From: Streptomyces sp. L-9-10
GTDB lineage: Bacteria; Actinomycetota; Actinomycetes; Streptomycetales; Streptomycetaceae
Assembly: GCF_004151105.1 (NCBI RefSeq)
Contig: NZ_PHRF01000005.1
Location: 362,827-426,826 of the forward strand
Length of the DNA stretch: 64,000 bases
Reading direction: 5' to 3'
Shown one piece after another: positions 1-64,000 of this stretch (positions are counted from its first letter, which is position 1; every line of letters begins with the position of its first letter). The notes below the pieces were generated by a model. That model was not told where the DNA came from. It saw only the letters and a list, made by a program, of their open reading frames with translations, and searched no databases. Both the position numbers and the translations under genes were made by a program.

Positions 1-254
1 CGGAACCGGTTGCTGGTCACCAGTACGCCGAGCCGCAGTCGTCGGGTGTGGGCGGCGAGGGCCGAGAGCAGCGTCCAGCCCTCGTAGGCCGGTCCGTCCG
101 GGTCACCGCCGATCGGCATGAGGTGATCGAACAGCCACGCGTGCTCGATCTCCGGGATCGTGTCCGCCTCGCGCCAGACCCGCAGGACGTCGTGGTAGTC
201 GACCTGCGAGGGGGCGGTCATGATCCCGAAACGAGGCCGGGGTAGGTGCGACAT
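1..254 (-). CDS. Luciferase-like (LLM) oxidoreductase, N-terminal part
   Basis: Partial gene: the start codon (ATG at 254) is inside the window and the C-terminus lies beyond the left edge. The 84 visible residues include RFGIMTAP near the start, then HAWLFDHLMPIGGDP and RLRLGVLVTSNRF, the first strands of the TIM barrel of LLM-class flavin- or F420-dependent oxidoreductases. No N-terminal signal or membrane segment is seen. It lies about 100 bases downstream of the aldo/keto reductase on the same strand, so the two may be co-transcribed. The substrate cannot be told from this fragment. The family is secure; the cofactor (FMN or F420) is not. Confidence 0.75.
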   Translation of the reverse strand, partial: MSHLPRPRFGIMTAPSQVDYHDVLRVWREADTIPEIEHAWLFDHLMPIGGDPDGPAYEGWTLLSALAAHTRRLRLGVLVTSNRF

Positions 255-356
255 GGAGCTGTTGGTCCTTTCGGCACCGGCAGCGCCGGATGGGGCGCGC
301 TGCCGAGGTTCCAGCGGGAGACTCGTCCGGTACGGTGCGGGACGTGCTCCGCACCG

Positions 357-1376
357 TCAGCGTCGCCGCAGCGACGGGTCGAGCAGCGCCGGCGGAGTGT
401 CGTGCTTCTCGTGCGCGGCCAGGTCGACACCGGGGGCCACGATCGCGTCGATCGCGTCGAGTACGTCGGCGGGGAGCACCGTGTCCGCGGCGGCGAGTTG
501 CGAGTGCAGATGCTCCAGCGTGCGGGGGCCGATGATCGCGCTGGTCACGGCCGGGTGCGCGGTCACGAATCCCAGCGCGAGCTGGATCAGGGTCAGGCCC
601 GCCTCGTCGGCGACTCCGGCCAGCTGCTCGACGGCGTCGAGCCTGGCCCGGTTGGAGGGGATGGTCGTGTCGAAGCGCTGCGGCATCAACGTGGAGCGAC
701 TGGTGGTGATGTCCCGGCCCGCGCGGATCGCGCCCGACAGCCAGCCCGAGGCCAGCGGGCTCCACGCCAGCACACCGAGCCCGTACTCCTCGGTCACGGG
801 CAGTACGTGGGTCTCGATCCCGCGCTGGAGGATCGAGTAGCTGGGCTGTTCGGTGACGTAACGGCCGAGCTGGTTGTCCCGGGCGGCCCACTGGGCTTGC
901 ACGAGCCGGTACGCGGGGAACGTCGAGGAGCCGAAGTACCGGATCTTTCCGGCACGTTGGAGGTCGGTCAGAGCCGACAGCGTCTCCTCGTCGCTGGTGC
1001 GCGGGTCCCACCGGTGGATCTGGTAGAGATCGACGTGGTCGACACCGAGACGGCGCAGGTTGTTGTCCAGCTCGGTGACCAGCCAGCGGCGCGAACTGCC
1101 CTGATGGTTGCGCTCGCCGCCCATCGGCATGCCCGCCTTCGTGGCCAGCACGATGTCGTCGCGGCGGCCGGCGATGGCCTTGCCGACCATCTCCTCCGAC
1201 TCACCGTCGCTGTACATGTCGGCGGTGTCGATGAGGTTGATCCCGCCCTCGAGAGCGGCATCGACGACAGCGGTGGCCTCGTCCTGGGTGGTGCGCCCGA
1301 TCGTGCCGAAGTTCATCGCGCCGAGTGCGAGCGAGCTGACCTGCACACCGGTGCGGCCCAAAGTGCGGTACTGCAT
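357..1376 (-). CDS. Aldo/keto reductase
   Basis: NAD(P)H-dependent carbonyl reductase of the aldo/keto reductase superfamily, 339 residues, cytoplasmic. The start was placed at the ATG giving MQYRTLGRTG, the usual N-terminus of the family, with GGAGG just upstream; a longer reading frame adds 17 unlikely residues. The catalytic tetrad is visible as Asp50 and Tyr55 (NLIDTADMY), Lys80 (LATKAG) and His121 (YQIHRWD). The C-terminal SAIIGPRTLEHL motif is the NADP-binding region. The upstream region carries two strong palindromes that probably bind a TetR-type repressor, so expression is likely inducible. The physiological substrate is unknown. Confidence 0.9.
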   Translation of the reverse strand: MQYRTLGRTGVQVSSLALGAMNFGTIGRTTQDEATAVVDAALEGGINLIDTADMYSDGESEEMVGKAIAGRRDDIVLATKAGMPMGGERNHQGSSRRWLVTELDNNLRRLGVDHVDLYQIHRWDPRTSDEETLSALTDLQRAGKIRYFGSSTFPAYRLVQAQWAARDNQLGRYVTEQPSYSILQRGIETHVLPVTEEYGLGVLAWSPLASGWLSGAIRAGRDITTSRSTLMPQRFDTTIPSNRARLDAVEQLAGVADEAGLTLIQLALGFVTAHPAVTSAIIGPRTLEHLHSQLAAADTVLPADVLDAIDAIVAPGVDLAAHEKHDTPPALLDPSLRRR

Positions 1377-1486
1377 GACCGTGTTCCTCCATTGCGGGTG
1401 AGGCGTGGTGGCCTCAGGTGGTGACACACGCGTGGTGACAACGCGTGGTGTGGTCGTCCGGCCCGTACTCCGGCATCATGAGTAAA

Positions 1487-1528
1487 CGGAACCTTGTTCC
1501 GGTACGGACGATACGGAACGCTGTTCCG
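1487..1528. promoter_or_regulatory. Twin palindromic operator upstream of the aldo/keto reductase
   Basis: Two near-identical inverted repeats, CGGAACCTTGTTCCG (1487-1501) and CGGAACGCTGTTCCG (1514-1528), have centres 27 bases apart. AAA before the first and TTT after the second make the whole block symmetrical. Paired CGGAAC-N3-GTTCCG sites of this shape are typical of TetR-family operators. It lies 110 bases upstream of the aldo/keto reductase start. No TetR gene is adjacent within the window, so the cognate regulator may lie left of the window or elsewhere. Confidence 0.65.
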
Positions 1529-1776
1529 TTTGGCAAGCGTGACAGCGGAGGGGCGCGCGGTGAACGGGGCGCTCGCCCGCCGGCATCACCGCCTCGCTCG
1601 GCGAAGCGTGCGGGCAGGGCGGAGCACGGTCATCGTCATCGGGAGTGTGTCGGCGTCATGCGGCCCGTCAACCGTGACGGGCGGCACGTCGGCGCCGGTC
1701 TCGGTGAACCCGGCCGCTTCGAGGGCCTTGGTTCACCGTGCGCGGACGTGGATGAGAGCGTCCTGCGGTGAGGGTG
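1529..1776. other. Intergenic stretch without a recognised gene
   Basis: Non-coding interval (part of 1377-1776) between the aldo/keto reductase start and the 3' end of the next minus-strand gene. Apart from the twin operator at 1487-1528 I see no conserved protein, repeat or RNA structure here. Open frames crossing it have arginine- and proline-rich compositions typical of GC-rich shadow frames. Confidence 0.5.
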
Positions 1777-2385
1777 TCAGTTGCCGGTCGGCAGCAGCAT
1801 CTTGATCGCGGCGACGGCGGCTCGCGGTTCGTCGGCGTGACAGCGGATGGTGTGCACCTCCGTGCGCCGTCCCAACAGGCTTACGGCGGTGACCGGGTGG
1901 GCCAGTTCGATGGTGACCGAGGTCTGCGATGCGACGGCCACGGTCAGCACCCCGTCCTCTGTCTTGTTCGCGTCGGGGAACCGGAGATCATGGCGTGCGG
2001 ACACGATCAGATCGAGAGGTAGGTGAAGGTCGAGCCGTGCTCCGCGTCGTATCCGGAGCCCGCCCGGCCCCACGGTGTGCGGGCGTGTGACGGCGGCGGC
2101 GTGCAGCCCCAGTGCGAGCAGCACCGTGTAGAGGTCGACCAGCAGCATGACCAGGTGGACGGCCGGATAGGGGGCGAGCATGATCGACACCCCGATCGTC
2201 TCGATCACCAGCACGATCACCAGCCCGTACATCGTGGGTGCTTGAGCGCGCGCATACCCAAGAGCGGTATCCGCGACCCCCACCCCGTTCGTCCGCCGAA
2301 CCGCCCAGAGTCCGAGGCTCACCATCCAACGCACCTCGTGTGCCGCCAGCCGTCGCGTGCGTGCGATGAGTTCCCCGGTCCCCAT
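1777..2385 (-). CDS. Two-pass membrane protein of unknown function
   Basis: 202 residues from the ATG at 2385 (MGTGELIARTRR); longer in-frame starts add a low-complexity extension and were rejected. A basic N-terminus is followed by two hydrophobic helices close together (around residues 50-70, TMYGLVIVLVIETIGVSIML, and 75-97, HLVMLLVDLYTVLLALGLHA). A soluble C-terminal domain rich in beta-strand patterns contains RPHTVGPGGLRIRRGARLDL, the style of a bacterial PH-like domain after a membrane hairpin. Proteins of this layout are common and uncharacterised in Streptomyces. It stands alone, with no obvious partner. I do not assign a function. Confidence 0.7.
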   Translation of the reverse strand: MGTGELIARTRRLAAHEVRWMVSLGLWAVRRTNGVGVADTALGYARAQAPTMYGLVIVLVIETIGVSIMLAPYPAVHLVMLLVDLYTVLLALGLHAAAVTRPHTVGPGGLRIRRGARLDLHLPLDLIVSARHDLRFPDANKTEDGVLTVAVASQTSVTIELAHPVTAVSLLGRRTEVHTIRCHADEPRAAVAAIKMLLPTGN

Positions 2386-2553
2386 ACGTCCCAGTGAATC
2401 AGAGGAACATCCCCGAATTCTCCCGATAAGCCGAAGAGGAGTCAGGGGCAGGGCGGGCCGGGCCACGGGCCTGAGCGTCGCCGCGTACGGCGCCCACGCC
2501 CCGGCGTATGGTGCGCATTGACATTCTGATCGATCACGCAGAGACTCCATCGC

Positions 2554-2625
2554 ATGTATGAGGTCCTGCTGCTCACCCGCGAGCTGTGTGTCGACCTCCT
2601 TCGTGTGTCCAGCGCACGCTGTTGA
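2554..2625 (+). CDS. Sulfur-operon leader peptide (23 aa)
   Basis: A 23-codon ORF ending in VDLLRVSSARC then TGA. The core D-L-L-R-V-S-S-A-x-C matches the short leader peptides that actinobacteria place before genes for organosulfur and cysteine metabolism. There are Cys codons at position 12 and at the last sense codon. A TTGACA box at 2518-2523 could be the -35 of its promoter. The ORF sits 203 bases ahead of the monooxygenase at 2829 and a stable stem (2708-2754) lies between. Inference: ribosome stalling at the terminal Cys codon when cysteine is scarce controls read-through into the monooxygenase. The peptide itself probably has no function. Confidence 0.7.
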   Translation: MYEVLLLTRELCVDLLRVSSARC

Positions 2626-2707
2626 CCCTCCAGCCCCTCCCCGTATGGCGTCCGCGACGACGGACGGGACGTCGCTCGTCCTGAGGGGCGAGCGTTCGCG
2701 CGGCTGC

Positions 2708-2754
2708 GTGGCGACGTCCTGACCGGTTCCGGACTCGGCGATTCGCGTCGCCAC
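2708..2754 (+). promoter_or_regulatory. Candidate attenuator stem-loop
   Basis: GTGGCGACG (2708-2716) pairs perfectly with CGTCGCCAC (2746-2754). The loop holds a small nested CCGG-TT-CCGG hairpin. It lies between the leader peptide and the monooxygenase gene, where an attenuator would be expected. No T-run follows, so it could be a Rho-linked or translational device, or simply mRNA structure. Confidence 0.35.
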
Positions 2755-2828
2755 CCCGACCGCGTGCAGGCGCGGTCCGCCCAGCTCGCCGCCATCGCCG
2801 CGGTGTCTGCCGAGCAGAGATCGGAATC

Positions 2829-3893
2829 ATGATGAGTCTGGAATTTCTCTGGTACATCCCCAACACCATCGAACCGGGCCACCGCGGCGACGACACGACG
2901 ACCGGCTGGGGCTCCATCGAGTACTCCACCGAGCTCGCCCGCACGGCGGAGGCGCACGGCTGGGGCGGAGCGCTCCTGGGTACCGGCTGGGGGCGCCCGG
3001 ACACCTTCACCGTGGCCACCGCGCTGGCCGCCCGGACCAGCACCTTCAAGCCCTTGATCGCGATCCGCCCCGGCTACTGGCAGCCTGCCCACTTCGCCGC
3101 CGCGGCGGCGACACTCGACCAGCTCAGCCGAGGCCGGGTCCTGGTCAACATCGTCAGCGGACTCGACAACCTGGCCGCCTACGGCGACACACGCAGCGAC
3201 CCCGCGCAGCGGTACGCCCGTACCCAGGAGTTTCTGCACCTCGTACGGCGCCTGTGGACCGAGGAGGACGTGACGTTCGACGGCGAGCACTTCCAGGTCG
3301 GCGGATCCACGGTCGCGCCACGCCCGTACGCCACCGATACGAGGACGCATCCGACGCTCTACTTCGGCGGCGCCTCCGAGGCCGCGGAACGGGTGTCGGC
3401 GGCGGAGGCGGACGTCCAGCTCTTCTGGGGCGAACCGCTCGACGGCCTCGCCGAACGCATCGGCCGGCTCAAGGAGTTGAGCGAGCGGGTGGGACGCCGG
3501 CACAAGCCCCTCGAGTTCGGACTGCGGATCACCACGCTGGTGCGCGACACCACGGAGGAGGCATGGCGGGCGGCCGAGGAGAAGGTCGCGAAGATGGCGG
3601 AGGACTCGGGGGAGTCCACCTGGACGGGGAACCGCAGGACCGCCGCCGGACAGCAGCGGCTCTTCGACCTCGCGGCGCGGGGCGAGGTCCTCGACACCTG
3701 CCTGTACACCACCCCCGGCAAGGTCGGCGGCGGGGGAGCGGCGACCACCTGGCTGGTCGGCTCAGCCGCCGACGTGGCCACGGCGCTGGACAACTACCGC
3801 GCGCTGGGCATCACGCACTTCGTCCTCTCCGACACCCCGTACAAGGAGGAGACCATCCGCATCGGAGACCACCTGCTGCCCAGGCTGCGCTGA
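2829..3893 (+). CDS. Alkanesulfonate-type flavin monooxygenase (LLM class)
   Basis: 354 residues, the length of SsuD-type FMNH2-dependent alkanesulfonate monooxygenases. MSLEFLWYIPNTIEPGHRG, GGALLGTGWGRPDTFTVATALAA, KPLIAIRPGYWQPAHFA, LDQLSRGRVLVNIVSG and TLYFGGASEAA follow the SsuD order: a substrate and flavin barrel with the conserved RPG loop. Such enzymes release sulfite from alkanesulfonates for use as a sulfur source and need reduced FMN from a separate reductase, which is not encoded nearby. The first two codons are both ATG; either may be used. A sulfur leader peptide precedes the gene, which supports control by sulfur supply. No ABC sulfonate transporter is adjacent. Confidence 0.88.
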   Translation: MMSLEFLWYIPNTIEPGHRGDDTTTGWGSIEYSTELARTAEAHGWGGALLGTGWGRPDTFTVATALAARTSTFKPLIAIRPGYWQPAHFAAAAATLDQLSRGRVLVNIVSGLDNLAAYGDTRSDPAQRYARTQEFLHLVRRLWTEEDVTFDGEHFQVGGSTVAPRPYATDTRTHPTLYFGGASEAAERVSAAEADVQLFWGEPLDGLAERIGRLKELSERVGRRHKPLEFGLRITTLVRDTTEEAWRAAEEKVAKMAEDSGESTWTGNRRTAAGQQRLFDLAARGEVLDTCLYTTPGKVGGGGAATTWLVGSAADVATALDNYRALGITHFVLSDTPYKEETIRIGDHLLPRLR

Positions 3894-3991
3894 CCATCGC
3901 GAGCGGACGGGCCCGGCCGCCGACTCCAACTCCCCAGCCCACGCCGGGTTCCGGAACCCGCCGTCCGCCTCGATATCTCCAGCCTCATTTC

Positions 3992-4007
3992 TGGACTTAC
4001 TGGTCCA
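3992..4007. promoter_or_regulatory. TetR operator upstream of the quinone oxidoreductase
   Basis: TGGACTTACTGGTCCA is an inverted repeat (TGGACy-N4-GGTCCA) about 80 bases before the quinone-oxidoreductase gene. Essentially the same palindrome occurs at 5826-5841 just upstream of the TetR gene, which links the regulator to this target. Confidence 0.65.
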
Positions 4008-4088
4008 TTTTTGTCGGCCTCACGTTCAGAACGTCAAACCCGCGCGCGACCTGATCGCGGCGGAGTGCGAGGCGATAGGAGAGTTCCC

Positions 4089-5051
4089 ATGCATGCGATA
4101 TTCGTACGCGAGTACGGCGGCCCGGAGGTCATGGCCTGGACCGAGTTCCCGGACCCGGAGCCCGGTGCCGGCGAGGCGCTCGTCCGGCTGGGCGCCGCCG
4201 GGGTGAACTTCATGGACGTCGGCGTACGAACCGGGCCGCTTCCCGCCTGGTCGCTTCCCACCGTCCTGGGGGTCGAGGGCATGGGCCGGGTAACGGCGGT
4301 GGGCGACGGAGTGCGCGACCTGGCCGTGGGCGACCGCGTGGCGTGGTACTACCACAAGGGCAGCTACGCCGAGCTGCTCGCGATCCCGGCGGCCTCCCTG
4401 GTGAAGGTCCCGGACGACGTGGACGACGAGACGGCCGCGGCGGTGATGATGCAGGGGCTGACCGCGAGTCACCTCATCACGGACACCTACGCCGTCAAGC
4501 CCGGCGATACGGCCGTCGTGCACGCGGCTGCGGGCGGTGTCGGCCTGATGCTCACCCAGATGATCAAGGCACGCGGGGGCACGGTGATCGGCCTGGTCTC
4601 CCAGGAAGAGAAAGCCGCCGTCGCGAAAGAGGCCGGGGCCGACCACGTCCTGGTCTCCAGCGGGGGCGGCTTCGAGGAGCGAGTCAGGGAACTGACCGGC
4701 GGCGAGGGCGCGCACGTCGTGTACGACGGCGGGGGCCCGGCGACGCTGCGCTCGTCCCATCTGGCGCTGCGCACGCACGGTGTCCACGCGTACTACGGCG
4801 TCCTGATGGGCGACATGCTGCTCAATCCGAGGGACATGCCCAACAGCATCCTGATGTCCTATCCGGTGGTCGGCGACCACGTGCGCACCCGTGGCGCGCT
4901 CGTCAGGCACTCCGGTGAGATCTTCGATCTGATCCGGACCGGCCGGGTCGCCGCGCGCATCGGAGCGCGCTACGCGCTGGCGGACGCGGCCAGTGCGCAC
5001 GCCGATATCGAATCGCGCGGCACGACCGGAAAGCTTCTGCTCGTGCCGTGA
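4089..5051 (+). CDS. Zinc-independent quinone oxidoreductase (MDR family)
   Basis: NADPH-dependent quinone or enone reductase of the medium-chain reductase family, 320 residues. The start is the ATG at 4089 (MHAIFVREYGGPEV), with AGGAGAG upstream; a longer frame adds 26 unrelated residues. GAAGVNFMDVGVRTG, VLGVEGMGRVTAVGDGV and the nucleotide-binding HAAAGGVGLMLTQMIKARG are clear, and the zinc ligands of alcohol dehydrogenases are absent. It converges with a TetR gene, and both have the same palindrome in front, so the enzyme is probably induced by a quinone or electrophile sensed by that TetR protein. Substrate unknown. Confidence 0.9.
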   Translation: MHAIFVREYGGPEVMAWTEFPDPEPGAGEALVRLGAAGVNFMDVGVRTGPLPAWSLPTVLGVEGMGRVTAVGDGVRDLAVGDRVAWYYHKGSYAELLAIPAASLVKVPDDVDDETAAAVMMQGLTASHLITDTYAVKPGDTAVVHAAAGGVGLMLTQMIKARGGTVIGLVSQEEKAAVAKEAGADHVLVSSGGGFEERVRELTGGEGAHVVYDGGGPATLRSSHLALRTHGVHAYYGVLMGDMLLNPRDMPNSILMSYPVVGDHVRTRGALVRHSGEIFDLIRTGRVAARIGARYALADAASAHADIESRGTTGKLLLVP

Positions 5052-5201
5052 CGGATGTCGGCCTGGCTGCTGCGGGGAATCCGGCGGAGTTCATCGCCGG
5101 CCTCCGCGGGACCTTCCGCACGCTTCGCTGAACACCCGCCGCGCGGCAGCCTTTCGCGTCGCCTTCTCCTGGCGTGGGACACGTGGGCCGGCCGGTTGCC
5201 G

Positions 5202-5807
5202 TCAGCGGCCGATCGGGCCGGACCGCAGACGCGTGATCCCGACGTCGAGCGCGGCCCGTAGGTGTGTGGACTGGCCCGTGGACAGCATGATTGACACGCC
5301 GCCCTGAATACCCGCCAGCAGCGCGGCCGCGGCCTGCTCCACATCGAGGTCGGCTCCGACCAGACCCCGGTCCCGCAGCGCGCGGATCCCCGCGGCGAGG
5401 TACTGCTGCCACTGGCGCATCAATTCGACCACTATCGCCCTGGCTCCGGGATTCGAGCGGCCGATCTGAAGGAACAGCGACCCCAGCGGGCACTGGTCGC
5501 CTTGCGCCTCGTAACGCTCGACGACCGCGTCCCGCCATCGGTACCAGGTCTCCCAGGAGTCCAGGCAGCCCAGATAGGGCTGCTGGTCGTCCAGGACCCG
5601 GTCCGCCTCGTACCGCGCCACCGCCAGCAGCAATTGGTCCTTGCCGTCGGGAAAATAGTGGAACAGCTGGCTCTTGCTCGTGCCCGTCCGCGCCCGTATG
5701 TCATCCAACGTCGCGAGCGCCACACCGCGCTCGCGCAGCACCTGGGCGGCGCCCTCGATGATGCGCGCCCGGGTGGCCTGCCCCTTCGGCGTCAGCACGG
5801 CGTCCAT
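5202..5807 (-). CDS. TetR-family repressor
   Basis: 201 residues. The N-terminal helix-turn-helix is evident (ATRARIIEGAAQVLRERG, ATLDDIRARTGTSKSQLFHYF, residues about 10-55), followed by an all-helical ligand-binding half. A palindrome TGGACC-N4-GGTCCA lies 18 bases upstream of its start and recurs before the convergent quinone oxidoreductase, so it probably represses itself and that gene. Cys83 and Cys109 (YLGCLD, DQCPLG) could sense thiol-reactive compounds, as in some quinone-sensing TetR proteins, but this is a guess. It begins only nine bases after the end of the Rrf2-type gene on the same strand. Confidence 0.9.
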   Translation of the reverse strand: MDAVLTPKGQATRARIIEGAAQVLRERGVALATLDDIRARTGTSKSQLFHYFPDGKDQLLLAVARYEADRVLDDQQPYLGCLDSWETWYRWRDAVVERYEAQGDQCPLGSLFLQIGRSNPGARAIVVELMRQWQQYLAAGIRALRDRGLVGADLDVEQAAAALLAGIQGGVSIMLSTGQSTHLRAALDVGITRLRSGPIGR

Positions 5808-5816
5808 CGACCCACC

Positions 5817-6371
5817 TCAACACACTGGACCAGTCGGTCCACTGTAACGGAGGGCCGATCCGCCCGGACCGTGACCGGCGGGGCGGGCACGCTGATGACG
5901 GGGCGCGGAGAACGGCCGTTCCGGAGCGGGAGCGCCGTCGGCTCGGTCGATGGCGCGCAACTCGTCGAGGCTGTCGGCGAGGGTGCGGCCCGCCAGTGCG
6001 CCGAGGACGGCCACCTCGGTCTCGTCGGTGAGCCTCGCGAAGTACTCGGCGGAGTGGTTGGTGACCAGGCACTCCCGGGGCCCCTCGGGCCGGGGGGCCC
6101 ACAGCGGCTTGTCGCCGACGGATGAGCGGTAGACCTCTCCCAGTGTGATCCGGTCCGCGGGCCGTCCGAGGCGGACACCTCCGCTGCGGCCCCTGATGGA
6201 CGCGACGAGAGCGTCCTGTACCAGCGGGACCATCAGTTTGCGTACCAGGCTCGGGTTCGTGTTCAGACTCCTGGCGAGCTGGGTCGAGCTGAGGACGGGG
6301 CTGCCCTCTTCCTCGGCATGGCCCAGCAGGAGCATGGCCTTCAGCGCACTGGAGAACCTTACGTCCAGCAT
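5817..6371 (-). CDS. Rrf2-family transcriptional regulator
   Basis: 184 residues from the ATG at 6371 (MLDVRFSSALKAMLLLGHAEE). The winged helix is recognisable: STQLARSLNTNPSLVRKLMVPLVQ, then GRSGGVRLGRPADRITLGEVYRS. The three-cysteine cluster motif of iron-sulfur Rrf2 members such as IscR or NsrR is missing (a single Cys around position 100), so it likely senses something else. The last 35 residues are Pro/Arg/Gly-rich and overlap the TetR operator at 5826-5841; the true C-terminus is therefore doubtful. It is divergent from the SnoaL-like gene, with a palindrome between them. Confidence 0.85.
   Translation of the reverse strand: MLDVRFSSALKAMLLLGHAEEEGSPVLSSTQLARSLNTNPSLVRKLMVPLVQDALVASIRGRSGGVRLGRPADRITLGEVYRSSVGDKPLWAPRPEGPRECLVTNHSAEYFARLTDETEVAVLGALAGRTLADSLDELRAIDRADGAPAPERPFSAPRHQRARPAGHGPGGSALRYSGPTGPVC
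5826..5841. promoter_or_regulatory. TetR auto-operator
   Basis: TGGACCAGTCGGTCCA is a perfect inverted repeat with a four-base centre, 18 bases upstream of the TetR start and inside the 3' end of the Rrf2-type reading frame. It matches 3992-4007 in both half-sites except one base. Confidence 0.65.
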
Positions 6372-6427
6372 GCTCGTACCCCTCTCGTCCGCCGCTTGGC
6401 CGGGTGGCTCCCGACGCCTCCATATTA

Positions 6428-6444
6428 GCAACTCTTACAGTTGC
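6428..6444. promoter_or_regulatory. Probable Rrf2 operator
   Basis: GCAACT-CTTAC-AGTTGC, a 17-base inverted repeat with perfect arms, lies between the divergent Rrf2-type and SnoaL-like genes, 57 bases upstream of the regulator start. Position and symmetry fit control of both genes. Confidence 0.55.
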
Positions 6445-6591
6445 ATTTCCGTCCAAGGATATGTACTTTTCACGCGTACGGATTGAGCTCATCGAGGTGC
6501 CCGCCCGCGGAGCAAGCGACCGGTCGTGGTCGTGTGCCTGCCGCACGAGCCCGGACACCGACAGGCACCACCGAGAGAACCGGAGAACGTC

Positions 6592-7065
6592 ATGAGCACA
6601 GAAGACGAGATCAGAGAGATCGTCTCCCGGTACACCCGGGCTGCGGACTGGCGCGACGGCGACACACTGTCAAAGCTCTTCGAGACCGACGCCGCCGTCG
6701 AGATCCACTACCGCGGGCCCGACGGGATGGAGTTGCTGGGAACCCTCTCCGGAGGGGCGCAGATCGCAACGGCCATGTCCACGGCCATGGCGCCGCACCC
6801 GCCCCTGGGCTGGAGCCACCACACCACCTACGACCATCTGGTCTCCGTCGACGGCGACGAGGCCGGCATCGATACCCAGTTCATCACCTTCGACGTCTCC
6901 GCAACCAGCAAGCCCGAGGGCGGGTGGCCCGCCGGCACCTTCGGCGCCCGAGGCACCATCAAGCCCATCGAGTCCGGCTACTACCGCTTCGCCTTCCGCC
7001 GAACCGACGGCGTCTGGCGCGTCCGTCACCTGGACGTCATACACGACATCCCCTATGTCTTCTGA
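6592..7065 (+). CDS. SnoaL-like (NTF2 fold) protein
   Basis: 157 residues from the ATG at 6592 (MSTEDEIREIVSRYTRAADWRDGDTLSKLF). Features of the NTF2/SnoaL fold are an N-terminal helix, then YTRAADWRDGD and FETDAAVEIHYRGPDG, and a final strand pattern YYRFAFRRTDGVWRVRHLDVIHDIPYVF. The fold serves polyketide cyclases, dehydratases and steroid-isomerase-like enzymes, but many single-domain members are of unknown activity. It is divergent from the Rrf2-type regulator and probably under its control. A free-standing gene; no polyketide genes are near. Confidence 0.75.
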   Translation: MSTEDEIREIVSRYTRAADWRDGDTLSKLFETDAAVEIHYRGPDGMELLGTLSGGAQIATAMSTAMAPHPPLGWSHHTTYDHLVSVDGDEAGIDTQFITFDVSATSKPEGGWPAGTFGARGTIKPIESGYYRFAFRRTDGVWRVRHLDVIHDIPYVF

Positions 7066-7113
7066 TCACCCGGCGGCGCCGCATCGTCGAACTGACACAA
7101 ACGCTGGGCACGT

Positions 7114-7128
7114 TACGATCAATTCGTA
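7114..7128. promoter_or_regulatory. Palindrome in the HxlR gene promoter
   Basis: TACGA-TCAAT-TCGTA, perfect five-base arms, 45 bases before the HxlR-type regulator. A related TTACGAAC / GTTCGTAG pair occurs downstream at 7658-7692 ahead of the neighbouring reductase, suggesting self-control plus control of that gene. Confidence 0.45.
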
Positions 7129-7172
7129 CGTAGCCGGCATCAAGTGCGTTGCTCCCCTGGCAGGAGAGATGA

Positions 7173-7583
7173 ATGGCCACCACGGCGAAGCCCGCGCGCC
7201 GGATCGAGCCCGGCACGTACGAGGCGTACATGCGCGACTGTCCTGCGGTGGCTTTGCTCTCGACGATCAGCAACCGGTGGGTCAGCCTGACGATGTGCAC
7301 CCTCGGGTCATACGGCGACGCGATGCGGTACAGCCACATCAGCCGCGAAATCCCGGGCGTCAGCCAGAAGATGCTCACCCGGACCCTGCGCATGCTGGAG
7401 CGCGACGGCATAGTGAAGCGGACGGTCACACCGACTGTGCCGGTACGCGTCGACTACGAGTTGACCCCGCTCGGGCAAGGGCTCTACGGCCTGCTGTCCC
7501 AGGTGCGCGACTGGGCCGTGGACAAGACCGACGAGGTCGACGAGGCCCGCGCACGCTACGACAGCCGCCAGAGCGACGAGTAA
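7173..7583 (+). CDS. HxlR-family regulator
   Basis: 136 residues, winged-helix DNA-binding protein of the HxlR type. Diagnostic parts are CPAVALLSTISNRWVSLTMCTLG, RYSHISREIPGVSQKMLTRTLRMLERDGIVKRTVTPTVPVRVDYELTPLG. It carries Cys22 before the first helix, the position used for thiol sensing in some HxlR relatives such as HypR and YodB. The ATG at 7173 has AGGAGAG upstream. The next gene on the same strand is a quinone-oxidoreductase-like protein with its own palindrome, a common partner for HxlR regulators that sense electrophiles. Confidence 0.88.
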   Translation: MATTAKPARRIEPGTYEAYMRDCPAVALLSTISNRWVSLTMCTLGSYGDAMRYSHISREIPGVSQKMLTRTLRMLERDGIVKRTVTPTVPVRVDYELTPLGQGLYGLLSQVRDWAVDKTDEVDEARARYDSRQSDE

Positions 7584-7639
7584 CGACAACTGAAGTCCCC
7601 GTGCGGGGCCGTATGCCTGCGTCCGGAGAATGGCGTAAC

Positions 7640-7692
7640 GCACTTCAAAGTGCCTCCTTACGAACCGACCGGAACCTTCCTAGTGTTCGTAG
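7640..7692. promoter_or_regulatory. Candidate HxlR operator before the MDR reductase
   Basis: Two symmetrical elements: GCACTT-CA-AAGTGC (7640-7653) and the wider pair TTACGAAC (7658-7665) with GTTCGTAG (7685-7692). They fill the promoter of the reductase at 7734 and lie just downstream of the HxlR gene. Confidence 0.45.
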
Positions 7693-7733
7693 CGCTCCTG
7701 GCGTTCGAAATTGCAAAGGGAAGAGCGAAGATC

Positions 7734-8657
7734 ATGCGCGCAGCAGTCGTCAAGAAGACCGGTGGACCCGAGGCCGTCGAGGTCGTGGAGGTCCCCCTCC
7801 CGGAACCAGGTCCCTTCGAGGTCCGTATCAAGGTCGCGGCCGCCGCGCTCAATCCCGCTGACGCCGCTGTGTGGGCCGGGGTCTTCAGGCCGTTGGAGGA
7901 CGTCGGATACACCGGTCTCGGTCTGGACGCGGCCGGGACGGTCGACGCGGTCGGCCAGGGTGTCTCCCTGAAGGGCGGAACCCCGGTGATCGCATTCGAC
8001 GCCCCTGTACTGCGCCCCACGAAGGCTCAGGCCGAATACCTCGTGACCGACGTCAACTCCATCGCCCCCGCCCCGGAGGGTATGGACCTGACACTGGCGG
8101 CGACGATCCCGCTCAACGCGATGACCGCCTCACTGGCCCTGGACAACTTCCCGCTACGCCCCCGCGACACGCTGCTTGTCACAGGCGCCGCCGGAGCGGT
8201 GGGCGGCTACGCCGTCGAGCTGGCCCGAACCCGGGGCGTGCGCATCATCGCTCAAGGGCGGCCCGAGGACGAGGAGTTCCTCCACGGTCGTGGCGCCACC
8301 TGGTTCGCATCACGCGACGAGAACCTGAGCGAGGCGGTGCGCCGGTTCGTACCGGAGGGCGTGGACGGCGTACTCGACGCGGCGGCACTGGGCGCCCCTG
8401 CGCTGGCGGCTGTCCGCGACGGCGGCATCTTCGTGAGCGTGAGGGGCGACGTGCTGCCGGCCTCGGAGCGGAGCGTGGTGGTGCGGCTCACCACCGCAGG
8501 TCCCGACTCGACCCGTCTCTCCTACCTCTCCGCGCTCGCCGAGGTCGGCGTGCTGACGCCGCGCGTGGCGCAGACCTACCCGCTGTCGCAGGCCGCCGAC
8601 GCCCACGCCCGGCTCACCCGGGGCGGCCGGCGCGGCCGGATCGTGCTCGTGCCATGA
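7734..8657 (+). CDS. Quinone-oxidoreductase-like NADP enzyme
   Basis: 307 residues from the ATG at 7734 (MRAAVVKKTGGPEAVEVV), the conventional start of zinc-independent medium-chain reductases; a frame beginning 84 bases earlier is hydrophobic and lacks a ribosome site, while AAGGGAAGAG precedes 7734. AAALNPADAAVWAGV, LGLDAAGTVDAVGQGV and the Rossmann loop LLVTGAAGAVGGYAVELAR are present. It ends in the typical GRRGRIVLVP. It likely reduces quinones or alpha,beta-unsaturated carbonyls. It is probably controlled by the HxlR protein immediately upstream. Confidence 0.87.
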   Translation: MRAAVVKKTGGPEAVEVVEVPLPEPGPFEVRIKVAAAALNPADAAVWAGVFRPLEDVGYTGLGLDAAGTVDAVGQGVSLKGGTPVIAFDAPVLRPTKAQAEYLVTDVNSIAPAPEGMDLTLAATIPLNAMTASLALDNFPLRPRDTLLVTGAAGAVGGYAVELARTRGVRIIAQGRPEDEEFLHGRGATWFASRDENLSEAVRRFVPEGVDGVLDAAALGAPALAAVRDGGIFVSVRGDVLPASERSVVVRLTTAGPDSTRLSYLSALAEVGVLTPRVAQTYPLSQAADAHARLTRGGRRGRIVLVP

Positions 8658-8715
8658 ACGCAGGCACCGACGGCACCGGCCGGAAGCCACCGGAGTACCG
8701 GGCCGCCGGTTCCGG

Positions 8716-9441
8716 TCAGGACAGGGCGGACGGCTTCCGGGGAGGGGGCAGCCGGTTCAGGATTTCCCACAGGGGCCGGGATCCCGCGGCCCATTCGCCC
8801 AGCAGATGCCGGTCGACGAGGTGGAGACGCTGGGACTTCGCGTACGGCGGACACTTCGAGCTGAAGCGGCCGTTCGTGACGAGGACGATGACGTCGCCGC
8901 CGTGGAGCTGGCGGCCCGTGCCGTTGAGGACATGGAGGTCGGGGGTGCCGATCGCGGACCCGGACCAGCCGGCCCGGCGGTGTTTGCACTGGATGACCCA
9001 GCGGCGCCCGAGCGGATCGGTGGCCTTCACGTCCGCTCCGTTGTCGCCGCGGCCGCCCACCTGGACCGCGTCGCGGCAGCCGTCCCGCTTCATCAGATCC
9101 CGCACCGCGTACTCGAACTCCCGGTGGCCCAGGGCGTCCAGCTGCGCGAGCTGATAGCGAAGCCCCTGCTCCTTCACCCGCGCCCACCGCGCGTGCTGCC
9201 CTCGCCAGTGCACCCAGGCCACCGCGGCTCCGGCCGCCGGCACGCCCAGGACCACCAGCACCCACCAATGCGCCGCCAGCCACTGCAACACCGCCACCGC
9301 GACCGACACCCCTGCCACCACGATGAGCAGCAGTCCGACGCCTTCGATCCGCGCGGCCTGCTTCCCGCGCAACCGACGCCCCGCCGCCCTGCCGCGTCGC
9401 GCCGCCGGACGGCGCCGGGCGGGTGGCCTGTGCCGGGTCAC
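8716..9441 (-). CDS. Membrane-anchored Mrr-like restriction endonuclease
   Basis: 241 residues from a GTG. A strongly basic N-terminal tail (residues 1-30) is followed by two hydrophobic helices (about 36-53 and 58-78), then a PD-(D/E)XK nuclease domain. The catalytic core reads GADVKATDPLGRRWVIQCKHRR, with Asp137 and the Gln151-x-Lys153 motif typical of Mrr-type enzymes, which cut modified DNA. Membrane-tethered Mrr_cat proteins are frequent in Streptomyces and their role is unclear; defence against incoming DNA is plausible. No methylase or partner gene is adjacent. It converges with the reductase at 7734. Confidence 0.82.
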   Translation of the reverse strand: MTRHRPPARRRPAARRGRAAGRRLRGKQAARIEGVGLLLIVVAGVSVAVAVLQWLAAHWWVLVVLGVPAAGAAVAWVHWRGQHARWARVKEQGLRYQLAQLDALGHREFEYAVRDLMKRDGCRDAVQVGGRGDNGADVKATDPLGRRWVIQCKHRRAGWSGSAIGTPDLHVLNGTGRQLHGGDVIVLVTNGRFSSKCPPYAKSQRLHLVDRHLLGEWAAGSRPLWEILNRLPPPRKPSALS

Positions 9442-9909
9442 CGGCCCGCCCCGGGACCGCCCGTGACGCCCGTACCTCCGGCCGACCCATCACGTAAGCA
9501 GGCCGGCCTCGGCAACATGGCTGCCCGCAGTACCCAGTCCGCGAACTGTCGGCCTCCTGAGACCTGGAGGCCACTGCGCTTCACTCGGACGTCAGTCCAC
9601 ATAACTCTCCCCTTGAACGGACCGGCGCTCCCCGCGCCGGCGAACATCCAAGCACTCGATGCGGACAATCCGCGACCGACTGATCGCATAGTGCTACGCG
9701 AGTGGTGGGTGGGACTGTGGAGGCGCTCCGTCGTGCGCACGGCATCGCGGAGCTGGCCCGGGACTGGGGAGTCCAGGTGGAGCTTCATCGCTTCGGCGCA
9801 CCCGAGCGGTAGGTTCCCCGCGTCCGGAGCGCCGTGCTGCACGGGCCAAGTCCTCCCTCTTCGGCCACCATTCCCCCGTGCACCGCCCCACGTGCACCGC
9901 CACGTGCTC
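9442..9909. other. 468-base gap, possible gene remnant
   Basis: No complete gene is convincing. On the plus strand a GTG frame at 9705-9812 reads about 35 residues with good codon bias (ALRRAHGIAELARDWGVQVE) and ends at TAG. It has no ribosome site and resembles no family I know, so it may be the tail of a lost gene. The long minus-strand frame here has shadow-like composition. Confidence 0.35.
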
Positions 9910-11208
9910 CTACGCCGATTCCGGCCGTGGGCGCCATGTGCCGTCGAGCGGAATGCCGGCGGCCGCCGCGATCCGGTCGCGTGATGCGATCAGTCGGGTC
10001 CTCAACGCCGCCACGTCCACGCCCACCAGCACGCCGTCGCGTTTGACGACGCGGCCGGCGACGAGGACGGTGTCCACCAGGCCGGGATGGCCGGCGCTGA
10101 CGAGGGTGGCGACCGGGTCGGTGACCGGGAACACGGTCAGGTCGTCGGCGCGCAGAAGGATGACGTCGGCGTCCTTGCCGGGCGTGATACTGCCGGTCCG
10201 GGCGTCGAGCCCGCACGACCGGGCGGCATCGACGGTGGCGAACTCCAGCAGGTCCCGGGAGCGCAGGCCGCCGTCCAGGCCGCGCTGCACGGCGAAGGCG
10301 GTACGCATCGTGGAGAACATGTCCCCGCCGGCCGACGGGACGTCGTCGACGGACAGCGTCGGGCGCAGGCCGGCGGCCAACGCCCGGCCGGTCATCGGCG
10401 ATCCGAACCCCATCTTCAGCTCGACGTCCGGGCTGATCGACAGCGAACTGCCCGCGTCGGCGAGCATCCGCAGCTCTTCGTCGCTGACCCCGTTGGCGTG
10501 CACGAACGTGGTGGTGTCCCGCAGCAGACCGTGCTCGCGCAGACCGGCGACCGGGCGCCGCGTCCCGCCTGCGTCGACATGCAGGCTGGTGCGCAGGCCG
10601 AGTTCGGCCGCCAGCTCCAGCTCCCGGGCGACGGTGCCCATGCTGGTGTCCTCGGGTCCGCGCAGCCCCAGTGCCATGGTGACGAGGCCGTCCCCGGCCA
10701 GGTCGGAGCGGACGCGGCGGATCTCGTCGTCGACGGGGCCGGGGGTGCCCCATCCGGCGCCGAGGCAGAAGACCGACCGTCCCGGCGCGTCCCGCAGGGC
10801 GGCAACGGCGGCGTCCTCGTGTTCGTGGCTCCGCGCGACGTGGTACCAGTCCAGCATCGTGGTCACGCCGGAGTGCAGGGCCTCCAGGCGGCCGAGCAGG
10901 GTGCCCGTATAGACGTCCTCGGGCTGGTAGTGGGGTTTGACCGTGCCGTGCATGGCCACCGCCCACTCGGGGAACGTCCAGTCGGCGCCGACGCCCCGGA
11001 ACGCGGTCTGCCAGGTGTGGCGGTGGTTGTCGACGAAGCCGGGCATGACGATCCGGTCGGTCGCGTCGATCACCTCGGCGTCCGGCGCGTCGACGCGTTC
11101 GGCCACCTCGACGATCACGCCGTCCTCGATCAGCACGTCACCGCGGTCGAGATCGCCGACGGCCGGGTCCATGCTGACCACGGTTCCGCCAGTGAGCAGG
11201 GTCTTCAT
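9910..11208 (-). CDS. Amidohydrolase (SAH/guanine-deaminase-like, ATZ/TRZ type)
   Basis: 432 residues. Metal-dependent amidohydrolase: GFVDNHRHTWQT carries the H-x-H pair at the end of the first barrel strand, SLHVDAGG and TFVHANGVSDEEL carry the next two histidines, and SVDDVPSAGGDMF carries the catalytic Asp. Small beta-sandwich parts flank the barrel (DVLIEDGVIVEV near the N-terminus and GKDADVILL near the C-terminus). The family includes S-adenosylhomocysteine/methylthioadenosine, guanine and s-triazine deaminases; the exact substrate is not readable. The next upstream gene on the same strand is a trans-sulfuration enzyme, so a sulfur-compound substrate is an attractive guess. ATG start at 11208. 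Confidence 0.85.
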   Translation of the reverse strand: MKTLLTGGTVVSMDPAVGDLDRGDVLIEDGVIVEVAERVDAPDAEVIDATDRIVMPGFVDNHRHTWQTAFRGVGADWTFPEWAVAMHGTVKPHYQPEDVYTGTLLGRLEALHSGVTTMLDWYHVARSHEHEDAAVAALRDAPGRSVFCLGAGWGTPGPVDDEIRRVRSDLAGDGLVTMALGLRGPEDTSMGTVARELELAAELGLRTSLHVDAGGTRRPVAGLREHGLLRDTTTFVHANGVSDEELRMLADAGSSLSISPDVELKMGFGSPMTGRALAAGLRPTLSVDDVPSAGGDMFSTMRTAFAVQRGLDGGLRSRDLLEFATVDAARSCGLDARTGSITPGKDADVILLRADDLTVFPVTDPVATLVSAGHPGLVDTVLVAGRVVKRDGVLVGVDVAALRTRLIASRDRIAAAAGIPLDGTWRPRPESA

Positions 11209-11349
11209 CGGATGAACTCCTTCACAGAGGCTTTCGGATTGTTCACGATCATGTGGTGGCGGCCCACGGCTCTGCCGGCGGCCGTGCGGATCATCCGCGG
11301 GCGCTCACCAGGCGTGCGAGGGTGTCGCCGCCGCAGCGCGAACGGTCGC

Positions 11350-12534
11350 TCAGGTGGTCGTGGCTCCGGCGAGCAGCGCGTCGGCCGCGGCGAGCGCGTC
11401 GGCGACCAAGTCGGCCGTGTCCTCCGTGCCCGCGGCCAGCCGGACCAGGCCCGGCGGAACCGATTCCGCGATCTGTTCCTCGCTGAGCATCCCGCGCCAC
11501 ATGGACGCCGGATGCACGGCCAGCGATTCCATGCCGCCGAGGCTGGCCGACCGGCGGGGGTACCGCAGCCGGCCGAGGAAGGCGTCCGCCTTCTCGAAAC
11601 CACCGGCGAACTCGATACCGAGCACCCCGCCGAAACCGCTCATCTGGTCGGCGGCCAGCGTGTGCTGCGGGTGGGTCGCCAGACCGGGATAGTGCACCGT
11701 CGTGACCGCCGGATGTCCGTCCAGCGCCTCCGCGAGCGCCAGGCCGTTGGCGTTGTGACGCGGCACCCGCAGCGGCAGGGTGCGCATGCCGCGCAGCAGC
11801 AGCCACGCGTCGATCGGTCCGAGCGTGGCCCCGGTGAGCAGGCCGACGTCCCAGATCCGGTCCAGGAGCTCCGCCGGACCGGCCAGCACTCCGGCGGAGA
11901 CGTCCGCATGGCCGTTGAGGTACTTGGTCGCGCTGTGCCAGACCAGATCGATGCCGAAGTCCGCCGGTCGCTGATTCAGTGGAGTGGCGAAGGTGTTGTC
12001 CGCCATGGTCAGCACGTTGTGCGCGCGGGCCAGGTCCGCGACGGCGCGCAGGTCGGTGATCTGCAACAGCGGATTGCTCGGGGATTCCATCAGGATCAGG
12101 CGGGTCCGCGGGGTCAGTGCCTTCGCGAACGCCTCCGGGTCCGTCTGGTCCACCAGGGTGGTCGATACGCCGAGGCGCGGCAGCAGGTTCAGCAGCACCG
12201 ACGCCGTGCCCCCGTAGGTGGACTTCTGCCCGATGACGTGATCACCGGCGGACACCAGGGCCAGCGCGGCCGTGGTGAGCGCGGCCATCCCGGACGCGGT
12301 GACCATGGCCGCCTCGGTGTTCTCCAGTTCGGCGACGACGGCGGCGACCTGTGCGTGGTTCGGGTTGCCGAACCGGGTGTAGAAGTCCTTGCCCCGCGGG
12401 TCGACGGCGGCCTGCGCGAACGTCTCCGCGTCCTCGGCCGAGAACGCCGCCGTCTGGTAGATGGGCGGTGCCACGGCACGGCTCGGATGGACTTCGCGAT
12501 CTGCGTGAACGGTGATGGTGCTCTTGCCCGGCAT
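11350..12534 (-). CDS. Trans-sulfuration PLP enzyme (methionine gamma-lyase/cystathionine lyase-like)
   Basis: 394 residues from the ATG at 12534 (MPGKSTITVHADRE), with GGAGG upstream; a longer frame was rejected. Cys/Met-metabolism PLP family: PPIYQTAAFSAEDAE, DFYTRFGNPNHAQVAAVV (phosphate-binding YTRxGNP), VTASGMAALTTAAL and the Schiff-base lysine in SATKYLNGHADV. It performs beta/gamma elimination or replacement on sulfur amino acids; methionine gamma-lyase, cystathionine gamma-lyase or gamma-synthase activity cannot be separated by eye. The divergent Lrp gene 150 bases away is the likely regulator. It is probably transcribed toward the amidohydrolase. Confidence 0.88.
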   Translation of the reverse strand: MPGKSTITVHADREVHPSRAVAPPIYQTAAFSAEDAETFAQAAVDPRGKDFYTRFGNPNHAQVAAVVAELENTEAAMVTASGMAALTTAALALVSAGDHVIGQKSTYGGTASVLLNLLPRLGVSTTLVDQTDPEAFAKALTPRTRLILMESPSNPLLQITDLRAVADLARAHNVLTMADNTFATPLNQRPADFGIDLVWHSATKYLNGHADVSAGVLAGPAELLDRIWDVGLLTGATLGPIDAWLLLRGMRTLPLRVPRHNANGLALAEALDGHPAVTTVHYPGLATHPQHTLAADQMSGFGGVLGIEFAGGFEKADAFLGRLRYPRRSASLGGMESLAVHPASMWRGMLSEEQIAESVPPGLVRLAAGTEDTADLVADALAAADALLAGATTT

Positions 12535-12686
12535 GGCTGCCCTCCGTGGACCGTCGGTGTGACTCCATGAAGCGTGGCCGACCGGCGCTCCGATGTGACC
12601 GGATCTCGGCAATTTTGGCAGCACATTGCGCACAGAGCAGGCGCACGATTGTGGTAGACGAGCTCTGGGAGCAATAATCTGCCACC

Positions 12687-13130
12687 ATGGATGAGGTGGA
12701 CCGGTCGATTCTGGCCGTACTCGAACAGCATGGTCGGATCAGCAACAGCGAGCTCGCCGCCCGGGTCGGGCTGTCGCCGTCACCCTGCTTGCGGCGCGTG
12801 CGTCAGCTGGAGGAAGCCGGGGTCATCCGCGGTTACCGGGCGCTGATCGATCCCGCCGCGATCGGCCGCGGTCTGCGGGTGTTCGCGGGTGTCCGGCTGA
12901 TGCGGCACATCCGCGCGGACGTGGTGGCGTTCGAGCGTGGGGTCACCCGGCTGCCCGAGGTGGTCGCCTGCCACCACATCACCGGCAACTTCGACTATCT
13001 GCTCCAGGTCGAGGTGGCCGACCTGCCCGCCTACGAGGCCTTCCACGCCAACCAGTTGTCCACGCTGCCCGGCGTGGCCACGGTGACCAGCTACGTCAGC
13101 ATGAAGACGCTCTCCGCCGACACCGCATGA
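12687..13130 (+). CDS. Lrp/AsnC-family regulator
   Basis: 147 residues: an N-terminal helix-turn-helix (DEVDRSILAVLEQHGRISNSELAARVGLSPSPCLRRVRQLEEAG, residues 2-45) and a C-terminal RAM ligand-binding domain (VVACHHITGNFDYLLQVEVADLPAYEAF). Lrp proteins bind amino acids and often control the neighbouring catabolic gene. Here the divergent partner is the trans-sulfuration enzyme, so methionine or cysteine is the probable effector. The 152-base intergenic region contains several related GCAC/TTGC words but no clean palindrome that I can define. ATG start at 12687. Confidence 0.9.
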   Translation: MDEVDRSILAVLEQHGRISNSELAARVGLSPSPCLRRVRQLEEAGVIRGYRALIDPAAIGRGLRVFAGVRLMRHIRADVVAFERGVTRLPEVVACHHITGNFDYLLQVEVADLPAYEAFHANQLSTLPGVATVTSYVSMKTLSADTA

Positions 13131-13177
13131 CGGTCCACGTCCCGGGCCGGTGGTCCGGCGCGGGGACCGCCGCGTAG

Positions 13178-13217
13178 CCGCCCGCGCTCCGGCAACTGCC
13201 GGCGGGAGCGCGGGCGG
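13178..13217. terminator. Bidirectional terminator hairpin
   Basis: CCGCCCGCGCTCC (13178-13190) pairs perfectly with GGAGCGCGGGCGG (13205-13217). A GGCA/TGCC mini-stem fills the loop. It lies between the convergent Lrp and PhzF genes. Confidence 0.7.
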
Positions 13218-13225
13218 TGGGGCGG

Positions 13226-14074
13226 TCAGAGAGTGATGGTGCCGCGGATCCAGACGGTGGCGGCGCCGCTGACCCAGACGGTGCCGTCCGAATCGGCGGT
13301 GATCTCGATGCTCGCGGCCCGTCCCAGTCTCGTGCCCTGGGAGACCCGGTAGGAGGAGGGTGCGGCGCCGGCGGAGGTGAGCCACTGACCGACGGCGGCG
13401 TTCATGCTGCCGCACGCGGGGTCCTCGGGCACGCCGGCACCAGGGGCGAAGGTGCGCATCTCGAAGTGGTGTCGGTACCTGCGGGGATGGGCCCCGATCG
13501 CGCCGACCATCGCGGTCGGGATGAGGGAGAAGTCGGGTTCGAGCGCGAGGACCTCGTCGGCCGTGGGCAACTGGATCACGGCCCAGCCGGGACCGTTGTC
13601 GACCCACTGGTGGGCCACGACCCGGTCGCGTGTGATGCCGAACGCGGCCACGATCCGGTGCAGATAGTCGTCGTCGAGCGCTCCCTCACGTACGCGAGGC
13701 GGGGCGGCGAAGGACAGAGTGTCCTCGCCACGGCGCACGGTGACCAGGCCGGCGGCGCACTCCTGCACGATGCGGTCGGCGTGCCGCGGGATGCCGCCGC
13801 TGTCCAGCCAGGCGCGCGCGGAGCCGAGGGTGGGGTGCCCGGCGAACGGCAGCTCACCCTGGGGGGTGAAGATCCGCAACCGGTAGTCCGCCTCCGGGAC
13901 GGTCGGGGGCAGCACGAACGTGGTCTCGGACAGATTCGTCCAACGCGCCAGGCGTTGCATCTCCTCATCGGTCAGGTCCGTCCCGTCCAGGACGACCGCG
14001 ACCGGGTTGCCGGAGAAGGGGCTTGTGGAAAACACGTCGACCTGCACGAACGAGCGTGTGCGCGGCATGGTCAT
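13226..14074 (-). CDS. PhzF-family isomerase/epimerase
   Basis: 282 residues, the usual length for the two-lobed PhzF/diaminopimelate-epimerase fold. FVQVDVFSTSPFSGNPVAVVLDG, NLSETTFVLPP (with the catalytic Glu50), GELPFAGHPTLGSARAWL and the second-lobe motif DPACGSMNAAVGQWL are all present. PhzF of phenazine synthesis isomerises a dihydroxyanthranilate; most homologues, including this one, have no known substrate. The ATG at 14074 directly touches the end of a short inverted-repeat element, and its GAGAGG ribosome site lies inside that element; a second ATG two codons on is possible. No phenazine genes are near. Confidence 0.87.
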   Translation of the reverse strand: MTMPRTRSFVQVDVFSTSPFSGNPVAVVLDGTDLTDEEMQRLARWTNLSETTFVLPPTVPEADYRLRIFTPQGELPFAGHPTLGSARAWLDSGGIPRHADRIVQECAAGLVTVRRGEDTLSFAAPPRVREGALDDDYLHRIVAAFGITRDRVVAHQWVDNGPGWAVIQLPTADEVLALEPDFSLIPTAMVGAIGAHPRRYRHHFEMRTFAPGAGVPEDPACGSMNAAVGQWLTSAGAAPSSYRVSQGTRLGRAASIEITADSDGTVWVSGAATVWIRGTITL

Positions 14075-14240
14075 CTAGGGCCTCTCGTTTGGATCATGCC
14101 GGGCTCGCGTGCCCTGGCACCGCGCCTCGCCGCGTTGTCGTCGGTCACCAGGGCTCCGCCATGGCTCCCTCCTCCGCCTTGCGATCCACGGCACCAGACC
14201 CCGCTCCCTGATCCGGCCTGATCCAAACGAAAGACCCTAG
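14075..14240. mobile_element. Short inverted-repeat element (MITE-like), copy 1
   Basis: 166 bases bounded by CTAG on both sides (14075-14078 and 14237-14240). Inside are terminal inverted repeats GGCCTCTCGTTTGGATCA (left) and GGTCTTTCGTTTGGATCA (right, read inward), differing at two positions and continuing into GGCCGG-type sequence. CTAG flanks fit the four-base target duplication of IS5-type elements. No transposase is encoded. The right end is repeated, inverted in the window, at 63904. Inference: a non-autonomous element mobilised in trans. Confidence 0.75.
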
Positions 14241-14386
14241 GGCCTTTCAAGCGGCTGCGGCGGATTCCGCACGTCCCGCCCGTCGGCGGAAGCAGGTCCC
14301 ATCCCAGGGGACGCCCGCGCGGGCAGGACAGAGCCAACCACAACAAAGTGGATCGCCCGGCCCGGCCACCACGGTCACCCCGGGTC

Positions 14387-15169
14387 TCACGCCGCGTCGG
14401 GCATCGCCTCGGTCCTGCCCCGGAAGGCCGGGTGGTCGCCGAGGCGGCGTACGTAGTCACGGAGCCGGGGGTACGAGCCGAGGGTGCCGGCCGGGCCGAG
14501 ATGGACGAGCGCCACCCACAGGTCCACGTCCGCAGCCGTCAGATCTCCGCCCAACACGTAGGGATGCGTGGTGAGTTGACGGTCCAGCAGGCCCAGTGCC
14601 GCCGATCGTCCCGAGGACTGGGCAGCCGGGGTGATATCCCGGTCCAGCAGGTCGCGGAGGGCGTCGATGTCCGGAGCGAGGGCCGGCGGGCCGAGGGGGG
14701 AGGGGCGGGCTTCGTCGTGGCCGGAGAACAGGCTCGCGAGGTCGCGGAGGATACCGTCGGTGTCGTTGCTGACGATGCGTCCGCTCCAGCGGTCGCGCAG
14801 CGCGGGCGCTGTCAGCGGCCCGTCGTAGTGGTGCACCGTGGCCTCGTACGCGCCGCGCAGCGAGGCGAAGGCGTCGGGCGTCTCGGTGGGGTGTGTCAGG
14901 AGTGTGGTGCCGACCGTGTCCTTCAGGCCGAGCAGGTCGAGGGTGATCGAGATGCGCAGTGAGCGGGGACAGCACGCCGACAGGTAGAGATCGTAGCGGT
15001 GCGGCGCCGGGTAGAAGCCGCCGGCGAGACCGACGCCGATCCGGCTGTGGAAGCGGTGCGGGCGGGGCGACGCGGTGGCTCCCCTGGGGCGAAGCCTCGA
15101 AGCGGACGAACTCTGGTGACAGCCACCGGAGGTGGCCGTGCTGGAACTGCGCAAAGCTGTCTCGGGCAT
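14387..15169 (-). CDS. Glutathione-transferase / glutathionyl-hydroquinone-reductase-like protein
   Basis: 260 residues from the ATG at 15169 with GGGAG upstream. From about residue 37 it follows the Ecm4/YqjG type: HRFHSRIGVG, FYPAPHRYDLYLSACCPRSLRISITLDLLGL with the active-site cysteines, RWSGRIVSNDTDGILRDL, and an all-helical C-terminal domain with YVLGGDLTAADVDLWVALVH. Residues 5-36 in this frame are Ser/Arg-rich, whereas the -1 frame gives FAQFQHGHLRWLSPEFVRFE with stronger codon bias, suggesting two compensating frameshifts. Actinomycetes generally use mycothiol, so the thiol partner is open. A sulfur-type leader peptide lies upstream. Confidence 0.7.
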   Translation of the reverse strand: MPETALRSSSTATSGGCHQSSSASRLRPRGATASPRPHRFHSRIGVGLAGGFYPAPHRYDLYLSACCPRSLRISITLDLLGLKDTVGTTLLTHPTETPDAFASLRGAYEATVHHYDGPLTAPALRDRWSGRIVSNDTDGILRDLASLFSGHDEARPSPLGPPALAPDIDALRDLLDRDITPAAQSSGRSAALGLLDRQLTTHPYVLGGDLTAADVDLWVALVHLGPAGTLGSYPRLRDYVRRLGDHPAFRGRTEAMPDAA

Positions 15170-15311
15170 GACTCTCCCTTGGGGAACGAGGAAGCCACCG
15201 CCGCCTTGTGGGCACCAGCGGCCGGATGCGGAGCGACTGCGCCTTTCGCACGGGTCCGGATCGCACAGGTCCGGGATCGTACGGATCCGGATCGCACGGA
15301 CCGTCGGCGGA

Positions 15312-15377
15312 TCAGTAAGCGCTGGAGACACGCAGCAGATCGATGTGCAGGCGCCTCGTCAAGCCGTTCCTGGGCAT
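15312..15377 (-). CDS. Sulfur-operon leader peptide (21 aa), no cysteine
   Basis: A 21-codon ORF ending LTRRLHIDLLRVSSAY then TGA. The HIDLLRVSSA core is the hallmark of actinobacterial sulfur-gene leader peptides, which normally end in Cys. Here the last residue is Tyr and no Cys occurs. It lies 142 bases upstream of the glutathione-transferase-like gene on the same strand and is divergent from a second leader at 15870. It may still sense cysteine indirectly, or it may be a decayed attenuator. Confidence 0.65.
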   Translation of the reverse strand: MPRNGLTRRLHIDLLRVSSAY

Positions 15378-15869
15378 TGCCACCCGTTCCCACCTCCGGG
15401 GCTCGCGAGACGCGAGACCGCGCTTGCCCCGCCGCGCCGGCGGGACCCGGTCGTCACCCGGAGCACCCCGTCGCGGTGGAAGGGTTGCCTGTCGGCGGGC
15501 CGGGGCCGATGACCACATGAGCGGGCGAACCCGCGCCGTGGCGCTGACAATCGTGACCGTCCACATCAGTCTCGGTGCGCTCCGTGACGCCGTCAAGAAA
15601 GCCGGGCGCGCGGTCTCACCTGATGGTCACTCGCATGGACACGCGGCAGGCCGACGGAGCGGTCCTTACCCACCCCGACCACCCATGGGCGCGGCCCGGG
15701 ACGGAGAAGAAGAACGGAGAAGAAAACCCGACGGCCGGAAGAAAGGGAATAGCCGCGCCGTTGTCGTTGTTCCGTTCCGTGCGGCGTGCCCTGAGGGAGC
15801 CGCGAGCGTGAGGCCGACAAGGCCCCGGGGCCCTGGGGCCGCCGGGCCGGAAGGGCGGAGGTGAGGTAC
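15378..15869. other. Divergent control region between two leader peptides
   Basis: 492 bases that must hold the promoters of the left-going glutathione-transferase-like unit and the right-going monooxygenase operon. I see no protein gene with convincing codon use and no strong palindrome. An A/G-rich stretch around 15708-15750 stands out in composition from the GC-rich surroundings and may be a promoter or leader region. Confidence 0.4.
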
Positions 15870-15986
15870 ATGCGTCCCGTGTCCCGCCGCCGTGCCGTGA
15901 AACCCGCCCTGCCCCGCCGTCTGCATCTGTACTCCCGGACACACATCGACCTGCTGCGCGTGGCCGGCGCGCTCTGTTGCTCGTGA
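15870..15986 (+). CDS. Sulfur-operon leader peptide (38 aa) with terminal Cys-Cys
   Basis: A 38-codon ORF preceded by GGAGGTGAGGT and ending YSRTHIDLLRVAGALCCS. It has the HIDLLRV-x-x-A-L-C signature with two consecutive Cys codons just before the stop, ideal for ribosome stalling when cysteinyl-tRNA is low. The N-terminal half is basic and not conserved in such leaders; translation could also begin internally. A small stem (GCACCC 16004-16009 with GGGTGC 16017-16022) follows the stop, and the four-gene monooxygenase operon begins 75 bases downstream. Inference: a cysteine-responsive attenuator for that operon. Confidence 0.72.
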   Translation: MRPVSRRRAVKPALPRRLHLYSRTHIDLLRVAGALCCS

Positions 15987-16061
15987 CCTGTTGTCCTCCA
16001 GCCGCACCCTGAGTACGGGTGCCGGCTCCCTCGTACGGCTGATCAGGAAGGCGTCACTCCC

Positions 16062-17276
16062 TTGTCCTCGTCACCCTCCCCGCTGCACCTCGCCGTTGCC
16101 CTCGACGGTGCCGGCTGGCACCCGGCCGCCTGGCGCGAGCCCGTCGCCCGCCCCGGTGAACTGCTCACCGCCGCCTACTGGACCGACCTCGTGACCGAGG
16201 CCGAGCGCGGTCTGCTCGACTTCGTGACCATCGAGGACGCGCTCGGCCTCCAGTCCTCGTCCTTCACCGAACCCGACGGCCGCACCGACCAGGTCCGCGG
16301 CCGCCTGGACGCCGTCCTCATCGCCGCGCGGGTCGCCCCGCTCACCCACCACATCGGTGTGGTGCCGACCGTCGTGGCCACCCACACGGAGCCGTTCCAC
16401 ATCTCCAAGGCGATCGCCACCCTCGACTATGTGAGCACCGGCCGCGCGGGCCTGCGCGTACAGATCACGGCACGCCAGAACGAGGCCGCGCACTTCGGAC
16501 GCCGTACGTTCCCGCCGTTCCGCCGGGAGGACTACGACACGCCCGTTGTGCGTGAAGTCGTGGACGATGCCTTCGACGAGGCAGCGGACTACGTCGAGGT
16601 CGTGCGCCGGCTCTGGGACAGCTGGGAGGACGACGCGGAGATCCGGGACGTCGCCACCGGCCGCTTCATCGACCGGGCCAAGCTGCACTACATCGACTTC
16701 GAGGGCAGGCACTTCAGCGTCAAGGGTCCCTCCATCACGCCCCGCCCGCCCCAGGGCCAGCCGCTCGTCAGCGCCCTGGCCCACGCGACCGGCACCTACC
16801 GGCTGGTGGCACGGGCCGCCGACATCGGATACGTCACCCCGTCCGACGCCGGCCAGGCCCGAGCCGTCGTCGAGGAGATCCGCGCCGAGCAGACCGCGGC
16901 CGGCCGCGCCCACGAGATCCTGCACGTCTTCGGCGACCTGGTGGTCTTCCTCGACGACGATCCCGCCGAGGCCGCGGCCCGCCGGGAGCGCCTGGACGCC
17001 CTCGCGGGATCCCCGTACACCAGCGACGCCCGGATCTTCACCGGCACCGCCGCCCAACTCGCCGATCTGCTACAGGAACTGGAGTCGGCGGGGCTGTCCG
17101 GCTTCCGGCTGCGTCCCGCCGTCGCCGGTCACGACCTTCCGGCGATCACCCAGGGCCTGGTCCCCGAACTCCAGCGCCGGGGCGCCTTCCGCCGCGCGTA
17201 CGAGGCCGACACCCTGCGCGGGCTGCTCGGGCTCTCCCGCCCGGCCAACCGCTACGCCGTCGCCACGACCGCCTGA
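16062..17276 (+). CDS. LLM-class flavin monooxygenase (NtaA/SnaA-like), operon gene 1
   Basis: 404 residues from a TTG start, with AGGAAGG upstream. LLM barrel: LHLAVALDGAGWHPAAWREP, LLDFVTIEDALGLQ, LTHHIGVVPTVVATHTEPFHISKAIATLDYVSTGRAGLRVQIT, and the inserted IDFEGRHFSVKGPSITPRPPQGQPLV typical of FMNH2-dependent nitrilotriacetate, pristinamycin and dibenzothiophene-type monooxygenases. It needs reduced flavin from a reductase encoded elsewhere. First gene of a tight four-gene operon behind a Cys leader peptide, so it likely attacks an organosulfur compound to release sulfur. The true substrate is unknown. Confidence 0.87.
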   Translation: MSSSPSPLHLAVALDGAGWHPAAWREPVARPGELLTAAYWTDLVTEAERGLLDFVTIEDALGLQSSSFTEPDGRTDQVRGRLDAVLIAARVAPLTHHIGVVPTVVATHTEPFHISKAIATLDYVSTGRAGLRVQITARQNEAAHFGRRTFPPFRREDYDTPVVREVVDDAFDEAADYVEVVRRLWDSWEDDAEIRDVATGRFIDRAKLHYIDFEGRHFSVKGPSITPRPPQGQPLVSALAHATGTYRLVARAADIGYVTPSDAGQARAVVEEIRAEQTAAGRAHEILHVFGDLVVFLDDDPAEAAARRERLDALAGSPYTSDARIFTGTAAQLADLLQELESAGLSGFRLRPAVAGHDLPAITQGLVPELQRRGAFRRAYEADTLRGLLGLSRPANRYAVATTA

Positions 17277-17296
17277 GCCCGAAGGAGCCTCCTCCC

Positions 17297-18670
17297 ATGA
17301 GCAAGCCGCTCAAGCAGATCCATCTCGCGGCCCATTTCCCCGGCGTCAACAACACCACCGTGTGGAGCGACCCCGAGGCCGGCAGCCACATCGAGTTCAG
17401 TTCCTTCGCGCACCTCGCGAAAACCGCCGAACGCGCCAAGTTCGACTTCCTGTTCCTCGCCGAGGGGCTGCGGCTGCGCGAACAGGGCGGAAAGATATAC
17501 GACTTGGACGTCGTCGGCCGCCCCGACACCTTCACCGTCCTCGCCGCGCTGGCCGCCGTCACCGAACACCTCGGCCTGACCGGCACCATCAACTCCACCT
17601 TCAACGAGCCCTACGAGGTGGCCCGCCAGTTCGCCAGCCTCGACCACCTCTCGGGCGGACGGGCCGCCTGGAACGTGGTCACCTCCTGGGACGCCTTCAC
17701 CGGCGAGAACTTCCGGCGCGGCGGCTTCCTCCCGCAGGAGGAGCGCTACTCGCGTGCGAAGGAGTTCCTCTCCACCGCCAACGAACTCTTCGACTCCTGG
17801 CACGGGGACGAGATCGTCGCCGACGCGGAGACCGGCACCTTCCTGCGGGACGCGCGGGCCGGAGCCTTCGTCCACCAGGGCCGGCACTTCGACATCCGGG
17901 GGCAGTTCAACGTCCCGCGCAGCCCGCAGGGCCGTCCGGTGATCTTCCAGGCCGGGGACTCCGAGGAGGGACGCGAGTTCGCCGCGTCGGGCGCCGACGC
18001 CATCTTCAGCCGGTACGCCACCCTCAAGGAGGGGCAGGCGTTCTACGCCGACGTCAAGGGCCGCCTGGCCCGGTACGGCCGCGGCCACGACCAGCTGCTG
18101 ATCCTGCCCGCCGCGAGCTTCGTGCTCGGCGACACCGACGCCGAGGCGGAGGAACTGGCCCGGGTGGTGCGCCGCCAGCAGGTGAGCGGGGCCACGGCCA
18201 TCAAGCACCTGGAGTTCGTCTGGAACCGGGACCTGTCCGCGTACGACCCGGACGGCCCGCTGCCCGACATCGACCCCGACCTCGGCGAGCACACCATCGC
18301 CCGCGGGCGCGCCCAGGTACGGATGTACCGCGACCCGCTGGCCACGGCCCGCGAGTGGCGCGAGCTCGCCGCCGCCAACAAGTGGTCGATCCGTGACCTG
18401 GTCATCGAGACCGGCAACCGGCAGAGCTTCGTCGGCTCCCCGGCCACCGTCGCCGAGTCCGTCAACGACTTGGTCCAGGCCGATGCCGGCGACGGCTTCA
18501 TCCTCGTCCCGCACATCACCCCCGGCGGCCTCGACTCCTTCGCCGACCAGGTCGTCCCCCTGCTCCAGGAACGCGGTGTGTACCGCACGGAGTACGAGGG
18601 CACCACGCTGCGCGAGCACCTCGGCCTGGCCCACCCGGACGAGGTGCGCGACGAGCGTGCGGCGTCATGA
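17297..18670 (+). CDS. NtaA/DszA-type FMNH2-dependent monooxygenase, operon gene 2
   Basis: 457 residues, matching the long NtaA/SnaA/DszA/DmoA branch of LLM monooxygenases. KQIHLAAHFPGVNNTTVWSD, FDFLFLAEGLRLREQGG, VGRPDTFTVLAALAAVTEHLGLTGTINSTFNEPYEVARQFASLDHLSGGRAAWNVVTSWD and the C-terminal GSPATVAESVNDLVQADAGDGFILVPHITPGGLD are all family hallmarks. Members oxidise dibenzothiophene sulfone, dimethyl sulfide, nitrilotriacetate or EDTA. The ribosome site is GGAG at 17284-17287. It overlaps the next gene by four bases, so the two are translationally coupled. Sulfur acquisition is the favoured role because of the leader peptide. Confidence 0.9.
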   Translation: MSKPLKQIHLAAHFPGVNNTTVWSDPEAGSHIEFSSFAHLAKTAERAKFDFLFLAEGLRLREQGGKIYDLDVVGRPDTFTVLAALAAVTEHLGLTGTINSTFNEPYEVARQFASLDHLSGGRAAWNVVTSWDAFTGENFRRGGFLPQEERYSRAKEFLSTANELFDSWHGDEIVADAETGTFLRDARAGAFVHQGRHFDIRGQFNVPRSPQGRPVIFQAGDSEEGREFAASGADAIFSRYATLKEGQAFYADVKGRLARYGRGHDQLLILPAASFVLGDTDAEAEELARVVRRQQVSGATAIKHLEFVWNRDLSAYDPDGPLPDIDPDLGEHTIARGRAQVRMYRDPLATAREWRELAAANKWSIRDLVIETGNRQSFVGSPATVAESVNDLVQADAGDGFILVPHITPGGLDSFADQVVPLLQERGVYRTEYEGTTLREHLGLAHPDEVRDERAAS

Positions 18671-19758
18671 AATTCCTCGCCATCACCCTGATCGTGCACG
18701 CCCCGCACCCGGTGACGGGCGTACGGAAATCCACCCAGGAGCGCTTCCGCGAGGTGCTCGACAACGCGCTCCTCGCCGAGGAGCTCGGCTTCGACGGATT
18801 CGGCGTGGGGGAGCGGCACGAGCGGCCCTTCATCTCCTCGTCGCCGCCCGTCGTCCTCAGCCACATCGCCGCCCTCACCTCCCGGATCCGGCTGTTCACC
18901 GCGGTCACCACGCTCAGCCTGCTGGACCCGGTGCGGGCGTACGAGGACTACGCGACCCTGGACCATCTCTCCGGCGGACGCCTTGAGCTGATCATCGGCA
19001 AGGGCAACGGGGCCGCCCAGCGGGACCTGTTCCGGGTCACCCCCGAGGACCAGTGGGACCGCAATGCCGAGAGCTACGAGGTGTTCCGCACGATCTGGCG
19101 CCAGGACAAGGTGACCGCCGCGACCCGCTTCCGCCCGGGACTCACGGACGCCGAGGTGTGGCCCCGGCCGTTCCAGCAGCCGATCCGGGTCTGGCACGGC
19201 AGCGCCACCAGCGAGGAGTCGGTCGATCTGGCCGCCCGCTACGGCGACCCGCTCTTCTCCGCCAACGTCACCAACCCCATAGAGCCCTACGCCGAGTTGA
19301 TCCGCTACTACCGCGAGCGCTGGGAGCACTACGGCCACGATCCGGCGGCCCTCGCGGTCGGTGCGGGGACGGCCGGCTTCTACGCGGCCCGTACGTCCCA
19401 GGAGGCGATCGCCGCCTACCGGCCCGTGTTCGAGGGGAACCTGGCGTTCCAGAAGCGGCTGGGCCTGGAGCCGGTGTTCCCGACCCTGGAGGACTTCGTG
19501 GAGCGCAGCTCGGCGCTGATCGGCAGCCCCCAGCAGATCATCGAGAAGGTACGGCGCTACCACGAACGGTTCGGGCACACCGTGCTGCATCTGCACGCGG
19601 ACGCAGGAGGACTGACGGACCGTCAGCATCGCGACTCCCTCGAACTCTTCCAGTCGGACATCGCTCCGGTACTGCGCCGTGAGATCCCCGATCCGCCGTT
19701 CTCCTGGGGACCGGTCCTCGCGGAGCCCGTCGCCGTCTCCGCGCCCGCCGAGCACTGA
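18667..19758 (+). CDS. LLM-class flavin-dependent oxidoreductase, operon gene 3
   Basis: 363 residues. The ATG overlaps the preceding stop (ATGA). KFLAITLIVHAPHPVTG, LLAEELGFDGFGVGERHERPFISSSPPVVLSHIAALTSRIRLFTAVTTLSLLDPVRAYEDYATLDHLSGGRLELIIGKG is the bacterial-luciferase pattern, followed by VWHGSATSEESVDLAARYGDPLFSAN and a C-terminal region with LIGSPQQIIEKVRRYHERFGH. The G-x-G-N region binds flavin phosphate. The coupled position suggests it acts in the same route as its neighbours, perhaps on a product of the upstream monooxygenase. Cofactor FMN more likely than F420; substrate unknown. Confidence 0.87.
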   Translation: MKFLAITLIVHAPHPVTGVRKSTQERFREVLDNALLAEELGFDGFGVGERHERPFISSSPPVVLSHIAALTSRIRLFTAVTTLSLLDPVRAYEDYATLDHLSGGRLELIIGKGNGAAQRDLFRVTPEDQWDRNAESYEVFRTIWRQDKVTAATRFRPGLTDAEVWPRPFQQPIRVWHGSATSEESVDLAARYGDPLFSANVTNPIEPYAELIRYYRERWEHYGHDPAALAVGAGTAGFYAARTSQEAIAAYRPVFEGNLAFQKRLGLEPVFPTLEDFVERSSALIGSPQQIIEKVRRYHERFGHTVLHLHADAGGLTDRQHRDSLELFQSDIAPVLRREIPDPPFSWGPVLAEPVAVSAPAEH

Positions 19759-19770
19759 GGAGCCTCGCAC

Positions 19771-20898
19771 ATGTCCGACATACCCCTCGGCGTCCTCGAC
19801 CTGGTCCCGGTCTCGTCCGGTTCCACCGCCACCGAGGCGCTGCGCAACTCCATCGACCTGGCCCGGCGGACCGAGAGCTTCGGCTACGCCCGCTACTGGT
19901 ACGCCGAGCACCACCTCAACCCGGGCGTGGCCGGTACCTCGCCCGCGGTCGTCCTCGCCCTGACCGCCTCCGCGACCTCGACCATCCGGCTCGGCTCCGG
20001 CGCCGTGCAACTCGGCCACCGCACCGCCCTGTCCACGGTCGAGGAGTTCGGTCTGATCGACGCGCTGCACCCCGGGCGCCTCGACCTGGGCCTCGGGCGC
20101 TCCGGCGGCCGGCCGCCCGGCGGGCCCGTCACTCCGCCGCCGACCGCGACCCCCGTGGTCGACGGCCGTACCCCGGGCGGCCTGCGCATTCCCGCCCGCT
20201 TCTCCTTCGAGGGCCTGCTCGGCTCACCGCGTATCGCGCTCCAGCGGAAGCTGCTCCTTCTGCCGAACGCCGAGTCGCAGGCATACGGCGAGCAGGTCGA
20301 CGACATCCTGGCGCTGCTGGCGGGCACGTACCGCTCCGGGGACGGCGTCGAGGCGCATGTCGTGCCGGGAGAGGGCGCCGACATCGAGATCTGGATCCTG
20401 GGCAGCAGCGGCGGCGAGAGCGCCGAGGCCGCGGGCCGGGGCGGTCTGCGGTTCGCGGCGAACTACCACGTCAGTCCGGCCACGGTGCTGGAGGCGGTGG
20501 AGGGCTACCGCGCCGCGTTCAAGCCTTCCGACGTCCTCGACAAGCCGTACGTCAGTGTGTCCGCGGACGTCGTGGTCGCCCAGGACGACGAGACCGCCCG
20601 CGAACTCGCCACCGGCTACGGCCTGTGGGTCCGCAGCATCCGTACGGCCGAGGGCGCGATCCCGTTCCCCACGCCCGACGAGGCACGCGCCCACGCATGG
20701 TCCGACGCGGACCGGGCGCTGGTCCAGGACCGTGTGGACACCCAGTTCGCCGGCTCCCCGGGCCGCGTCGCCGACCAGCTGGCCCGGCTCCAGGAGGCCA
20801 CCGGCGCCGACGAGTTGCTGATCACCACGATCACCCACGGCCACGCGGACCGGGTGCGGTCCTACGAGCTGCTGGCCGAGGAGTGGCGCACGAGGTAA
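19771..20898 (+). CDS. LLM-class flavin-dependent oxidoreductase, operon gene 4
   Basis: 375 residues from the ATG at 19771, with GAGGAG upstream and a 12-base gap after gene 3. It begins IPLGVLDLVPVSSGSTATEALRNSIDLARRTESFGYARYWYAEHHLNPGVAGTSPAVVLA, the short luciferase-like form (YajO/MsnO3 type), and ends GSPGRVADQLARLQEATGADELLITTITHGHADRVRSYELLAEEW. It contains a Pro/Gly-rich insert around residues 108-130. Last gene of the operon; a hairpin terminator follows 24 bases after the stop. The role is inferred from the sulfur-regulated operon only. Confidence 0.87.
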   Translation: MSDIPLGVLDLVPVSSGSTATEALRNSIDLARRTESFGYARYWYAEHHLNPGVAGTSPAVVLALTASATSTIRLGSGAVQLGHRTALSTVEEFGLIDALHPGRLDLGLGRSGGRPPGGPVTPPPTATPVVDGRTPGGLRIPARFSFEGLLGSPRIALQRKLLLLPNAESQAYGEQVDDILALLAGTYRSGDGVEAHVVPGEGADIEIWILGSSGGESAEAAGRGGLRFAANYHVSPATVLEAVEGYRAAFKPSDVLDKPYVSVSADVVVAQDDETARELATGYGLWVRSIRTAEGAIPFPTPDEARAHAWSDADRALVQDRVDTQFAGSPGRVADQLARLQEATGADELLITTITHGHADRVRSYELLAEEWRTR

Positions 20899-20921
20899 GC
20901 GGGCGCCGGACGGACCGTGTC

Positions 20922-20947
20922 GGGCACCGCGTCACCGCGCGGTGCCC
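20922..20947 (+). terminator. Terminator of the monooxygenase operon
   Basis: GGGCACCGCG (20922-20931) pairs perfectly with CGCGGTGCCC (20938-20947) across a six-base loop, 24 bases after the last stop codon of the operon. No long T-run follows, as is usual in Streptomyces. Confidence 0.75.
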
Positions 20948-21031
20948 GCGCACCGCTCACGGCCTCACCGGTGGACCATCATGTGGGACGCCCGGTCACC
21001 CGCCGCGCACACTTCGCTGCGCTGGGGTGTG

Positions 21032-21063
21032 GATTCGCGAGAGCGTACGGTCTCTCGCGAATC
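21032..21063. repeat. Long perfect hairpin/palindrome
   Basis: GATTCGCGAGAG (21032-21043) and CTCTCGCGAATC (21052-21063) form a 12-base stem with an eight-base loop. GGTGTG before and CACACC after extend the symmetry. It stands between the monooxygenase operon and the peptide-export genes. It could be a second terminator or an operator for the peptide gene promoter. Confidence 0.55.
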
Positions 21064-21428
21064 TGCACACCGGTCACGCGGGCGGCACATCATCTCCCGG
21101 TGGGCTTCGCGCTCCGGTCCGGAAGTCCGCGTGTTGGTATGGAATGTCTCGTTCCGTCGCCGAGGGGGAGCCCAGTTCGCGGGACATCACGCCCGCGAAG
21201 ACGTGGGGATGCTGCCACCACTTCATGAACACGCCTGCACACCAGACCGTTTCGGCGCCGCGATACGTCGCGATCGGGAACGATGCGATTGGCAAGGCGG
21301 CGCGACCCCGTGCTTTCATCCTTCGCACCGCGGCAACCGCACAGACGGAAGGCCCCGTTCCGGGGCCCGACGGAGCGCGTGACCGCTGTGGAAATTCCGA
21401 GATATCAGCGCGAAGGGAAGCAAACATC
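21064..21428. other. Upstream region of the double-glycine peptide gene
   Basis: No gene is convincing in the 480 bases from 20948 to 21428. Besides the palindrome at 21032-21063, a GGCCCC-GTTCC-GGGGCC hairpin lies at 21351-21367, about 60 bases before the peptide start. I looked for further small ORFs with a Gly-Gly leader on the plus strand and saw none. The region presumably contains the promoter. Confidence 0.45.
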
Positions 21429-21635
21429 ATGTCCTTCACCCCGCAGGTCGAGACCCAGGAAATCTCCGACAGCGACCTGGACAACGTGTCCGGTGGCCTC
21501 GTCGACGGTCTGGTCGGCACCGTCATCTCCACCGCTGACTCCGTCGCCCCCGTCTCGGAGATCGTCGGAACCGCCACCGGTGTTGTCGGCGGCCTCACGG
21601 CCGGCCTCCCGGTCGGCGTCGGCGTCAACCTCTGA
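21429..21635 (+). CDS. Double-glycine leader peptide precursor (bacteriocin-like), no cysteine
   Basis: 68 residues. The leader MSFTPQVETQEISDSDLDN plus VSGG ends in Gly22-Gly23 and has the acidic EISDSDLDNVSGG pattern recognised by C39 leader peptidases. The predicted core (24-68, 45 residues) is rich in Gly, Val, Thr and Ala, with TATGVVGGLTAGLPVGVGVN near the end. It contains no Cys, Lys, Arg or aromatic residue and is slightly acidic. Glycine spacing resembles membrane-packing motifs. Without Cys it cannot form lanthionine or thioether bridges. Ribosome site GAAGGGAAG precedes the ATG. Hairpins then separate it from the adaptor gene and the C39-ABC exporter. Likely a secreted, possibly membrane-active or self-assembling peptide; activity unknown. 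Confidence 0.8.
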   Translation: MSFTPQVETQEISDSDLDNVSGGLVDGLVGTVISTADSVAPVSEIVGTATGVVGGLTAGLPVGVGVNL

Positions 21636-21644
21636 GTCGGTGAA

Positions 21645-21686
21645 GTGCCGCTGAGCGGCACGGCCTCGCGTGGTGACAGCCACGCG
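21645..21686 (+). terminator. Two tandem hairpins after the peptide gene
   Basis: GTGCCGCT-G-AGCGGCAC (21645-21661) and CGCGTGG-TGACAG-CCACGCG (21667-21686), starting ten bases after the stop. Such structures often act as partial terminators that keep precursor mRNA more abundant than exporter mRNA. Confidence 0.55.
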
Positions 21687-21732
21687 CGGTGACCACGGCG
21701 CGTCGGCTTTCCCCGGCCGACGGACCGCGCCC

Positions 21733-21766
21733 TATGCCCCGGTGCCGCTCCAGGTTCCGGGGCATA
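21733..21766 (+). repeat. Ten-base-pair hairpin in the exporter leader
   Basis: TATGCCCCGG (21733-21742) pairs perfectly with CCGGGGCATA (21757-21766) around a 14-base loop. A third structure between the precursor and the adaptor gene, so another candidate attenuator. Confidence 0.5.
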
Positions 21767-21775
21767 CGGCCGCCC

Positions 21776-21808
21776 GAGACCCGACCGAGACCCGACCGAG
21801 ACCCGGCC
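21776..21808 (+). repeat. Three tandem copies of an 11-base repeat
   Basis: GAGACCCGACC twice and GAGACCCGGCC once, back to back, in the untranslated stretch before the adaptor gene. It ends 36 bases before the GGGAGG ribosome site (21845-21850). Function unknown; copy number could vary between strains. Confidence 0.6.
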
Positions 21809-21858
21809 AGGACCCAACGGCCGGGAAGGAAGAACGGCCCGGAAGGGAGGAGTGTGTC

Positions 21859-22665
21859 GTGCAGTTCCGCCAGCAGGCGCTCGCCAAGCTGCGGTCGCCG
21901 GAGGAAATAGACCTGCCGGTGCGCTTCGCCCGGCCCCAGGGCTGTCTGGTCCTCGCCGTGACGGTCGTGGTCATGGCCGCCGCCACCGTCTGGGCGGTGA
22001 CCGGCTCCCTGTCGTCCACCGTCGGCGCCGCCGGAATCCTCACCCACGGGCAGGGCAGCTACGTCCTGCAGAGCCCGGTCGCGGGCCAGGTCACCGAGGT
22101 GCTCGTCGAGGAGGGCAAGCGCGTTCCCGCCAACACACCGCTTCTGAAGGTCCGTACAGCGGGCGGGACCGCCGTCGTCCGCACGCTCGCCGCGGGCCGG
22201 GTGACGACACTCGTCGCGACGATCGGCTCCGTGGTCACCACCGGCACGGACGTCGCGGCCGTGGAGCGGATCGACGGCCCGGACGATCCGCTCATGGCGA
22301 TGTTGTACCTGCCGGCCGACAACGGTTCCGAGATCGCGGTGGGAGCCTCGGTCGATCTCACCGTCCAGTCCGTGCCGGCCAAGCGGTACGGCGTTCTGCG
22401 CGGTGAGGTGACGTCGGTGGGACGGACCGGACTGACGGCCCAGCGGATCGCCGGCGCCCTCGGCAGCAACCAGCTGGGCGAACACTTCTCGAAGGACGGA
22501 CAGCCCGTCCCCGTCCTCGTACAGCTGGACCGCTCCTCGTCCACCACGTCCGGATTCACCTGGTCGACTTCGGACGGTCCGCCGTACGCGGTCGACTCCA
22601 TGACGCTCGCCGACGGCACCATCCACCTGGCCGAGCAGCGTCCGATCGATTGGCTGCTGCCGTGA
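21859..22665 (+). CDS. HlyD-like membrane-fusion adaptor (NHLM export type)
   Basis: 268 residues from a GTG with GGGAGG eight bases upstream; the longer frame covers hairpins and repeats and was rejected. VQFRQQALAKLRSPEEIDLPVRF, then one transmembrane helix (about 29-48), then a biotinyl-lipoyl-like hairpin region: SYVLQSPVAGQVTEVLVEEGKRVPANTPLLKVRT. QQALAKLRSPEEID is the usual start of the NHLM bacteriocin-system secretion protein. It should sit in the cytoplasmic membrane and link the two ABC proteins for peptide release. Its stop overlaps the next start (GTGA), so translation is coupled. Confidence 0.87.
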   Translation: MQFRQQALAKLRSPEEIDLPVRFARPQGCLVLAVTVVVMAAATVWAVTGSLSSTVGAAGILTHGQGSYVLQSPVAGQVTEVLVEEGKRVPANTPLLKVRTAGGTAVVRTLAAGRVTTLVATIGSVVTTGTDVAAVERIDGPDDPLMAMLYLPADNGSEIAVGASVDLTVQSVPAKRYGVLRGEVTSVGRTGLTAQRIAGALGSNQLGEHFSKDGQPVPVLVQLDRSSSTTSGFTWSTSDGPPYAVDSMTLADGTIHLAEQRPIDWLLP

Positions 22666-25052
22666 CCGTACCGAACACCTCGGCGACGCCGGACGAGCGA
22701 CCCGGATCACGGGAACGGCCCGCGCCGGCCGGGCACGGCCGGCACCGCCCCGGGCCCGCCCGGCCTCCGCGGCCCGGACGGACCGCCAAGCCCGCCAAGC
22801 CCGCCGAGTCCGCCGAGTCCCCCAGGCCCTCGAAGTCCGGCAGGGCCGCCAAGCCCCCGAAGCGCTCCCGGGGCGCCAGGTCCGCCGCGACCAAGCAGCC
22901 GAAGGCCGTACGCACGCCCACCATCCTCCAGATGGAGGCCGTGGAGTGCGGCGCCGCCTCGCTCGCCATGGTGCTCGCCCACTACGGGCGCCACGTCCCG
23001 CTCGAAGAGCTGCGCATCGCGTGCGGTGTGTCCCGCGACGGCTCCCGCGCGAGCAACCTGCTGAAGGCCGCGCGGAGTTACGGTCTCCAGGCCAAGGGCA
23101 TGCAGATGGAACCGGCGGCGCTCGCCGGGGTGCGGCCACCGGCCATCCTCTTCTGGGAGTTCAACCACTACGTCGTCTACGACGGCACGGGACACAAACT
23201 GGGCCGTCGAGGGGTATACGTCAACGACCCCGGCAAGGGCCGCCGTTTCGTCTCCCCCGAGGACTTCGACACCAGTTTCACCGGGGTCGCGCTCGTCTTC
23301 GAGCCGTCGGCCGACTTCCGCGAGGGCGGCCGCAAGCAGGGCGTGCTGGGCGCGGTACCGGCGCGGCTGCGCGGCACGACCGGCACGCTCCTGGCCGCCC
23401 TGTTCGCCAGCCTGCTCCTGGTCGGAGTCGGCGCGGTGGTGCCCGCGCTGAGCCGTACGTACATCGACATGTTCCTGATCGGCAAGCAGACCTCGCTGCT
23501 CGGGCCTCTGTTCGCGGCGATGGCGGCGATGGTGATGCTCACCGCCACACTGACCGGACTGCAGCAGGCCAATCTGCTGCGCGGACGCATCATCTCGTCG
23601 ACGCTGAGCAGCGCCCGGTTCCTGCGCCACCTGCTCCGGCTGCCGGTCACCTTCTTCGCCCAGCGCGGCCCCGCCGATCTGGTCCAGCGGCTCCAGTCGA
23701 ACGACACGGTCGCCGAAACACTGGCACGGGACCTCGCGGCGGCCGGCGTGGACGGGGTGGTGGTGATCCTCTACGCCGTCCTGCTGTGGACGTACGACCC
23801 ACAGCTCACCGTCGTCGGAGTGCTGATCGCGCTGCTCAACGTGGTCGCGATGCGGATCGTCATCCGGCTGCGCGCCACCCACACCCAGAAACTGCGTGCG
23901 GACAGTGCCCGGCTGACCAACACCTCGTACACCGGCCTCCAGCTGATCGAGACCCTGAAGGCCACCGGCGGCGAGAACGGCTACTTCCGCCGCTGGGCCG
24001 GCCAGCACGCCACCACACTGGAGGTGCAGCAGCGCCTCGGCGTACCCACCGCCGCCCTCGCCGTCGTCGCACCGGCCCTCGCGACACTCAACAGCGCGCT
24101 GATCCTCTGGATCGGCGGACTGCGCGCGGTCGAGGGCCATATCTCCATCGGCCTGCTCGTCGCGTTCCAGGCCCTCGTCACGCGCTTCACCGCGCCGATC
24201 ACCCGGCTGAACGGAGTCGCCGGCCGGGTCCAGGACTTCGCCGCCGACGTGGCCAGGCTGAAGGACGTCGAGAGCTTCCCGGCCGACGAGCTGTACACGC
24301 GCCCGACGCCGGACGACCCGAACACCCGCAGACTGACGGGCCATGTGCGCCTGGAGAACATCACCTTCGGCTACAGCCCGCTGGACGCGCCGCTGCTCAA
24401 GGACTTCTCCCTCACGGTCGGCCCCGGACGGCAGGTGGCGCTCGTCGGCGGCTCCGGCAGTGGCAAATCGACGGTGTCCAGGCTGATTTCGGGACTCTAC
24501 CGGCCCTGGGAGGGGACGGTCCGTATCGATGGGCAGCGGCTGGAGGACATCTCCCGCGGCGCGCTGGCCGCCTCGGTCTCCTTCGTCGACCAGGACGTCT
24601 TCCTCTTCGAAGGGACCGTCCGCGACAACGTGGCCCTGTGGGATCCGTCCATACCGGACGACGCCGTTGTCGAGGCGCTCAAGGACGCCGCGCTGTACGA
24701 CGTGGTCGTCCGGCGCCCCGGAGGCGTCCACAGCCGGGTCGAGCAGGACGGACGCAACTTCTCCGGCGGGCAGCGGCAGCGTCTGGAGATCGCCAGGGCA
24801 CTCGTCAGGCGACCGAGCATCCTCGTTCTCGACGAGGTCACCAGCGCTCTGGACGCGCGGACCGAGCGGCTGGTCATCGACAATCTGCGACGGCGGGGCT
24901 GTGCGTGCGTGGTGATCGCCCACCGGCTGAGCACGGTGCGGGACAGCGACGAGATCGTGGTGCTCGACCACGGGGCGATCGCCGAGCGGGGGCGGCACGA
25001 AGACCTCGTCGCGGCCCGCGGTCCGTACGCCGAACTCGTCAAGGAGCACTGA
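22662..25052 (+). CDS. C39 peptidase-containing ABC exporter (NHLM family)
   Basis: 796 residues from the GTG overlapping the previous stop. An extra Pro/Ala/Lys-rich tail (1-84) precedes the C39 leader peptidase with Gln90, Cys96 (QMEAVECGAASLAMVLAHYG), His169 (FNHYVVYDG) and Asp189 (VNDPGKG). A six-helix membrane domain follows (about 235-520), then an ATPase domain with Walker A GGSGSGKST (596-604), signature SGGQRQR (from 701) and Walker B LVLDE (Asp724, Glu725). It would cut the 68-residue precursor after Gly-Gly and export the core. All catalytic residues are intact. The N-terminal tail is unusual and locally repetitive in DNA (Lys-Pro-Ala and Glu-Ser repeats). Confidence 0.92.
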   Translation: MTVPNTSATPDERPGSRERPAPAGHGRHRPGPARPPRPGRTAKPAKPAESAESPRPSKSGRAAKPPKRSRGARSAATKQPKAVRTPTILQMEAVECGAASLAMVLAHYGRHVPLEELRIACGVSRDGSRASNLLKAARSYGLQAKGMQMEPAALAGVRPPAILFWEFNHYVVYDGTGHKLGRRGVYVNDPGKGRRFVSPEDFDTSFTGVALVFEPSADFREGGRKQGVLGAVPARLRGTTGTLLAALFASLLLVGVGAVVPALSRTYIDMFLIGKQTSLLGPLFAAMAAMVMLTATLTGLQQANLLRGRIISSTLSSARFLRHLLRLPVTFFAQRGPADLVQRLQSNDTVAETLARDLAAAGVDGVVVILYAVLLWTYDPQLTVVGVLIALLNVVAMRIVIRLRATHTQKLRADSARLTNTSYTGLQLIETLKATGGENGYFRRWAGQHATTLEVQQRLGVPTAALAVVAPALATLNSALILWIGGLRAVEGHISIGLLVAFQALVTRFTAPITRLNGVAGRVQDFAADVARLKDVESFPADELYTRPTPDDPNTRRLTGHVRLENITFGYSPLDAPLLKDFSLTVGPGRQVALVGGSGSGKSTVSRLISGLYRPWEGTVRIDGQRLEDISRGALAASVSFVDQDVFLFEGTVRDNVALWDPSIPDDAVVEALKDAALYDVVVRRPGGVHSRVEQDGRNFSGGQRQRLEIARALVRRPSILVLDEVTSALDARTERLVIDNLRRRGCACVVIAHRLSTVRDSDEIVVLDHGAIAERGRHEDLVAARGPYAELVKEH

Positions 25053-25053
25053 G

Positions 25054-27999
25054 ATGGCGTCCGTTCCCCCGCCCGCGGACGGCACCGGCGCGGTGATCCA
25101 CGCCCTCGGCGCCCTCGGCGCGCCACTCGACCACACCGGTCTCGGCAGCGTGCCGCTGGAAGGGCCGCATGTGCTGTGGCTCGTCATGGACGGGACGCTG
25201 GACCTCTTCGCCGTCGACGCGGCCGAGCAGGGCCACTGGCACTATCTCGGCCGCCTCGAAGCGGGTGCGCTGCTGCTCGGCCCGGTCGACGGCGCACAGC
25301 ACACCCTGGCGGGCAAGCCCTCGCAGGAGTGCCTGCTGCGCCGGATCCCGCTGCGCGAGCTGTACCGCGCGGAGTACGAGCAGCGGTACGACCCGTACGC
25401 CCAGTACGACCCGTACGAGCGGCAGTACGACCGGTACGGGCAGCATGACCCGCAGCAGGATCAGCGACAGTCCGGGCCGTACGCGCAGCCGGGCGCGGAC
25501 GGGACCTGGCCACCGGCACCGACTCCGCTGGAGCACGCGTTCGCGCTCGGTATCGGCCGCGGTCTGGGTGTCCTGCTGGAAGCGCCGTTGGACGGCCGCC
25601 CCGGTGGCGACGACGCTCTGACCGACGATGACGACCTGCTGTGGATGCAGGTCCCGCCGGGCAGCGTGGCGTACGGCGCCGCGTACAGCGCCGAGGCGGC
25701 CGGTGACCTGCTGGTCGACGGCGCGCTGTGGCAGCGGATGGTCAACCAGCAGCACCGGCTGCTGTCCGCGGTCGACCGGTGGATCGAGCGGCTGGAGAAC
25801 GCCCACGCCGATCGGACCGCGGCCGGTATCAAGGCAGGTGAGGCGGTACGCGCACAGGCGGACCAGGCGTTGATCGCCTCCATCGACGGGCCCGCCAGAA
25901 CCGGTCGGAGCGCGACGGGAAAGCCCGGGACGGGCGGTGACGAAGCCGCCTTCGCCATCTGCCAGGTGGTCGCCGAAGCCGGTGGCATCACCCTCTCGGG
26001 ACCGCCGAGGAGCGGTCCGGTCAACGATCGCGTCGGTCCCGTCGAACGTATCGCCGTCGCCGCCCGGATCCGTACCCGTGCGGTCCGGCTCGACGGGAAC
26101 TGGTGGCGTACGGACGCCGGCCCGCTGGTGGGCCACTGGGCCAAGTCCGGCGCGCCGGTCGCGCTGCTGTGGCGGCGCGGCCGGTACGAGGCGGTCAACC
26201 CGGCCTCGGGGCTGCGGATGCGGCTCGGCCCGCACAACGCCGGGGAACTGGAGCCGCGTGCCGTCATGTTCTACCGGCCGCTGCCCGACCGGCCCATGAC
26301 ACCGGTGCGGCTCATGCGCTTCGGACTGCGCGGCAGCGGCGCCGACGCCCGGAATCTCGTGCTGAGCGGGCTGGTCACGGTCGGCCTCGGCGCGCTGGTA
26401 CCGATCGCGACCGGACAGGTGCTGGGGGTCTTCGTACCGAACGCCGAGACGAGCCTCATCGCGCAGGTCTCGCTGGCCGTCATGATCACCAGCGTGGTCG
26501 CCGCCGCGTTCGCGCTGCTCCAGAACCTGACCCTGCTTCGTCTGGAGGGCCGGATCGAGAGCGTGCTTCAGCCCGCCGTCTGGGACCGGCTGCTGCGGTT
26601 GCCCGCGAGGTTCTTCACCGGCCGTTCCACCGGCGAACTGGCCAGTGCGGCCATGGGGATCAGCGCCATCCGCCGGGTGCTCTCCGGCGTCGGCCCGGTG
26701 GCCGTGCAGGCGGGCACGGTCGGCGCGATGAATCTCGTACTGCTGCTGTGGTTCAGCGTGCCGCTGGCGCTGGCGGCGATCGCCATGCTGATCGTCATCG
26801 CGGCCGTGTTCCTCGGGATGGGACTGTGGCAGGTGCGCTGGCAGCGACGGCTCGTGGAGCTGAGCAACAAGCTCAACAACCAGGCGTTCCAGACCCTGCG
26901 CGGGCTGCCCAAGCTGAGGGTCGCGGCGGCGGAGAGTTTCGCGTACGCGGCGTGGGCCGACGAGTTCGCCCGCTCCCGCGAACTGCAGCAGCGTACGGGC
27001 CGGATCAGAAACCTGACCACGGTCCTCGACGCGGTCTATCTGCCGCTCTGTTCCCTCGCCATGTTCATGCTCTTGGCGGGTCCGGCGCGCGACAGCATGT
27101 CGGCGGCCGAATTCCTCACCTTCAACACCTCCATGACGATGCTGCTGACCTCCGTCACCCAGCTGACCGGGGCGTTCGTCTCGACGGCAGCCGCACTGCC
27201 GATGTTCGAACAGATCACGCCGGTACTGGACGAGCCCCCCGAGGTCCGCTCCGCCAGCACCCAGCCCGGTGTCCTGTCCGGCGCGATCGAGGCCCGGAAC
27301 CTCTCCTTCCGCTATTCCGCCGGTGGTCCGCTGATTCTGGACGACGTGTCACTGGAGATCCGGCCGGGCGAGTTCGTGGCGATCGTCGGCCCGAGCGGCT
27401 GCGGAAAGTCCACCCTGCTCCGGCTCCTCATCGGCTTCGACCAGCCGCTCTCGGGCAGTGTGCTGTACGACGGCCAGGACCTGGCCGCTCTCGACCAGGC
27501 GGCCGTGCGCCGACAGTGCGGGGTCGTCCTGCAGAACGCGCAGCCGTTCACCGGGTCGATCCTGGACTGCGTCAGCGGCGCCGAGACGTTCTCCCAGGAG
27601 GAGGTGTGGGAAGCCGCGGAGATGGCCGGTCTCGCCGACGACATCAAACGCATGCCCATGGGCCTGCACACCCTGATCTCCGGCGGCGGCGCGATCTCCG
27701 GCGGGCAGCGCCAGCGCCTGATGATCGCCCAGGCCCTGATCCGCCGTCCCCGCATCCTGTTCTTCGACGAGGCCACCAGCGCCCTGGACAACGCGACGCA
27801 GCGCGTCGTGACCGAGAGCACGCGCAGACTCCGTGCCAGCCGCCTCGTGATCGCCCATCGGCTGTCCACCGTCATGGACGCCGACCGCGTCTTCGTCATG
27901 GCGGACGGCCGCGTCGTGGAACAGGGGCCGCCGGCCGACCTGCTCGCCGACACGAACGGCCGGCTTCACGAGCTGGTACGGCGCCAGCTCACCCATTGA
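25054..27999 (+). CDS. Second NHLM-type ABC protein (permease and ATPase fusion)
   Basis: 981 residues, one base after the exporter stop. The long N-terminal part (about 1-400) lacks a C39 peptidase and has a cyclic-nucleotide-domain-like beginning (LWLVMDGTLDLFAV). After a membrane domain (about 430-710) comes an ATPase with Walker A GPSGCGKST (779-787), signature SGGQRQR (from 882) and Walker B FFDE (Asp905, Glu906). This is the layout of the NHLM bacteriocin-system ABC protein that pairs with the peptidase transporter. A Tyr/Asp/Pro/Gln-rich insert at about 107-150 (repeats of YDPY) is odd and looks recently expanded. Probably forms a heterodimeric exporter or accessory pump. Confidence 0.9.
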   Translation: MASVPPPADGTGAVIHALGALGAPLDHTGLGSVPLEGPHVLWLVMDGTLDLFAVDAAEQGHWHYLGRLEAGALLLGPVDGAQHTLAGKPSQECLLRRIPLRELYRAEYEQRYDPYAQYDPYERQYDRYGQHDPQQDQRQSGPYAQPGADGTWPPAPTPLEHAFALGIGRGLGVLLEAPLDGRPGGDDALTDDDDLLWMQVPPGSVAYGAAYSAEAAGDLLVDGALWQRMVNQQHRLLSAVDRWIERLENAHADRTAAGIKAGEAVRAQADQALIASIDGPARTGRSATGKPGTGGDEAAFAICQVVAEAGGITLSGPPRSGPVNDRVGPVERIAVAARIRTRAVRLDGNWWRTDAGPLVGHWAKSGAPVALLWRRGRYEAVNPASGLRMRLGPHNAGELEPRAVMFYRPLPDRPMTPVRLMRFGLRGSGADARNLVLSGLVTVGLGALVPIATGQVLGVFVPNAETSLIAQVSLAVMITSVVAAAFALLQNLTLLRLEGRIESVLQPAVWDRLLRLPARFFTGRSTGELASAAMGISAIRRVLSGVGPVAVQAGTVGAMNLVLLLWFSVPLALAAIAMLIVIAAVFLGMGLWQVRWQRRLVELSNKLNNQAFQTLRGLPKLRVAAAESFAYAAWADEFARSRELQQRTGRIRNLTTVLDAVYLPLCSLAMFMLLAGPARDSMSAAEFLTFNTSMTMLLTSVTQLTGAFVSTAAALPMFEQITPVLDEPPEVRSASTQPGVLSGAIEARNLSFRYSAGGPLILDDVSLEIRPGEFVAIVGPSGCGKSTLLRLLIGFDQPLSGSVLYDGQDLAALDQAAVRRQCGVVLQNAQPFTGSILDCVSGAETFSQEEVWEAAEMAGLADDIKRMPMGLHTLISGGGAISGGQRQRLMIAQALIRRPRILFFDEATSALDNATQRVVTESTRRLRASRLVIAHRLSTVMDADRVFVMADGRVVEQGPPADLLADTNGRLHELVRRQLTH

Positions 28000-28043
28000 C
28001 CGCCACGTCAGCGGCGGGGGCCGACGGCCGTTCAGCGGCTTCG

Positions 28044-28071
28044 CCACGCCACGGGGCTTCGCGGGGCGTGG
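28044..28071. terminator. Terminator between convergent genes
   Basis: CCACGCC (28044-28050) pairs with GGCGTGG (28065-28071) around a GC-rich loop, immediately before the stop of the minus-strand Lrp gene and 45 bases after the plus-strand ABC gene. Confidence 0.5.
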
Positions 28072-29169
28072 TCAGTCCCGCGCCTCGGCGGTGTCGTTCA
28101 CCGGCCGGAGATGGCGAAGGAAACCGTCGACCCGGTCGCCGAGGCGGACGCCGTCGCGGGCTGTCCAGTGGCGGCGCAGTACGCGGACACCCACGCACGT
28201 ATTGACCGTCGTCACCTCGGGGAAGGCCCCGAGATCCGTGGTGATGAAGCGGGCCAGGTCCTCCTCGTCACGGAAGACGCCGTAATGGATCACCGACGAG
28301 GAGCCGGCCACCATCGACACATAGCGGGCGGAGGGATGGCTGCCCAGGGTGTCGAGCAGGCCCGGGATGGCCTGGGGGAGGACCGTCAACGACATCAGGG
28401 CGTTGAGCGGGAAGCCCAGCAGGGTGGGTTCGATCTCCACCCGGGGCCAGAGGGCACCGCACTCCAGAAGTGACTGCGAGGTGCGGTACGCCGTCGAGCG
28501 GCTGACGTCCAGCGCGCGGGCGATGTCGGCGGCCGGGATCCGCCCGTTGGCCACCATCAGCTCCGCCGTGCGCCGTTCCAGCTCCGACAACTGCTCCGGC
28601 GAGGTCCGCCGTTCCTGCGTGACCTGTACGGCGTGCTCGTGGAGCCGCTCGCTCTGCTCGCCCGTGAGCCGGTGAAGCCGCCAGGTCTGGCCCATGGTGT
28701 GGGCGCGCAGGACCAGCTGGGACTCCGTGGAGACGATGCCCGGTATACCGGGCAGGCGGTTGGTCAGCAGATCGAAGATATCGGTCCCGAGCAGCGGGTA
28801 GACGCTGCAATAGATGTCGGCGTTGCCGGTCGTCAGCAGCAGCGTCTGCACCTCGGCCAGCTCCAGGATGCGCCGCGCGACCTCCTGGGAGCGTCCCGGT
28901 TCGCATGTGATCCACACCTGACGCGGGTTCTCCGTGGTGATCAGTGGCCAGTCCAGTCGGCCGACCACCCGCAGCAGCCGCTCCGTGCGCAGCCGCGACA
29001 GACGGCGGGCGACGGTGCTGGGCGAGCTGTCGAGCACCTCGGCGAGCGCGTTGACCGGGGTGCGGGGCGCTATCTGGAGCGCCGCGACCAGATCGAGGTC
29101 GACGTCATCGAGCAACCGTTCCTCCGGGCGCGCGGATGACCGTCGCATGGTGACGGTGGGCGAGGGCAT
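28072..29169 (-). CDS. Tandem Lrp/AsnC-family regulator
   Basis: 365 residues, a double Lrp: first helix-turn-helix LDLVAALQIAPRTPVNALAEVLDSSPSTVARRLSRL, a RAM-like domain (VQTLLLTTGNADIYCSVYPLL), then a second helix-turn-helix AELMVANGRIPAADIARALDVSRSTAYRTSQSLLECG and a second RAM domain (YVSMVAGSSSVIHYGVFRDEEDLARFITTDL). Streptomyces has many such fused forms. The first ATG (29169) is used here; one seven codons later is possible. It is divergent from the AbgT transporter and probably controls transporter and carboxypeptidase in response to an amino acid or a glutamate conjugate. Confidence 0.9.
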   Translation of the reverse strand: MPSPTVTMRRSSARPEERLLDDVDLDLVAALQIAPRTPVNALAEVLDSSPSTVARRLSRLRTERLLRVVGRLDWPLITTENPRQVWITCEPGRSQEVARRILELAEVQTLLLTTGNADIYCSVYPLLGTDIFDLLTNRLPGIPGIVSTESQLVLRAHTMGQTWRLHRLTGEQSERLHEHAVQVTQERRTSPEQLSELERRTAELMVANGRIPAADIARALDVSRSTAYRTSQSLLECGALWPRVEIEPTLLGFPLNALMSLTVLPQAIPGLLDTLGSHPSARYVSMVAGSSSVIHYGVFRDEEDLARFITTDLGAFPEVTTVNTCVGVRVLRRHWTARDGVRLGDRVDGFLRHLRPVNDTAEARD

Positions 29170-29252
29170 GCCTTGATCCTAATCTCTTCACTGTCAGAAA
29201 GTTACACGGTCGAAACAGCTGATAATCAAGGGTTCATTGACACATTCACCCA

Positions 29253-29268
29253 CCATGGGATCCCATGG
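29253..29268. promoter_or_regulatory. 16-base perfect palindrome in the Lrp/AbgT intergenic region
   Basis: CCATGGGATCCCATGG reads the same on both strands and follows a TTGACA box (29237-29242) by ten bases. It lies about 85 bases from the Lrp start and 32 bases before the likely AbgT start, a plausible operator. Confidence 0.4.
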
Positions 29269-29300
29269 CGAATCAATCCGCCACGCAGGAAGGGGTCGAT

Positions 29301-30890
29301 GTGGTGACCAAGACGACGGTGGAGCGCCCGGCGGGGTCCGTGGCGTTCACGCTGCGGACGCTCGGCGTCATAGAGCGCGTCGGCAACAGGCTGCCGCATC
29401 CGTTCTGGCTGTTCGTGATACTCAGCGCGGCCCTGGTCGTCCTGAGCTGGGGGCTGAACGGCCTCGGAGTCTCCGCCGAATCGCCCACGGACGGGGCGAC
29501 GGTCGTGGTGCGCAGCCTGGTCTCGGACGCCGGCGTGACCATGATGCTCGACGGCCTGATCGACAACTACGCGACGTTCCCGCCGCTCGGGGTCGTCCTC
29601 GTCGTCATGCTCGGCGTATCGGTCGCCGACCGGGCCGGGCTCCTCACCGCAATGCTGCGGGCCGCGCTGGCGAAGGTCCCGCTGAGGGCGGTCACCTTCA
29701 TGATCGCGTTCACGGGGATGGTCGCCCATATCGCCTCCGACGCGGCGTTCGTCGTCATGATCCCGCTGGGTGCGATCGCCTACCGTTCCGTCGGACGCAA
29801 TCCCGTACTGGGCGCGGTGGTCGCCTTCGTCGCGGTCTCCGGCGGACACGCCGCCAGCCCGCTGGTCACACCGTCGGACGCCACACTGGCCGCGCTGACG
29901 ACGGCGGCGGCGCACACCATAGATCCCTCGTACACGGTCACACCGGTGGCCAACTACTTCTTCTCGCTCGCCTCATCCGTCATCCTGGCGTTGGTCATCA
30001 CCCTGGTCGCCGAAACGCTGCTGACCCGCCGGCTGGCGATGATGGCGGCCGACGACACCGCGGAGCCGGAGGCCGCGACCGGGGGCGAGGACGGGACACC
30101 GGCGGAGACCGAGGAACTCCCGGACCTGTCGCTGACGGACGACGAACGCCGGGGGCTGCGCGCCGCCGCGTTCACCGCCCTCGCGCTGGTGGTCGCCATC
30201 GCCGCGGCCGCGCTGCCGGCCGGCTCACCCCTGCGCGGAGAGCACGGCGCCGTCATCGACTCGCCGCTCGTCCACAACATCGCCGTCTTCCTCTCCCTGC
30301 TCTTCTTCGCCACCGGAGTGGCATACGGCCGGGCGGTGGGGGTGGTCCGCGACGCCAAGGACATCCCCGACATGATGGCTCGGGGGCTGCGCGAACTCAC
30401 CCCCATCCTGGTGCTGTTCTTCGCGATCTCGCAGTTCCTCGCCTACTTCAAGTGGACCGCCATCGGTGAGGTCATGGCCATCACCGGGGCGGGGCTGCTG
30501 GATTCCTCCGGGGTGCCGCTCACGGTCATCTTCGTCGGGGTCATCCTCGTCGTCAGTGTGATGAACCTGCTCCTCACCAGCGGCTCCGCCATGTGGGCGC
30601 TGATCGGCCCGGTGTTCGTGCCGATGCTGATGCTGCTGAAGGTCGCCCCGGAGACCACCTGGGCGCTGTTCCGGATCGCCGACTCCTGCACCAACGCCAT
30701 CACCCCCATGAGCCCGTACTTCGTGCTCTGCCTCGGTTTCGTCCGCCGGTACCGTCCCGGCGCGGGCATCGGCACCCTGATGTCGCTGACGCTTCCGGTG
30801 GCGCTGGCGATGCTTGTCGTATGGACGCTGCTCTTCATCGCCTGGTACTCCGTGGGCCTTCCGTTCGGCCTTGGAGCCCCGACGAACTGA
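29301..30890 (+). CDS. AbgT-family transporter
   Basis: Membrane transporter related to the p-aminobenzoyl-glutamate importer AbgT, 529 residues from the GTG at 29301, with GGAAGGGG upstream; an ATG at 29265 lacks a ribosome site and lies in the palindrome. GVIERVGNRLPHPFWLF, GVSAESPTDGATVVVRSLVS, VAHIASDAAFVVMIPLGA, LTSGSAMWALIGPVFVPM and LFRIADSCTNAITPMSPYFVLCLGF align with AbgT throughout, with about 12 hydrophobic helices. A charged cytoplasmic loop (DDTAEPEAATGGEDG) is an elaboration. Paired with the M20 carboxypeptidase it suggests uptake and cleavage of an acyl-glutamate; some AbgT homologues instead export sulfonamides. Confidence 0.9.
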   Translation: MVTKTTVERPAGSVAFTLRTLGVIERVGNRLPHPFWLFVILSAALVVLSWGLNGLGVSAESPTDGATVVVRSLVSDAGVTMMLDGLIDNYATFPPLGVVLVVMLGVSVADRAGLLTAMLRAALAKVPLRAVTFMIAFTGMVAHIASDAAFVVMIPLGAIAYRSVGRNPVLGAVVAFVAVSGGHAASPLVTPSDATLAALTTAAAHTIDPSYTVTPVANYFFSLASSVILALVITLVAETLLTRRLAMMAADDTAEPEAATGGEDGTPAETEELPDLSLTDDERRGLRAAAFTALALVVAIAAAALPAGSPLRGEHGAVIDSPLVHNIAVFLSLLFFATGVAYGRAVGVVRDAKDIPDMMARGLRELTPILVLFFAISQFLAYFKWTAIGEVMAITGAGLLDSSGVPLTVIFVGVILVVSVMNLLLTSGSAMWALIGPVFVPMLMLLKVAPETTWALFRIADSCTNAITPMSPYFVLCLGFVRRYRPGAGIGTLMSLTLPVALAMLVVWTLLFIAWYSVGLPFGLGAPTN

Positions 30891-30918
30891 CGCGTCGTAC
30901 TGCTCCCACATCTTTCAG

Positions 30919-30966
30919 AGACCCAGACCCAGACCCAGACCCAGACCCAGACCCAGACCCAGACCC
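30919..30966. repeat. Eight perfect AGACCC hexamers
   Basis: A microsatellite of eight uninterrupted AGACCC units between the AbgT stop and the peptidase ribosome site (GGAG at 30994-30997). Six-base units change spacing or mRNA structure but not a reading frame. Such pure arrays are uncommon in this GC-rich background and are prone to slippage. Confidence 0.85.
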
Positions 30967-31001
30967 AGAGACCCCAGAGAAACAGGAGAAACACGGAGAA
31001 C

Positions 31002-32225
31002 ATGTCGGCACCCGCATCCGCACCCGCGCCCCTGCCCGTTCCTGACGGCGACGTGCTGTCCCGTATCGCGTCCTGGTGCCGCGAACAGGACCACCGGAAC
31101 AGCTACCTCGCCGATCTGCGCCGACTGGTCGAACAGGAGTCGCCGAGCGACGACAAGCCACTCCTCGACGCCATCGCCGATCTGCTTCAGGAACTGCTGT
31201 CCGAGCGGCTGGGCGAGCCGAGCCGTACCGTACGCCACCGCGAACCTGAGCTCGGCGACGTCATCGAGGCCGAGTACGACGGCACCGCCGACGGCGCCAC
31301 GGTGACCGTCGTCGGCCACTACGACACGGTGTGGCCGGCCGGGACCATCGCTGAATGGCCGTTCACCCTCACCGACGGGACGGTCTCGGGCCCGGGAGCC
31401 TTCGACATGAAGGCCGGTCTGGCGCAGGGGATGTGGGCTCTGCGCGCCCTGCGTGAACTCGGTCTGCCGCGGCCCACCGTGCGTTTCGTGTTCAACGGCG
31501 ACGAGGAAACCGGCAGCGTCGTGTCCCGGCCGCTCATCGAACGGGCCACCGACGGCGCAGCGGCCACGCTGGTGCTGGAGCCGGGCGGCGAGTGGGGGAT
31601 CAAGGCGGGCCGCAAGGGCGTCGGCATCTTCACCCTGACCGCGACGGGCCTCGAAGCCCATGCCGGCCTCGACCCGGCGAAGGGTGCCAGCGCCATCCAC
31701 GCACTGGCCGACGTCATCCGGGACCTGGTCGCCGCCGCCGCTCCGGCACGGGGGACGACCGTCAACATCGGCCGTATCAGCGGCGGTACGGCCCGCAACG
31801 TCATCGCCGGCGAGGCGACGTGCCTCGTGGACGTCCGCGTCAGCACGCAGGAGGAGATCGAGCGGGTGGACCGGGTGCTGGCCGGTCTGGTCGCCGCCGA
31901 CCCCCGGGTCACCATCACCGTGGCCGGCGACTGGAACCGTCCGCCGATGCAGCCCGGCCCCGGCGGCCGCCGTCTCTTCGCGCTGGCCGACGGTGTCGCG
32001 ACGCACATCCGGGCGCCCCTGGCCGAACTGTTCGTCGGCGGCGGCAGCGACGCCAACTTCGTCGCCGCCCTCGGCCGCCCGGTCCTGTGCGGCATGGGCG
32101 CCACCGGCGACGGGGCGCATGCCCGGCACGAACACGTCCTCGTCGCCGACCTCCCCGACCGCGTCGCCCTCACCGCCGGGACGCTGCTGGGCCTGGCGGG
32201 AGAACAGGGGGCGGCTCGCGGGTAG
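31002..32225 (+). CDS. M20-family metallopeptidase (glutamate carboxypeptidase-like)
   Basis: 407 residues, ATG after GGAG. Zinc ligands and catalytic residues of the M20A (carboxypeptidase G2) group are present: VVGHYDTVWPAG, GPGAFDMKAGLAQG, FNGDEETGS, LVLEPGGEWGIKAGRKGVG, and the dimerisation domain with EAHAGLDPAKGASAIHALADV. The C-terminal part has FVGGGSDANFVAALG and the last His in GDGAHARHEHV. Carboxypeptidase G2 removes glutamate from folate-like compounds, which suits the AbgT transporter 111 bases upstream. No signal peptide is seen, so it works in the cytoplasm on imported substrate. Confidence 0.9.
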   Translation: MSAPASAPAPLPVPDGDVLSRIASWCREQDHRNSYLADLRRLVEQESPSDDKPLLDAIADLLQELLSERLGEPSRTVRHREPELGDVIEAEYDGTADGATVTVVGHYDTVWPAGTIAEWPFTLTDGTVSGPGAFDMKAGLAQGMWALRALRELGLPRPTVRFVFNGDEETGSVVSRPLIERATDGAAATLVLEPGGEWGIKAGRKGVGIFTLTATGLEAHAGLDPAKGASAIHALADVIRDLVAAAAPARGTTVNIGRISGGTARNVIAGEATCLVDVRVSTQEEIERVDRVLAGLVAADPRVTITVAGDWNRPPMQPGPGGRRLFALADGVATHIRAPLAELFVGGGSDANFVAALGRPVLCGMGATGDGAHARHEHVLVADLPDRVALTAGTLLGLAGEQGAARG

Positions 32226-32281
32226 TCGCCGCGGCCGACAGGCGGCTCGCCCCCTGGAACAGGTGGCGTCGCCGCTGTGGG

Positions 32282-32308
32282 GGCCCGCCCGCCGGGCACG
32301 GGCGGGCC
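32282..32308. terminator. Bidirectional terminator
   Basis: GGCCCGCCCG (32282-32291) pairs perfectly with CGGGCGGGCC (32299-32308) over a seven-base loop, between the convergent M20 peptidase and Clp-N genes. Confidence 0.75.
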
Positions 32309-32321
32309 GATGGCGCCACCG

Positions 32322-33053
32322 CTACTCCTGGAGCTTCTCCCGGATCGCGGTCAGCGCGGCGGACACGTGCTCCTCGGTACGCGTCTTGTCGATGCCGAGC
32401 CCGCTGAGCACGCCCTTGCCGTCCTCCTGTTCCAGCAGCGCCAGCAACAGATGCTCCGTGCCGATGTAGTTGTGGCCCAGCCGCAGGGCCTCCCGGAAGG
32501 TGAGCTCAAGGGCCTTCTTCGCCCGTGCGTCGAAGGGTACGAGGTCGGGCACGGGCTCACCGGAGGGCTCCGGCAGCGCCTCGGTCACGGCCTCCGCGAC
32601 CGTCGCCAGCTGTACGCCCTGGGCGACGAGCACTTGTGAGGCCAGTCCCGCCGGGTCGTCGAGCAGGCCCAGTACGAGATGCCCCGTGCCGATCTGCGTG
32701 TGACCGCCTTCGCGGGCCTTGTTCTGGGACGCGACGACGACGCTCCTGGCCCGCGGGGTGAACCTGCCGAAGTCCTGGTTCGCGTCGGGCGTCTGTTCGT
32801 CCTTCGTCACAAACCGCTTCTGGACGGCCTGCCGCGTGACGCCCATGGACTTGCCGATCTCGGTCCATGACGCGCCGGAGCGGCGGGCCTGGTCGACGAA
32901 GTGGCCGATGAGGTGGTCGGCCACGTCGCCGAGATGGTCAGCGGCGACGACAGCGCTCTGGAGCTGATCGAGAGCGTCGCCGTGCACCTTCTTGATGGCC
33001 TCGATGAGGTCGTCGAGGCGGACTGGATTATTTATCTGCGTCGGTTCCACCAT
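32322..33053 (-). CDS. Clp N-terminal-domain protein with helix-turn-helix
   Basis: 243 residues. The first 80 hold a DNA-binding-like segment (DQARRSGASWTEIGKSMGVTRQAVQKRFV). The rest is a double Clp N domain: FTPRARSVVVASQNKAREGGHTQIGTGHLVLGLLDD and FDARAKKALELTFREALRLGHNYIGTEHLLLALLEQEDGKG. There is no ATPase module, so it is not ClpC itself. Such proteins are common in actinomycetes and may combine a substrate- or arginine-phosphate-binding module with transcriptional control. A perfect palindrome with an extra half-site lies just upstream of the start, suggesting self-repression. Function inferred only. Confidence 0.85.
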   Translation of the reverse strand: MVEPTQINNPVRLDDLIEAIKKVHGDALDQLQSAVVAADHLGDVADHLIGHFVDQARRSGASWTEIGKSMGVTRQAVQKRFVTKDEQTPDANQDFGRFTPRARSVVVASQNKAREGGHTQIGTGHLVLGLLDDPAGLASQVLVAQGVQLATVAEAVTEALPEPSGEPVPDLVPFDARAKKALELTFREALRLGHNYIGTEHLLLALLEQEDGKGVLSGLGIDKTRTEEHVSAALTAIREKLQE

Positions 33054-33065
33054 GAGGCAACCTTA

Positions 33066-33105
33066 GGTTGACAGTTCCTCGGGTGTCAACCCGTGGTTGA
33101 CACCC
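33066..33105. promoter_or_regulatory. Operator of the Clp-N/HTH gene
   Basis: GGGTGTCAACC (33081-33091) and GGTTGACACCC (33095-33105) form a perfect 11-base inverted repeat with a CGT centre. A third half-site GGTTGACAG lies at 33066-33074, next to the gene start at 33053. A strong candidate binding site for the HTH segment of the adjacent protein. Confidence 0.65.
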
Positions 33106-33172
33106 GTCATGGTGGACACGAGGCCGGTGAGCGGGCCGACAGGCACGGCCGGGATCTTTGACGGGACACCCC

Positions 33173-34825
33173 TCAGCTCAGATGCTTGGCGATCTCCCAA
33201 CTGACCGCCAGTTCGACATCACCGTTGATGCGTACGTCGACCACGACAGGGCCCTCCTCGACGGCCAGCGCCCTGTCGATCTCGCCGAGGTCGTCCGGCG
33301 TCCGCACCGTGAAGCCCTTGGCTCCGAAGCCGGCCGCCAGTTTCGCGAAGTCGGGCTGCGGCATGTCGGCGTAGGACGGGTTCAGCTTCTTGTGGATCAG
33401 ATCATGCTTTTCCTGGCCCAGCGCGTTGTCGTTGAACACCATCACCGTGAGCGGCAGCTTGTGGCGCACCGCTGTCTGGAAATCGGCGACGTTCATCATG
33501 AACGAGCCGTCCGCGGTCACATGCGTCACGCGCTCGCCAGGGCGCGCGAAGCAGGCACCGATCGCGATGGCCAGTCCCTGGCCGACGGCGCCGAAATCCC
33601 AGCCGATGCTCCAGTTCTCCGCGCGCGGCGCGGTGAGGGCCTTCGTACAGACCATGGCCGCGTGGCCACCGTCCAGCACCAGGATGCGGTCGTCCTTCGG
33701 CAGCGCGTCCTCCAGGTAGAGGGCCGCCCGGCGCGGATCCGTCGCGTCTCCGTCGGTGAACCGCACGCTCCGCAGCTTCCTGTCCTGCTCCTGGATCCGC
33801 TGCGCGAGCCCGGCGTCGGGCTGGCGGGCGGCCATGGTCTCGCCGAGCCGGTCCGCCAGGGCCGCCACGGCTGTTCCGGCATCCGCCGCCATGCCGATGG
33901 CGACGCGGGCGAACCAGCCGAAGGCATCGGGCCGGTCATCGATCTGGATGATCCTCTTCCCGTTCTCCAGGATCTTTCCGAAGTGGGTCGTCCATTCGTT
34001 CAGGCTGGCGCCCACGACCACCATCACATCGCTCTCGGTGAGGGTGTTCACCGTCAGATCCGAACCCAGTCCGCCACTGATTCCCAGATACTGCGGATAG
34101 TCCGCACAGAATCCGGCGGCGAGAACGGTGACGGCGACGGGCGCACCGAGATGCTCGGCCAGTCTGCGGATCTCGGACTCCGCCTGGGCGTTTCTCGCGC
34201 CGAGTCCGCAGAGAATGGTCGGGCGTTTGGCCGCCGCGAGCAGCTTGGCCGCCTCTTCGACATCCTCTGTACGCGGCGGCTGGAGGGAATGGGGACAGTA
34301 CATGGGGCGGTATGACCAGCTGGGGTCCGGCATTTCCGTCTGCTGGATGTCCTGGGGCAGGTTCAGGATGAACGGCCCTTTCCTTACCTTGATCTGACGG
34401 AATGCCTCACCGAGGCAGTAGTCCACGTTATGGACGGAATCCAGTCGAACGTTGGCTTCGGTGGTGAGCCTGGCCAGCGCCGACTGGTCCACCATGCCCT
34501 GCGGGTTGTACGGATCACGCAGGGAGGTATGTCCGGCGACCACCATCAGGGGTGTGCGGTGGAGTCTCGCGGCCACCAGCGAGGTCGTGGCGTTGGTGTA
34601 GCCGGGGCCTTGGGTGACCGACGCGAGACCGGGCCTGCCACTGAACCGCGCGTAACCGTCGGCCATGCCGACGGCGCCGGCTTCATGATGTGCGTGCACG
34701 AAGGTCGTGCCATGCCGTTCGCCCAGATCCACGATCACGTCCTGATTCGCGTCCCCCATCACGGCAAACAAGTGGTCGAGCCCCTCCGTGGCGATCGCTT
34801 CGGTGACGGCCTGGAATGCCTTCAT
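33173..34825 (-). CDS. Thiamine-pyrophosphate enzyme (acetolactate-synthase-like)
   Basis: 550 residues from the ATG at 34825 (MKAFQAVTEAIATEGLDHLFAVMGDANQD), with AAGGGAAA upstream. Three-domain TPP enzyme: HAHHEAGAVGMADGYARFSGRPGLASVTQGPG in the PYR domain has the proton-relay Glu, LLAAAKRPTILCGLGA starts the central domain, and VTADGSFMMNVADFQTAVRHKLPLTVMVFNDNALGQEKH is the TPP-binding GDGS-like motif (here ADGS). It is most like acetolactate synthase, glyoxylate carboligase or sulfoacetaldehyde acetyltransferase relatives; the reaction is not readable. It lies downstream of the dialkylglycine decarboxylase on the same strand, separated by 356 bases. Confidence 0.87.
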   Translation of the reverse strand: MKAFQAVTEAIATEGLDHLFAVMGDANQDVIVDLGERHGTTFVHAHHEAGAVGMADGYARFSGRPGLASVTQGPGYTNATTSLVAARLHRTPLMVVAGHTSLRDPYNPQGMVDQSALARLTTEANVRLDSVHNVDYCLGEAFRQIKVRKGPFILNLPQDIQQTEMPDPSWSYRPMYCPHSLQPPRTEDVEEAAKLLAAAKRPTILCGLGARNAQAESEIRRLAEHLGAPVAVTVLAAGFCADYPQYLGISGGLGSDLTVNTLTESDVMVVVGASLNEWTTHFGKILENGKRIIQIDDRPDAFGWFARVAIGMAADAGTAVAALADRLGETMAARQPDAGLAQRIQEQDRKLRSVRFTDGDATDPRRAALYLEDALPKDDRILVLDGGHAAMVCTKALTAPRAENWSIGWDFGAVGQGLAIAIGACFARPGERVTHVTADGSFMMNVADFQTAVRHKLPLTVMVFNDNALGQEKHDLIHKKLNPSYADMPQPDFAKLAAGFGAKGFTVRTPDDLGEIDRALAVEEGPVVVDVRINGDVELAVSWEIAKHLS

Positions 34826-35181
34826 GGGGGTTTCCCTTTCCGTTCGATTCATGTGAACCAACGGCCGCACTGCTTTCGGGCTGTTGGTCCGTCAGCGTCC
34901 TGATCGACCACGGTGTTCGCTGGCGGACCGCGGTACCGGAGGTATTTACTCGCCGAGTGATTCGCCGCACCGTCGCCGGAGAGCCAGAGGGTAATACGCA
35001 CCCTGACCTCGAACCCGGACGACAGGGGCAGTGGCTTCCCGCAGTCCTGACCTGGTACCGAATCGGCGTAACCGCGCGAGCCGCTCCGACGGCCGGCTGA
35101 GCCTCCTCGGGCCGGCCGTACCATTGGGCGGGCCCCAGGGCACCTGCCCGAGTGCGGTGGGGCGCCGCGGTTCCGGAGTGG
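34826..35181. other. Control region before the TPP enzyme
   Basis: 356 bases without a recognisable gene. An inverted repeat, ACCAACGGCC (34857-34866) with GGCTGTTGGT (34879-34888), one mismatch, lies about 30 bases upstream of the TPP gene and could be an operator or a leader hairpin. The rest shows nothing definite. Confidence 0.4.
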
Positions 35182-37502
<2,321 letters not shown>

Positions 37503-37538
37503 CTGTGCACGTGCCGCCACGAGGCTGCCGAGCGGTTG

Positions 37539-38402
37539 TCAGTACAGGCTGGGGTGGAGTTCCGGTGGTCCGCCCAGGGTGTGGCGCAGGGAGAGTGGGA
37601 TGCCGCCGTCGATGTCGGTGATACCGAGGTGCGCCCCCAGTTCAGCGCCTATCAGCGCCCTGCCGGAGAGCCGCATGAGATCGTCGGACGCGTAGAGGGC
37701 CGCGATCACCCGGCCGGTGAACTGCGGGGATTCGCGCCTGTCGGTCGGTCTGGCCTCAGCGGGCAGTGCGGCGAAGTGTGCGCGTACGCGCTCGGTGTCC
37801 AGCCCGCCCATCCAGACCGACACGGCGGCGACGTTGTGCGGGCGTAGCTCCTTGGCCATGTCGGCGGCCATCTTGTCGGAGCCGGCTTTCTGGGCGCCGT
37901 AGGCGGGTCCCACGTGGTAGGCCACAGCACCGTAGTGACCTGTGTTGACGATCAGTCCCCGGCGATTGGCGATCAGCAGGGGCGCGGCGTGGAAGCTCGC
38001 GACGTAGTGCGACCGCAGGCCGACCGTTATGAGATCGGCTGCCTCCAGCGGCTGTTCCCAGAACCGCCCGGCGGGCGGGGCGTGGACCACCTGGGCCGCG
38101 TTGTTGACCAGGATGTCGAGTCGGCCGTGTTCGCGTCCTATCCGGGCGAACAGTTCCGCCACGGCCTCGTCGTCGGAATGGTCGACGGCCACCGCGACGC
38201 CCTTGCCGCCGGCTTCGTCGATGAGCGCAGCGGTCTCCGCGATCGTGCCACCGTAGGGAGAGTCGGACGATTGCCGGCTGCGTCCCGTCACGTAGACGGT
38301 CGCCCCCGACTGTCCGAGTGCCAGGGCGATGCCCTTGCCGGCTCCCCGGCTGGCCCCGGTGACCACCGCCACTCGCGGCCCGCTGATGATCGACGCTGAC
38401 AT
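37539..38402 (-). CDS. Short-chain dehydrogenase/reductase
   Basis: 287 residues from the ATG at 38402 (MSASIISGPRVAVVTGASRGAGKGIALALG). Cofactor loop TGASRGAGKG, then VYVTGRSRQ suggesting NADP(H), the NNAAQ motif (LDILVNNAAQVVHAPP) and the active-site YGAQKAG with Tyr and Lys. The usual catalytic Ser region reads LIVNTGHYGAVAYHVGPAY and is atypical. C-terminal part ALIGAELGAHLGITDIDGG. It is divergent from a small ArsR-type regulator, with an inverted repeat between them, so probably under its control. Substrate unknown. Confidence 0.87.
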   Translation of the reverse strand: MSASIISGPRVAVVTGASRGAGKGIALALGQSGATVYVTGRSRQSSDSPYGGTIAETAALIDEAGGKGVAVAVDHSDDEAVAELFARIGREHGRLDILVNNAAQVVHAPPAGRFWEQPLEAADLITVGLRSHYVASFHAAPLLIANRRGLIVNTGHYGAVAYHVGPAYGAQKAGSDKMAADMAKELRPHNVAAVSVWMGGLDTERVRAHFAALPAEARPTDRRESPQFTGRVIAALYASDDLMRLSGRALIGAELGAHLGITDIDGGIPLSLRHTLGGPPELHPSLY

Positions 38403-38432
38403 GGCATGCCTCACTGGGTCGGAGAAGGATTG

Positions 38433-38480
38433 TGTTAGATGCAGATCGAACACTCATCACTGTACGATGGCGATCTAACA
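38433..38480. promoter_or_regulatory. Operator between SDR and ArsR genes
   Basis: TGTTAGAT (38433-38440) and ATCTAACA (38473-38480) are perfect inverted arms within the 102-base divergent promoter. Inner words GCAGATCGAAC and CGATGGCGATC continue partial symmetry. Likely binding site of the ArsR-type protein on both promoters. Confidence 0.55.
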
Positions 38481-38504
38481 TGTCAAGCCGAGGAGGGGGC
38501 CGCC

Positions 38505-38858
38505 ATGGCCGAGCCGGTCGCGCGCCGTGCCAGAAACCTGGTCCACGCCGACCCGACGGAGGTGACCCTGCAGGAGGCACTCGATGCCCTCGCCGATCCG
38601 GTACGGCGTTCGATCCTGCGCGAGTGCGCCGGTGAGCCGGACTTCAGCCGGGCATGCGGGACGTTCGACCTGCCGGTGTCGAAAGCGACCGCAAGCCACC
38701 ACTTCGCGGTACTGCGCGCCGCCGGACTGCTGGAGCAGGTGGACAAGGGGGCACGCAGGCTCAACCGGCTTCGGCGGTCCGAGTTCGACGCGCGGTTCCC
38801 CGGATTGCTGGGACTCGTTCTCACAGAAGGCGCGCCACCCGACCCACCCCAAGCCTGA
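38505..38858 (+). CDS. ArsR-family winged-helix regulator
   Basis: 117 residues from the ATG at 38505 (MAEPVARRARNLVHAD), with AGGAGGGG upstream; a longer frame covers the operator and was rejected. The DNA-binding part reads ALDALADPVRRSILRECAG, FDLPVSKATASHHFAVLRAAGLLEQVDKGARRLNRLRRSEFDARFPGLL. Metal-binding Cys/His clusters of classic ArsR are absent, although two cysteines are present (RECAG, RACGTF), so redox or small-molecule sensing is possible. The divergent SDR is its likely target. Confidence 0.87.
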   Translation: MAEPVARRARNLVHADPTEVTLQEALDALADPVRRSILRECAGEPDFSRACGTFDLPVSKATASHHFAVLRAAGLLEQVDKGARRLNRLRRSEFDARFPGLLGLVLTEGAPPDPPQA

Positions 38859-38964
38859 GGGGTTGCCGGACGGCACGTGAGGACGAGACCGACCGGGACG
38901 GGACATCCCGCACGCCGGAGTCGACCCGCGACGCCGCTGTCGGCCGGCAGTCGGCCGCCGCTCC

Positions 38965-39198
38965 TCAGGCGAGGTGGTTGGTGGTGTCGGTGTCGTCTTC
39001 GGCGGTGGGCAGCTCGCGGTGTCCTTCGGAGTGGTGGTTGACCCAGCCGCACACCCCGCAGCTGTAGCGGCCGTCCAGGCCGGCGATGTGCGTGCCGCAC
39101 TGCCGGCACTCGGCATGAGTGATCTGCGGACCGTCATTGGGCGACGGGGCTGGCGCGGGCCCGCCTTCCTCCGGGGGCCAGTTGCTCCGTGCGCTCAT
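38965..39198 (-). CDS. Small zinc-ribbon protein
   Basis: 77 residues with two paired-cysteine knuckles, [10 protein letters not shown] and [12 protein letters not shown], spaced as in rubredoxin-like zinc ribbons, flanked by an acidic Pro-rich N-terminus and an acidic tail. Such small proteins occur throughout Streptomyces without assigned function. It could bind nucleic acid or a partner protein. It converges with the ArsR gene and its start is 195 bases from the divergent DinB-like gene. Confidence 0.6.
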
Positions 39199-39392
39199 GC
39201 GCCCAGGCTACCGCTGACCGGGAACGGGAAGGGGTCACGCCTGACAACCCCTGTTCCTGCGCGGTCCGTACGAGGCGCGCGGCCCACCCCGAGCGTTCGG
39301 TGTCCGCCGACCCGGGGCGGCGGCCAACCGCCCCGATGCCTCTCGGGCTTGGTAGGCGACGCGGCCATGGCGGTTTCTGCCAGGATGCGGTG

Positions 39393-39920
39393 ATGAAGAC
39401 GACACCGGACGGACGCCCCGTCCCGCCCGCGCATGCCGATGAGCGCGCCATGCTGGAAGCATGGCTTGACTTCCACCGTGCGACTCTCGCCCTCAAATGC
39501 TCGGGTCTCAACGATGATCAAGTGCGGCTGGCCTCGGCGGCACCATCGGCGATGACGCTGCTGGGCCTTGTCCAGCACATGGCGGAGGTGGAGCGCAACT
39601 GGTTCCAGCGTGTGTTCGCCGGTCAGGATGTGCCCTTGGTCTTCGGGGAGAACAACAGAGACGGTTTCGCCCTTCGTCCGGACCAGGGACTCGATGAGGC
39701 AATGGCCCGCTGGCAGGCGGAAGTCGCTCAAGGCCGTGAGCTCACCGCGGCCGCGTCACTGGCCGACTCGGGTCGCCTGTCCGAGCAGGATGCCGGCCAG
39801 ATAGGCGATCATGGGGTGTCCCTTCGCTGGATCATGGTTCACATGATCGAGGAATACGCACGTCACAACGGCCACGCCGATCTGCTCCGAGAACGCATCG
39901 ATGGAGTCTCCGGGGCCTGA
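39393..39920 (+). CDS. DinB/DUF664-family protein
   Basis: 175 residues from the ATG at 39393 ([36 protein letters not shown]); the much longer open frame upstream lacks a start with a ribosome site. The four-helix DinB fold is visible with [24 protein letters not shown] and the last helix [30 protein letters not shown]. Three metal-binding histidines can be placed at QHM, HMIEE and ARHNGHAD. Related enzymes act as mycothiol-dependent transferases or isomerases; that is possible here because actinomycetes make mycothiol. Confidence 0.87.
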
Positions 39921-40157
39921 GATGGTCCGGCGCTGTCTTTGAAATCACCACGCGAGCGTCGTAACAGGTCTGCCTTCTCGATACGGGGGCACACGCATAC
40001 CAACCGCCGAAGAGGCCGGTCACGCAGGGACAGCCGCAACCGACGCTGACCCGACCGCCCCTTCGGCCGGACGGACACCCGCACCTCCGCACGGTGAGGG
40101 CGGGCGCACGCGACGACCGCGATTCCGTCTCGGGACAGCCCTGTTGAAGGAGACATC

Positions 40158-40283
40158 ATGATGACCTCGCTCACGACGACCGCAGCCGCCGACGCTTCCG
40201 CCGCCCCCGCGTGGTTACACGTGCTGGTGATGGCCGCGGCTGTGCTGGTCCTCGTCTACAGCCTCACGCGACGCAGTAGCTGA
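40158..40283 (+). CDS. Small single-pass membrane protein (41 aa)
   Basis: 41 codons with GAAGGAG six bases before the ATG. A short Ala/Thr-rich N-terminus is followed by one hydrophobic helix (WLHVLVMAAAVLVLVYSL, residues 19-36) and a basic end TRRSS, predicting the C-terminus inside. No family is recognised. A strong ribosome site and clear topology support translation. It stands alone between the DinB-like gene and the convergent epoxide hydrolase; the 237 bases before it hold nothing I can name. Confidence 0.55.
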   Translation: MMTSLTTTAAADASAAPAWLHVLVMAAAVLVLVYSLTRRSS

Positions 40284-40348
40284 CCTGAAGCGAGCCGATT
40301 TCCGTCGGTGGTGAGAGCGGCGCCGTGCCAGCGGCCGGCACAACCGGG

Positions 40349-41557
40349 CTATCCGTGGTGGATCCGGTGGTCACGCAAGCTTCGGAAGAATGTTCTTACG
40401 TCGCCGACCAGCAGGTCCGGCTGCTCCATGGCCGCGAAGTGCCCGCCCCGGTCGTAACTCGTCCATTGCACGATGTTGTTCGTCCGCTCCGCGATGTGGC
40501 GCAGTGGAATGAAGTTGTCGCGTGGGAAGTCGGCCAGCGCGGTCGGCGTCGTCGAGGGCTCGGGCGGCGTGCCCCAGTAGTCGGCATGCGCGCGTTCGTA
40601 GTAGATGCGGGCGGACGAGCCCGCCGTGCCGGTCAGCCAGTACAGCATCACGTTGGTGAGCATCTGGTCGCGGTCGACGGCGTCTTCCGGACGGTCGCGG
40701 GAGTCGGTCCACTCCTTGAACTTCTCGACGATCCAGGCCAGTTGGCCCACGGGTGAGTCGGTGAGACCGTAGGCCAGGGTCTGCGGCCGAGTGGACTGGA
40801 TGTCGGCGTAACCCTGGCGGTCACGGCTCCATTCCCGGGTGCGTTCCCAGGAGGCCAGCGTGCGCTCGCGCTCGGCGGGGTCAAGAGCGTCCAGGTCTTC
40901 CGCGCTGGGGGCCTGTGTCGCCGCGGAGTTCGGCAGCAGGTTGAGGTGTACACCGATGACATGCTCGGGCCGTGTCCGGCCGAGCTCCCGGGAAATGGCC
41001 GCTCCCCAGTCACCGCCCTGCACCCCGTACCGCTCGTAGCCGAGACGCTCCATCAGCTCGGCGAACGCTCCGGCCACCCGCTTGAACTCCCAGCCTCTGT
41101 CCGTCGTGGGCCCGGACAGCCCGAACCCCGGAATGCCCGGCAGCACCAGGTGGAACGCGTCGGCAGGGTCGCCGCCGTGGGCTCGCGGGTCGGTGAGCGG
41201 ACCGGCGGCCTCGGCGAACTCGACGATCGAACCCGGCCAGCCGTGCGTCATGACCAGCGGGGTCGCATCGGGCTCGGGCGAACGGAGATGGGCGAAGTGG
41301 ATATTCGCCCCGTCGATCACGGTGGTGAACTGCGGCCACCGGTTCAACCGGGCCTCCGCGGCACGCCAGTCGTACTCGTGCCGCCAGTACCTCACGAGGT
41401 CCTTGAGGTAGTCCCGCGGAACACCGTATGCCCAGCCCACTCCGGGCAGTTCGTCCGGCCAACGGGTGCGGTCGAGGCGCTCGTGGAGATCATCCACCTC
41501 GTCCTGACGGACGTCGATACGGAACGGGTGGATGCTCTGGTCAGCCAACATCGTCAT
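40349..41557 (-). CDS. Epoxide hydrolase (alpha/beta hydrolase with EHN domain)
   Basis: 402 residues from the ATG at 41557; a second ATG two codons later is possible. N-terminal EHN segment: [50 protein letters not shown]. Alpha/beta hydrolase core: [21 protein letters not shown] (HGWPGS oxyanion loop), [16 protein letters not shown] with the nucleophilic Asp, and the catalytic His in [20 protein letters not shown]. It converts epoxides to diols by an aspartyl ester. Detoxification or tailoring are both plausible; no biosynthetic cluster is directly attached, though the furan-type operon at 41828 is divergent from it. Confidence 0.9.
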
Positions 41558-41827
41558 ACCTGCACATGCTACGTACGGATGCCCCCGGCAACTTCGGCGA
41601 ACCACCTCCGACTCGGACACAGTCCCGACGCTCGCGGTGCGCTCCGCCTTCGAACCGGCGTGGACGGCGCACGACGGGGTGGACACGGCGTGGGCCACGA
41701 TCCGTTCGGACTCCGCACGCCCTACCGATGGTCACGGGGCGCCGCAATGATGAGCGGACCGCAAGTGATCCAGATGCCTCCGCGCACCCGCCCCCGGCGG
41801 GTGGACACGCGGTGGAAGGAGTCCACG

Positions 41828-42580
41828 TTGTTGCTTCTCATCTCCCCGGACAGCGTCGAGGAGGCCCTCGACTGCGCGAAGGCGGCGGAGTACCTCGACA
41901 TCGTCGATGTCAAGAAGCCCGACGAGGGCTCGCTCGGCGCGAACTACCCGTGGGTCATCCGGGAGATCCGCGAAGCCGTCCCGGCGGACAAGCCGGTGTC
42001 CGCCACCGTGGGAGACGTTCCGTACAAGCCCGGCACGGTGGCCCAGGCGGCGCTCGGTGCGGCCGTCTCCGGAGCCACGTACATCAAGGTCGGCCTCTAC
42101 GGGTGCACCACGCCCGAACAGGCCATCGATGTCATGCGAGGGGTCGTCCGGGCGGTGAAGGACTACCGGCCGGACGCTCTCGTCGTCGCCTCCGGTTACG
42201 CCGACGCCCACCGGATCGGCTGCGTCAACCCGCTCGCACTGCCCGACATCGCCCTCCGCTCCGGCTCCGACGCGGCCATGCTCGACACCGCGATCAAGGA
42301 CGGGACACGGCTGTTCGACCACGTTCCGCCGGACGTCTGCGCGGAGTTCGTCCGGCTGGCCCACGAGGCCGGTCTGCTCGCGGCCCTCGCGGGCAGTGTC
42401 AAGGGGGCAGATCTCGGCGAGCTGACCCGCATCGGCACGGACATCGTGGGCGTGCGCGGGGCGGTCTGCGAAGGGGGCGATCGCAACGCAGGAAGGATTC
42501 AGCCGAGCCTGGTGGCCGCCTTCCGGGCGGAGATGGACCAGCATGCCCGGGAGTACGCGGCTGCCGCCGCCGCGAGCTGA
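41828..42580 (+). CDS. mfnB: (5-Formylfuran-3-yl)methyl phosphate synthase-like enzyme (MfnB)
   Basis: 250 residues if begun at the TTG at 41828, six bases after GGAAGGAG and giving [14 protein letters not shown], the normal start of the family; ATG at 41747 would add 27 basic residues. MfnB condenses two glyceraldehyde-3-phosphates into a furan aldehyde phosphate in methanofuran synthesis. The Schiff-base and acid residues are present: Asp27 and Lys29 ([20 protein letters not shown]) and Lys87 (YIKVGLYG), with GDVPYKPGT and [17 protein letters not shown]. Actinomycetes have no methanofuran, so it probably starts a different furan product. First gene of a tight operon. Confidence 0.9.
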
Positions 42581-42588
42581 CCGCAGGC

Positions 42589-43998
42589 ATGCCGACACGT
42601 CAGCACCCACAGGCGCCCGGGACCCGCGGCCGGAGCTTCGCCGTCCTGGATCCGGCAACGGGCGAGGCCTTCGACGACGCTCCCGACCAGCGGCCGGACG
42701 AGCTGGACGCCGTCGTCGACCGGGCCCACGAGGCCTGGCGCGGCTGGCGGGCCGACCGCGTCACCCGCGCCACCGCGTTGCTCGCGGCAGCCGACGCCGT
42801 GGAGGCGGCCGGGGCCGAGCTCGCTCCGCTGCTCACCCGCGAACAGGGCAAGCCCCTGGCCGAGTCGTACGCGGAGATCGCCCGCACGGCGGCCCGGCTG
42901 CGCTACTTCGCGGAGCTGGACCCCGGATCCCGGCCGATCACGGACGGACGCCCGGTACGCAGCGAGATCCGCTGGCGATCGCTCGGGCCCGTCGCCGCGA
43001 TCGTCCCGTGGAACTTTCCCCTCCAGCTCGCCTCGGCGAAGTTCGCGCCCGCACTCGCCGCGGGCAACACGGTGGTGCTCAAGCCCTCCCCGTTCACACC
43101 CCTCGCCACACGGTTGCTGGGGTCCGTCCTCTCCACCGCCCTTCCCGAGGGCGTACTGACGATCGTCACCGGCCGCGAACCTCTCGGCGCCCGACTCGCG
43201 TCCCATCCGGGGATACGCCATGTGACCTTCACCGGTTCGATTCCCACCGGACGGGCCGTCGCGGAGGTCGCGGCGGCCTCGCTCTCCCGGGTCACCCTGG
43301 AGCTGGGCGGTAACGACGCCGCCATCCTGCTGGAGGACGTGGATGTGGAGAGGATCGCGGACCGGCTGTTCTGGGCGGCCTTCCGCAACTGCGGGCAGGT
43401 CTGCATGGCGGTCAAGCGCGTCTACGCCCCGGTCCGGCTCTACTCCCAGGTGGCCGAGGCGCTCGCACAGCGTGCGAAGAGCGCCGTTGTCGGAGCCGGG
43501 ATCGACCCGGACTCGCGGCTGGGGCCGGTCAACAACGCCCCCCAACTGGCCCGGGTCGAGCGATACACGGCGCGGGCCCTGGCCGACGGCGCCCGAGCCG
43601 TGACCGGTGGCCACCGGCTGGACCGGCCGGGCTACTTCTTCGCCCCGACGATCCTGGCCGATGTCCCACCCCACAGTCCGGTGGTCACTGAGGAGCAATT
43701 CGGTCCGGTCCTGCCGGTGCTGCCGTACGGGAGCCTCGACGAAGCGATCGAGGCGGCCAACGGCACCGGCTTCGGGCTGGGCGGCTCGGTATGGGGGACC
43801 GACCTGGACCGTGCCGAGGCGGTGGCCGACCGGCTGGAGTGCGGGACGGCATGGATCAACCACCATGCCGAACTGTCCCTCGCCCAGCCGTTCGCGGGCA
43901 TCAAGGAGAGCGGCGTCGGCGTCGCGGGCGGACCGTGGGGGCTCTACGGGAACCTCAGACCGTTCGTCGTGCACCGTCCGGAGGAGGCGGGCCCATGA
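42589..43998 (+). CDS. NAD(P)-dependent aldehyde dehydrogenase
   Basis: 469 residues, eight bases after the MfnB-like gene. Family marks: VAAIVPWNFPLQLASAKFAPALAAGNTVVLKPSPFTPL (cofactor binding), HVTFTGSIPTGRAVAEVAAASLSRVTLELGGND with the general base Glu, and FRNCGQVCMAVKRVYA with the catalytic Cys. EEQFGPVLPVLPYGSLDEAIEAAN and the C-terminal FAGIKESGVGVAGGPWGL complete it. In this operon it could oxidise the furan aldehyde made by the MfnB-like enzyme to a furoic acid, or semialdehydes in general. It overlaps the next gene by four bases. Confidence 0.92.
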   Translation: MPTRQHPQAPGTRGRSFAVLDPATGEAFDDAPDQRPDELDAVVDRAHEAWRGWRADRVTRATALLAAADAVEAAGAELAPLLTREQGKPLAESYAEIARTAARLRYFAELDPGSRPITDGRPVRSEIRWRSLGPVAAIVPWNFPLQLASAKFAPALAAGNTVVLKPSPFTPLATRLLGSVLSTALPEGVLTIVTGREPLGARLASHPGIRHVTFTGSIPTGRAVAEVAAASLSRVTLELGGNDAAILLEDVDVERIADRLFWAAFRNCGQVCMAVKRVYAPVRLYSQVAEALAQRAKSAVVGAGIDPDSRLGPVNNAPQLARVERYTARALADGARAVTGGHRLDRPGYFFAPTILADVPPHSPVVTEEQFGPVLPVLPYGSLDEAIEAANGTGFGLGGSVWGTDLDRAEAVADRLECGTAWINHHAELSLAQPFAGIKESGVGVAGGPWGLYGNLRPFVVHRPEEAGP

Positions 43999-45098
43999 GG
44001 TTCGGCGCGGCGGTACTGCGCTCGTACGAGAGCCGATTCACCGTCGAGGAGGTGATCCTGGCCGCGGGGCCGGCCGACGGCGAGATCCTGGTCAGGATCG
44101 CGGGCTGCGGGCTGTGCCGGACCGATCTCGCGGTCCGGCGTTCGGCGGGCCGCTCACCACTGCCGGCGGTACTCGGCCACGAGGGGGCCGGGGTCGTGGT
44201 GGAGACGGGTGGCCCGGACACCGGCCTGAGCGTCGGCGACCATGTCGTGCTGAGCTTCGACTCCTGCGGACACTGCCGGAACTGCATGGGTGCGGCTCCC
44301 GCCTACTGTGACTCCTTCGCCTCGCTCAACCTCTTCGGAGGGCGCGGGGAGAACGCGGCGCGGTTCACCGACGCGGCCGGGGGAGCGCTGGCCCCCCGGT
44401 GGTTCGGTCAGTCCTCGTTCGCCGAGTACGCGATGGTCCTGGCCCGCAACGCCGTCCGGGTCGACCCCGAGCTGCCCATCGAACTGCTCGGACCGCTCGG
44501 CTGTGGCTTCCTCACCGGAGCCGGAGCGGTGCTGAACTCCTTCGGTGCCGGCCCCGGCGACACCGTCGCCGTGTTCGGCGCGGGGGCGGTGGGCCTGGCC
44601 GCGGTGATGGCCGCCACCGCCGCCGGGGCGGTGACCGTGGCCGTCGACCGGCACCCCGAACGCCTGTCCCTCGCCGAGCGGTTCCACGCCATCCCGTTGC
44701 ACGCCGACTCGGCCGGCCTGCCCGACCGCATCCGGCGACTGACCGACGGCGGCGCGCGGTACGCGCTGGACACCACGGGTTCCGCCCAGCTGATCAACGA
44801 CGCGCTGCGGGCCCTGCGCCCGACCGGTCACCTCGGCCTGGTGGCACGGCTCCACACCGCGCTGCCGCTCGAACCGGGAGCACTGGACCGGGGCCGGCGG
44901 ATCTCCCACATCTGCGAGGGGGACGCGGTGCCGGGACTGCTGATCCCACGGCTGACAGCACTGTGGCAGGCCGGGCGGTTCCCCTTCGACCAGCTGATCC
45001 GTACGTACCCGCTCGCGGACATAAACGAGGCCGAACGCGACTGCGACGCGGGCCGCGTGGTCAAACCCATCCTGGTTCCGGAGGGGAGGAACCGATGA
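43995..45098 (+). CDS. Zinc-dependent alcohol dehydrogenase
   Basis: 367 residues. The ATG overlaps the previous stop, with GGAGG upstream. Catalytic zinc ligands: IAGCGLCRTDLAVRR and LGHEGAGVV. Structural zinc cluster: FDSCGHCRNCMGAAPAYCD (four Cys). Rossmann loop: VAVFGAGAVGLAAVMAATAAGAVTVAVDRHPERL, favouring NAD. This is the aryl/benzyl-alcohol dehydrogenase branch, whose members oxidise hydroxymethyl groups on aromatic rings; that would suit a hydroxymethylfuran. The third gene of the MfnB-type operon; a tiny ORF overlaps its end. Confidence 0.92.
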   Translation: MRFGAAVLRSYESRFTVEEVILAAGPADGEILVRIAGCGLCRTDLAVRRSAGRSPLPAVLGHEGAGVVVETGGPDTGLSVGDHVVLSFDSCGHCRNCMGAAPAYCDSFASLNLFGGRGENAARFTDAAGGALAPRWFGQSSFAEYAMVLARNAVRVDPELPIELLGPLGCGFLTGAGAVLNSFGAGPGDTVAVFGAGAVGLAAVMAATAAGAVTVAVDRHPERLSLAERFHAIPLHADSAGLPDRIRRLTDGGARYALDTTGSAQLINDALRALRPTGHLGLVARLHTALPLEPGALDRGRRISHICEGDAVPGLLIPRLTALWQAGRFPFDQLIRTYPLADINEAERDCDAGRVVKPILVPEGRNR

Positions 45099-45151
45099 GC
45101 GGGGCTTTCCACGCCGCTGCCTGTCTGGTCGACCGCGCCACCGCCGTCTGA
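45095..45151 (+). CDS. 18-codon ORF coupled to the alcohol dehydrogenase
   Basis: The ATG overlaps the dehydrogenase stop (ATGA) and has a strong GAGGGGAGGA ribosome site. It encodes MSGAFHAAACLVDRATAV. The length and single Cys are compatible with a peptide, but it may equally be the remains of a truncated downstream gene. No match to a known family. Translation is plausible, function unknown. Confidence 0.4.
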   Translation: MSGAFHAAACLVDRATAV

Positions 45152-45281
45152 CGACCGGCCACGGACACCGCACGGCCGTGGCCGTGGCCGACCCTCCCGC
45201 GATGTTCGTCGGTGCGCTCCCGTCCCGGCGGGGGAGACGTACCGGCGGGGGAGACGCCCCGGCCCTCGGCCGATGGCGGCG

Positions 45282-46187
45282 TTACGGCCGTGGCTTGTTC
45301 GCGAACACCCACCGGTTGCCCGCCAGCGCGTCGTTCTCCTCGGGCAGCGGGCCGCGTCCGTGCCGACGGGTGAAGTCGAAGGGGGTGTGGACCGATGTGG
45401 ACCAGCCCTTGCCCGTCAGAGCACCCGTGGAGTCGGGCCGCGGCTCTCTGGCGAACAGATCGAGCAGGTCGATACCGATCTGGTGTTTCGTCGAGGTGTA
45501 GAGCGGACTGTCTCGGTATGCCAGCAGGTCCGCCTCAAGCTTGACCTCGAACGCCAGGGCGCTTCCCCCTGCGCTCAACCGGTCCACCGAGTCGATGAGC
45601 GCTGTCTCGGCGGCGTTGGGCAGGTAGAACAGCACCCCTTCGGCCAGCCAGACGCTCGGTGCGGCCGTGTCGAATCCGGCGTCGGCCAGTGCTCCGACCC
45701 AGTCGTCGCGCAGATCGATCGGGATCGGTACGCGGGCCGCCCTCGGCGTGGCCGACAGCCCGCCGAGCACCTCGTGCTTGAACGCCAGCACGCCTTCCGT
45801 GTCGATCTCGAAGATCACGCAGCCGGGAGGCCAGTCGAGTCGGAACGCCCGCGAGTCCAACCCCGCCCCGAGCAGGACCACTTGGCGGGCGCCCGCGCGG
45901 ACCGACTCGAGGAGGAAGTCGTCGAGGACCCTCGTCCGCAGTCCGAAATAGCGGGCGAACCTTCCCCACAGCGGGTTCGCGTCCCCGTCCGGAGCCTGTT
46001 GCACGCGAACCGGCCAGCCCGCGGAAGCCGGTGCGGCCAGCACGAAGTGTTCCGCGTAGATGTCCCGTGCCAGGCTGTCATGACGGTGAGTCTCGATCGC
46101 CCGCGCCGCGGCGACCATGAGGGCGGTCAGACCGACACCCTCTTCCACGCCTTCCACACCGGTGTTCCTATGTGCTGTGCCGACCAT
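45282..46187 (-). CDS. SAM-dependent methyltransferase (leucine-carboxyl-methyltransferase-like)
   Basis: 301 residues from the ATG at 46187, with GGGGAGG upstream; a longer frame was rejected. Belongs to the PPM/TIGR00027-type group: VGLTALMVAAARAIETHRHDSLARDIYAEHFV, RYFGLRTRVLDDFLLESVRAGARQVVLLGAGLDSRAFRLDWPPGCVIFEIDTEGVLAFKHEVL (SAM site), WLAEGVLFYLPNAAETALIDSVDRLSAGGSALAFEV. Members methylate carboxyl or hydroxyl groups on small molecules in Streptomyces and mycobacteria. It converges with the MfnB-type operon and might methylate its product; that link is only positional. Confidence 0.87.
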   Translation of the reverse strand: MVGTAHRNTGVEGVEEGVGLTALMVAAARAIETHRHDSLARDIYAEHFVLAAPASAGWPVRVQQAPDGDANPLWGRFARYFGLRTRVLDDFLLESVRAGARQVVLLGAGLDSRAFRLDWPPGCVIFEIDTEGVLAFKHEVLGGLSATPRAARVPIPIDLRDDWVGALADAGFDTAAPSVWLAEGVLFYLPNAAETALIDSVDRLSAGGSALAFEVKLEADLLAYRDSPLYTSTKHQIGIDLLDLFAREPRPDSTGALTGKGWSTSVHTPFDFTRRHGRGPLPEENDALAGNRWVFANKPRP

Positions 46188-46594
46188 GTGTCCTCCCCTG
46201 GGGCGAGCTGAGACCACGAGCAGTGCGGAAAGCGAAAAAAGCGACGAATGCGAGGGACGGATCCGCGGTGAACGTACGAGCCGGTTCCGTACGTGTGCGA
46301 TGTCGTGCCGGCGGCTCAGGATGGCGCGAGGAGAATTCGGGAATGATCGGCCACCGCATTCCCGACCTGAATCCGAACCCGGAGATCGTGCGGCGTCCTC
46401 ACTATCCAGCCGACGACCGTCCGCCGCGCGAAACTCCGGTCCCGTTCACCTGAACGGGTGAATATCGCCCGCTGCTCGATGATAGCACCGCCGACGTCCA
46501 GCGGGCCGTGACGCAGGAGATTCGTCGAGGGCTTGGCGCTGTTGCTGAGTCCTGGTGGTGCTTTCTTCGGGCTCATGCGGGATTCGGGCTGAGG
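46188..46594. other. 407-base gap with palindrome and possible gene remnant
   Basis: No intact gene is seen. A palindrome CCCGTTCA-CC-TGAACGGG occupies 46441-46458. At about 46530-46594 one plus frame reads GLALLLSPGGAFFGLMRDSG to a stop, with an in-frame stop shortly before it, which looks like the tail of a degraded gene. An A-rich patch near 46230 departs from the local base composition. Confidence 0.4.
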
Positions 46595-47044
46595 TCAGGC
46601 CGACGGCGACGGGGTGGAGGCGCCGGGGACGCCGGTGGGCGTAAGCGCGATGACGGGGATGATCCGCTCGGTCTTGTTCTGGTAGCCGGCGAAGCCGGGG
46701 TAGCGGCTCGCCTGTTCCGCGAAGGCCGCGTCGCGCTCATCCCGCTCCAGTACGGAGGCATGCACGGTAAGGATCTCGTCGCCGACCTCGATCTGTACAT
46801 CGGGATGAGCGAGCAGGTTGTGGTACCAGTCGGGGTTTCGGTCGGAGCCGGCTTTGGAGGCGAACACGAGGTAGCGTTCCCGGTCCGGCAGGTACATCAC
46901 GGGATTGATCCGCTGGGCGCCGGACCGGGCGCCGACGGTGTGCAGCAGGAGCAGCGGCACTCCGGCGAAACTTCCGCCGACCTGCCCATGGTTGGCACGG
47001 AACTCGGCGATGGTGCGTGCGTTGATCGAGTCTGCGTCGGACAT
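46595..47044 (-). CDS. Deazaflavin (F420)-dependent nitroreductase-like protein
   Basis: 149 residues, GGAGG before the ATG. DUF385/Ddn-type split-barrel: INARTIAEFRANHGQVGGSFAGVPLLLLHTVGARSGAQRINPVMYLPDRERYLVFASKAGSDRNPDWYHNLLAHPDVQIEVGDEILTVHASVLE. This is the pattern of actinobacterial F420H2-dependent quinone and nitro reductases such as mycobacterial Ddn. The GARSG and KAGSDRNPDWYHNL motifs bind the deazaflavin. It probably protects against quinones or activates and reduces nitro compounds. Single gene; no F420 synthesis genes are in the window. Confidence 0.9.
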   Translation of the reverse strand: MSDADSINARTIAEFRANHGQVGGSFAGVPLLLLHTVGARSGAQRINPVMYLPDRERYLVFASKAGSDRNPDWYHNLLAHPDVQIEVGDEILTVHASVLERDERDAAFAEQASRYPGFAGYQNKTERIIPVIALTPTGVPGASTPSPSA

Positions 47045-47276
47045 CGTTCCTCCGTCTTGGTTCTCGGGGCCGTGGGTTCCGTGGCGGGGAAGCGGGAGTC
47101 AGGAAGCAGGAACGAGAAAGGCCTCGCGACGAATCCTGCCGGTTGTGCTGAGTTCGTGCGCGGACGCGGCCTCCGACAGCGAATGACCGGGCACGTCCAG
47201 GGCGTGCGGCGTCATCTGCTGGAGTCCGCAAGCCCCGGACAGCCGCGCGGCTCGTAAGCCCCGGGAAACGGGCCGG

Positions 47277-47738
47277 TCAGCGCGGCGGGCCCACGATGAC
47301 GTTGCCGTACTTGTCGGCGAGGGCGGGATCGGGCGTCACCTGGAAGCCGGGCGGACGTGGTGTGGACTTGTCACGACCGGTCTCCCGGAACATCCCCTCG
47401 ATGCCGGCCGGCGTGTTGATCATCAGCAGGTCGGCCTTCTTGGAGGTGACGCGGTAGCCGTGCGGGATCTGCTTCGGCAGGAACACGACGCCGCCCTTGG
47501 CGAGTTCGTGCTCGTGGTCGTCGCACCACACCAGGGCGGTGCCTTTGAGCAGCAGGAAGACCTCGTCCTCAAGAGTGTGCTTGTGATAGGGCGGCGCCTC
47601 GCCCTCTGCGACGTCGAAGCGTCCGATCATGAGCTGACCGTCGGTGGCCTTGCCGTCGAGCAGCATCGCCAGTGTGCCGCCGTCGAGCCATTCGAGTTGC
47701 TGCTGCTGTTCGGGTTGCGCGAGATAGACCATGCTCAC
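47277..47738 (-). CDS. Cupin-domain protein
   Basis: 153 residues from a GTG with GGAG upstream. One cupin barrel: GEAPPYHKHTLEDEVFLLLKGTALVWCDDHEHELAKGGVVFLPKQIPHGYRVTSKKADLLMI, containing the first motif H-x-H-x4-E and the second motif with PxxxPH. A metal site is likely (His-His-Glu-His). Cupins of this kind include quercetin-dioxygenase-like enzymes and many without known activity. It is adjacent to a 5'-truncated TetR gene in divergent orientation, which may once have controlled it. Confidence 0.85.
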   Translation of the reverse strand: MSMVYLAQPEQQQQLEWLDGGTLAMLLDGKATDGQLMIGRFDVAEGEAPPYHKHTLEDEVFLLLKGTALVWCDDHEHELAKGGVVFLPKQIPHGYRVTSKKADLLMINTPAGIEGMFRETGRDKSTPRPPGFQVTPDPALADKYGNVIVGPPR

Positions 47739-47755
47739 GGCAGGCTCCGTTCAGG

Positions 47756-48007
47756 CGCGGGGACGCTCGTGCGGGCGAAGCGTCCCAGGCCGACGTGCAC
47801 CGGAAGCTCGGCTCGTTGCTGTGCAGAGGCCGGCAGGACGGCACGATCCGGCACGACGTGCGCACGGCCGACCTCGTGATCTTCGGCGCGCTGATGGCGC
47901 AGCGACTCCCGCACGTCTCCGGCTGGAACCAGACCGCGCAGCGCCTCGTGGACATCTACATCGCCGGCATGGCGCCGACGACCCGGCCGCTCAGGGACCG
48001 CGGCTGA
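47756..48007 (+). pseudogene. TetR-family regulator, C-terminal remnant
   Basis: The frame reads VHRKLGSLLCRGRQDGTIRHDVRTADLVIFGALMAQRLPHVSGWNQTAQRLVDIYIAGM, the typical C-terminal ligand-domain end of TetR proteins (R-x-D-x-x-x-D-L-V-I-F-G-A and the final helix). No helix-turn-helix exists upstream in any frame, since the divergent cupin gene begins at 47738. The gene therefore appears to have lost its first two thirds, leaving the cupin without its regulator. Confidence 0.65.
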
Positions 48008-48122
48008 GCGCCGAGGGCGTCCTTCGCCATTGAGCCGGTCCGGGGGCTCGCCCGGATGGCGGACCGGGCGGCAACGTCCCACGCGGCGCTTCTGCCCCGC
48101 CCCGACGTACCCCCGGTCGTGT

Positions 48123-48614
48123 TCAACCGTCGGCGCGGCCCCGGCTCGTGGCCGGGCCGGCCTGCGCTCCGGCCGGGGCGGGGCCGTCGTGTTCCACCGC
48201 CGCCGCGAGCCGTCCGAGCATGCCACGGTGCCGGACCTGCAAGAACGCGTCCAGGACGAGGTTGTGGGCCGCACCGGCGAAGCCGCGCAGGGGATGCTCG
48301 TCGACGATCACCAGGGTCTCGTCACCCCAGGGCCGGATGTCGAGGGCGACGCGCGCCGTGCCGAGCGGCCCGCTGTGTGCCTCCAACTCCAGCCACCGCG
48401 GGGGCTCATGACGCCGGACGACGGTGTATCCCCGCAGTTCCTTGGAGCCCAGCCGCACCGTATAGGTGAGGGAGGAACCGACCTCGGGCCAGCGGCCCTC
48501 TCCGGGGAAGGAACGTGCCGTGCCGACCACCCAGTCGGCGTACCGCGCCGGGTCCGAGAGGACCCGCCAGACAGCGGCCGGCTCGCGGGCGATGAGGTGG
48601 TGTCGTACGGCCAT
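48123..48614 (-). CDS. SRPBCC (START-like) protein
   Basis: 163 residues, GGGAGGG before the ATG. It begins AVRHHLIAREPAAVWRVLSDPARYADWVVGTARSFPGEGRWPEVGSSLTYTVRLGSKELRGYTVV, the classic start of polyketide-cyclase/dehydrase-type SRPBCC proteins, and ends with the long helix GAAHNLVLDAFLQVRHRGMLGRLAAAV. The fold forms a deep hydrophobic pocket for lipids or polyketides. It has a Pro/Ala-rich tail. No neighbours suggest a substrate. Confidence 0.85.
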   Translation of the reverse strand: MAVRHHLIAREPAAVWRVLSDPARYADWVVGTARSFPGEGRWPEVGSSLTYTVRLGSKELRGYTVVRRHEPPRWLELEAHSGPLGTARVALDIRPWGDETLVIVDEHPLRGFAGAAHNLVLDAFLQVRHRGMLGRLAAAVEHDGPAPAGAQAGPATSRGRADG

Positions 48615-48808
48615 GTGCCCTCCCTGACGAATCGCTGTGAGCCGTGGTGAGTGCGGGTCCGAGTCCCGGAGGTCACATGGCCTTCGGGAGGGTGCCGCCG
48701 TACGCCGATGAAAGCACCACGCCTGGATTCGCGTGAGCGCACATGCCGCGCATCGGCACGCCCTTGCTGATACCCCAGAGCCGCTCTCCGCTTACCTCTG
48801 CCTATCGG

Positions 48809-48964
48809 TCACCAATAGTGGCGCCTGCCGCCTACGCCATGCCCAACAGCCCCCAGTACCCAGAGGATGGCGCCGATGACGGCGAGGACAATCCCGATGG
48901 TCCACAGGACCGAGATGCCGGTGACGAAACCGACCACAAGCAAGATGACGCCGATGAGGATCAT
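48809..48964 (-). CDS. Small two-helix membrane protein (DUF6131-like)
   Basis: 51 residues: ILIGVILLVVGFVTGISVLW forms the first helix and IGIVLAVIGAILWVLGAVGH the second, followed by a basic end GGRRHYW. Very short hydrophobic proteins of exactly this design are widespread in actinomycetes and often stress-related, but no function is known. The ATG at 48964 begins the conserved segment; upstream in-frame sequence has unrelated composition. Isolated gene. Confidence 0.75.
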   Translation of the reverse strand: MILIGVILLVVGFVTGISVLWTIGIVLAVIGAILWVLGAVGHGVGGRRHYW

Positions 48965-49306
48965 CGCGTGCCCCAATCGTCCGCAATTTTCACCAGTCTG
49001 CGCCCTCTTGGCTCCCCTCGCGACACGCAAGCGGTGGGTGAACGTGGGCCGCGGCCGTGTATCGACGCATGGGAAACCGGTCAGTCGCACGGCATCACAC
49101 CCGATGGGCGGGAGGGCGTCGGAGCGATCCGCGCGTTCCGTACGGGGAGGGATGCACCGGGTTTCCCGCTGGTACGCCCATCGCTTCATGCCGGCGATGA
49201 CGACCGGGCTCTCGCTGAGCACGCCGCCGGCCCGGACGCTCCACCGGGCCCGCCGTGATCGAAGGCCGGCGGTGACGAGGCGTCGAGGTCCTGGCGGCGC
49301 GTCACC
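48965..49306. other. Gap without a recognised gene
   Basis: The 424 bases from 48965 to 49388 contain the presumed promoter of the small membrane protein at the left end and a terminator-like hairpin at 49307-49335. Between them I see no coding pattern with family resemblance and no repeat. Confidence 0.4.
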
Positions 49307-49335
49307 GGGTGTGCCACGCCCCGCATGGCACACCC
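49307..49335 (-). terminator. Terminator-like hairpin after the secreted-protein gene
   Basis: GGGTGTGCCA (49307-49316) pairs perfectly with TGGCACACCC (49326-49335) over a nine-base loop, about 55 bases downstream of the minus-strand gene that ends at 49389. Confidence 0.6.
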
Positions 49336-49388
49336 GCTGGTCTGACGGCGGGCCGGCAGCGACTGCTGGGGCGGGGCCGCAGGGATCT

Positions 49389-49799
49389 CTATTCGGGCTG
49401 CGTCACCGTCAGGGCCCACCGGATGCTTTCCTGTGAGGCATCGATTCCCACGGTGAAGGATCCCTGCTGTACGACACCCGCATCCATGGTCACCGAGCCC
49501 ACGCCCGCACTGCCGGCAGGGCAGTCCACCGTGAATTCGGCCACCCGCAGCTGCTGTGACTCCATCGTCACCACCACACTGCCTCCGCCCTCACAGGCAA
49601 CGGTGAGCACGGTCGGCAATTCTTCCCACGCGCCCCCCGACGCGGCTCCACCGTCTCCCGTCATCTCCTCCACCCACACCAGACCCTCCGGCCCGGGGTG
49701 AGGAAGAAGACCTCCGGCCGCCGCGGCGGGCACGACTCCCGCTCCCGTCAGGCCGAACGCGGCCACCATCGCCGCGGTCACCATGCTCCTCGCACGCAT
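49389..49799 (-). CDS. Small secreted protein of unknown function
   Basis: 136 residues from the ATG at 49799, with GGGGAGGGG upstream. The first 29 residues form a signal peptide: basic start RARSM, hydrophobic core VTAAMVAAFGLTGAGVV, and an Ala-rich cleavage region PAAAAGG. The mature part has a beta-rich pattern (TVLTVACEGGGSVVVTMESQQLRVAEFTVDCPAG, ASQESIRWALTVTQPE) with two cysteines that could form one disulfide. No known family. Likely exported and folded outside the cell. Confidence 0.75.
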   Translation of the reverse strand: MRARSMVTAAMVAAFGLTGAGVVPAAAAGGLLPHPGPEGLVWVEEMTGDGGAASGGAWEELPTVLTVACEGGGSVVVTMESQQLRVAEFTVDCPAGSAGVGSVTMDAGVVQQGSFTVGIDASQESIRWALTVTQPE

Positions 49800-49998
49800 C
49801 ACGCCTGCCCCTCCCCATGATTTGTCATGTAACAGACAGTATGGAGGGAGGGAGGTTCGCATGCATGAGTACAGGCACTCATGACGTTCGCGCGTTGCGG
49901 CCCGGGGCGGCGAGGGCGGCGAGGGCGGCGAGGGGCGTGCGGGGCGTACGGGGGCCGGGCTTCGCCCGGCCTGGTGTGTCCTGACCGCGGCGGTCTGT

Positions 49999-50388
49999 CT
50001 ACGCCGCTTCCGCACCCCGGCCGTGCGGTCGGACCAGCTCCGGCGTCCATTCGACGTACTCGACCTCGGCACCGTCGGCGTGGCGGGCGTACAGGAACCG
50101 CCCCGTCGGGCCGCTCGTCACGGGAGTGGTGATGGTGGCGCCGGCGGCCTCCAGCGTCGCTTTCACGGCGTCGAGGTCCTCGACGACCACGGTGGCGGAG
50201 GCGTGCGCGTATGCCGCGCGGTCTTCGGCCGGGCCCGCGATGACGAGGAAGTCGCCGATGGCGGCCAGTTCGACGGTGTGGAACGCCATCCGCAGGTGGG
50301 GCTCGGCGCCGGTGAGATCCTTGAGCAGCGGCAGCGCGTGATCGAGGTCGTCGGTCCACAGCCGGGCGTATGTCCTCAGAATGGGCAC
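49999..50388 (-). CDS. VOC-family (glyoxalase-like) protein
   Basis: 129 residues from a GTG with AAGGAG upstream. The repeated beta-alpha-beta-beta-beta units of vicinal-oxygen-chelate proteins are visible: LRTYARLWTDDLDHALPLLKDLTGAEPHLRMAFHTVELAAIGDFLVIAG and ATVVVEDLDAVKATLEAAGATITTPVTSGPTGRFLYARHADGAEVEYVEW. Members are glyoxalases, dioxygenases or antibiotic-binding resistance proteins. It is divergent from an HxlR-type regulator with an inverted repeat between them, so it is probably induced by a reactive compound sensed by that regulator. Confidence 0.87.
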   Translation of the reverse strand: MPILRTYARLWTDDLDHALPLLKDLTGAEPHLRMAFHTVELAAIGDFLVIAGPAEDRAAYAHASATVVVEDLDAVKATLEAAGATITTPVTSGPTGRFLYARHADGAEVEYVEWTPELVRPHGRGAEAA

Positions 50389-50448
50389 GTGTGGCTCCTT
50401 GCCAGGTCGGCGGCGGCAGGCATGCCAGGGCCGCCTTCGGTTTCTTCC

Positions 50449-50477
50449 GGATACTTGGAAACCGTAGGTGAGTATCC
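50449..50477. promoter_or_regulatory. Operator between VOC and HxlR genes
   Basis: GGATACT (50449-50455) and AGTATCC (50471-50477) are perfect inverted arms separated by 15 bases, placed in the short divergent promoter. They are AT-richer than the surroundings, as HxlR sites often are. Confidence 0.6.
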
Positions 50478-50519
50478 TCTGACGTGGAAGAACGTACTTT
50501 TCGGTGAGAGGGGAACCTC

Positions 50520-50918
50520 TTGGTGACCGAACAGGTCAGCCGTATGCCCGAGGACGCCGATGTGATGCGCGCCGACTCCCTGGCCCGCGAGATCTACGCC
50601 GGTGTGGCCAACAAATGGGCGCTTGTCGTCATCAACGCCCTGGAGGTCCGCACTCTGCGCTTCAACGAGTTGCGGACCGCGGTGGACGGCATCAGCCACA
50701 AGATGCTCACCCAGACCCTGCGCGGGCTCGAACGTGACGGTCTGGTGGACAGGACGGTGTACGCCACCGTGCCGCCTCGTGTCGAGTACCGCCTCACCGA
50801 AGCGGGCCTGGCGCTGCGGGACACGGTCAACGGCATGTGCTCCGTGACCCGCCGGTACCTCGGCGAGATCGAGGCGGCCCGCCACCTCTATGACACACGC
50901 GGTGACACCCCGCGCTGA
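50520..50918 (+). CDS. HxlR-family regulator
   Basis: 132 residues from TTG at 50520 (GTG at 50523 equally possible; GAGAGGGG lies upstream). Winged-helix core: DSLAREIYAGVANKWALVVINALEVRTLRFNELRTAVDGISHKMLTQTLRGLERDGLVDRTVYATVPPRVEYRLTEAGLAL. Unlike the HxlR protein at 7173 it lacks the N-terminal sensory Cys; its only Cys is near the C-terminus (NGMCSV). It is divergent from the VOC gene with a shared operator, so it probably represses or activates that gene and itself. Confidence 0.88.
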   Translation: MVTEQVSRMPEDADVMRADSLAREIYAGVANKWALVVINALEVRTLRFNELRTAVDGISHKMLTQTLRGLERDGLVDRTVYATVPPRVEYRLTEAGLALRDTVNGMCSVTRRYLGEIEAARHLYDTRGDTPR

Positions 50919-50962
50919 CCCGCGGCCCTGGCCTCCCCGCGTCGGGTGCTTCCGCGCCGAGG

Positions 50963-51748
50963 TCAGCCGTCGGCGCGCATCGTGGCGTAGAGGGTCGGGT
51001 CGTGGGCGCAGATGATGGCCAGGCCGGGGTCCGCGCGCTGACGCAGCTCCGCGAGGCGGGCGTGGTTGTCCCGGACCCTTCTCAGGTCGAACGCGACCAG
51101 GTTTTCCATGCCGCGCAGGGCCGCGGGTACGCGGGAGCGGCCGTCGACGGTGCCGGGGTGGTAGAAGGCGTCGCCCGCGTGGAGGATCCAGCGGGTGCCG
51201 GTGTCGACCGCGAAGCAGGCGTGTCCGCGGGTGTGGCCGGGAAGGGAGATCAGGACGATACCGGGGGCGATGTCCACGAGTTCTTCGGCCGCGGGGAAGC
51301 CTTGCCATGGTTCGCCGCACGGGCTGTGCTCGACGATCTTCGGCTGGTGCGCCCATTGGGCCGAGCGGTAGCGGATCCTCTCGCGCCGCGACGGCGAGAT
51401 CATCGACCCGAGTTTTTCGGCCGCCGTGACGTGGACGGTGGCGTGCGGGAAGTCCGACAGGCCGCCGATGTGGTCGGCGTCGAAGTGCGTGATGAGGATG
51501 TCGCGTACGTCTTCCCGGCGGAAGCCGAGTCCCTCGACCTGGCGGGCGGCGGTTTCCTCCGGGGCGAACGCGGGTCTGACGATGTGGCGGGCCGGGCCGA
51601 CCCGGCGTGCTGGTTCGGCGATGTCGTCGAGTCCGTAGCCGGTGTCCACGAGAACGAGGCCGGTGCCGGTCTCGATGAGCAGCACGTGGCAGACCAGGTG
51701 GGTGGAGAGGTACCGCATGGTTCCGCAGTTGAGGTGGTGGACCTTCAC
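50963..51748 (-). CDS. Metallo-beta-lactamase-fold hydrolase
   Basis: 261 residues from a GTG that overlaps the stop of the upstream gene (GTGA). Zinc-binding motif [10 protein letters not shown] (H-x-D-x-D-H), further ligands in [13 protein letters not shown] and [11 protein letters not shown], and CAHDP near the end. [33 protein letters not shown] is the beginning of the AHL-lactonase-like branch. It may open lactones or cleave thioesters; substrate not readable. Co-transcribed and coupled with the NTF2-like gene upstream and divergent from a TetR gene beyond it. Confidence 0.88.
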
Positions 51749-52332
51749 GGGCGGGGTTCCTTGGGGGTGGGGGGCCGCGGGCCGGCTCGGTCGGCGAGGG
51801 CGGGAGGCGTGGTGTCGACGAGAGAGGGGTGGGGCTCGCCGCCGGACATCTTCAGAAGGCCCTTGAGGCAGCGCGCGGCCAGAATCCAGTTCCTGGGGTT
51901 CTTCATGTTCAGGCCGCCGATGAGCTGCCGGAGCATGGTGAGGGTGTCGAAGTAGACGCGCTCGCAGACCAGTTGTTCGTGTTCGTCGAAGATGAAGTAC
52001 GCCGTCATACGCACCCGGAAGCGGCTGCCCGTGGGCGGAATGGCGCCGAGGGGGCCACGGTGGGTGCCGAGCAGCCAGAACTCGGCGATCACGGCGTCGT
52101 CGCTGTGGCGCAGGGCGATGATCTCGTGATCCTGGTCGGGGAAGGCGACGCGGGTGTCGTGGTAGTAACCGCGGACGGCACGGTCGCCGTCATGAACGGT
52201 CATCGTGGAGATCAGCTCGTAGTGGGGGTGCGGGAACGTCGACAGGACGTCGTCCCACTCCTGGCGGACCTCGTCGTGAAAGTGATCGAGGACGAGCTTC
52301 TGACGCGCCGCGCGCACTTCTTCGGTGATCAT
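51745..52332 (-). CDS. NTF2-fold (ketosteroid-isomerase-like) protein
   Basis: 195 residues, ATG at 52332. It has [127 protein letters not shown], the fold and motifs of SnoaL-type polyketide-cyclase and ester-cyclase proteins. A Pro-rich tail overlaps the following lactonase-like gene by four bases. Together the two may act on one lactone or ring-forming substrate. Divergent from a TetR gene with a palindromic promoter. Confidence 0.85.
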
Positions 52333-52473
52333 GATCGTTCCGGCTTCTGCTCGGCCATGCTGTGGGGGTGGGGGAAGGAGCCGCGGGTCGGTTCGGGACC
52401 GGTCGCCGGAGGGCGTGTAATGGTCTCAACTGACGTGCGGTGCAAGTCTTTTCGTTCGGGACCGTGACGCTAG

Positions 52474-52488
52474 ACTTGCGCCGCAAGT
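52474..52488. promoter_or_regulatory. TetR operator in the divergent promoter
   Basis: ACTTGCG-C-CGCAAGT, a 15-base inverted repeat, lies between the TetR gene (52551) and the NTF2/lactonase pair. Extra half-sites occur nearby (GCAAGTC at 52442-52448 and TCAAGTG). Fits repression of both units by the TetR protein. Confidence 0.65.
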
Positions 52489-52550
52489 GATGTCAAGTGC
52501 ATGGCGAGATCGTGTGGTCGGAAGCCGCCGCGAGCGAGGGAGGACAACGC

Positions 52551-53315
52551 ATGACGGTTCGAGGCACCGGCAGGGGCAGGCGACTCGGTCTGACGCGGGA
52601 GAAGGTGATCGCCGCGGCCGTGACGATGATCGACCGTGACGGACCCGACTCCTTCTCCCTCAGGAAGCTGGCCGCCGAACTCGACATCGAGAACATGTCG
52701 CTCTACAGCCATGTGCCCAACAAGGACGCCTTGCTGGACGGTGTGGCCGAGGTACTGCTCGCCCGGATCGAGTTCCCCCGCACCGACAGCGACCCCGACA
52801 CCGGCAGCGGCAGTGACAACGGCACCTGGCAGGACCGTATCCGGGCACATGCCACCGCGTTCCGCGCCGCAGCCAAGCGCCACCCCAAGGCATTCCCCCT
52901 GGTACTCACCAGGCCGACCCAGTCGCCCGCGGCCCTCGAAGCCATCGGTTCAACACTGGCCACCATCACCGAACTCGGCCTCTCGCCCGAGGAGATGGTC
53001 CACGTACTGCGCAGCTACACCGCCTTCATCGTCGGCACGCTCATGCGCGAGCTGGGCTACGCCCTCCACCTGGGCACCACGGACCCGGACGAGATCCAGC
53101 AGCGCGTCGACGCCATCACGAGCACGGGCGCCCCTCTCCTCGCCGACGTCGCGCCCTACCTCGCCACGAGCGATCACGACGCCGAGTTCCACTACGGGCT
53201 GGAGCTTCTGATCGCCGGACTGGCGGCGCGGACCGGAGTGCCCTACGACGGCGGCCCTCCGAACCCCCGGCCGCAGACCGGCCTCGGCGGAGACCGCGCC
53301 GAGCCCGCGTCCTGA
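52551..53315 (+). CDS. TetR-family regulator (TetR_C type)
   Basis: 254 residues from the ATG at 52551 (MTVRGTGRGRRLGLTREKVIAAAVTMIDRDGPDSFSLRKLAAELDIENMSLYSHVPNKDALLDGVAEVLL), with GGGAGGA upstream. The long C-terminal domain resembles that of the tetracycline-repressor branch: MVHVLRSYTAFIVGTLMRELGYAL. An Asp/Ser/Gly-rich loop (about residues 83-93) joins the halves. It probably represses itself and the divergent NTF2/lactonase operon through the ACTTGCG palindrome. Ligand unknown. Confidence 0.9.
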   Translation: MTVRGTGRGRRLGLTREKVIAAAVTMIDRDGPDSFSLRKLAAELDIENMSLYSHVPNKDALLDGVAEVLLARIEFPRTDSDPDTGSGSDNGTWQDRIRAHATAFRAAAKRHPKAFPLVLTRPTQSPAALEAIGSTLATITELGLSPEEMVHVLRSYTAFIVGTLMRELGYALHLGTTDPDEIQQRVDAITSTGAPLLADVAPYLATSDHDAEFHYGLELLIAGLAARTGVPYDGGPPNPRPQTGLGGDRAEPAS

Positions 53316-53407
53316 CGGAATCGCCCGACGGCAGGTCACGCGATGCGCATTGTCCTGCGGGTCAGGCACCTGTCACCACGGCACCGAACCTGCCACCCCG
53401 GCGCCGA

Positions 53408-53926
53408 TCAGGGGCGGTTCACATCGACACACGGGCCGGAGAGATCCTCAAGGCTTCGACGGTACGTCAGACCTGGCCGGCCTGAGAGTCGTGTCTCGCC
53501 GGTGACGGTGAACCCCGTACGTGCCAGCACAGCTCGGGACGCCGCGTTGTCGAGGGTGGTGGCGGCCCGCAGGGCGGTCAACCCGTACCTGTCGGCGGCA
53601 AGGCCGCACACCTCCCGCACGGCCGAGGTGGCCAGCCCCCGACCCGCGGCCCGCTCCGCGATCCGATACCCGAGATCGGCAGCACCATCCGCCACGTCCA
53701 CCAGGTTGACCCGCCCCAGCACTTCGCCCGCAGCGCCGATCAGCAGGTGGAAATAGCAGACCCCGGCCTCCTGCTCGGCGAGCAGGTCACGGTGTCGCTC
53801 GTCGAACCGGGTGAAGTACTCCTCGCCCCGATCAGGAATGGACGCTGCGAAGTAGGCCCGATTCTCCCGTTCGAAGGCGAGGAGCGCCGGGGCATGATCC
53901 GGACGAAGCAGCTGCGGCTCAGGCAC
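53408..53926 (-). CDS. GNAT-family N-acetyltransferase
   Basis: 172 residues from the GTG at 53926 (VPEPQLLRPDHAPALLAFERENRAYFAASIPDRG). No Shine-Dalgarno site is seen, but TATACA lies a few bases upstream, so the message may be leaderless; the longer frame contains a Gly/Arg repeat and was rejected. Acetyl-CoA-binding region: DLGYRIAERAAGRGLATSAVREVCGLAADRYGLTALRAATTLDNAASRAVLARTGFTVTGE. This is the ribosomal-protein-alanine acetyltransferase-like (RimJ) branch. Substrate could be a protein N-terminus or small amine. Confidence 0.83.
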   Translation of the reverse strand: MPEPQLLRPDHAPALLAFERENRAYFAASIPDRGEEYFTRFDERHRDLLAEQEAGVCYFHLLIGAAGEVLGRVNLVDVADGAADLGYRIAERAAGRGLATSAVREVCGLAADRYGLTALRAATTLDNAASRAVLARTGFTVTGETRLSGRPGLTYRRSLEDLSGPCVDVNRP

Positions 53927-54112
53927 GGGGGGACTGTATAGACCCCGCCGTCCGCCCGCCACACGATTACGACGAAGCACCGGCCCTGGCGATGAACCCT
54001 CGGGGCTGATGAGGACGCGGAAGAGTTGCCGACCACCCGTCCGACCACCCGTCCGCCCGGTCGGATTCACGGACGACGGCGACACCCTGAGCAGCCGTCG
54101 TCGTGGCCTCGC

Positions 54113-54685
54113 TCAGACGGCCGTTTCGTCGGTTTCGAGGACGGCTTCGATGTCCACCACGACGTCGACCATGGCGCTGACGACCACTCCGCCCCGGTCG
54201 ACCACGTCGTTCCAGCTCACACTGAAGTCATGGCGATTGATGCGGGTGGTTGCGAGGAAACCGGCGCGGCGCCTCGGGCCGAGGTCGCGGCCGCCCTCCC
54301 ACCACGGGGTGTCCCACTGTCCCAAGTAGGTGACGTCGAAGGTTACGGAACGCGTCACCCCGCGTACGGTGAGATCTCCGGTGATCTCGAACTCGGTCGC
54401 GCTCACCTGACGCATGCGCGACCCGGCGAATGTCCATGTCGGGTGGTGCTCGACATCGAAGAAGTCGGCACTGCGCAGGTGGGCGTCGCGCTCGGGCTGG
54501 CCGGTGTACACCTGGGTCGCGTCGATCGTTGCCTCGACGCGGGCCTTCTCCGGCTCGTCGGGATCGACCTCCAGCAAGCCGTGTACGTTTTTGAGCTGCC
54601 CGCGCACGTAGGTGATCATCATGTGCCTGGCGCGGAACTCCGCACCGGTATGGCTGGGCTCGAAGAACCATGTGGTCGTGGCCAT
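54113..54685 (-). CDS. YceI-family lipid-binding protein
   Basis: 190 residues from the ATG at 54685 (MATTTWFFEPSHTGAEFRARHMMITYVRGQLKNVHGLLEVDPDEPEKARVEATIDATQVYTGQPERDAHLRSADFFDVEHHPTWTFAG). The YceI lipocalin-like barrel is obvious, with FEITGDLTVRGVTRSVTFDVTYLG and the closing FSVSWNDVVDRGGVVVSAMVDVVVDIEAV. No signal peptide, so cytoplasmic, unlike E. coli YceI. The family binds polyisoprenoids and is often stress-induced. Single gene ahead of a methyltransferase-containing stretch on the same strand. Confidence 0.92.
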   Translation of the reverse strand: MATTTWFFEPSHTGAEFRARHMMITYVRGQLKNVHGLLEVDPDEPEKARVEATIDATQVYTGQPERDAHLRSADFFDVEHHPTWTFAGSRMRQVSATEFEITGDLTVRGVTRSVTFDVTYLGQWDTPWWEGGRDLGPRRRAGFLATTRINRHDFSVSWNDVVDRGGVVVSAMVDVVVDIEAVLETDETAV

Positions 54686-54713
54686 GGCGGCTCCCTGGCA
54701 CTGTCGGCCCCCT

Positions 54714-55472
54714 TCAGTCAGGATAGGACGACAGGGGGCCACCGGCCTCCGGACGTCGCGCGACGACGACGAACTCCCGGCCCGGTCGGTCGGGCGCGTC
54801 GCGAACGTCCTCCACCACATAGCCGTGAGCGGTCAGGTCCCTTTCCACTTCCCGCCGCTCACGGAAGCGCAGCATCGAATCCGACGTCAGCACCTGGCCG
54901 TCCTCGGCGAACACGTACGTCCCCCGGAATGTCACCAGCGGCCGGCGCACCTCGATCAGCTGGATCCAGCTCTCGACGGCGCCGAATCCTGGAATCTCCG
55001 TCACTCGGTAAGAGCTCTCGCTGTTCCACTCCTCCCAGGCACGTCGCGCCGGATCCCGGGTCTCGAACACCAGGTGCCCGCCAGGCCGCAGTGCGTCGTA
55101 GGCTCCCCGCAGCGTCTTCCGCCAGGTCCGCGGATCAACGATGGCCTGGGCTACGTTCGCCGTCATCGTCGCGAGGTCAACCCGCAGAGAAGGAAGGGCT
55201 GTCGCATCACCGCAGATCCAACGGGCCCGCTCGCTGCCTGATTTGGCCCGCGCGACATCGATGGACGCCCGGGCGGGATCGACGCCGACGACCTCGATCC
55301 CGCGACCGGCCAGGAGGAGGGCGAACACCCCTGTCCCGCAACCGATGTCCAGCACTCGGCTTGCCCCGAACTCGTCCGCGATCCGCACGTATGCGTCGAG
55401 ATCACCGCGGTCGGGGTCGAGCGGGTCATAGATCGCGGCGAGCCGTGGATGCCCGAAGCACTCGTCAGCCAT
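54714..55472 (-). CDS. Class I SAM-dependent methyltransferase
   Basis: 252 residues from the ATG at 55472 (MADECFGHPRLAAIYDPLDPDRGDLDAYVRIADEFGASRVLDIGCGTGVFALLLAGRGIEVVGVDPARASIDVARAK). SAM-binding motif I LDIGCGTG, motif II with the acidic VVGVDPA, and the acceptor-side DLATMTANVAQAIVD and LRPGGHLVFETRDPARRAWEEW. Typical small-molecule methyltransferase of Streptomyces with no defined substrate. The ribosome site is weak. It ends 28 bases before the YceI gene, so the two may share a transcript. Confidence 0.9.
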   Translation of the reverse strand: MADECFGHPRLAAIYDPLDPDRGDLDAYVRIADEFGASRVLDIGCGTGVFALLLAGRGIEVVGVDPARASIDVARAKSGSERARWICGDATALPSLRVDLATMTANVAQAIVDPRTWRKTLRGAYDALRPGGHLVFETRDPARRAWEEWNSESSYRVTEIPGFGAVESWIQLIEVRRPLVTFRGTYVFAEDGQVLTSDSMLRFRERREVERDLTAHGYVVEDVRDAPDRPGREFVVVARRPEAGGPLSSYPD

Positions 55473-55683
55473 GCCGCCGAACGTATGCGGAGCCGGTCCT
55501 GGATGACCAGTGAGTTTCGGCGTGCCGCCGCCACGGGCGCACCCCGCCGCAGAGCCCTGTACGACGCCGACCGGGGCCCGAGGGGGACACCGCTGCCTGG
55601 GCGCGGACGTCCGCCGGGTGACGGCGGCCGGCGGGTGGGCCGTCGTCACCCGGCGGGTTGTCCGTCACCGGTACAGGTTCCGG

Positions 55684-56448
55684 CTACTGGCTCAGCCGGG
55701 CGTCGGCGTAGGCGGCCATCGCGTCGCGCTGGTACTCGGCCAGGCCTGGTGTGACCCGCTCGTAGGTCACCGTGAACCGCTCGTCGTCGACATACATCTG
55801 GCCGAGGTTGCGATAGGCCGCCGCGTCGGGGGTCCAGAAGTTGCAGAGCCAGCGGTACTGCCGGTCGACCTCGTCCAGTACGGCTGGATCGTCCGCCGGG
55901 ACGCCGGCGACCAGGAACTCGGCCATCCGGATCATCGCCGCCGTCCCCTCCTTCTGTAGCCGCTCGGTGTCCTCCGGTGTCAGCGTCGCGGCGAACTCCT
56001 GGGCCTTGTCGTAGTTCTGCGGCCAGCGTTCGCGCGCCTCGGCGTCGTACTGCGTGGAGTCGAAGCCCTCGAACAGGTTCTCGGCACGGTTGATGGCGGC
56101 CATGGCCGGCCCTCCTTGCGTCGCTTCGAGTTCGGAGACGGTGCGCGTGACCGTCGCGATGACCGCGCCGAGCCGGTCCTGCTCGACGAGCAGCCGCTTG
56201 AGGTGACCACGCAACGCCGCGACCGGGTCGGTCTGCCGGTCGAGGACCTCGGCGATCTGAGGCAGCCCGAGGTCGAGCCTGCGCAGGATCAGGATCTGCT
56301 GCAGCCGCAGCAGTTGGTCCACCTCGTAGTAGCGGTAGCCGTTCGTCCCGACATGGTCGGGGGTGAGCAGGCCGATCTCGTCGTAGTGCCGCAGTGTCCG
56401 GGAGGTGACCCCGGACATCCGGGCGACTTCTGCGATCGACCAGGTCAT
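55684..56448 (-). CDS. MerR-family regulator with TipAS domain
   Basis: 254 residues, the length of TipA of Streptomyces. Start at the ATG at 56448 (MTWSIAEVARMSGVTSRTLRHYDEIGLLTPDHVGTNGYRYYEVDQLLRLQQILILRRLDLGLPQIAEVLD), a MerR winged helix and coiled coil. The C-terminal TipAS drug-binding domain follows: YDAEARERWPQNYDKAQEFAATLTPEDTERLQKEGTAAMIRMAEFLVAGVPADDP, then YRNLGQMYVDDERFTVTYERVTPGLAEYQRDAMAAYAD. The Cys that TipA uses to trap thiopeptides (before LGEMYV) is Asn here, so covalent thiopeptide capture is unlikely. It probably senses other amphiphilic compounds. Confidence 0.9.
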   Translation of the reverse strand: MTWSIAEVARMSGVTSRTLRHYDEIGLLTPDHVGTNGYRYYEVDQLLRLQQILILRRLDLGLPQIAEVLDRQTDPVAALRGHLKRLLVEQDRLGAVIATVTRTVSELEATQGGPAMAAINRAENLFEGFDSTQYDAEARERWPQNYDKAQEFAATLTPEDTERLQKEGTAAMIRMAEFLVAGVPADDPAVLDEVDRQYRWLCNFWTPDAAAYRNLGQMYVDDERFTVTYERVTPGLAEYQRDAMAAYADARLSQ

Positions 56449-56628
56449 GGCGCGTTCCGTCCCGCTCTCGTGGCCGGTCTCTCCGGCCCGTGTCTTCGAC
56501 GGTAGAAGTTGACGTTGCGGAAAGGTCAAGCCGGTGGCGCCCAGGATCTTCCGGCAGGTGGGAACCCCGGCCCCGGTCCGGCGCCGGGTGTGTTCCGGAC
56601 CCGGCGCCTCGTGTCCGTCACCTGCGGG

Positions 56629-57498
56629 TCAGGAGATGACGCGGGCGAGGAACGCGCGGATGCGGTCGGTGATCTCCTCCAGATGGCTTTCCAGGGCGAA
56701 GTGCCCGGACTCCAGGAGGTGGATCTCCGCCTCCGGCAGGTCGCGTTGGAAGGCGTGGGCTCCGTCGGGACCGAAGATCTCGTCGTTGGCTCCCCACACG
56801 GCCAGCAGCGGCACCTGGCTGTCGCGGAAGTACTGCTGCAGCTGGGGGTAGAGAGCGGCGTTGCCCGGATAGTCGCGGAACAGCGCGAGCTGAATGGCGT
56901 CGTTGCCCGGTCGGTCGAGCAGCGACTGGTCGATGGTCCAGGTGTCCGGGCTGACGAGGCTCGGATCCGCGACCCCGTTCAGGTACTGCCAGCGGGTCAG
57001 TTCGAGCGTCAGGACACCGCGGAGAGGGGCTTCGGTCTCGGGCGTCGGGTTCTCGGCGTAGGCGAACAGCCCGTCCCAGAACGTCTTGACGAACCCGTCG
57101 GTGTAGGCGTTTCCGCTCTGCGTGATGATCGCGGTGATGCGCCCCGGAGACCGCGTGGCGAGCCGCCAGGCGACGGGCGCTCCATAGTCGTGCACGTACA
57201 CCGCGAACCGGTCGACACCGAGCTGCTCCAGCAGCCCGGCGGTCACATCGGTGAGGGAGTCGAAGGTGTAGTCGAACTCGTCGACCGTCGGCATGGCCGA
57301 CTGCCCGAATCCGATCATGTCGGGCGCGACGACGCGGTAGGTGTCGGCGAGAGCGGGAATCAGATTGCGGAACATGTGCGAGCTCGACGGGAAGCCGTGA
57401 AGCAGGACGAGTGCCGGTGCCCGCGGGTCTCCGGCCTCCCGGTAGAAGACATCCATGCCGTTGACGGTGGCGGTGCGGTGATGCACAACGCTGTTCAT
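56629..57498 (-). CDS. Alpha/beta hydrolase (haloalkane-dehalogenase/epoxide-hydrolase-like)
   Basis: 289 residues, GGAGG before the ATG. Motifs: LVLLHGFPSSSHMFRNLIPALAD (oxyanion loop), VAPDMIGFGQSAMP, FAVYVHDYGAPVAWRLATRSP with the nucleophile position filled by Asp (HDYG), and LLESGHFALESHLEEI with the catalytic His. A cap domain lies between (FWDGLFAYAENPTPETEAPLRG). Asp as nucleophile points to dehalogenase or epoxide-hydrolase chemistry rather than esterase. Upstream is a GGTCCG-repeat tract and then the MOSC fusion gene on the same strand. Confidence 0.88.
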   Translation of the reverse strand: MNSVVHHRTATVNGMDVFYREAGDPRAPALVLLHGFPSSSHMFRNLIPALADTYRVVAPDMIGFGQSAMPTVDEFDYTFDSLTDVTAGLLEQLGVDRFAVYVHDYGAPVAWRLATRSPGRITAIITQSGNAYTDGFVKTFWDGLFAYAENPTPETEAPLRGVLTLELTRWQYLNGVADPSLVSPDTWTIDQSLLDRPGNDAIQLALFRDYPGNAALYPQLQQYFRDSQVPLLAVWGANDEIFGPDGAHAFQRDLPEAEIHLLESGHFALESHLEEITDRIRAFLARVIS

Positions 57499-57540
57499 TC
57501 CAACCTCCAGTATTGCTGTGAACGGTTCGTGGCTGTTCGC

Positions 57541-57609
57541 GGTCCGGTGATCCGGCGGTCCGGTCCGACTCGGTCCGACCGACTCGGTCCGACTTGGTCC
57601 GGGGGTCCG
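57541..57609. repeat. GGTCCG-rich direct repeats
   Basis: GGTCCG occurs seven times in 69 bases, several as GGTCCGACT, between the alpha/beta hydrolase start and the end of the MOSC fusion gene. Spacing is irregular (5, 10 and 14 bases are among the intervals). Could be a slippage-derived repeat or a protein-binding cluster. Confidence 0.6.
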
Positions 57610-57620
57610 GTCCCGTCACC

Positions 57621-59381
57621 TCACAGGTCGAGAAGCACATCGGTGGTGGGGATGCTGCAGCACGGCAGCACGTCACCCGACTCGGGATCCTCCAGGGGTT
57701 GCGTCGTGTACTGGACCTGGCCGGTGAGCAGGGGAGTGGTGCAGGTGTGGCACACCCCGGTACGGCAGGACCAGCGCGTCGGGATGTCGCATCCCTCCGC
57801 CAGCTCCAGCAGCGTCGCGTACTGGTCCGACCAGTGGGTGGACAGTCCGCTGCGGGCGAAGGTGACGGAGGGGCCTGTGCCTTGGGGGCCGGGCGGCTGG
57901 TGGGGACGTCCGGTCCCTGGAGAGGTGACGCCGGGGTTGATGGCGGCCGGCGCTCCGAAGACTTCGGTGTGGATGTTCGAGCCGCTCAGCCCCGCCAGCT
58001 GGAGAGCGGAGGTCACATCCGACATGAAGCCCGTGGGACCGCACAGGTAGGCGTGCGCGTCGGTGGGCACGCCCAGTTCCCGGACGGCTCCGCTGGTCAT
58101 GCGTCCGTGAATCACACACGGCCCCCCGGTGGCCTCGGGATCCGGGACGGTGTGTTCCGGGACCGTGTCATCCGGGGCGGTGTAGTAGATGAAGGAACGG
58201 GCGTGGGGCAGCCGCGTGACCAGTTGCCGGGCTTCTTCCGCGAAGGCGTGCTGTCCGGGGTCGCGCGCGGTGTGCACCCACCACACGGCACGGGAGCTGT
58301 GCTCGCGGGCCAGTTGGTGCAGCATCGCCAGAACGGGGGTGACGCCGATGCCCGCCGAGAACAGCGCCACGGGCGTGCGTTCATCGGCCAGCACGAACGC
58401 CCCGCGTGGGGCGGCCGCTTCGATGACGTCGCCTCTGTTCAGATGAGTGTGGAGGTAGGTGCTCGCCGCGCCGCGTTCCTCGCGTTTGACGCTGATCCGG
58501 TACTCGGTGGCATCGGGAGCGGAGGACAGCGAATACGAACGCACCAGAGCGGGTTGGCCCTCTCTCGGGATCCGCAGGCTCAGATACTGGCCGGGCATGG
58601 CGGTGGGCAGCGGCTGGGAGTCCGCGGACCGCAGGTAGAACGAGGAGACCACCGGGGTCTCGTGGACGACCTGGCTCACGCGCAGCCGCTTGAAGCCCTT
58701 CCATCCCGGTGCGACGGGCGCGGGGCCGGGCGGCTGGTCGAGCCGGCGGCTCATGTCCCGGAAGGACTGCTGCCATCCGGGGCTGAGCGCCTCGATGTTC
58801 AGGGCGGCACGCAGCTTGGCCGGATCGGCCCCCGGGAGGTAGAGAAGGGCATCGGTGTCGGCGACGGTGAGCGCTCCCTTGCCGGTGCGGGTCCTGGTGA
58901 TCCGGTCTCCCGCCCGGACCTGGCCCTCGGTGATGACGCGGAGGTAGAAGCCGGGGCGGTGGTGGGCGACCAGCAGGGAGGCCATGCGCGGTTCGTTGAG
59001 CCGCATGCCGACCCGGTAACACGTGACACGTGGCTGGGTGACCTCGAATTCGGCTTCGCCGATGAGGTATCGGTCGCCGATGCACACCTCGTCGTCCGCG
59101 AGTCCGTCGACGGTGAAGTTCTCCCCGAACTGGCCGAAGTCGAGATCGTCACGCTCAAGAACCTTGCGCCAGTACGCGTAGGACTGCGTCTGGTAGACGA
59201 GGACGGCCCTCTGCTCCCCGCCGTGGCCCTGAAGGTCTCCCTGGCCGTCTCCGTCGATATTGAGGCGGCGCACCATCCGAGGGCCGCCGGCGGGATACTT
59301 CCACGCTCCCGTGTGTACCGTTCTGCCCTGCCAGGGCACGTCCGTCGGCAGTCCCACGTTGACTGACAGCAGGGTCGCCAT
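57621..59381 (-). CDS. MOSC domain fused to a ferredoxin-reductase-type flavoprotein with 2Fe-2S domain
   Basis: 586 residues from the ATG at 59381, with GGGAGGA upstream. Residues 1-225 form a YiiM-like MOSC domain (LNIDGDGQGDLQGHGGEQRAVLVYQTQSYAYW, FGENFTVDG, and TQPRVTCYRVGMRL with the conserved Cys), expected to bind a molybdenum cofactor. Residues about 230-460 are an FAD/NAD reductase (LVRSYSLSSAPD, LFSAGIGVTPVLAMLHQL, AYLCGPTGFMSDV). The last 80 residues are a plant-type ferredoxin with Cys ligands in SCRTGVCHTC and a final Cys in LPCCSIP. Such a one-chain electron path from NAD(P)H to molybdenum may reduce N-hydroxylated or sulfoxide compounds. Confidence 0.9.
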   Translation of the reverse strand: MATLLSVNVGLPTDVPWQGRTVHTGAWKYPAGGPRMVRRLNIDGDGQGDLQGHGGEQRAVLVYQTQSYAYWRKVLERDDLDFGQFGENFTVDGLADDEVCIGDRYLIGEAEFEVTQPRVTCYRVGMRLNEPRMASLLVAHHRPGFYLRVITEGQVRAGDRITRTRTGKGALTVADTDALLYLPGADPAKLRAALNIEALSPGWQQSFRDMSRRLDQPPGPAPVAPGWKGFKRLRVSQVVHETPVVSSFYLRSADSQPLPTAMPGQYLSLRIPREGQPALVRSYSLSSAPDATEYRISVKREERGAASTYLHTHLNRGDVIEAAAPRGAFVLADERTPVALFSAGIGVTPVLAMLHQLAREHSSRAVWWVHTARDPGQHAFAEEARQLVTRLPHARSFIYYTAPDDTVPEHTVPDPEATGGPCVIHGRMTSGAVRELGVPTDAHAYLCGPTGFMSDVTSALQLAGLSGSNIHTEVFGAPAAINPGVTSPGTGRPHQPPGPQGTGPSVTFARSGLSTHWSDQYATLLELAEGCDIPTRWSCRTGVCHTCTTPLLTGQVQYTTQPLEDPESGDVLPCCSIPTTDVLLDL

Positions 59382-59682
59382 GTCATCCTCCCAGCGCGGT
59401 GCCGCCGCACGGTGAAGCTGGTCGCCTGATGTTGCTCGAATCGATCGGGCGTCTTGGCGCGACCGGATGTGTTGGCCCGAGTTGACCGGACGTCTCGGCC
59501 GAGAGGGGGCCGCCGTCCACCAGATCATCAAGTTTAGTGGTCCGGTGTATCAGCGCCCGGCTTCGCAGCCGAACCGTGGATGCCTGGGAACCTTGGATGT
59601 CCCGGGCTCCGTGCGTCGCGCCGTCCGGGGCTGTCCTTCGCCACGAGAGGCAAAGAGACTCACCGAAAGGTACAAAGGTTAT

Positions 59683-59859
59683 GTGAGCAAGAATCCCGAA
59701 ACCCCTCGCAGCATGGAGGAGTGGGCCGACCGGATCCGGACGGTCTCGTCGGCGGACGACCCCCAGGCCGCCCGTAAGCTGGCGGGCGACATCTACCGTG
59801 CCGCGCAGCAGGACCTCGATACCGAGCGCGCCCGCGCTGAGCTCGAACGCGAGGAATAG
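59683..59859 (+). CDS. Small acidic helical protein (58 aa)
   Basis: 58 residues from a GTG preceded by AAAGGT. KNPETPRSMEEWADRIRTVS, ADDPQAARKLAGDIYRAAQQ and DLDTERARAELEREE give three predicted helices with many charged residues. No family recognised. The composition and codon use look coding, and the ORF lies alone between two divergent and convergent units. It could be a small regulator or structural protein; function unknown. Confidence 0.55.
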   Translation: MSKNPETPRSMEEWADRIRTVSSADDPQAARKLAGDIYRAAQQDLDTERARAELEREE

Positions 59860-59992
59860 CCCGTCCTCCTTCGGCACCGGCGATCCCGCCGTGGCCCGGG
59901 GCGCGGGTACGTCCTGGCTCCGCGCACTGCCACGCCGGCCCGGGGCTCCGGCGAGGGCCCCGACCCCGCCGGGGACGACAGGACCCGGCCGC

Positions 59993-60709
59993 TCACACAA
60001 GCGGCTGCCCTCCGTCGACCGCCAGGCTGACGCCCGTCATGAACGTATTGGTCATGGCGAAGACCACGGCCTGGGCGATGTCCTCGGGCGTGCCGAGCCG
60101 GCGTGCGGGGTTGGCCGCGGACAGCTTTTCCAGGAAGGCGCCTTTCTTCTCGCCCAGCCCGTCCCACGCTCCGGTGTCGACGGTCCCCGGGGAGATGGCG
60201 TTCACCCGCAGTGGGGCCAGTTCCACGGCCAGTGAACGGATCACCACGTTCACCGAGCCGTTCGTCGCCGCCACCCCGAGAAATCCGGGATCCGGCTCAA
60301 GAGCGGCCACCCCGGAGAAGAACACGAGCGACCCTGTCCTCGGCATCTCGGGCGCGAAGTGCTTGGCCAGCATGATCGGACCCACGACCTTCGTGTGGAA
60401 GGACAGCAGGATCGCCTCCGGGCTCAACTCCCCGAGGGCGCCGCGGGCCCTCGCCGAGGCGGTGGACACCACGTGATGGACGCTGCCCACGTCGTCGGCC
60501 AGAGCCGCGATCGAGGCCTCGTCCGTAAGGTCGACACCCTTCACGGACACGGACGTGCCCTTGTACGCGGACTCAAGTGCCTCGCGGTTACGTCCCGCGG
60601 CGACCACCTGGGCCCCCTCGGCCGCTGCCGCGCCGACAATGGCCCGCGCGATGCCGCTCCCGCGCCCGACCACAAGAACCGTCTCGCCCTGCAGAGAACC
60701 AGTCATCAT
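59993..60709 (-). CDS. SDR-fold protein lacking the catalytic Tyr-Lys pair
   Basis: 238 residues from the first of two adjacent ATGs (60709), GGAG upstream. Rossmann start VLVVGRGSGIARAIVGAAAAEGAQVVAAGRNREAL and end RVNAISPGTVDTGAWDG, GTPEDIAQAVVFAMTNTFMTGVSLAVDGGQPLV are those of classical SDRs. The active-site stretch reads FFSGVAALEPDPGFLGVAATNGSVNVV, where the Y-x-x-x-K motif should be; Tyr and Lys are both absent. It may be a sensor, a binding protein or a mechanistically altered reductase. Downstream of the DUF427 gene with 31 bases between, so probably one operon. Confidence 0.82.
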   Translation of the reverse strand: MMTGSLQGETVLVVGRGSGIARAIVGAAAAEGAQVVAAGRNREALESAYKGTSVSVKGVDLTDEASIAALADDVGSVHHVVSTASARARGALGELSPEAILLSFHTKVVGPIMLAKHFAPEMPRTGSLVFFSGVAALEPDPGFLGVAATNGSVNVVIRSLAVELAPLRVNAISPGTVDTGAWDGLGEKKGAFLEKLSAANPARRLGTPEDIAQAVVFAMTNTFMTGVSLAVDGGQPLV

Positions 60710-60740
60710 GCGCTCCTTCGCTTGGGTGAGGACCTCGTCT

Positions 60741-61601
60741 TCAGCGGGTGAGGACCTCTTCGGTTCCCAGACCCCGGTCGGCCCCGTGGGGCACCACCTG
60801 CTGGCCCGGCTCAAGGCGCAGCCGCTCACCGTCGAGGTGGACCTCGACCTTGTCGGGCTCGAACGAGACCAGGTCGCCGACCCGCCCGACCTCGGCGTAG
60901 GCATCGCGGTACGACCACGCCGCCCGCTTGGACTCACCGATGTCGTAGTAGTCGGCCAGCCCCTTGTAGGGGCAGAACGTCCGGCCCTCGACCGGGGTCA
61001 GTTCCTTCTCCTGGATGTCCTCGCGCGGCACGTACCACCGCGGTGCGAACCCTGATTCGTACAGCACCACGGGCCGGGTGGTCCGCGCGATCGGCGTGTC
61101 CCCCGAGCGCACCTCCATGGTGCGGGACGTGTCGCGGATGTCGATGCGGTGGTACGGGTCCGCCGCGTGCCCGAGGATCCGCTCGTCCTCCTCGTAGAAG
61201 GCGTCCATGGCCGGCCACGCGAAGGCGGCACGCCCCTCCAACTCGCCGGCGTACGCGGGGAGCCCCGTGAACTGCCACGCCGCGCGTTCAGCGCGATGGC
61301 CCGCGGCGTTCGCGGTGAACCAGGACGTCTCGCCGAGCTCGCGGTGCCGGGTGATGTGCCCGTCGGCCACCAGCACGCCGGGGCGCACCGACGACAGCGG
61401 GAAGTAGGCGACCGGATACCGTCCCGGCTCGTGCAGCACGACGACGTCCTCGCTGTCCGCGATCCACTCCCCGCCGAATCTCACCCTCATGCGGCGGCGC
61501 AGCCGCTCCGCGAAGAGCAGCCTCTCCGGCAGGGGCTCGGGGGTGAGGAACCTCCCGAGCGCGGTGGGGGAGTGCGGTCCCTGTTGCCATGCGAGTCCCA
61601 T
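60741..61601 (-). CDS. Double DUF427-domain protein
   Basis: 286 residues, AAGGAACC before the ATG. Two DUF427 units are visible: MRVRFGGEWIADSEDVVVLHEPGRYPVAYFPLSSVR and VRSGDTPIARTTRPVVLYESGFAPRWYVPREDIQEKELTPVEGRTFCPYKGLADYYDI, with the repeated PVVLYE/VVVLHE and W-Y-V-P elements. The family is common in actinomycetes and of unknown biochemical role. Same strand as and just upstream of the SDR-like gene, and divergent from the CGNR regulator that may control both. Confidence 0.87.
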   Translation of the reverse strand: MGLAWQQGPHSPTALGRFLTPEPLPERLLFAERLRRRMRVRFGGEWIADSEDVVVLHEPGRYPVAYFPLSSVRPGVLVADGHITRHRELGETSWFTANAAGHRAERAAWQFTGLPAYAGELEGRAAFAWPAMDAFYEEDERILGHAADPYHRIDIRDTSRTMEVRSGDTPIARTTRPVVLYESGFAPRWYVPREDIQEKELTPVEGRTFCPYKGLADYYDIGESKRAAWSYRDAYAEVGRVGDLVSFEPDKVEVHLDGERLRLEPGQQVVPHGADRGLGTEEVLTR

Positions 61602-61785
61602 GACCGGTTCCTTTCGTCGGAGGCCCCTACTACGAGCTCGCGATTAACGGATAAATCAACCGTAGAACCATTAGGCGTGCCTCGCAAGGAGAGGCATGCG
61701 GACCCGTTCTGACTCAGGGTGCTCGTCCAGGTACCCCTGGTGCCCTGTCGGGGGCTCATGGATGGCTAATGGATACAGTGGCAGC

Positions 61786-62388
61786 GTGAGCATTCGAGTG
61801 GGTGTGGATGAGCTACAGGGCGCGGGGTTCCCGATGGGCGGCGAACCACTCGTCGCGCTGGACCTGGCCGACACATTGATGACGGTCACGGAACCGGCCA
61901 CAGACCTCATCGGCACCCGGGACGCCTCCGCGACCTGGTGGGCGCTGCAATCCGGAAGCCTGCCGCCCGGCCCTGTTCCCGACGCCGCGGCCACACGCCG
62001 GCTGCGCGCCGCGATCCGCGACGTCCTGGACTCCCATCTGGAGGCCCGCGACGCCCGGCCCCATTCGGTGGACGACCTCAACGCCGCCGCGTCCGCGGCT
62101 CCCATGAGCCCTCGGCTGGTCGTGACGGCGGATGGCATCCACCGCGAGGAGCGCTGGCACACCGAATACGGCGGGAACGCGGCGCTGGCCGCCATCGCCG
62201 CGGAGGCCATCGGGCTGCTCGCCGACCCCGAACGGCTCCGGCTCCTGCGCCGCTGCGCCGATCCGGCCTGCTCGATGCTCTTCCTCGCCGGGAACAAGCG
62301 GCGCAAGTGGTGCACCAGCAACATCTGCGGCAACCGCGCGCGGGTCGCCCGCCACTATGAACGCACACACGGCGACCGATCCGTGTAG
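61786..62388 (+). CDS. CGNR zinc-finger (ABATE-type) regulator
   Basis: 200 residues from the GTG at 61786; ATG at 61762 is an alternative. A GGATACAG box eight bases upstream suggests a leaderless message. N-terminal part GGEPLVALDLADTLMTV and a helical ABATE region, then LRRCADPACSMLFLAGNKRRKWCTSNICGNRARVARHYERTHG, the CGNR zinc finger with four Cys (C-x4-C and C-x4-C) for metal and DNA binding. Family members act as transcriptional regulators of stress or metabolism. Divergent from the DUF427/SDR pair, its probable target. Confidence 0.87.
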   Translation: MSIRVGVDELQGAGFPMGGEPLVALDLADTLMTVTEPATDLIGTRDASATWWALQSGSLPPGPVPDAAATRRLRAAIRDVLDSHLEARDARPHSVDDLNAAASAAPMSPRLVVTADGIHREERWHTEYGGNAALAAIAAEAIGLLADPERLRLLRRCADPACSMLFLAGNKRRKWCTSNICGNRARVARHYERTHGDRSV

Positions 62389-62618
62389 GCAGGTCTGCCA
62401 CCGGCGGGGCACCACCCATGCCGCGTTCGCAAGCACCGGGCGCCTGCCGGACCGAGCGGTTGGACCAGACAGAACTCGTTTCCCGAGCGCGTCGTGGGCC
62501 GGCTGGCACACCTCGCTGACATACGCGGCGAAGCCACGGAATCCGCAACCGCCGGGACCTCCCTGCTTCCCGCACCGCCCGACACTCCCGGCCGCTTGTG
62601 GTTTCGGCCCGTCGGCTG
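62389..62618. other. Gap between convergent genes
   Basis: About 230 bases between the CGNR gene and the end of the minus-strand hypothetical gene. I see no clear hairpin and no protein pattern here. Confidence 0.35.
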
Positions 62619-63251
62619 TCACCAAGTGGTGAGGTCAACTGCGTGGACACAGTGGGGATCGGCCTTGTCCGCCACCCAGCGTTCCTTCTCGCACACGAGC
62701 GCCGGGAGCGCGGCCAGCAGGGCCGTCAGCGCGCCGGTGAGCCGTACGTCCGCCGCGATCAGACCGTCGGCTTCCTCGACCGCGAGGTAGAGCCGCATGC
62801 TGTCCGGGCCGGTGAAGAGGAAACCGCACAGCGCCGGGTCCGGCGGGGTCTCGACGAACGGCCAAGCCAGTGCGCGCAGGACGCGCAGCGCCCGGTCCGT
62901 GCGAGCCGGCGGGGCGGGTTCAACCTCGGCGGTGTCCACGCGGACCAGGGCCATGCCCATCACGGACCTGTCCGAACGGGGGAGACCGCCGGACGCGAGC
63001 GCTCGTGTCCAGCCCAGTACCAGGGGAGCGGTGACCGGCTCGTCATCGTCGTCCGACAGCGGGATCTCGTACGCGACCAGTTCCCGCGCCGCTTCGGCGT
63101 CGGCGGCGCCGGTCACGATCCGGACCGCCTCACGCGTCGGCAGGACGCCGCGCAGGAAGGTCCGGCCGGCAAGGGGCATCACCGTGTAGTCGAGAAGGAA
63201 GCGTGTGATGTGCGCCTGCTGCTCGACCGTCTCCCCGCACAGACCGCTCAC
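62619..63251 (-). CDS. Hypothetical protein coupled to a secreted protein
   Basis: 210 residues if begun at the GTG that overlaps the stop of the upstream gene (GTGA at 63248-63251); an ATG at 63272 would overlap by 25 bases. Sequence features include ARELVAYEIPLSDDDDEPVTAPLVLGWTRALA, RVLRALAWPFVETPPDPALCGFLFTGPDSMRLYLAVEEADGLIAADVRLTGALTALLAAL. No membrane helix, no known family. Likely cytoplasmic and made together with the secreted protein before it, for which it may be a partner or immunity factor; that is speculation. Confidence 0.6.
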   Translation of the reverse strand: MSGLCGETVEQQAHITRFLLDYTVMPLAGRTFLRGVLPTREAVRIVTGAADAEAARELVAYEIPLSDDDDEPVTAPLVLGWTRALASGGLPRSDRSVMGMALVRVDTAEVEPAPPARTDRALRVLRALAWPFVETPPDPALCGFLFTGPDSMRLYLAVEEADGLIAADVRLTGALTALLAALPALVCEKERWVADKADPHCVHAVDLTTW

Positions 63252-63685
63252 TCGTTGATCCAGTTCGGGCACTTGTTGACGCCTTTGCAGTAGGCCGTGA
63301 TGACACCGATCTTCTTGCCCTTGCCCGCGTCGTATTCACCATCGGCTGTGCGGCGGGCGTACTGCACGACGACCACGATGTCGACCCGCTTTCCGTTGTT
63401 GAGGGCGACACCGTGGTATTCGAGGCGCCCCCCGTTCTTCTTGTCCACTTTCCCGGCCAAGGCGGCGTCAACGATCCTGCATTTCTTGATGTTGTGCTTG
63501 CCGGAGAAGTGGTTCCAGCCGAGGTCGCCGTTGCCGTGGCGGGTGGGGATCACCCGTCCGTCGGGATCGGTCTCCTCGCACTTCACCTTCTTGTTCCAGT
63601 ACCGCTCCGCCGACGCGTCGGACACCGGCACGGCAACGAGTACGGCAGCGACGACTGTCGCGGCCACGACGCTCATCATCCTCAT
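63248..63685 (-). CDS. Small secreted protein, Lys-rich
   Basis: 145 residues from the ATG at 63685: signal peptide RMMSVVAATVVAAVLVAVPVSDASA, then a basic mature domain with NKKVKCEETDPDGRVIPTRHGNGDLGWNHFSGKHNIKKCRIVDAALAGKVDKKNGGRLEYHGVALNNGKRVDIVVVVQYARRTADGEYDAGKGKKIGVITAYCKGVNKCPNWINE. Four cysteines could form two disulfides. RHGNGDLGWNHFSGKHNI recalls small secreted nuclease- or toxin-like domains, but no catalytic motif can be confirmed. Its stop overlaps the next start, so both proteins are made together. Confidence 0.7.
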   Translation of the reverse strand: MRMMSVVAATVVAAVLVAVPVSDASAERYWNKKVKCEETDPDGRVIPTRHGNGDLGWNHFSGKHNIKKCRIVDAALAGKVDKKNGGRLEYHGVALNNGKRVDIVVVVQYARRTADGEYDAGKGKKIGVITAYCKGVNKCPNWINE

Positions 63686-63903
63686 GTCCGGACCGTGCCA
63701 CACCCGGGGCGGCCATATGTCTTCCTCGTCGGCAGATTCGTTTCTCTGCTCCCCGGACGGATGATTCAGGTATCCGCACATGGACGACGACCCAGACGAC
63801 ATAGATGACGACACAGACGACGGAGGCTTGTCGCTGTCGTTCACGCGACAAGGGCGCGATCAGCCGGCAAAGCGCCCCGGCAGGCCCCACGGAGACATCG
63901 CGC

Positions 63904-64000
63904 CTAGGGTCTTTCGTTTGGATCAGGCCGGATCAGGGAGCGGGGTCTGGTGGAGGGGGTCCCTCCCGTGCCGTTCAGGCTACGGGGGAGGATCGCAAGG
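63904..64000. mobile_element. Inverted-repeat element, copy 2 (cut by window end)
   Basis: Begins CTAG then GGTCTTTCGTTTGGATCA. Its first 49 bases match, without a difference that I can see, the right end of the element at 14075-14240 read on the opposite strand. After GGTCTGGTG the two copies diverge through an insert of about 35 bases with a GGGGGTCCCTCCC hairpin, then GGATCGCAAGG resumes. The far end is outside the window. Confidence 0.75.

Follow-up and report, generated by a model that had tools for sequence, protein, structure and literature searches.

What does a cell export through a peptide secretion line that has no modifying enzyme beside it, and to what end? The question is raised by four adjacent genes in a window of 64,000 nucleotides from the genome of Streptomyces sp. 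L-9-10, which, as judged from sequence, form a widespread Streptomyces NHLM-type export operon. In our preferred reading, to which we give about an even chance of being correct, the C39 peptidase would cleave the precursor after Gly23, the peptide would leave the cell unmodified, and its zipper core would self-associate at the surface of the hyphae, with a role in envelope stress or morphology. The cleavage site, the absence of modification, the self-association and the surface location of the peptide are all inferred.

An intact NHLM-type export operon

The four genes lie on the forward strand in the order precursor, HlyD, ABC1, ABC2, and an ORF check together with profile scans of the window found all of them intact. 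The first (21429..21635, ATG at 21429) encodes a double-glycine precursor of 68 residues, whose leader (residues 1-23, 21429-21497) ends in the glycine pair at residues 22-23 and is followed by a cysteine-free core of 45 residues (residues 24-68, 21498-21632). A short HlyD-like adaptor of 268 residues (21859..22665, GTG start) comes next, and its ORF overlaps by 4 nt with that of the C39 peptidase-ABC exporter (796 residues, 22662..25052, GTG start); the line ends with a second NHLM ABC protein of 981 residues that lacks a peptidase (25054..27999). Each of the three adjacent export proteins exceeds the curated cut-off of its NHLM model: the adaptor scores 170.2 bits against TIGR03794 (cut-off 156.2), the exporter 1008.8 against TIGR03796 (853.3) and the second ABC protein 873.4 against TIGR03797 (709.4), the last model covering residues 298-979 and leaving approximately 300 additional N-terminal residues ahead of it. 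The exporter matches the Peptidase_C39 domain at 1.7e-33, and its residues 88-794 align to the solved 'ABC-type bacteriocin transporter' 4ry2. Gln90, Cys96 (codon 22947-22949), His169 and Asp189, whose catalytic roles we assume from the C39 family, do not vary among the 81 sequences compared, those of 80 relatives and of the window. The original prediction of four adjacent genes forming an NHLM-type line, with a 68-residue Gly-Gly precursor and an exporter with intact Gln, Cys, His and Asp, is upheld, as is its view of the flanks as unrelated: four luciferase-like monooxygenases lie upstream and an Lrp/AsnC regulator downstream.

Conservation of the operon and its surroundings

A comparison of gene order in related genomes had been called for, and the order was found on one strand in every one of the 79 relatives with sufficient contig to show it; the arrangement is therefore not due to chance. 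All 79 testable relatives have an adaptor at least 60% identical to that of the window, and the second ABC protein is present in 80 of 80, with a partial best piece in three: in L004 this piece spans only 68% and begins 892 nt past ABC1, and in L015 and L048 the contig end truncates the gene.

Across 199 genomes of the genus, the TIGR03796 exporter occurs in 145 and the precursor in 144; 141 genomes carry both, 51 neither, three the precursor without the exporter and four the exporter without the precursor. The precursor counts derive from a profile of an 18-row alignment, 17 rows in frame and one off-frame, whose match in this genome begins exactly at the precursor start. The peptide family is thus present in some 70% of the sampled Streptomyces genomes. 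Absence of the system from 51 genomes means that it is not essential, which counts against a surface peptide. In 20 of the 199 genomes, all of which also carry the exporter, an additional unlinked precursor combines the same leader with a different core; mining confined to the exporter neighbourhood would overlook this part of the system. The present genome holds a single precursor copy.

No flanking gene, maturase or immunity, common to over half of the 80 loci was found within 6 kb. The test took in 6,443 ORFs of at least 40 aa with no coding filter, and more than 3 kb of flank was present upstream in 74 loci and downstream in 76. The most widespread ORF family reached 39 of 80 loci upstream and 34 of 80 downstream, in line with the predicted absence of a modifying gene beside the operon, and no flank ORF of the window is shared with more than one other locus; there is therefore no conserved immunity gene. 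The commonest flank families presumably encode a secreted trypsin-like protease (on the opposite strand) and a SpoIIE-type phosphatase. Since each occurs in 36 of 81 loci and neither in the window, these families look like local synteny, and they were rejected as components of the system. The gene finder behind these 81-locus counts was weak, recovering hlyD at just 42 of the loci.

A glycine-zipper core

The precursor has 41 database homologues and aligns with 49 relatives at 35-69% identity, T9, E11, D14, L17, D18, V20, G22, G23 and V42 being invariant. Relatives' precursors measure 67-79 aa, with a leader ending in GG and a mostly hydrophobic core of 44-58 residues. Not one Cys, Lys, Phe or Trp occurs among the 3,937 core residues of the 80 loci; the net charge is -1 to -4 in 79 of the cores, and all 80 are anionic or neutral. 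Most cores end in VAGL or similar, that of the window in VGVNL.

Glycine pairs at a spacing of four residues are strongly enriched in the 29 non-redundant cores (112 observed versus 49 expected; 0 of 1,000 shuffles). Spacings of 3, 7, 8 and 11 are likewise enriched, and those of 1, 2, 5, 6, 9 and 10 depleted. This is the pattern of a helix, and the core is thus predicted to be a helical glycine zipper. Counted as a pattern alone, strict GxxxGxxxG occurs in 55 of 80 cores; the window's core has five glycines at four-residue spacing, and Pro38 falls within its last zipper unit. The AlphaFold2 model of the precursor, with helices at 20-39 and 46-57 and a mean pLDDT of 59.5, is too weak a basis for assigning a fold. 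Open PMC papers that mention both glycine zippers and Streptomyces refer to the zipper once each, and none names a Streptomyces peptide in its title.

GxxxG also occurs in membrane-killing peptides, which counts against the surface-peptide reading. The main rival, unlikely in our estimate, is an unmodified bacteriocin resembling Cdz or those of class IIb, whose zipper would insert into competitor membranes, alone or with a second peptide. C39/HlyD export, a double-glycine leader and GxxxG are common to Cdz and some class IIb bacteriocins in the excerpts of PMC5380434, and the unlinked second peptides, invariably accompanied by the exporter, also favour this rival. The same excerpts give Cdz of Caulobacter crescentus as small, likely unmodified peptides with glycine zippers and type I export, whose leaders end in G[G/A/S]. 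The small size, the leader end and type I export are shared, as is a glycine-zipper pattern, and the present peptide is likewise predicted to be unmodified; the precursors here, of 67-79 aa and ending their leaders in GG, fall within the 60-151 aa range given there. However, Cdz has a short charged or polar C-terminus, whereas the present cores end hydrophobic; it has an adjacent immunity gene, whereas no flank ORF of at least 40 aa beside this operon exceeds 39 of 80 loci; and it comprises two linked peptides rather than one. Two ABC proteins and a wide distribution in one genus further separate the operon from Cdz, as far as the excerpts describe it. The lack of Lys and of positive charge in 80 of 80 cores and an exporter that is not patchy, being in 145 of 199 genomes, also argue against a bacteriocin.

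Modification of the peptide

NHLM exporters were defined through precursors that undergo modification, according to the excerpts of Haft et al. 2010 (PMC2887384), and the peptide could correspondingly be a RiPP with its maturase elsewhere in the genome. We regard this as quite improbable. The Ser plus Thr content of the cores (approximately 20%) and five YcaO matches in this genome, all away from the operon, speak in its favour. Against it, no LanC-like cyclase (PF05147 at E 0.001) was found in this 99.97% complete genome, and of the 144 precursor-bearing genomes 25 show no match to LanC-like proteins, 55 none to YcaO and 10 none to either. Both classes are in fact rarer alongside the precursor: LanC-like matches occur in 119 of 144 genomes with it versus 51 of 55 without, and YcaO in 89 of 144 versus 47 of 55. 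A maturase that always co-occurs, named beforehand as evidence against an unmodified peptide, was thus not found for these two classes, which the test covered.

The NHLP/Nif11 systems with NHLM export share TIGR03794, TIGR03796 and TIGR03797 with the window locus. Unlike those systems, as excerpted in PMC2887384, the window precursor has no nitrile-hydratase or Nif11 leader (no such NCBIfam model matches up to E 1), and no TOMM or LanM enzyme adjoins it. Database homologues of this kind of precursor bear the name 'type A2 lantipeptide', and a double-glycine-type leader is indeed shared with SapB and the class II lantibiotics. Unlike these, the precursor has no Cys for thioethers (cores of 80 loci offer none for (methyl)lanthionine). 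A lantibiotic identity was rejected on this ground and on the missing LanC-like match, for which reason the name is unfitting: a peptide that databases call a lantibiotic cannot be one in this organism. Similarity to PF04604 is weak (residues 9-32, E 0.012, 15.9 bits against a cut-off of 21.7).

Sequence elements around the precursor gene

GATTGG-N16-CGTGCTTT (21287..21316, forward strand, 112 nt 5' of the precursor ATG) has its single match in the 8.85 Mb genome ahead of the precursor. Upstream sites within two mismatches of CGTGCTTTGATCC are present in 66 of 80 loci versus 0.25 expected in shuffles, and the unlinked second precursor sits behind the same element in 6 of its 20 genomes. The element probably acts as a promoter. 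GTGAA repeats upstream of the precursor showed no prevailing spacing. Directly 3' of the precursor stop, on the same strand, lie two GC-rich stem-loops (21645-21661 and 21668-21685). In 70 of 80 loci the first 70 nt past the stop codon have a folding z below -1.5 (mean -4.61), compared with 8 of 80 for a control region inside hlyD; the window's own value is just -1.25.

Wide conservation, the single copy in this genome and the dedicated upstream element would also suit a peptide signal perceived by sister hyphae. We hold this to be very improbable: a stretch of 44-58 mostly hydrophobic residues is of a length and stickiness ill suited to diffusible signalling, and no sensor gene recurs next to the operon in most loci.

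Relation to SCO0753-0756 and role of the peptide

This kind of system is already known. SCO0753-0756 of S. coelicolor, described in 2019 (PMC6629963), comprises a small hydrophobic precursor, an HlyD homologue and two ABC components, and the excerpts of that paper remark on the absence of cysteines and on conservation of this type of locus in many Streptomyces. The window locus has the same gene order and a Cys-free hydrophobic precursor, a likeness of anatomy rather than of compared SCO sequence, and is a putative orthologue. To that account, as excerpted, the present analysis adds the pattern of the glycine zipper, the element 5' of the precursor gene, the additional precursors at unlinked sites and the test for maturases.

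The peptide's purpose had been called unknown; this part of the original prediction needs amending, because expression data published with the same-anatomy locus already bear on it. In a dispersed-growth strain with activated SCO5282/SCO5283 the precursor was the most overexpressed gene, and in the null mutant of that system it was nearly silent (PMC6629963, in excerpt). According to excerpts of PMC5733086, it rises together with the SapB genes in an aor1 mutant. This link to envelope and morphology also argues against a bacteriocin. Still, one might expect a peptide that forms a coat to make hyphae clump, not disperse, and SCO0756 was nearly unchanged (0.6-fold) in another data set (PMC6414726, in excerpt), both of which count against the surface-peptide reading. 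The authors of PMC6629963 offer, in the same excerpts, lower matB, cslA and glxA as an alternative cause of dispersed growth, a further point against that reading.

EbfG1-4 and PteB of Synechococcus elongatus likewise combine double-glycine peptides with a C39 exporter. In the excerpts of PMC4997328 and PMC9981879 EbfG1-4 need that exporter, and their role is in surface and matrix rather than killing. The likeness is one of function, and EbfG promote biofilm whereas expression of the S. coelicolor counterpart accompanies dispersed growth.

Under the surface-peptide reading, a two-component system, which in S. coelicolor is SCO5282/SCO5283 (PMC6629963, in excerpt), would switch on the promoter, and the stem-loop 3' of the precursor would likely permit far more precursor than exporter to be made. 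The leader, EISDxxLDNVSGG, would direct the peptide to the single exporter, which in some relatives a second unlinked peptide may reach via the same leader. After cleavage by the C39 domain, the helical, aromatic-poor core could associate at the cell envelope by way of GxxxG contacts. More tentatively, and with the balance leaning against it, such unmodified glycine-zipper peptides might make up a third Streptomyces surface layer beside the chaplins/rodlins and the SapB-like lanthipeptides: a regulon of shared leader and promoter element, with one exporter for several unlinked peptide genes and cores that co-assemble at the hyphal envelope.

The S. coelicolor precursor is reported in the excerpts of PMC6629963 as 77 aa, and a database entry of 71 aa labelled S. 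violaceoruber (P0013) belongs to the precursor family.

Operon architecture and conservation

The original prediction of a complete peptide export line was borne out at 21429–27999 (+ strand), where four adjacent genes encode a double-glycine precursor (68 aa), an HlyD-like protein (268 aa), a C39-ABC exporter (796 aa) and a second ABC protein (981 aa). All three export proteins passed the NHLM cut-offs (TIGR03794, TIGR03796 and TIGR03797). The HlyD and C39-ABC genes overlap by 4 nt and only a single nucleotide lies between the C39-ABC stop codon and the start of the second ABC gene, thus the export genes appear to form one operon. The C39 residues Gln90, Cys96, His169 and Asp189, said to be intact, are indeed all present and were identical in 81/81 sequences. 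The 171-contig genome, 8.85 Mb in size and 99.97% complete, contains a single TIGR03796 protein above cut-off.

A species-genome scan returned at least 549 relatives of the C39-ABC protein, and the best 80, all carrying Streptomyces names, were used. The proposed comparison of gene order revealed the same arrangement in 79/79 relatives with sufficient contig. These relatives and the window each carry exactly one double-glycine precursor, 74–363 nt 5′ of hlyD, and in the 79 relatives the C39-ABC and second ABC genes follow on the same strand. One locus (L025), whose contig begins inside the C39-ABC gene, was left out; in L004 the best second-ABC piece has 68% coverage and begins 892 nt on, and the contigs of L015 and L048 run out at this gene. 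Among 199 genus genomes, the precursor was detected in 144, using a profile of 18 rows of which one is wrong, and a TIGR03796 exporter in 145. Both were present in 141 genomes and neither in 51. The three precursor-only genomes (G001, G119 and G180) are 79%, 90% and 99% complete, respectively, while the exporters of the four exporter-only genomes (G028, G038, G120 and G188) scored 861–944 bits, lower than the top-scoring exporter in each of the remaining positive genomes. The locus is real and conserved, and its machinery is ordinary.

Precursor composition and glycine zipper

The leader ends in EISDxxLDNVSGG or a near variant, and T9, E11, D14, L17, D18, V20, G22, G23 and V42 were invariant in the alignment, which covered 50 of the 80 precursors. 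The cores span 44–58 aa, and the absence of Cys claimed for the window's core holds for all 3,937 core residues of the 80 loci. Lys, Phe and Trp are likewise missing, and Tyr occurs once, Arg four times and Asp plus Glu 175 times, with a net core charge of −1 to −4 in 79 loci and 0 in one.

In 29 non-redundant cores, Gly pairs at spacing 4 numbered 112 against 49.3 expected, a count reached in 0/1,000 shuffles; further peaks were found at 3, 7, 8 and 11, with troughs at 1, 2, 5, 6, 9 and 10. Hydrophobic residues in the same cores peak at spacings 3, 4 and 7. Plain GxxxG occurs in all 80 cores, and its presence in 29/29 non-redundant cores is only slightly above the composition expectation (23.7). 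The strict GxxxGxxxG zipper was found in 55/80 cores, and in 24 of the 29 non-redundant ones versus 6.4 expected. The window's core carries Gly at core positions 24, 28, 32, 36 and 40, a run seen in 290/100,000 shuffles, with Pro38 inside the last zipper unit. AlphaFold2 placed helices at 20–39 and 46–57 of the window's precursor, at a mean pLDDT (59.5) too low for reliance.

Flanking genes and candidate modifying enzymes

The flanks are as originally described, with four consecutive tandem luciferase-like monooxygenase genes (PF00296) upstream (16062–20898) and a convergent Lrp/AsnC regulator gene downstream. The regulator, long and with a second helix-turn-helix half, belongs to a divergent pair (28072–32225) and is accompanied by genes for an M20 peptidase and a transporter of the AbgT type, as would suit the use of p-aminobenzoyl-glutamate or amides. 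A GACCCA unit is tandemly repeated between the AbgT and M20 genes (~30921–30969).

The claim that no modifying gene lies nearby was upheld by comparing 6,443 ORFs of ≥40 aa, taken without a coding filter from within 6 kb of 80 operons. No conserved flank gene emerged: upstream, no ORF family exceeded 39 loci, and on the downstream side none exceeded 34. ORFs flanking the operon in the window recur in at most one other locus. Nor does a LanC-like or YcaO enzyme encoded elsewhere always accompany the precursor. LanC-like proteins (PF05147) gave no match in the window's genome or in 25 of the 144 precursor-bearing genomes, YcaO gave none in 55, and both were missing from 10. Both classes were rarer with the precursor than without it (LanC-like 119/144 versus 51/55; YcaO 89/144 versus 47/55). 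The window's genome has five YcaO matches, all away from the operon. Two YcaO genes, separated by ~10 kb, are found on the same contig as the window (contig positions 221501–233200), ~150 kb away from the operon. The public name "type A2 lantipeptide" probably derives from a weak, sub-cut-off sequence similarity of the leader to PF04604.

Upstream element, stem-loop and unlinked precursors

A site with at most two mismatches from CGTGCTTTGATCC lies upstream of the precursor in 66/80 loci, versus 0.25/80 in shuffles, and is often preceded by GATTGG. The resulting promoter-like element, GATTGG-N(14–18)-CGTGCTTT, occurs once in the window's genome (21287–21316) and at 87 sites in 81/199 genomes, whereas the reversed control gave 7. 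Of these sites, 81 lie 72–146 nt before a same-strand precursor match, with a spacer of exactly 16 nt in 79 and 15 nt in two. The exact 16-nt form precedes the precursor in 79/144 precursor-bearing genomes, and mismatched forms occur at many other loci.

Four of the remaining six sites, with positions compared by hand, lie 129–135 nt before precursors of a second type and have a 15-nt spacer; two of the 87 are explained by neither type. Second-type precursors are found in some genomes away from any exporter, and share the leader but have a different core (consensus LNPHASLVAGPTAVSDADVLAQVDAVKNEVLG...). Full-length matches (69.7 bits or more) occurred in 20/199 genomes, all exporter-positive (hypergeometric p 0.0012) with one TIGR03796 exporter each, which, where both positions are listed, lies on another contig or distant on the same one. 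Six of the 20 carry the exact element with a 15-nt spacer. The same spacing, 15 rather than 16 nt, and the shared leader were seen for second precursors at L098 5146, L099 8449 and L100 7486 (− strand). Three of 12 unlinked precursors (L101 6070, L102 8128 and L109 5865) combine the shared leader with yet other, Cys-free cores. The gene finder used on these 12 loci was weak, and no neighbour gene that it called recurred in as many as three of them. The window's genome contains the linked precursor only.

A strong stem-loop follows the precursor stop in 70/80 loci (z < −1.5, mononucleotide shuffles), compared to 8/80 control stretches; the window's own fold reached only −1.25. Such a structure fits a precursor transcript exceeding that of the exporter, in line with the log2 changes of 6.3 and ~4.3, respectively, given for S. 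coelicolor in PMC6629963.

Relation to SCO0753 and possible function

The operon equals S. coelicolor SCO0753–0756 in anatomy; the kind is already known and that locus is in print. In a dispersed strain whose SCO5282/SCO5283 two-component system is activated, SCO0753 is reported to show the strongest overexpression of all genes (>60-fold), and in the null mutant it and its export genes are nearly silent; its product is hydrophobic and without cysteines, and the four-gene order is conserved (PMC6629963). In an aor1 mutant, SCO0753 and SapB genes are raised together (PMC5733086), sco0756 is up in a ppm1 mutant (PMC5882110) and SCO0756 is 0.6-fold in an SCO2730 mutant comparison (PMC6414726). The quantified zipper, exporter–precursor profile, maturase test, upstream element and unlinked second precursors were not met in the portion of the open-access literature searched, in which only the zipper was sought by its own words.

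PMC6629963 proposes that the SCO0753 product is exported and affects the hyphal surface. The explanation preferred here follows this suggestion: the peptide would act at the hyphal surface, with the glycine zipper as a possible means of self-association. Exporters of this kind can serve matrix proteins, as for EbfG in Synechococcus (PMC4997328, PMC9981879). The exported peptide might instead kill neighbours, a reading for which Cdz of Caulobacter sets a precedent, as comparable peptides there can gather into aggregates on the surface that are lethal on contact (PMC5380434). Still, a surface role is favoured over killing, since the cores are anionic, the system is widespread and no immunity gene is conserved beside it.
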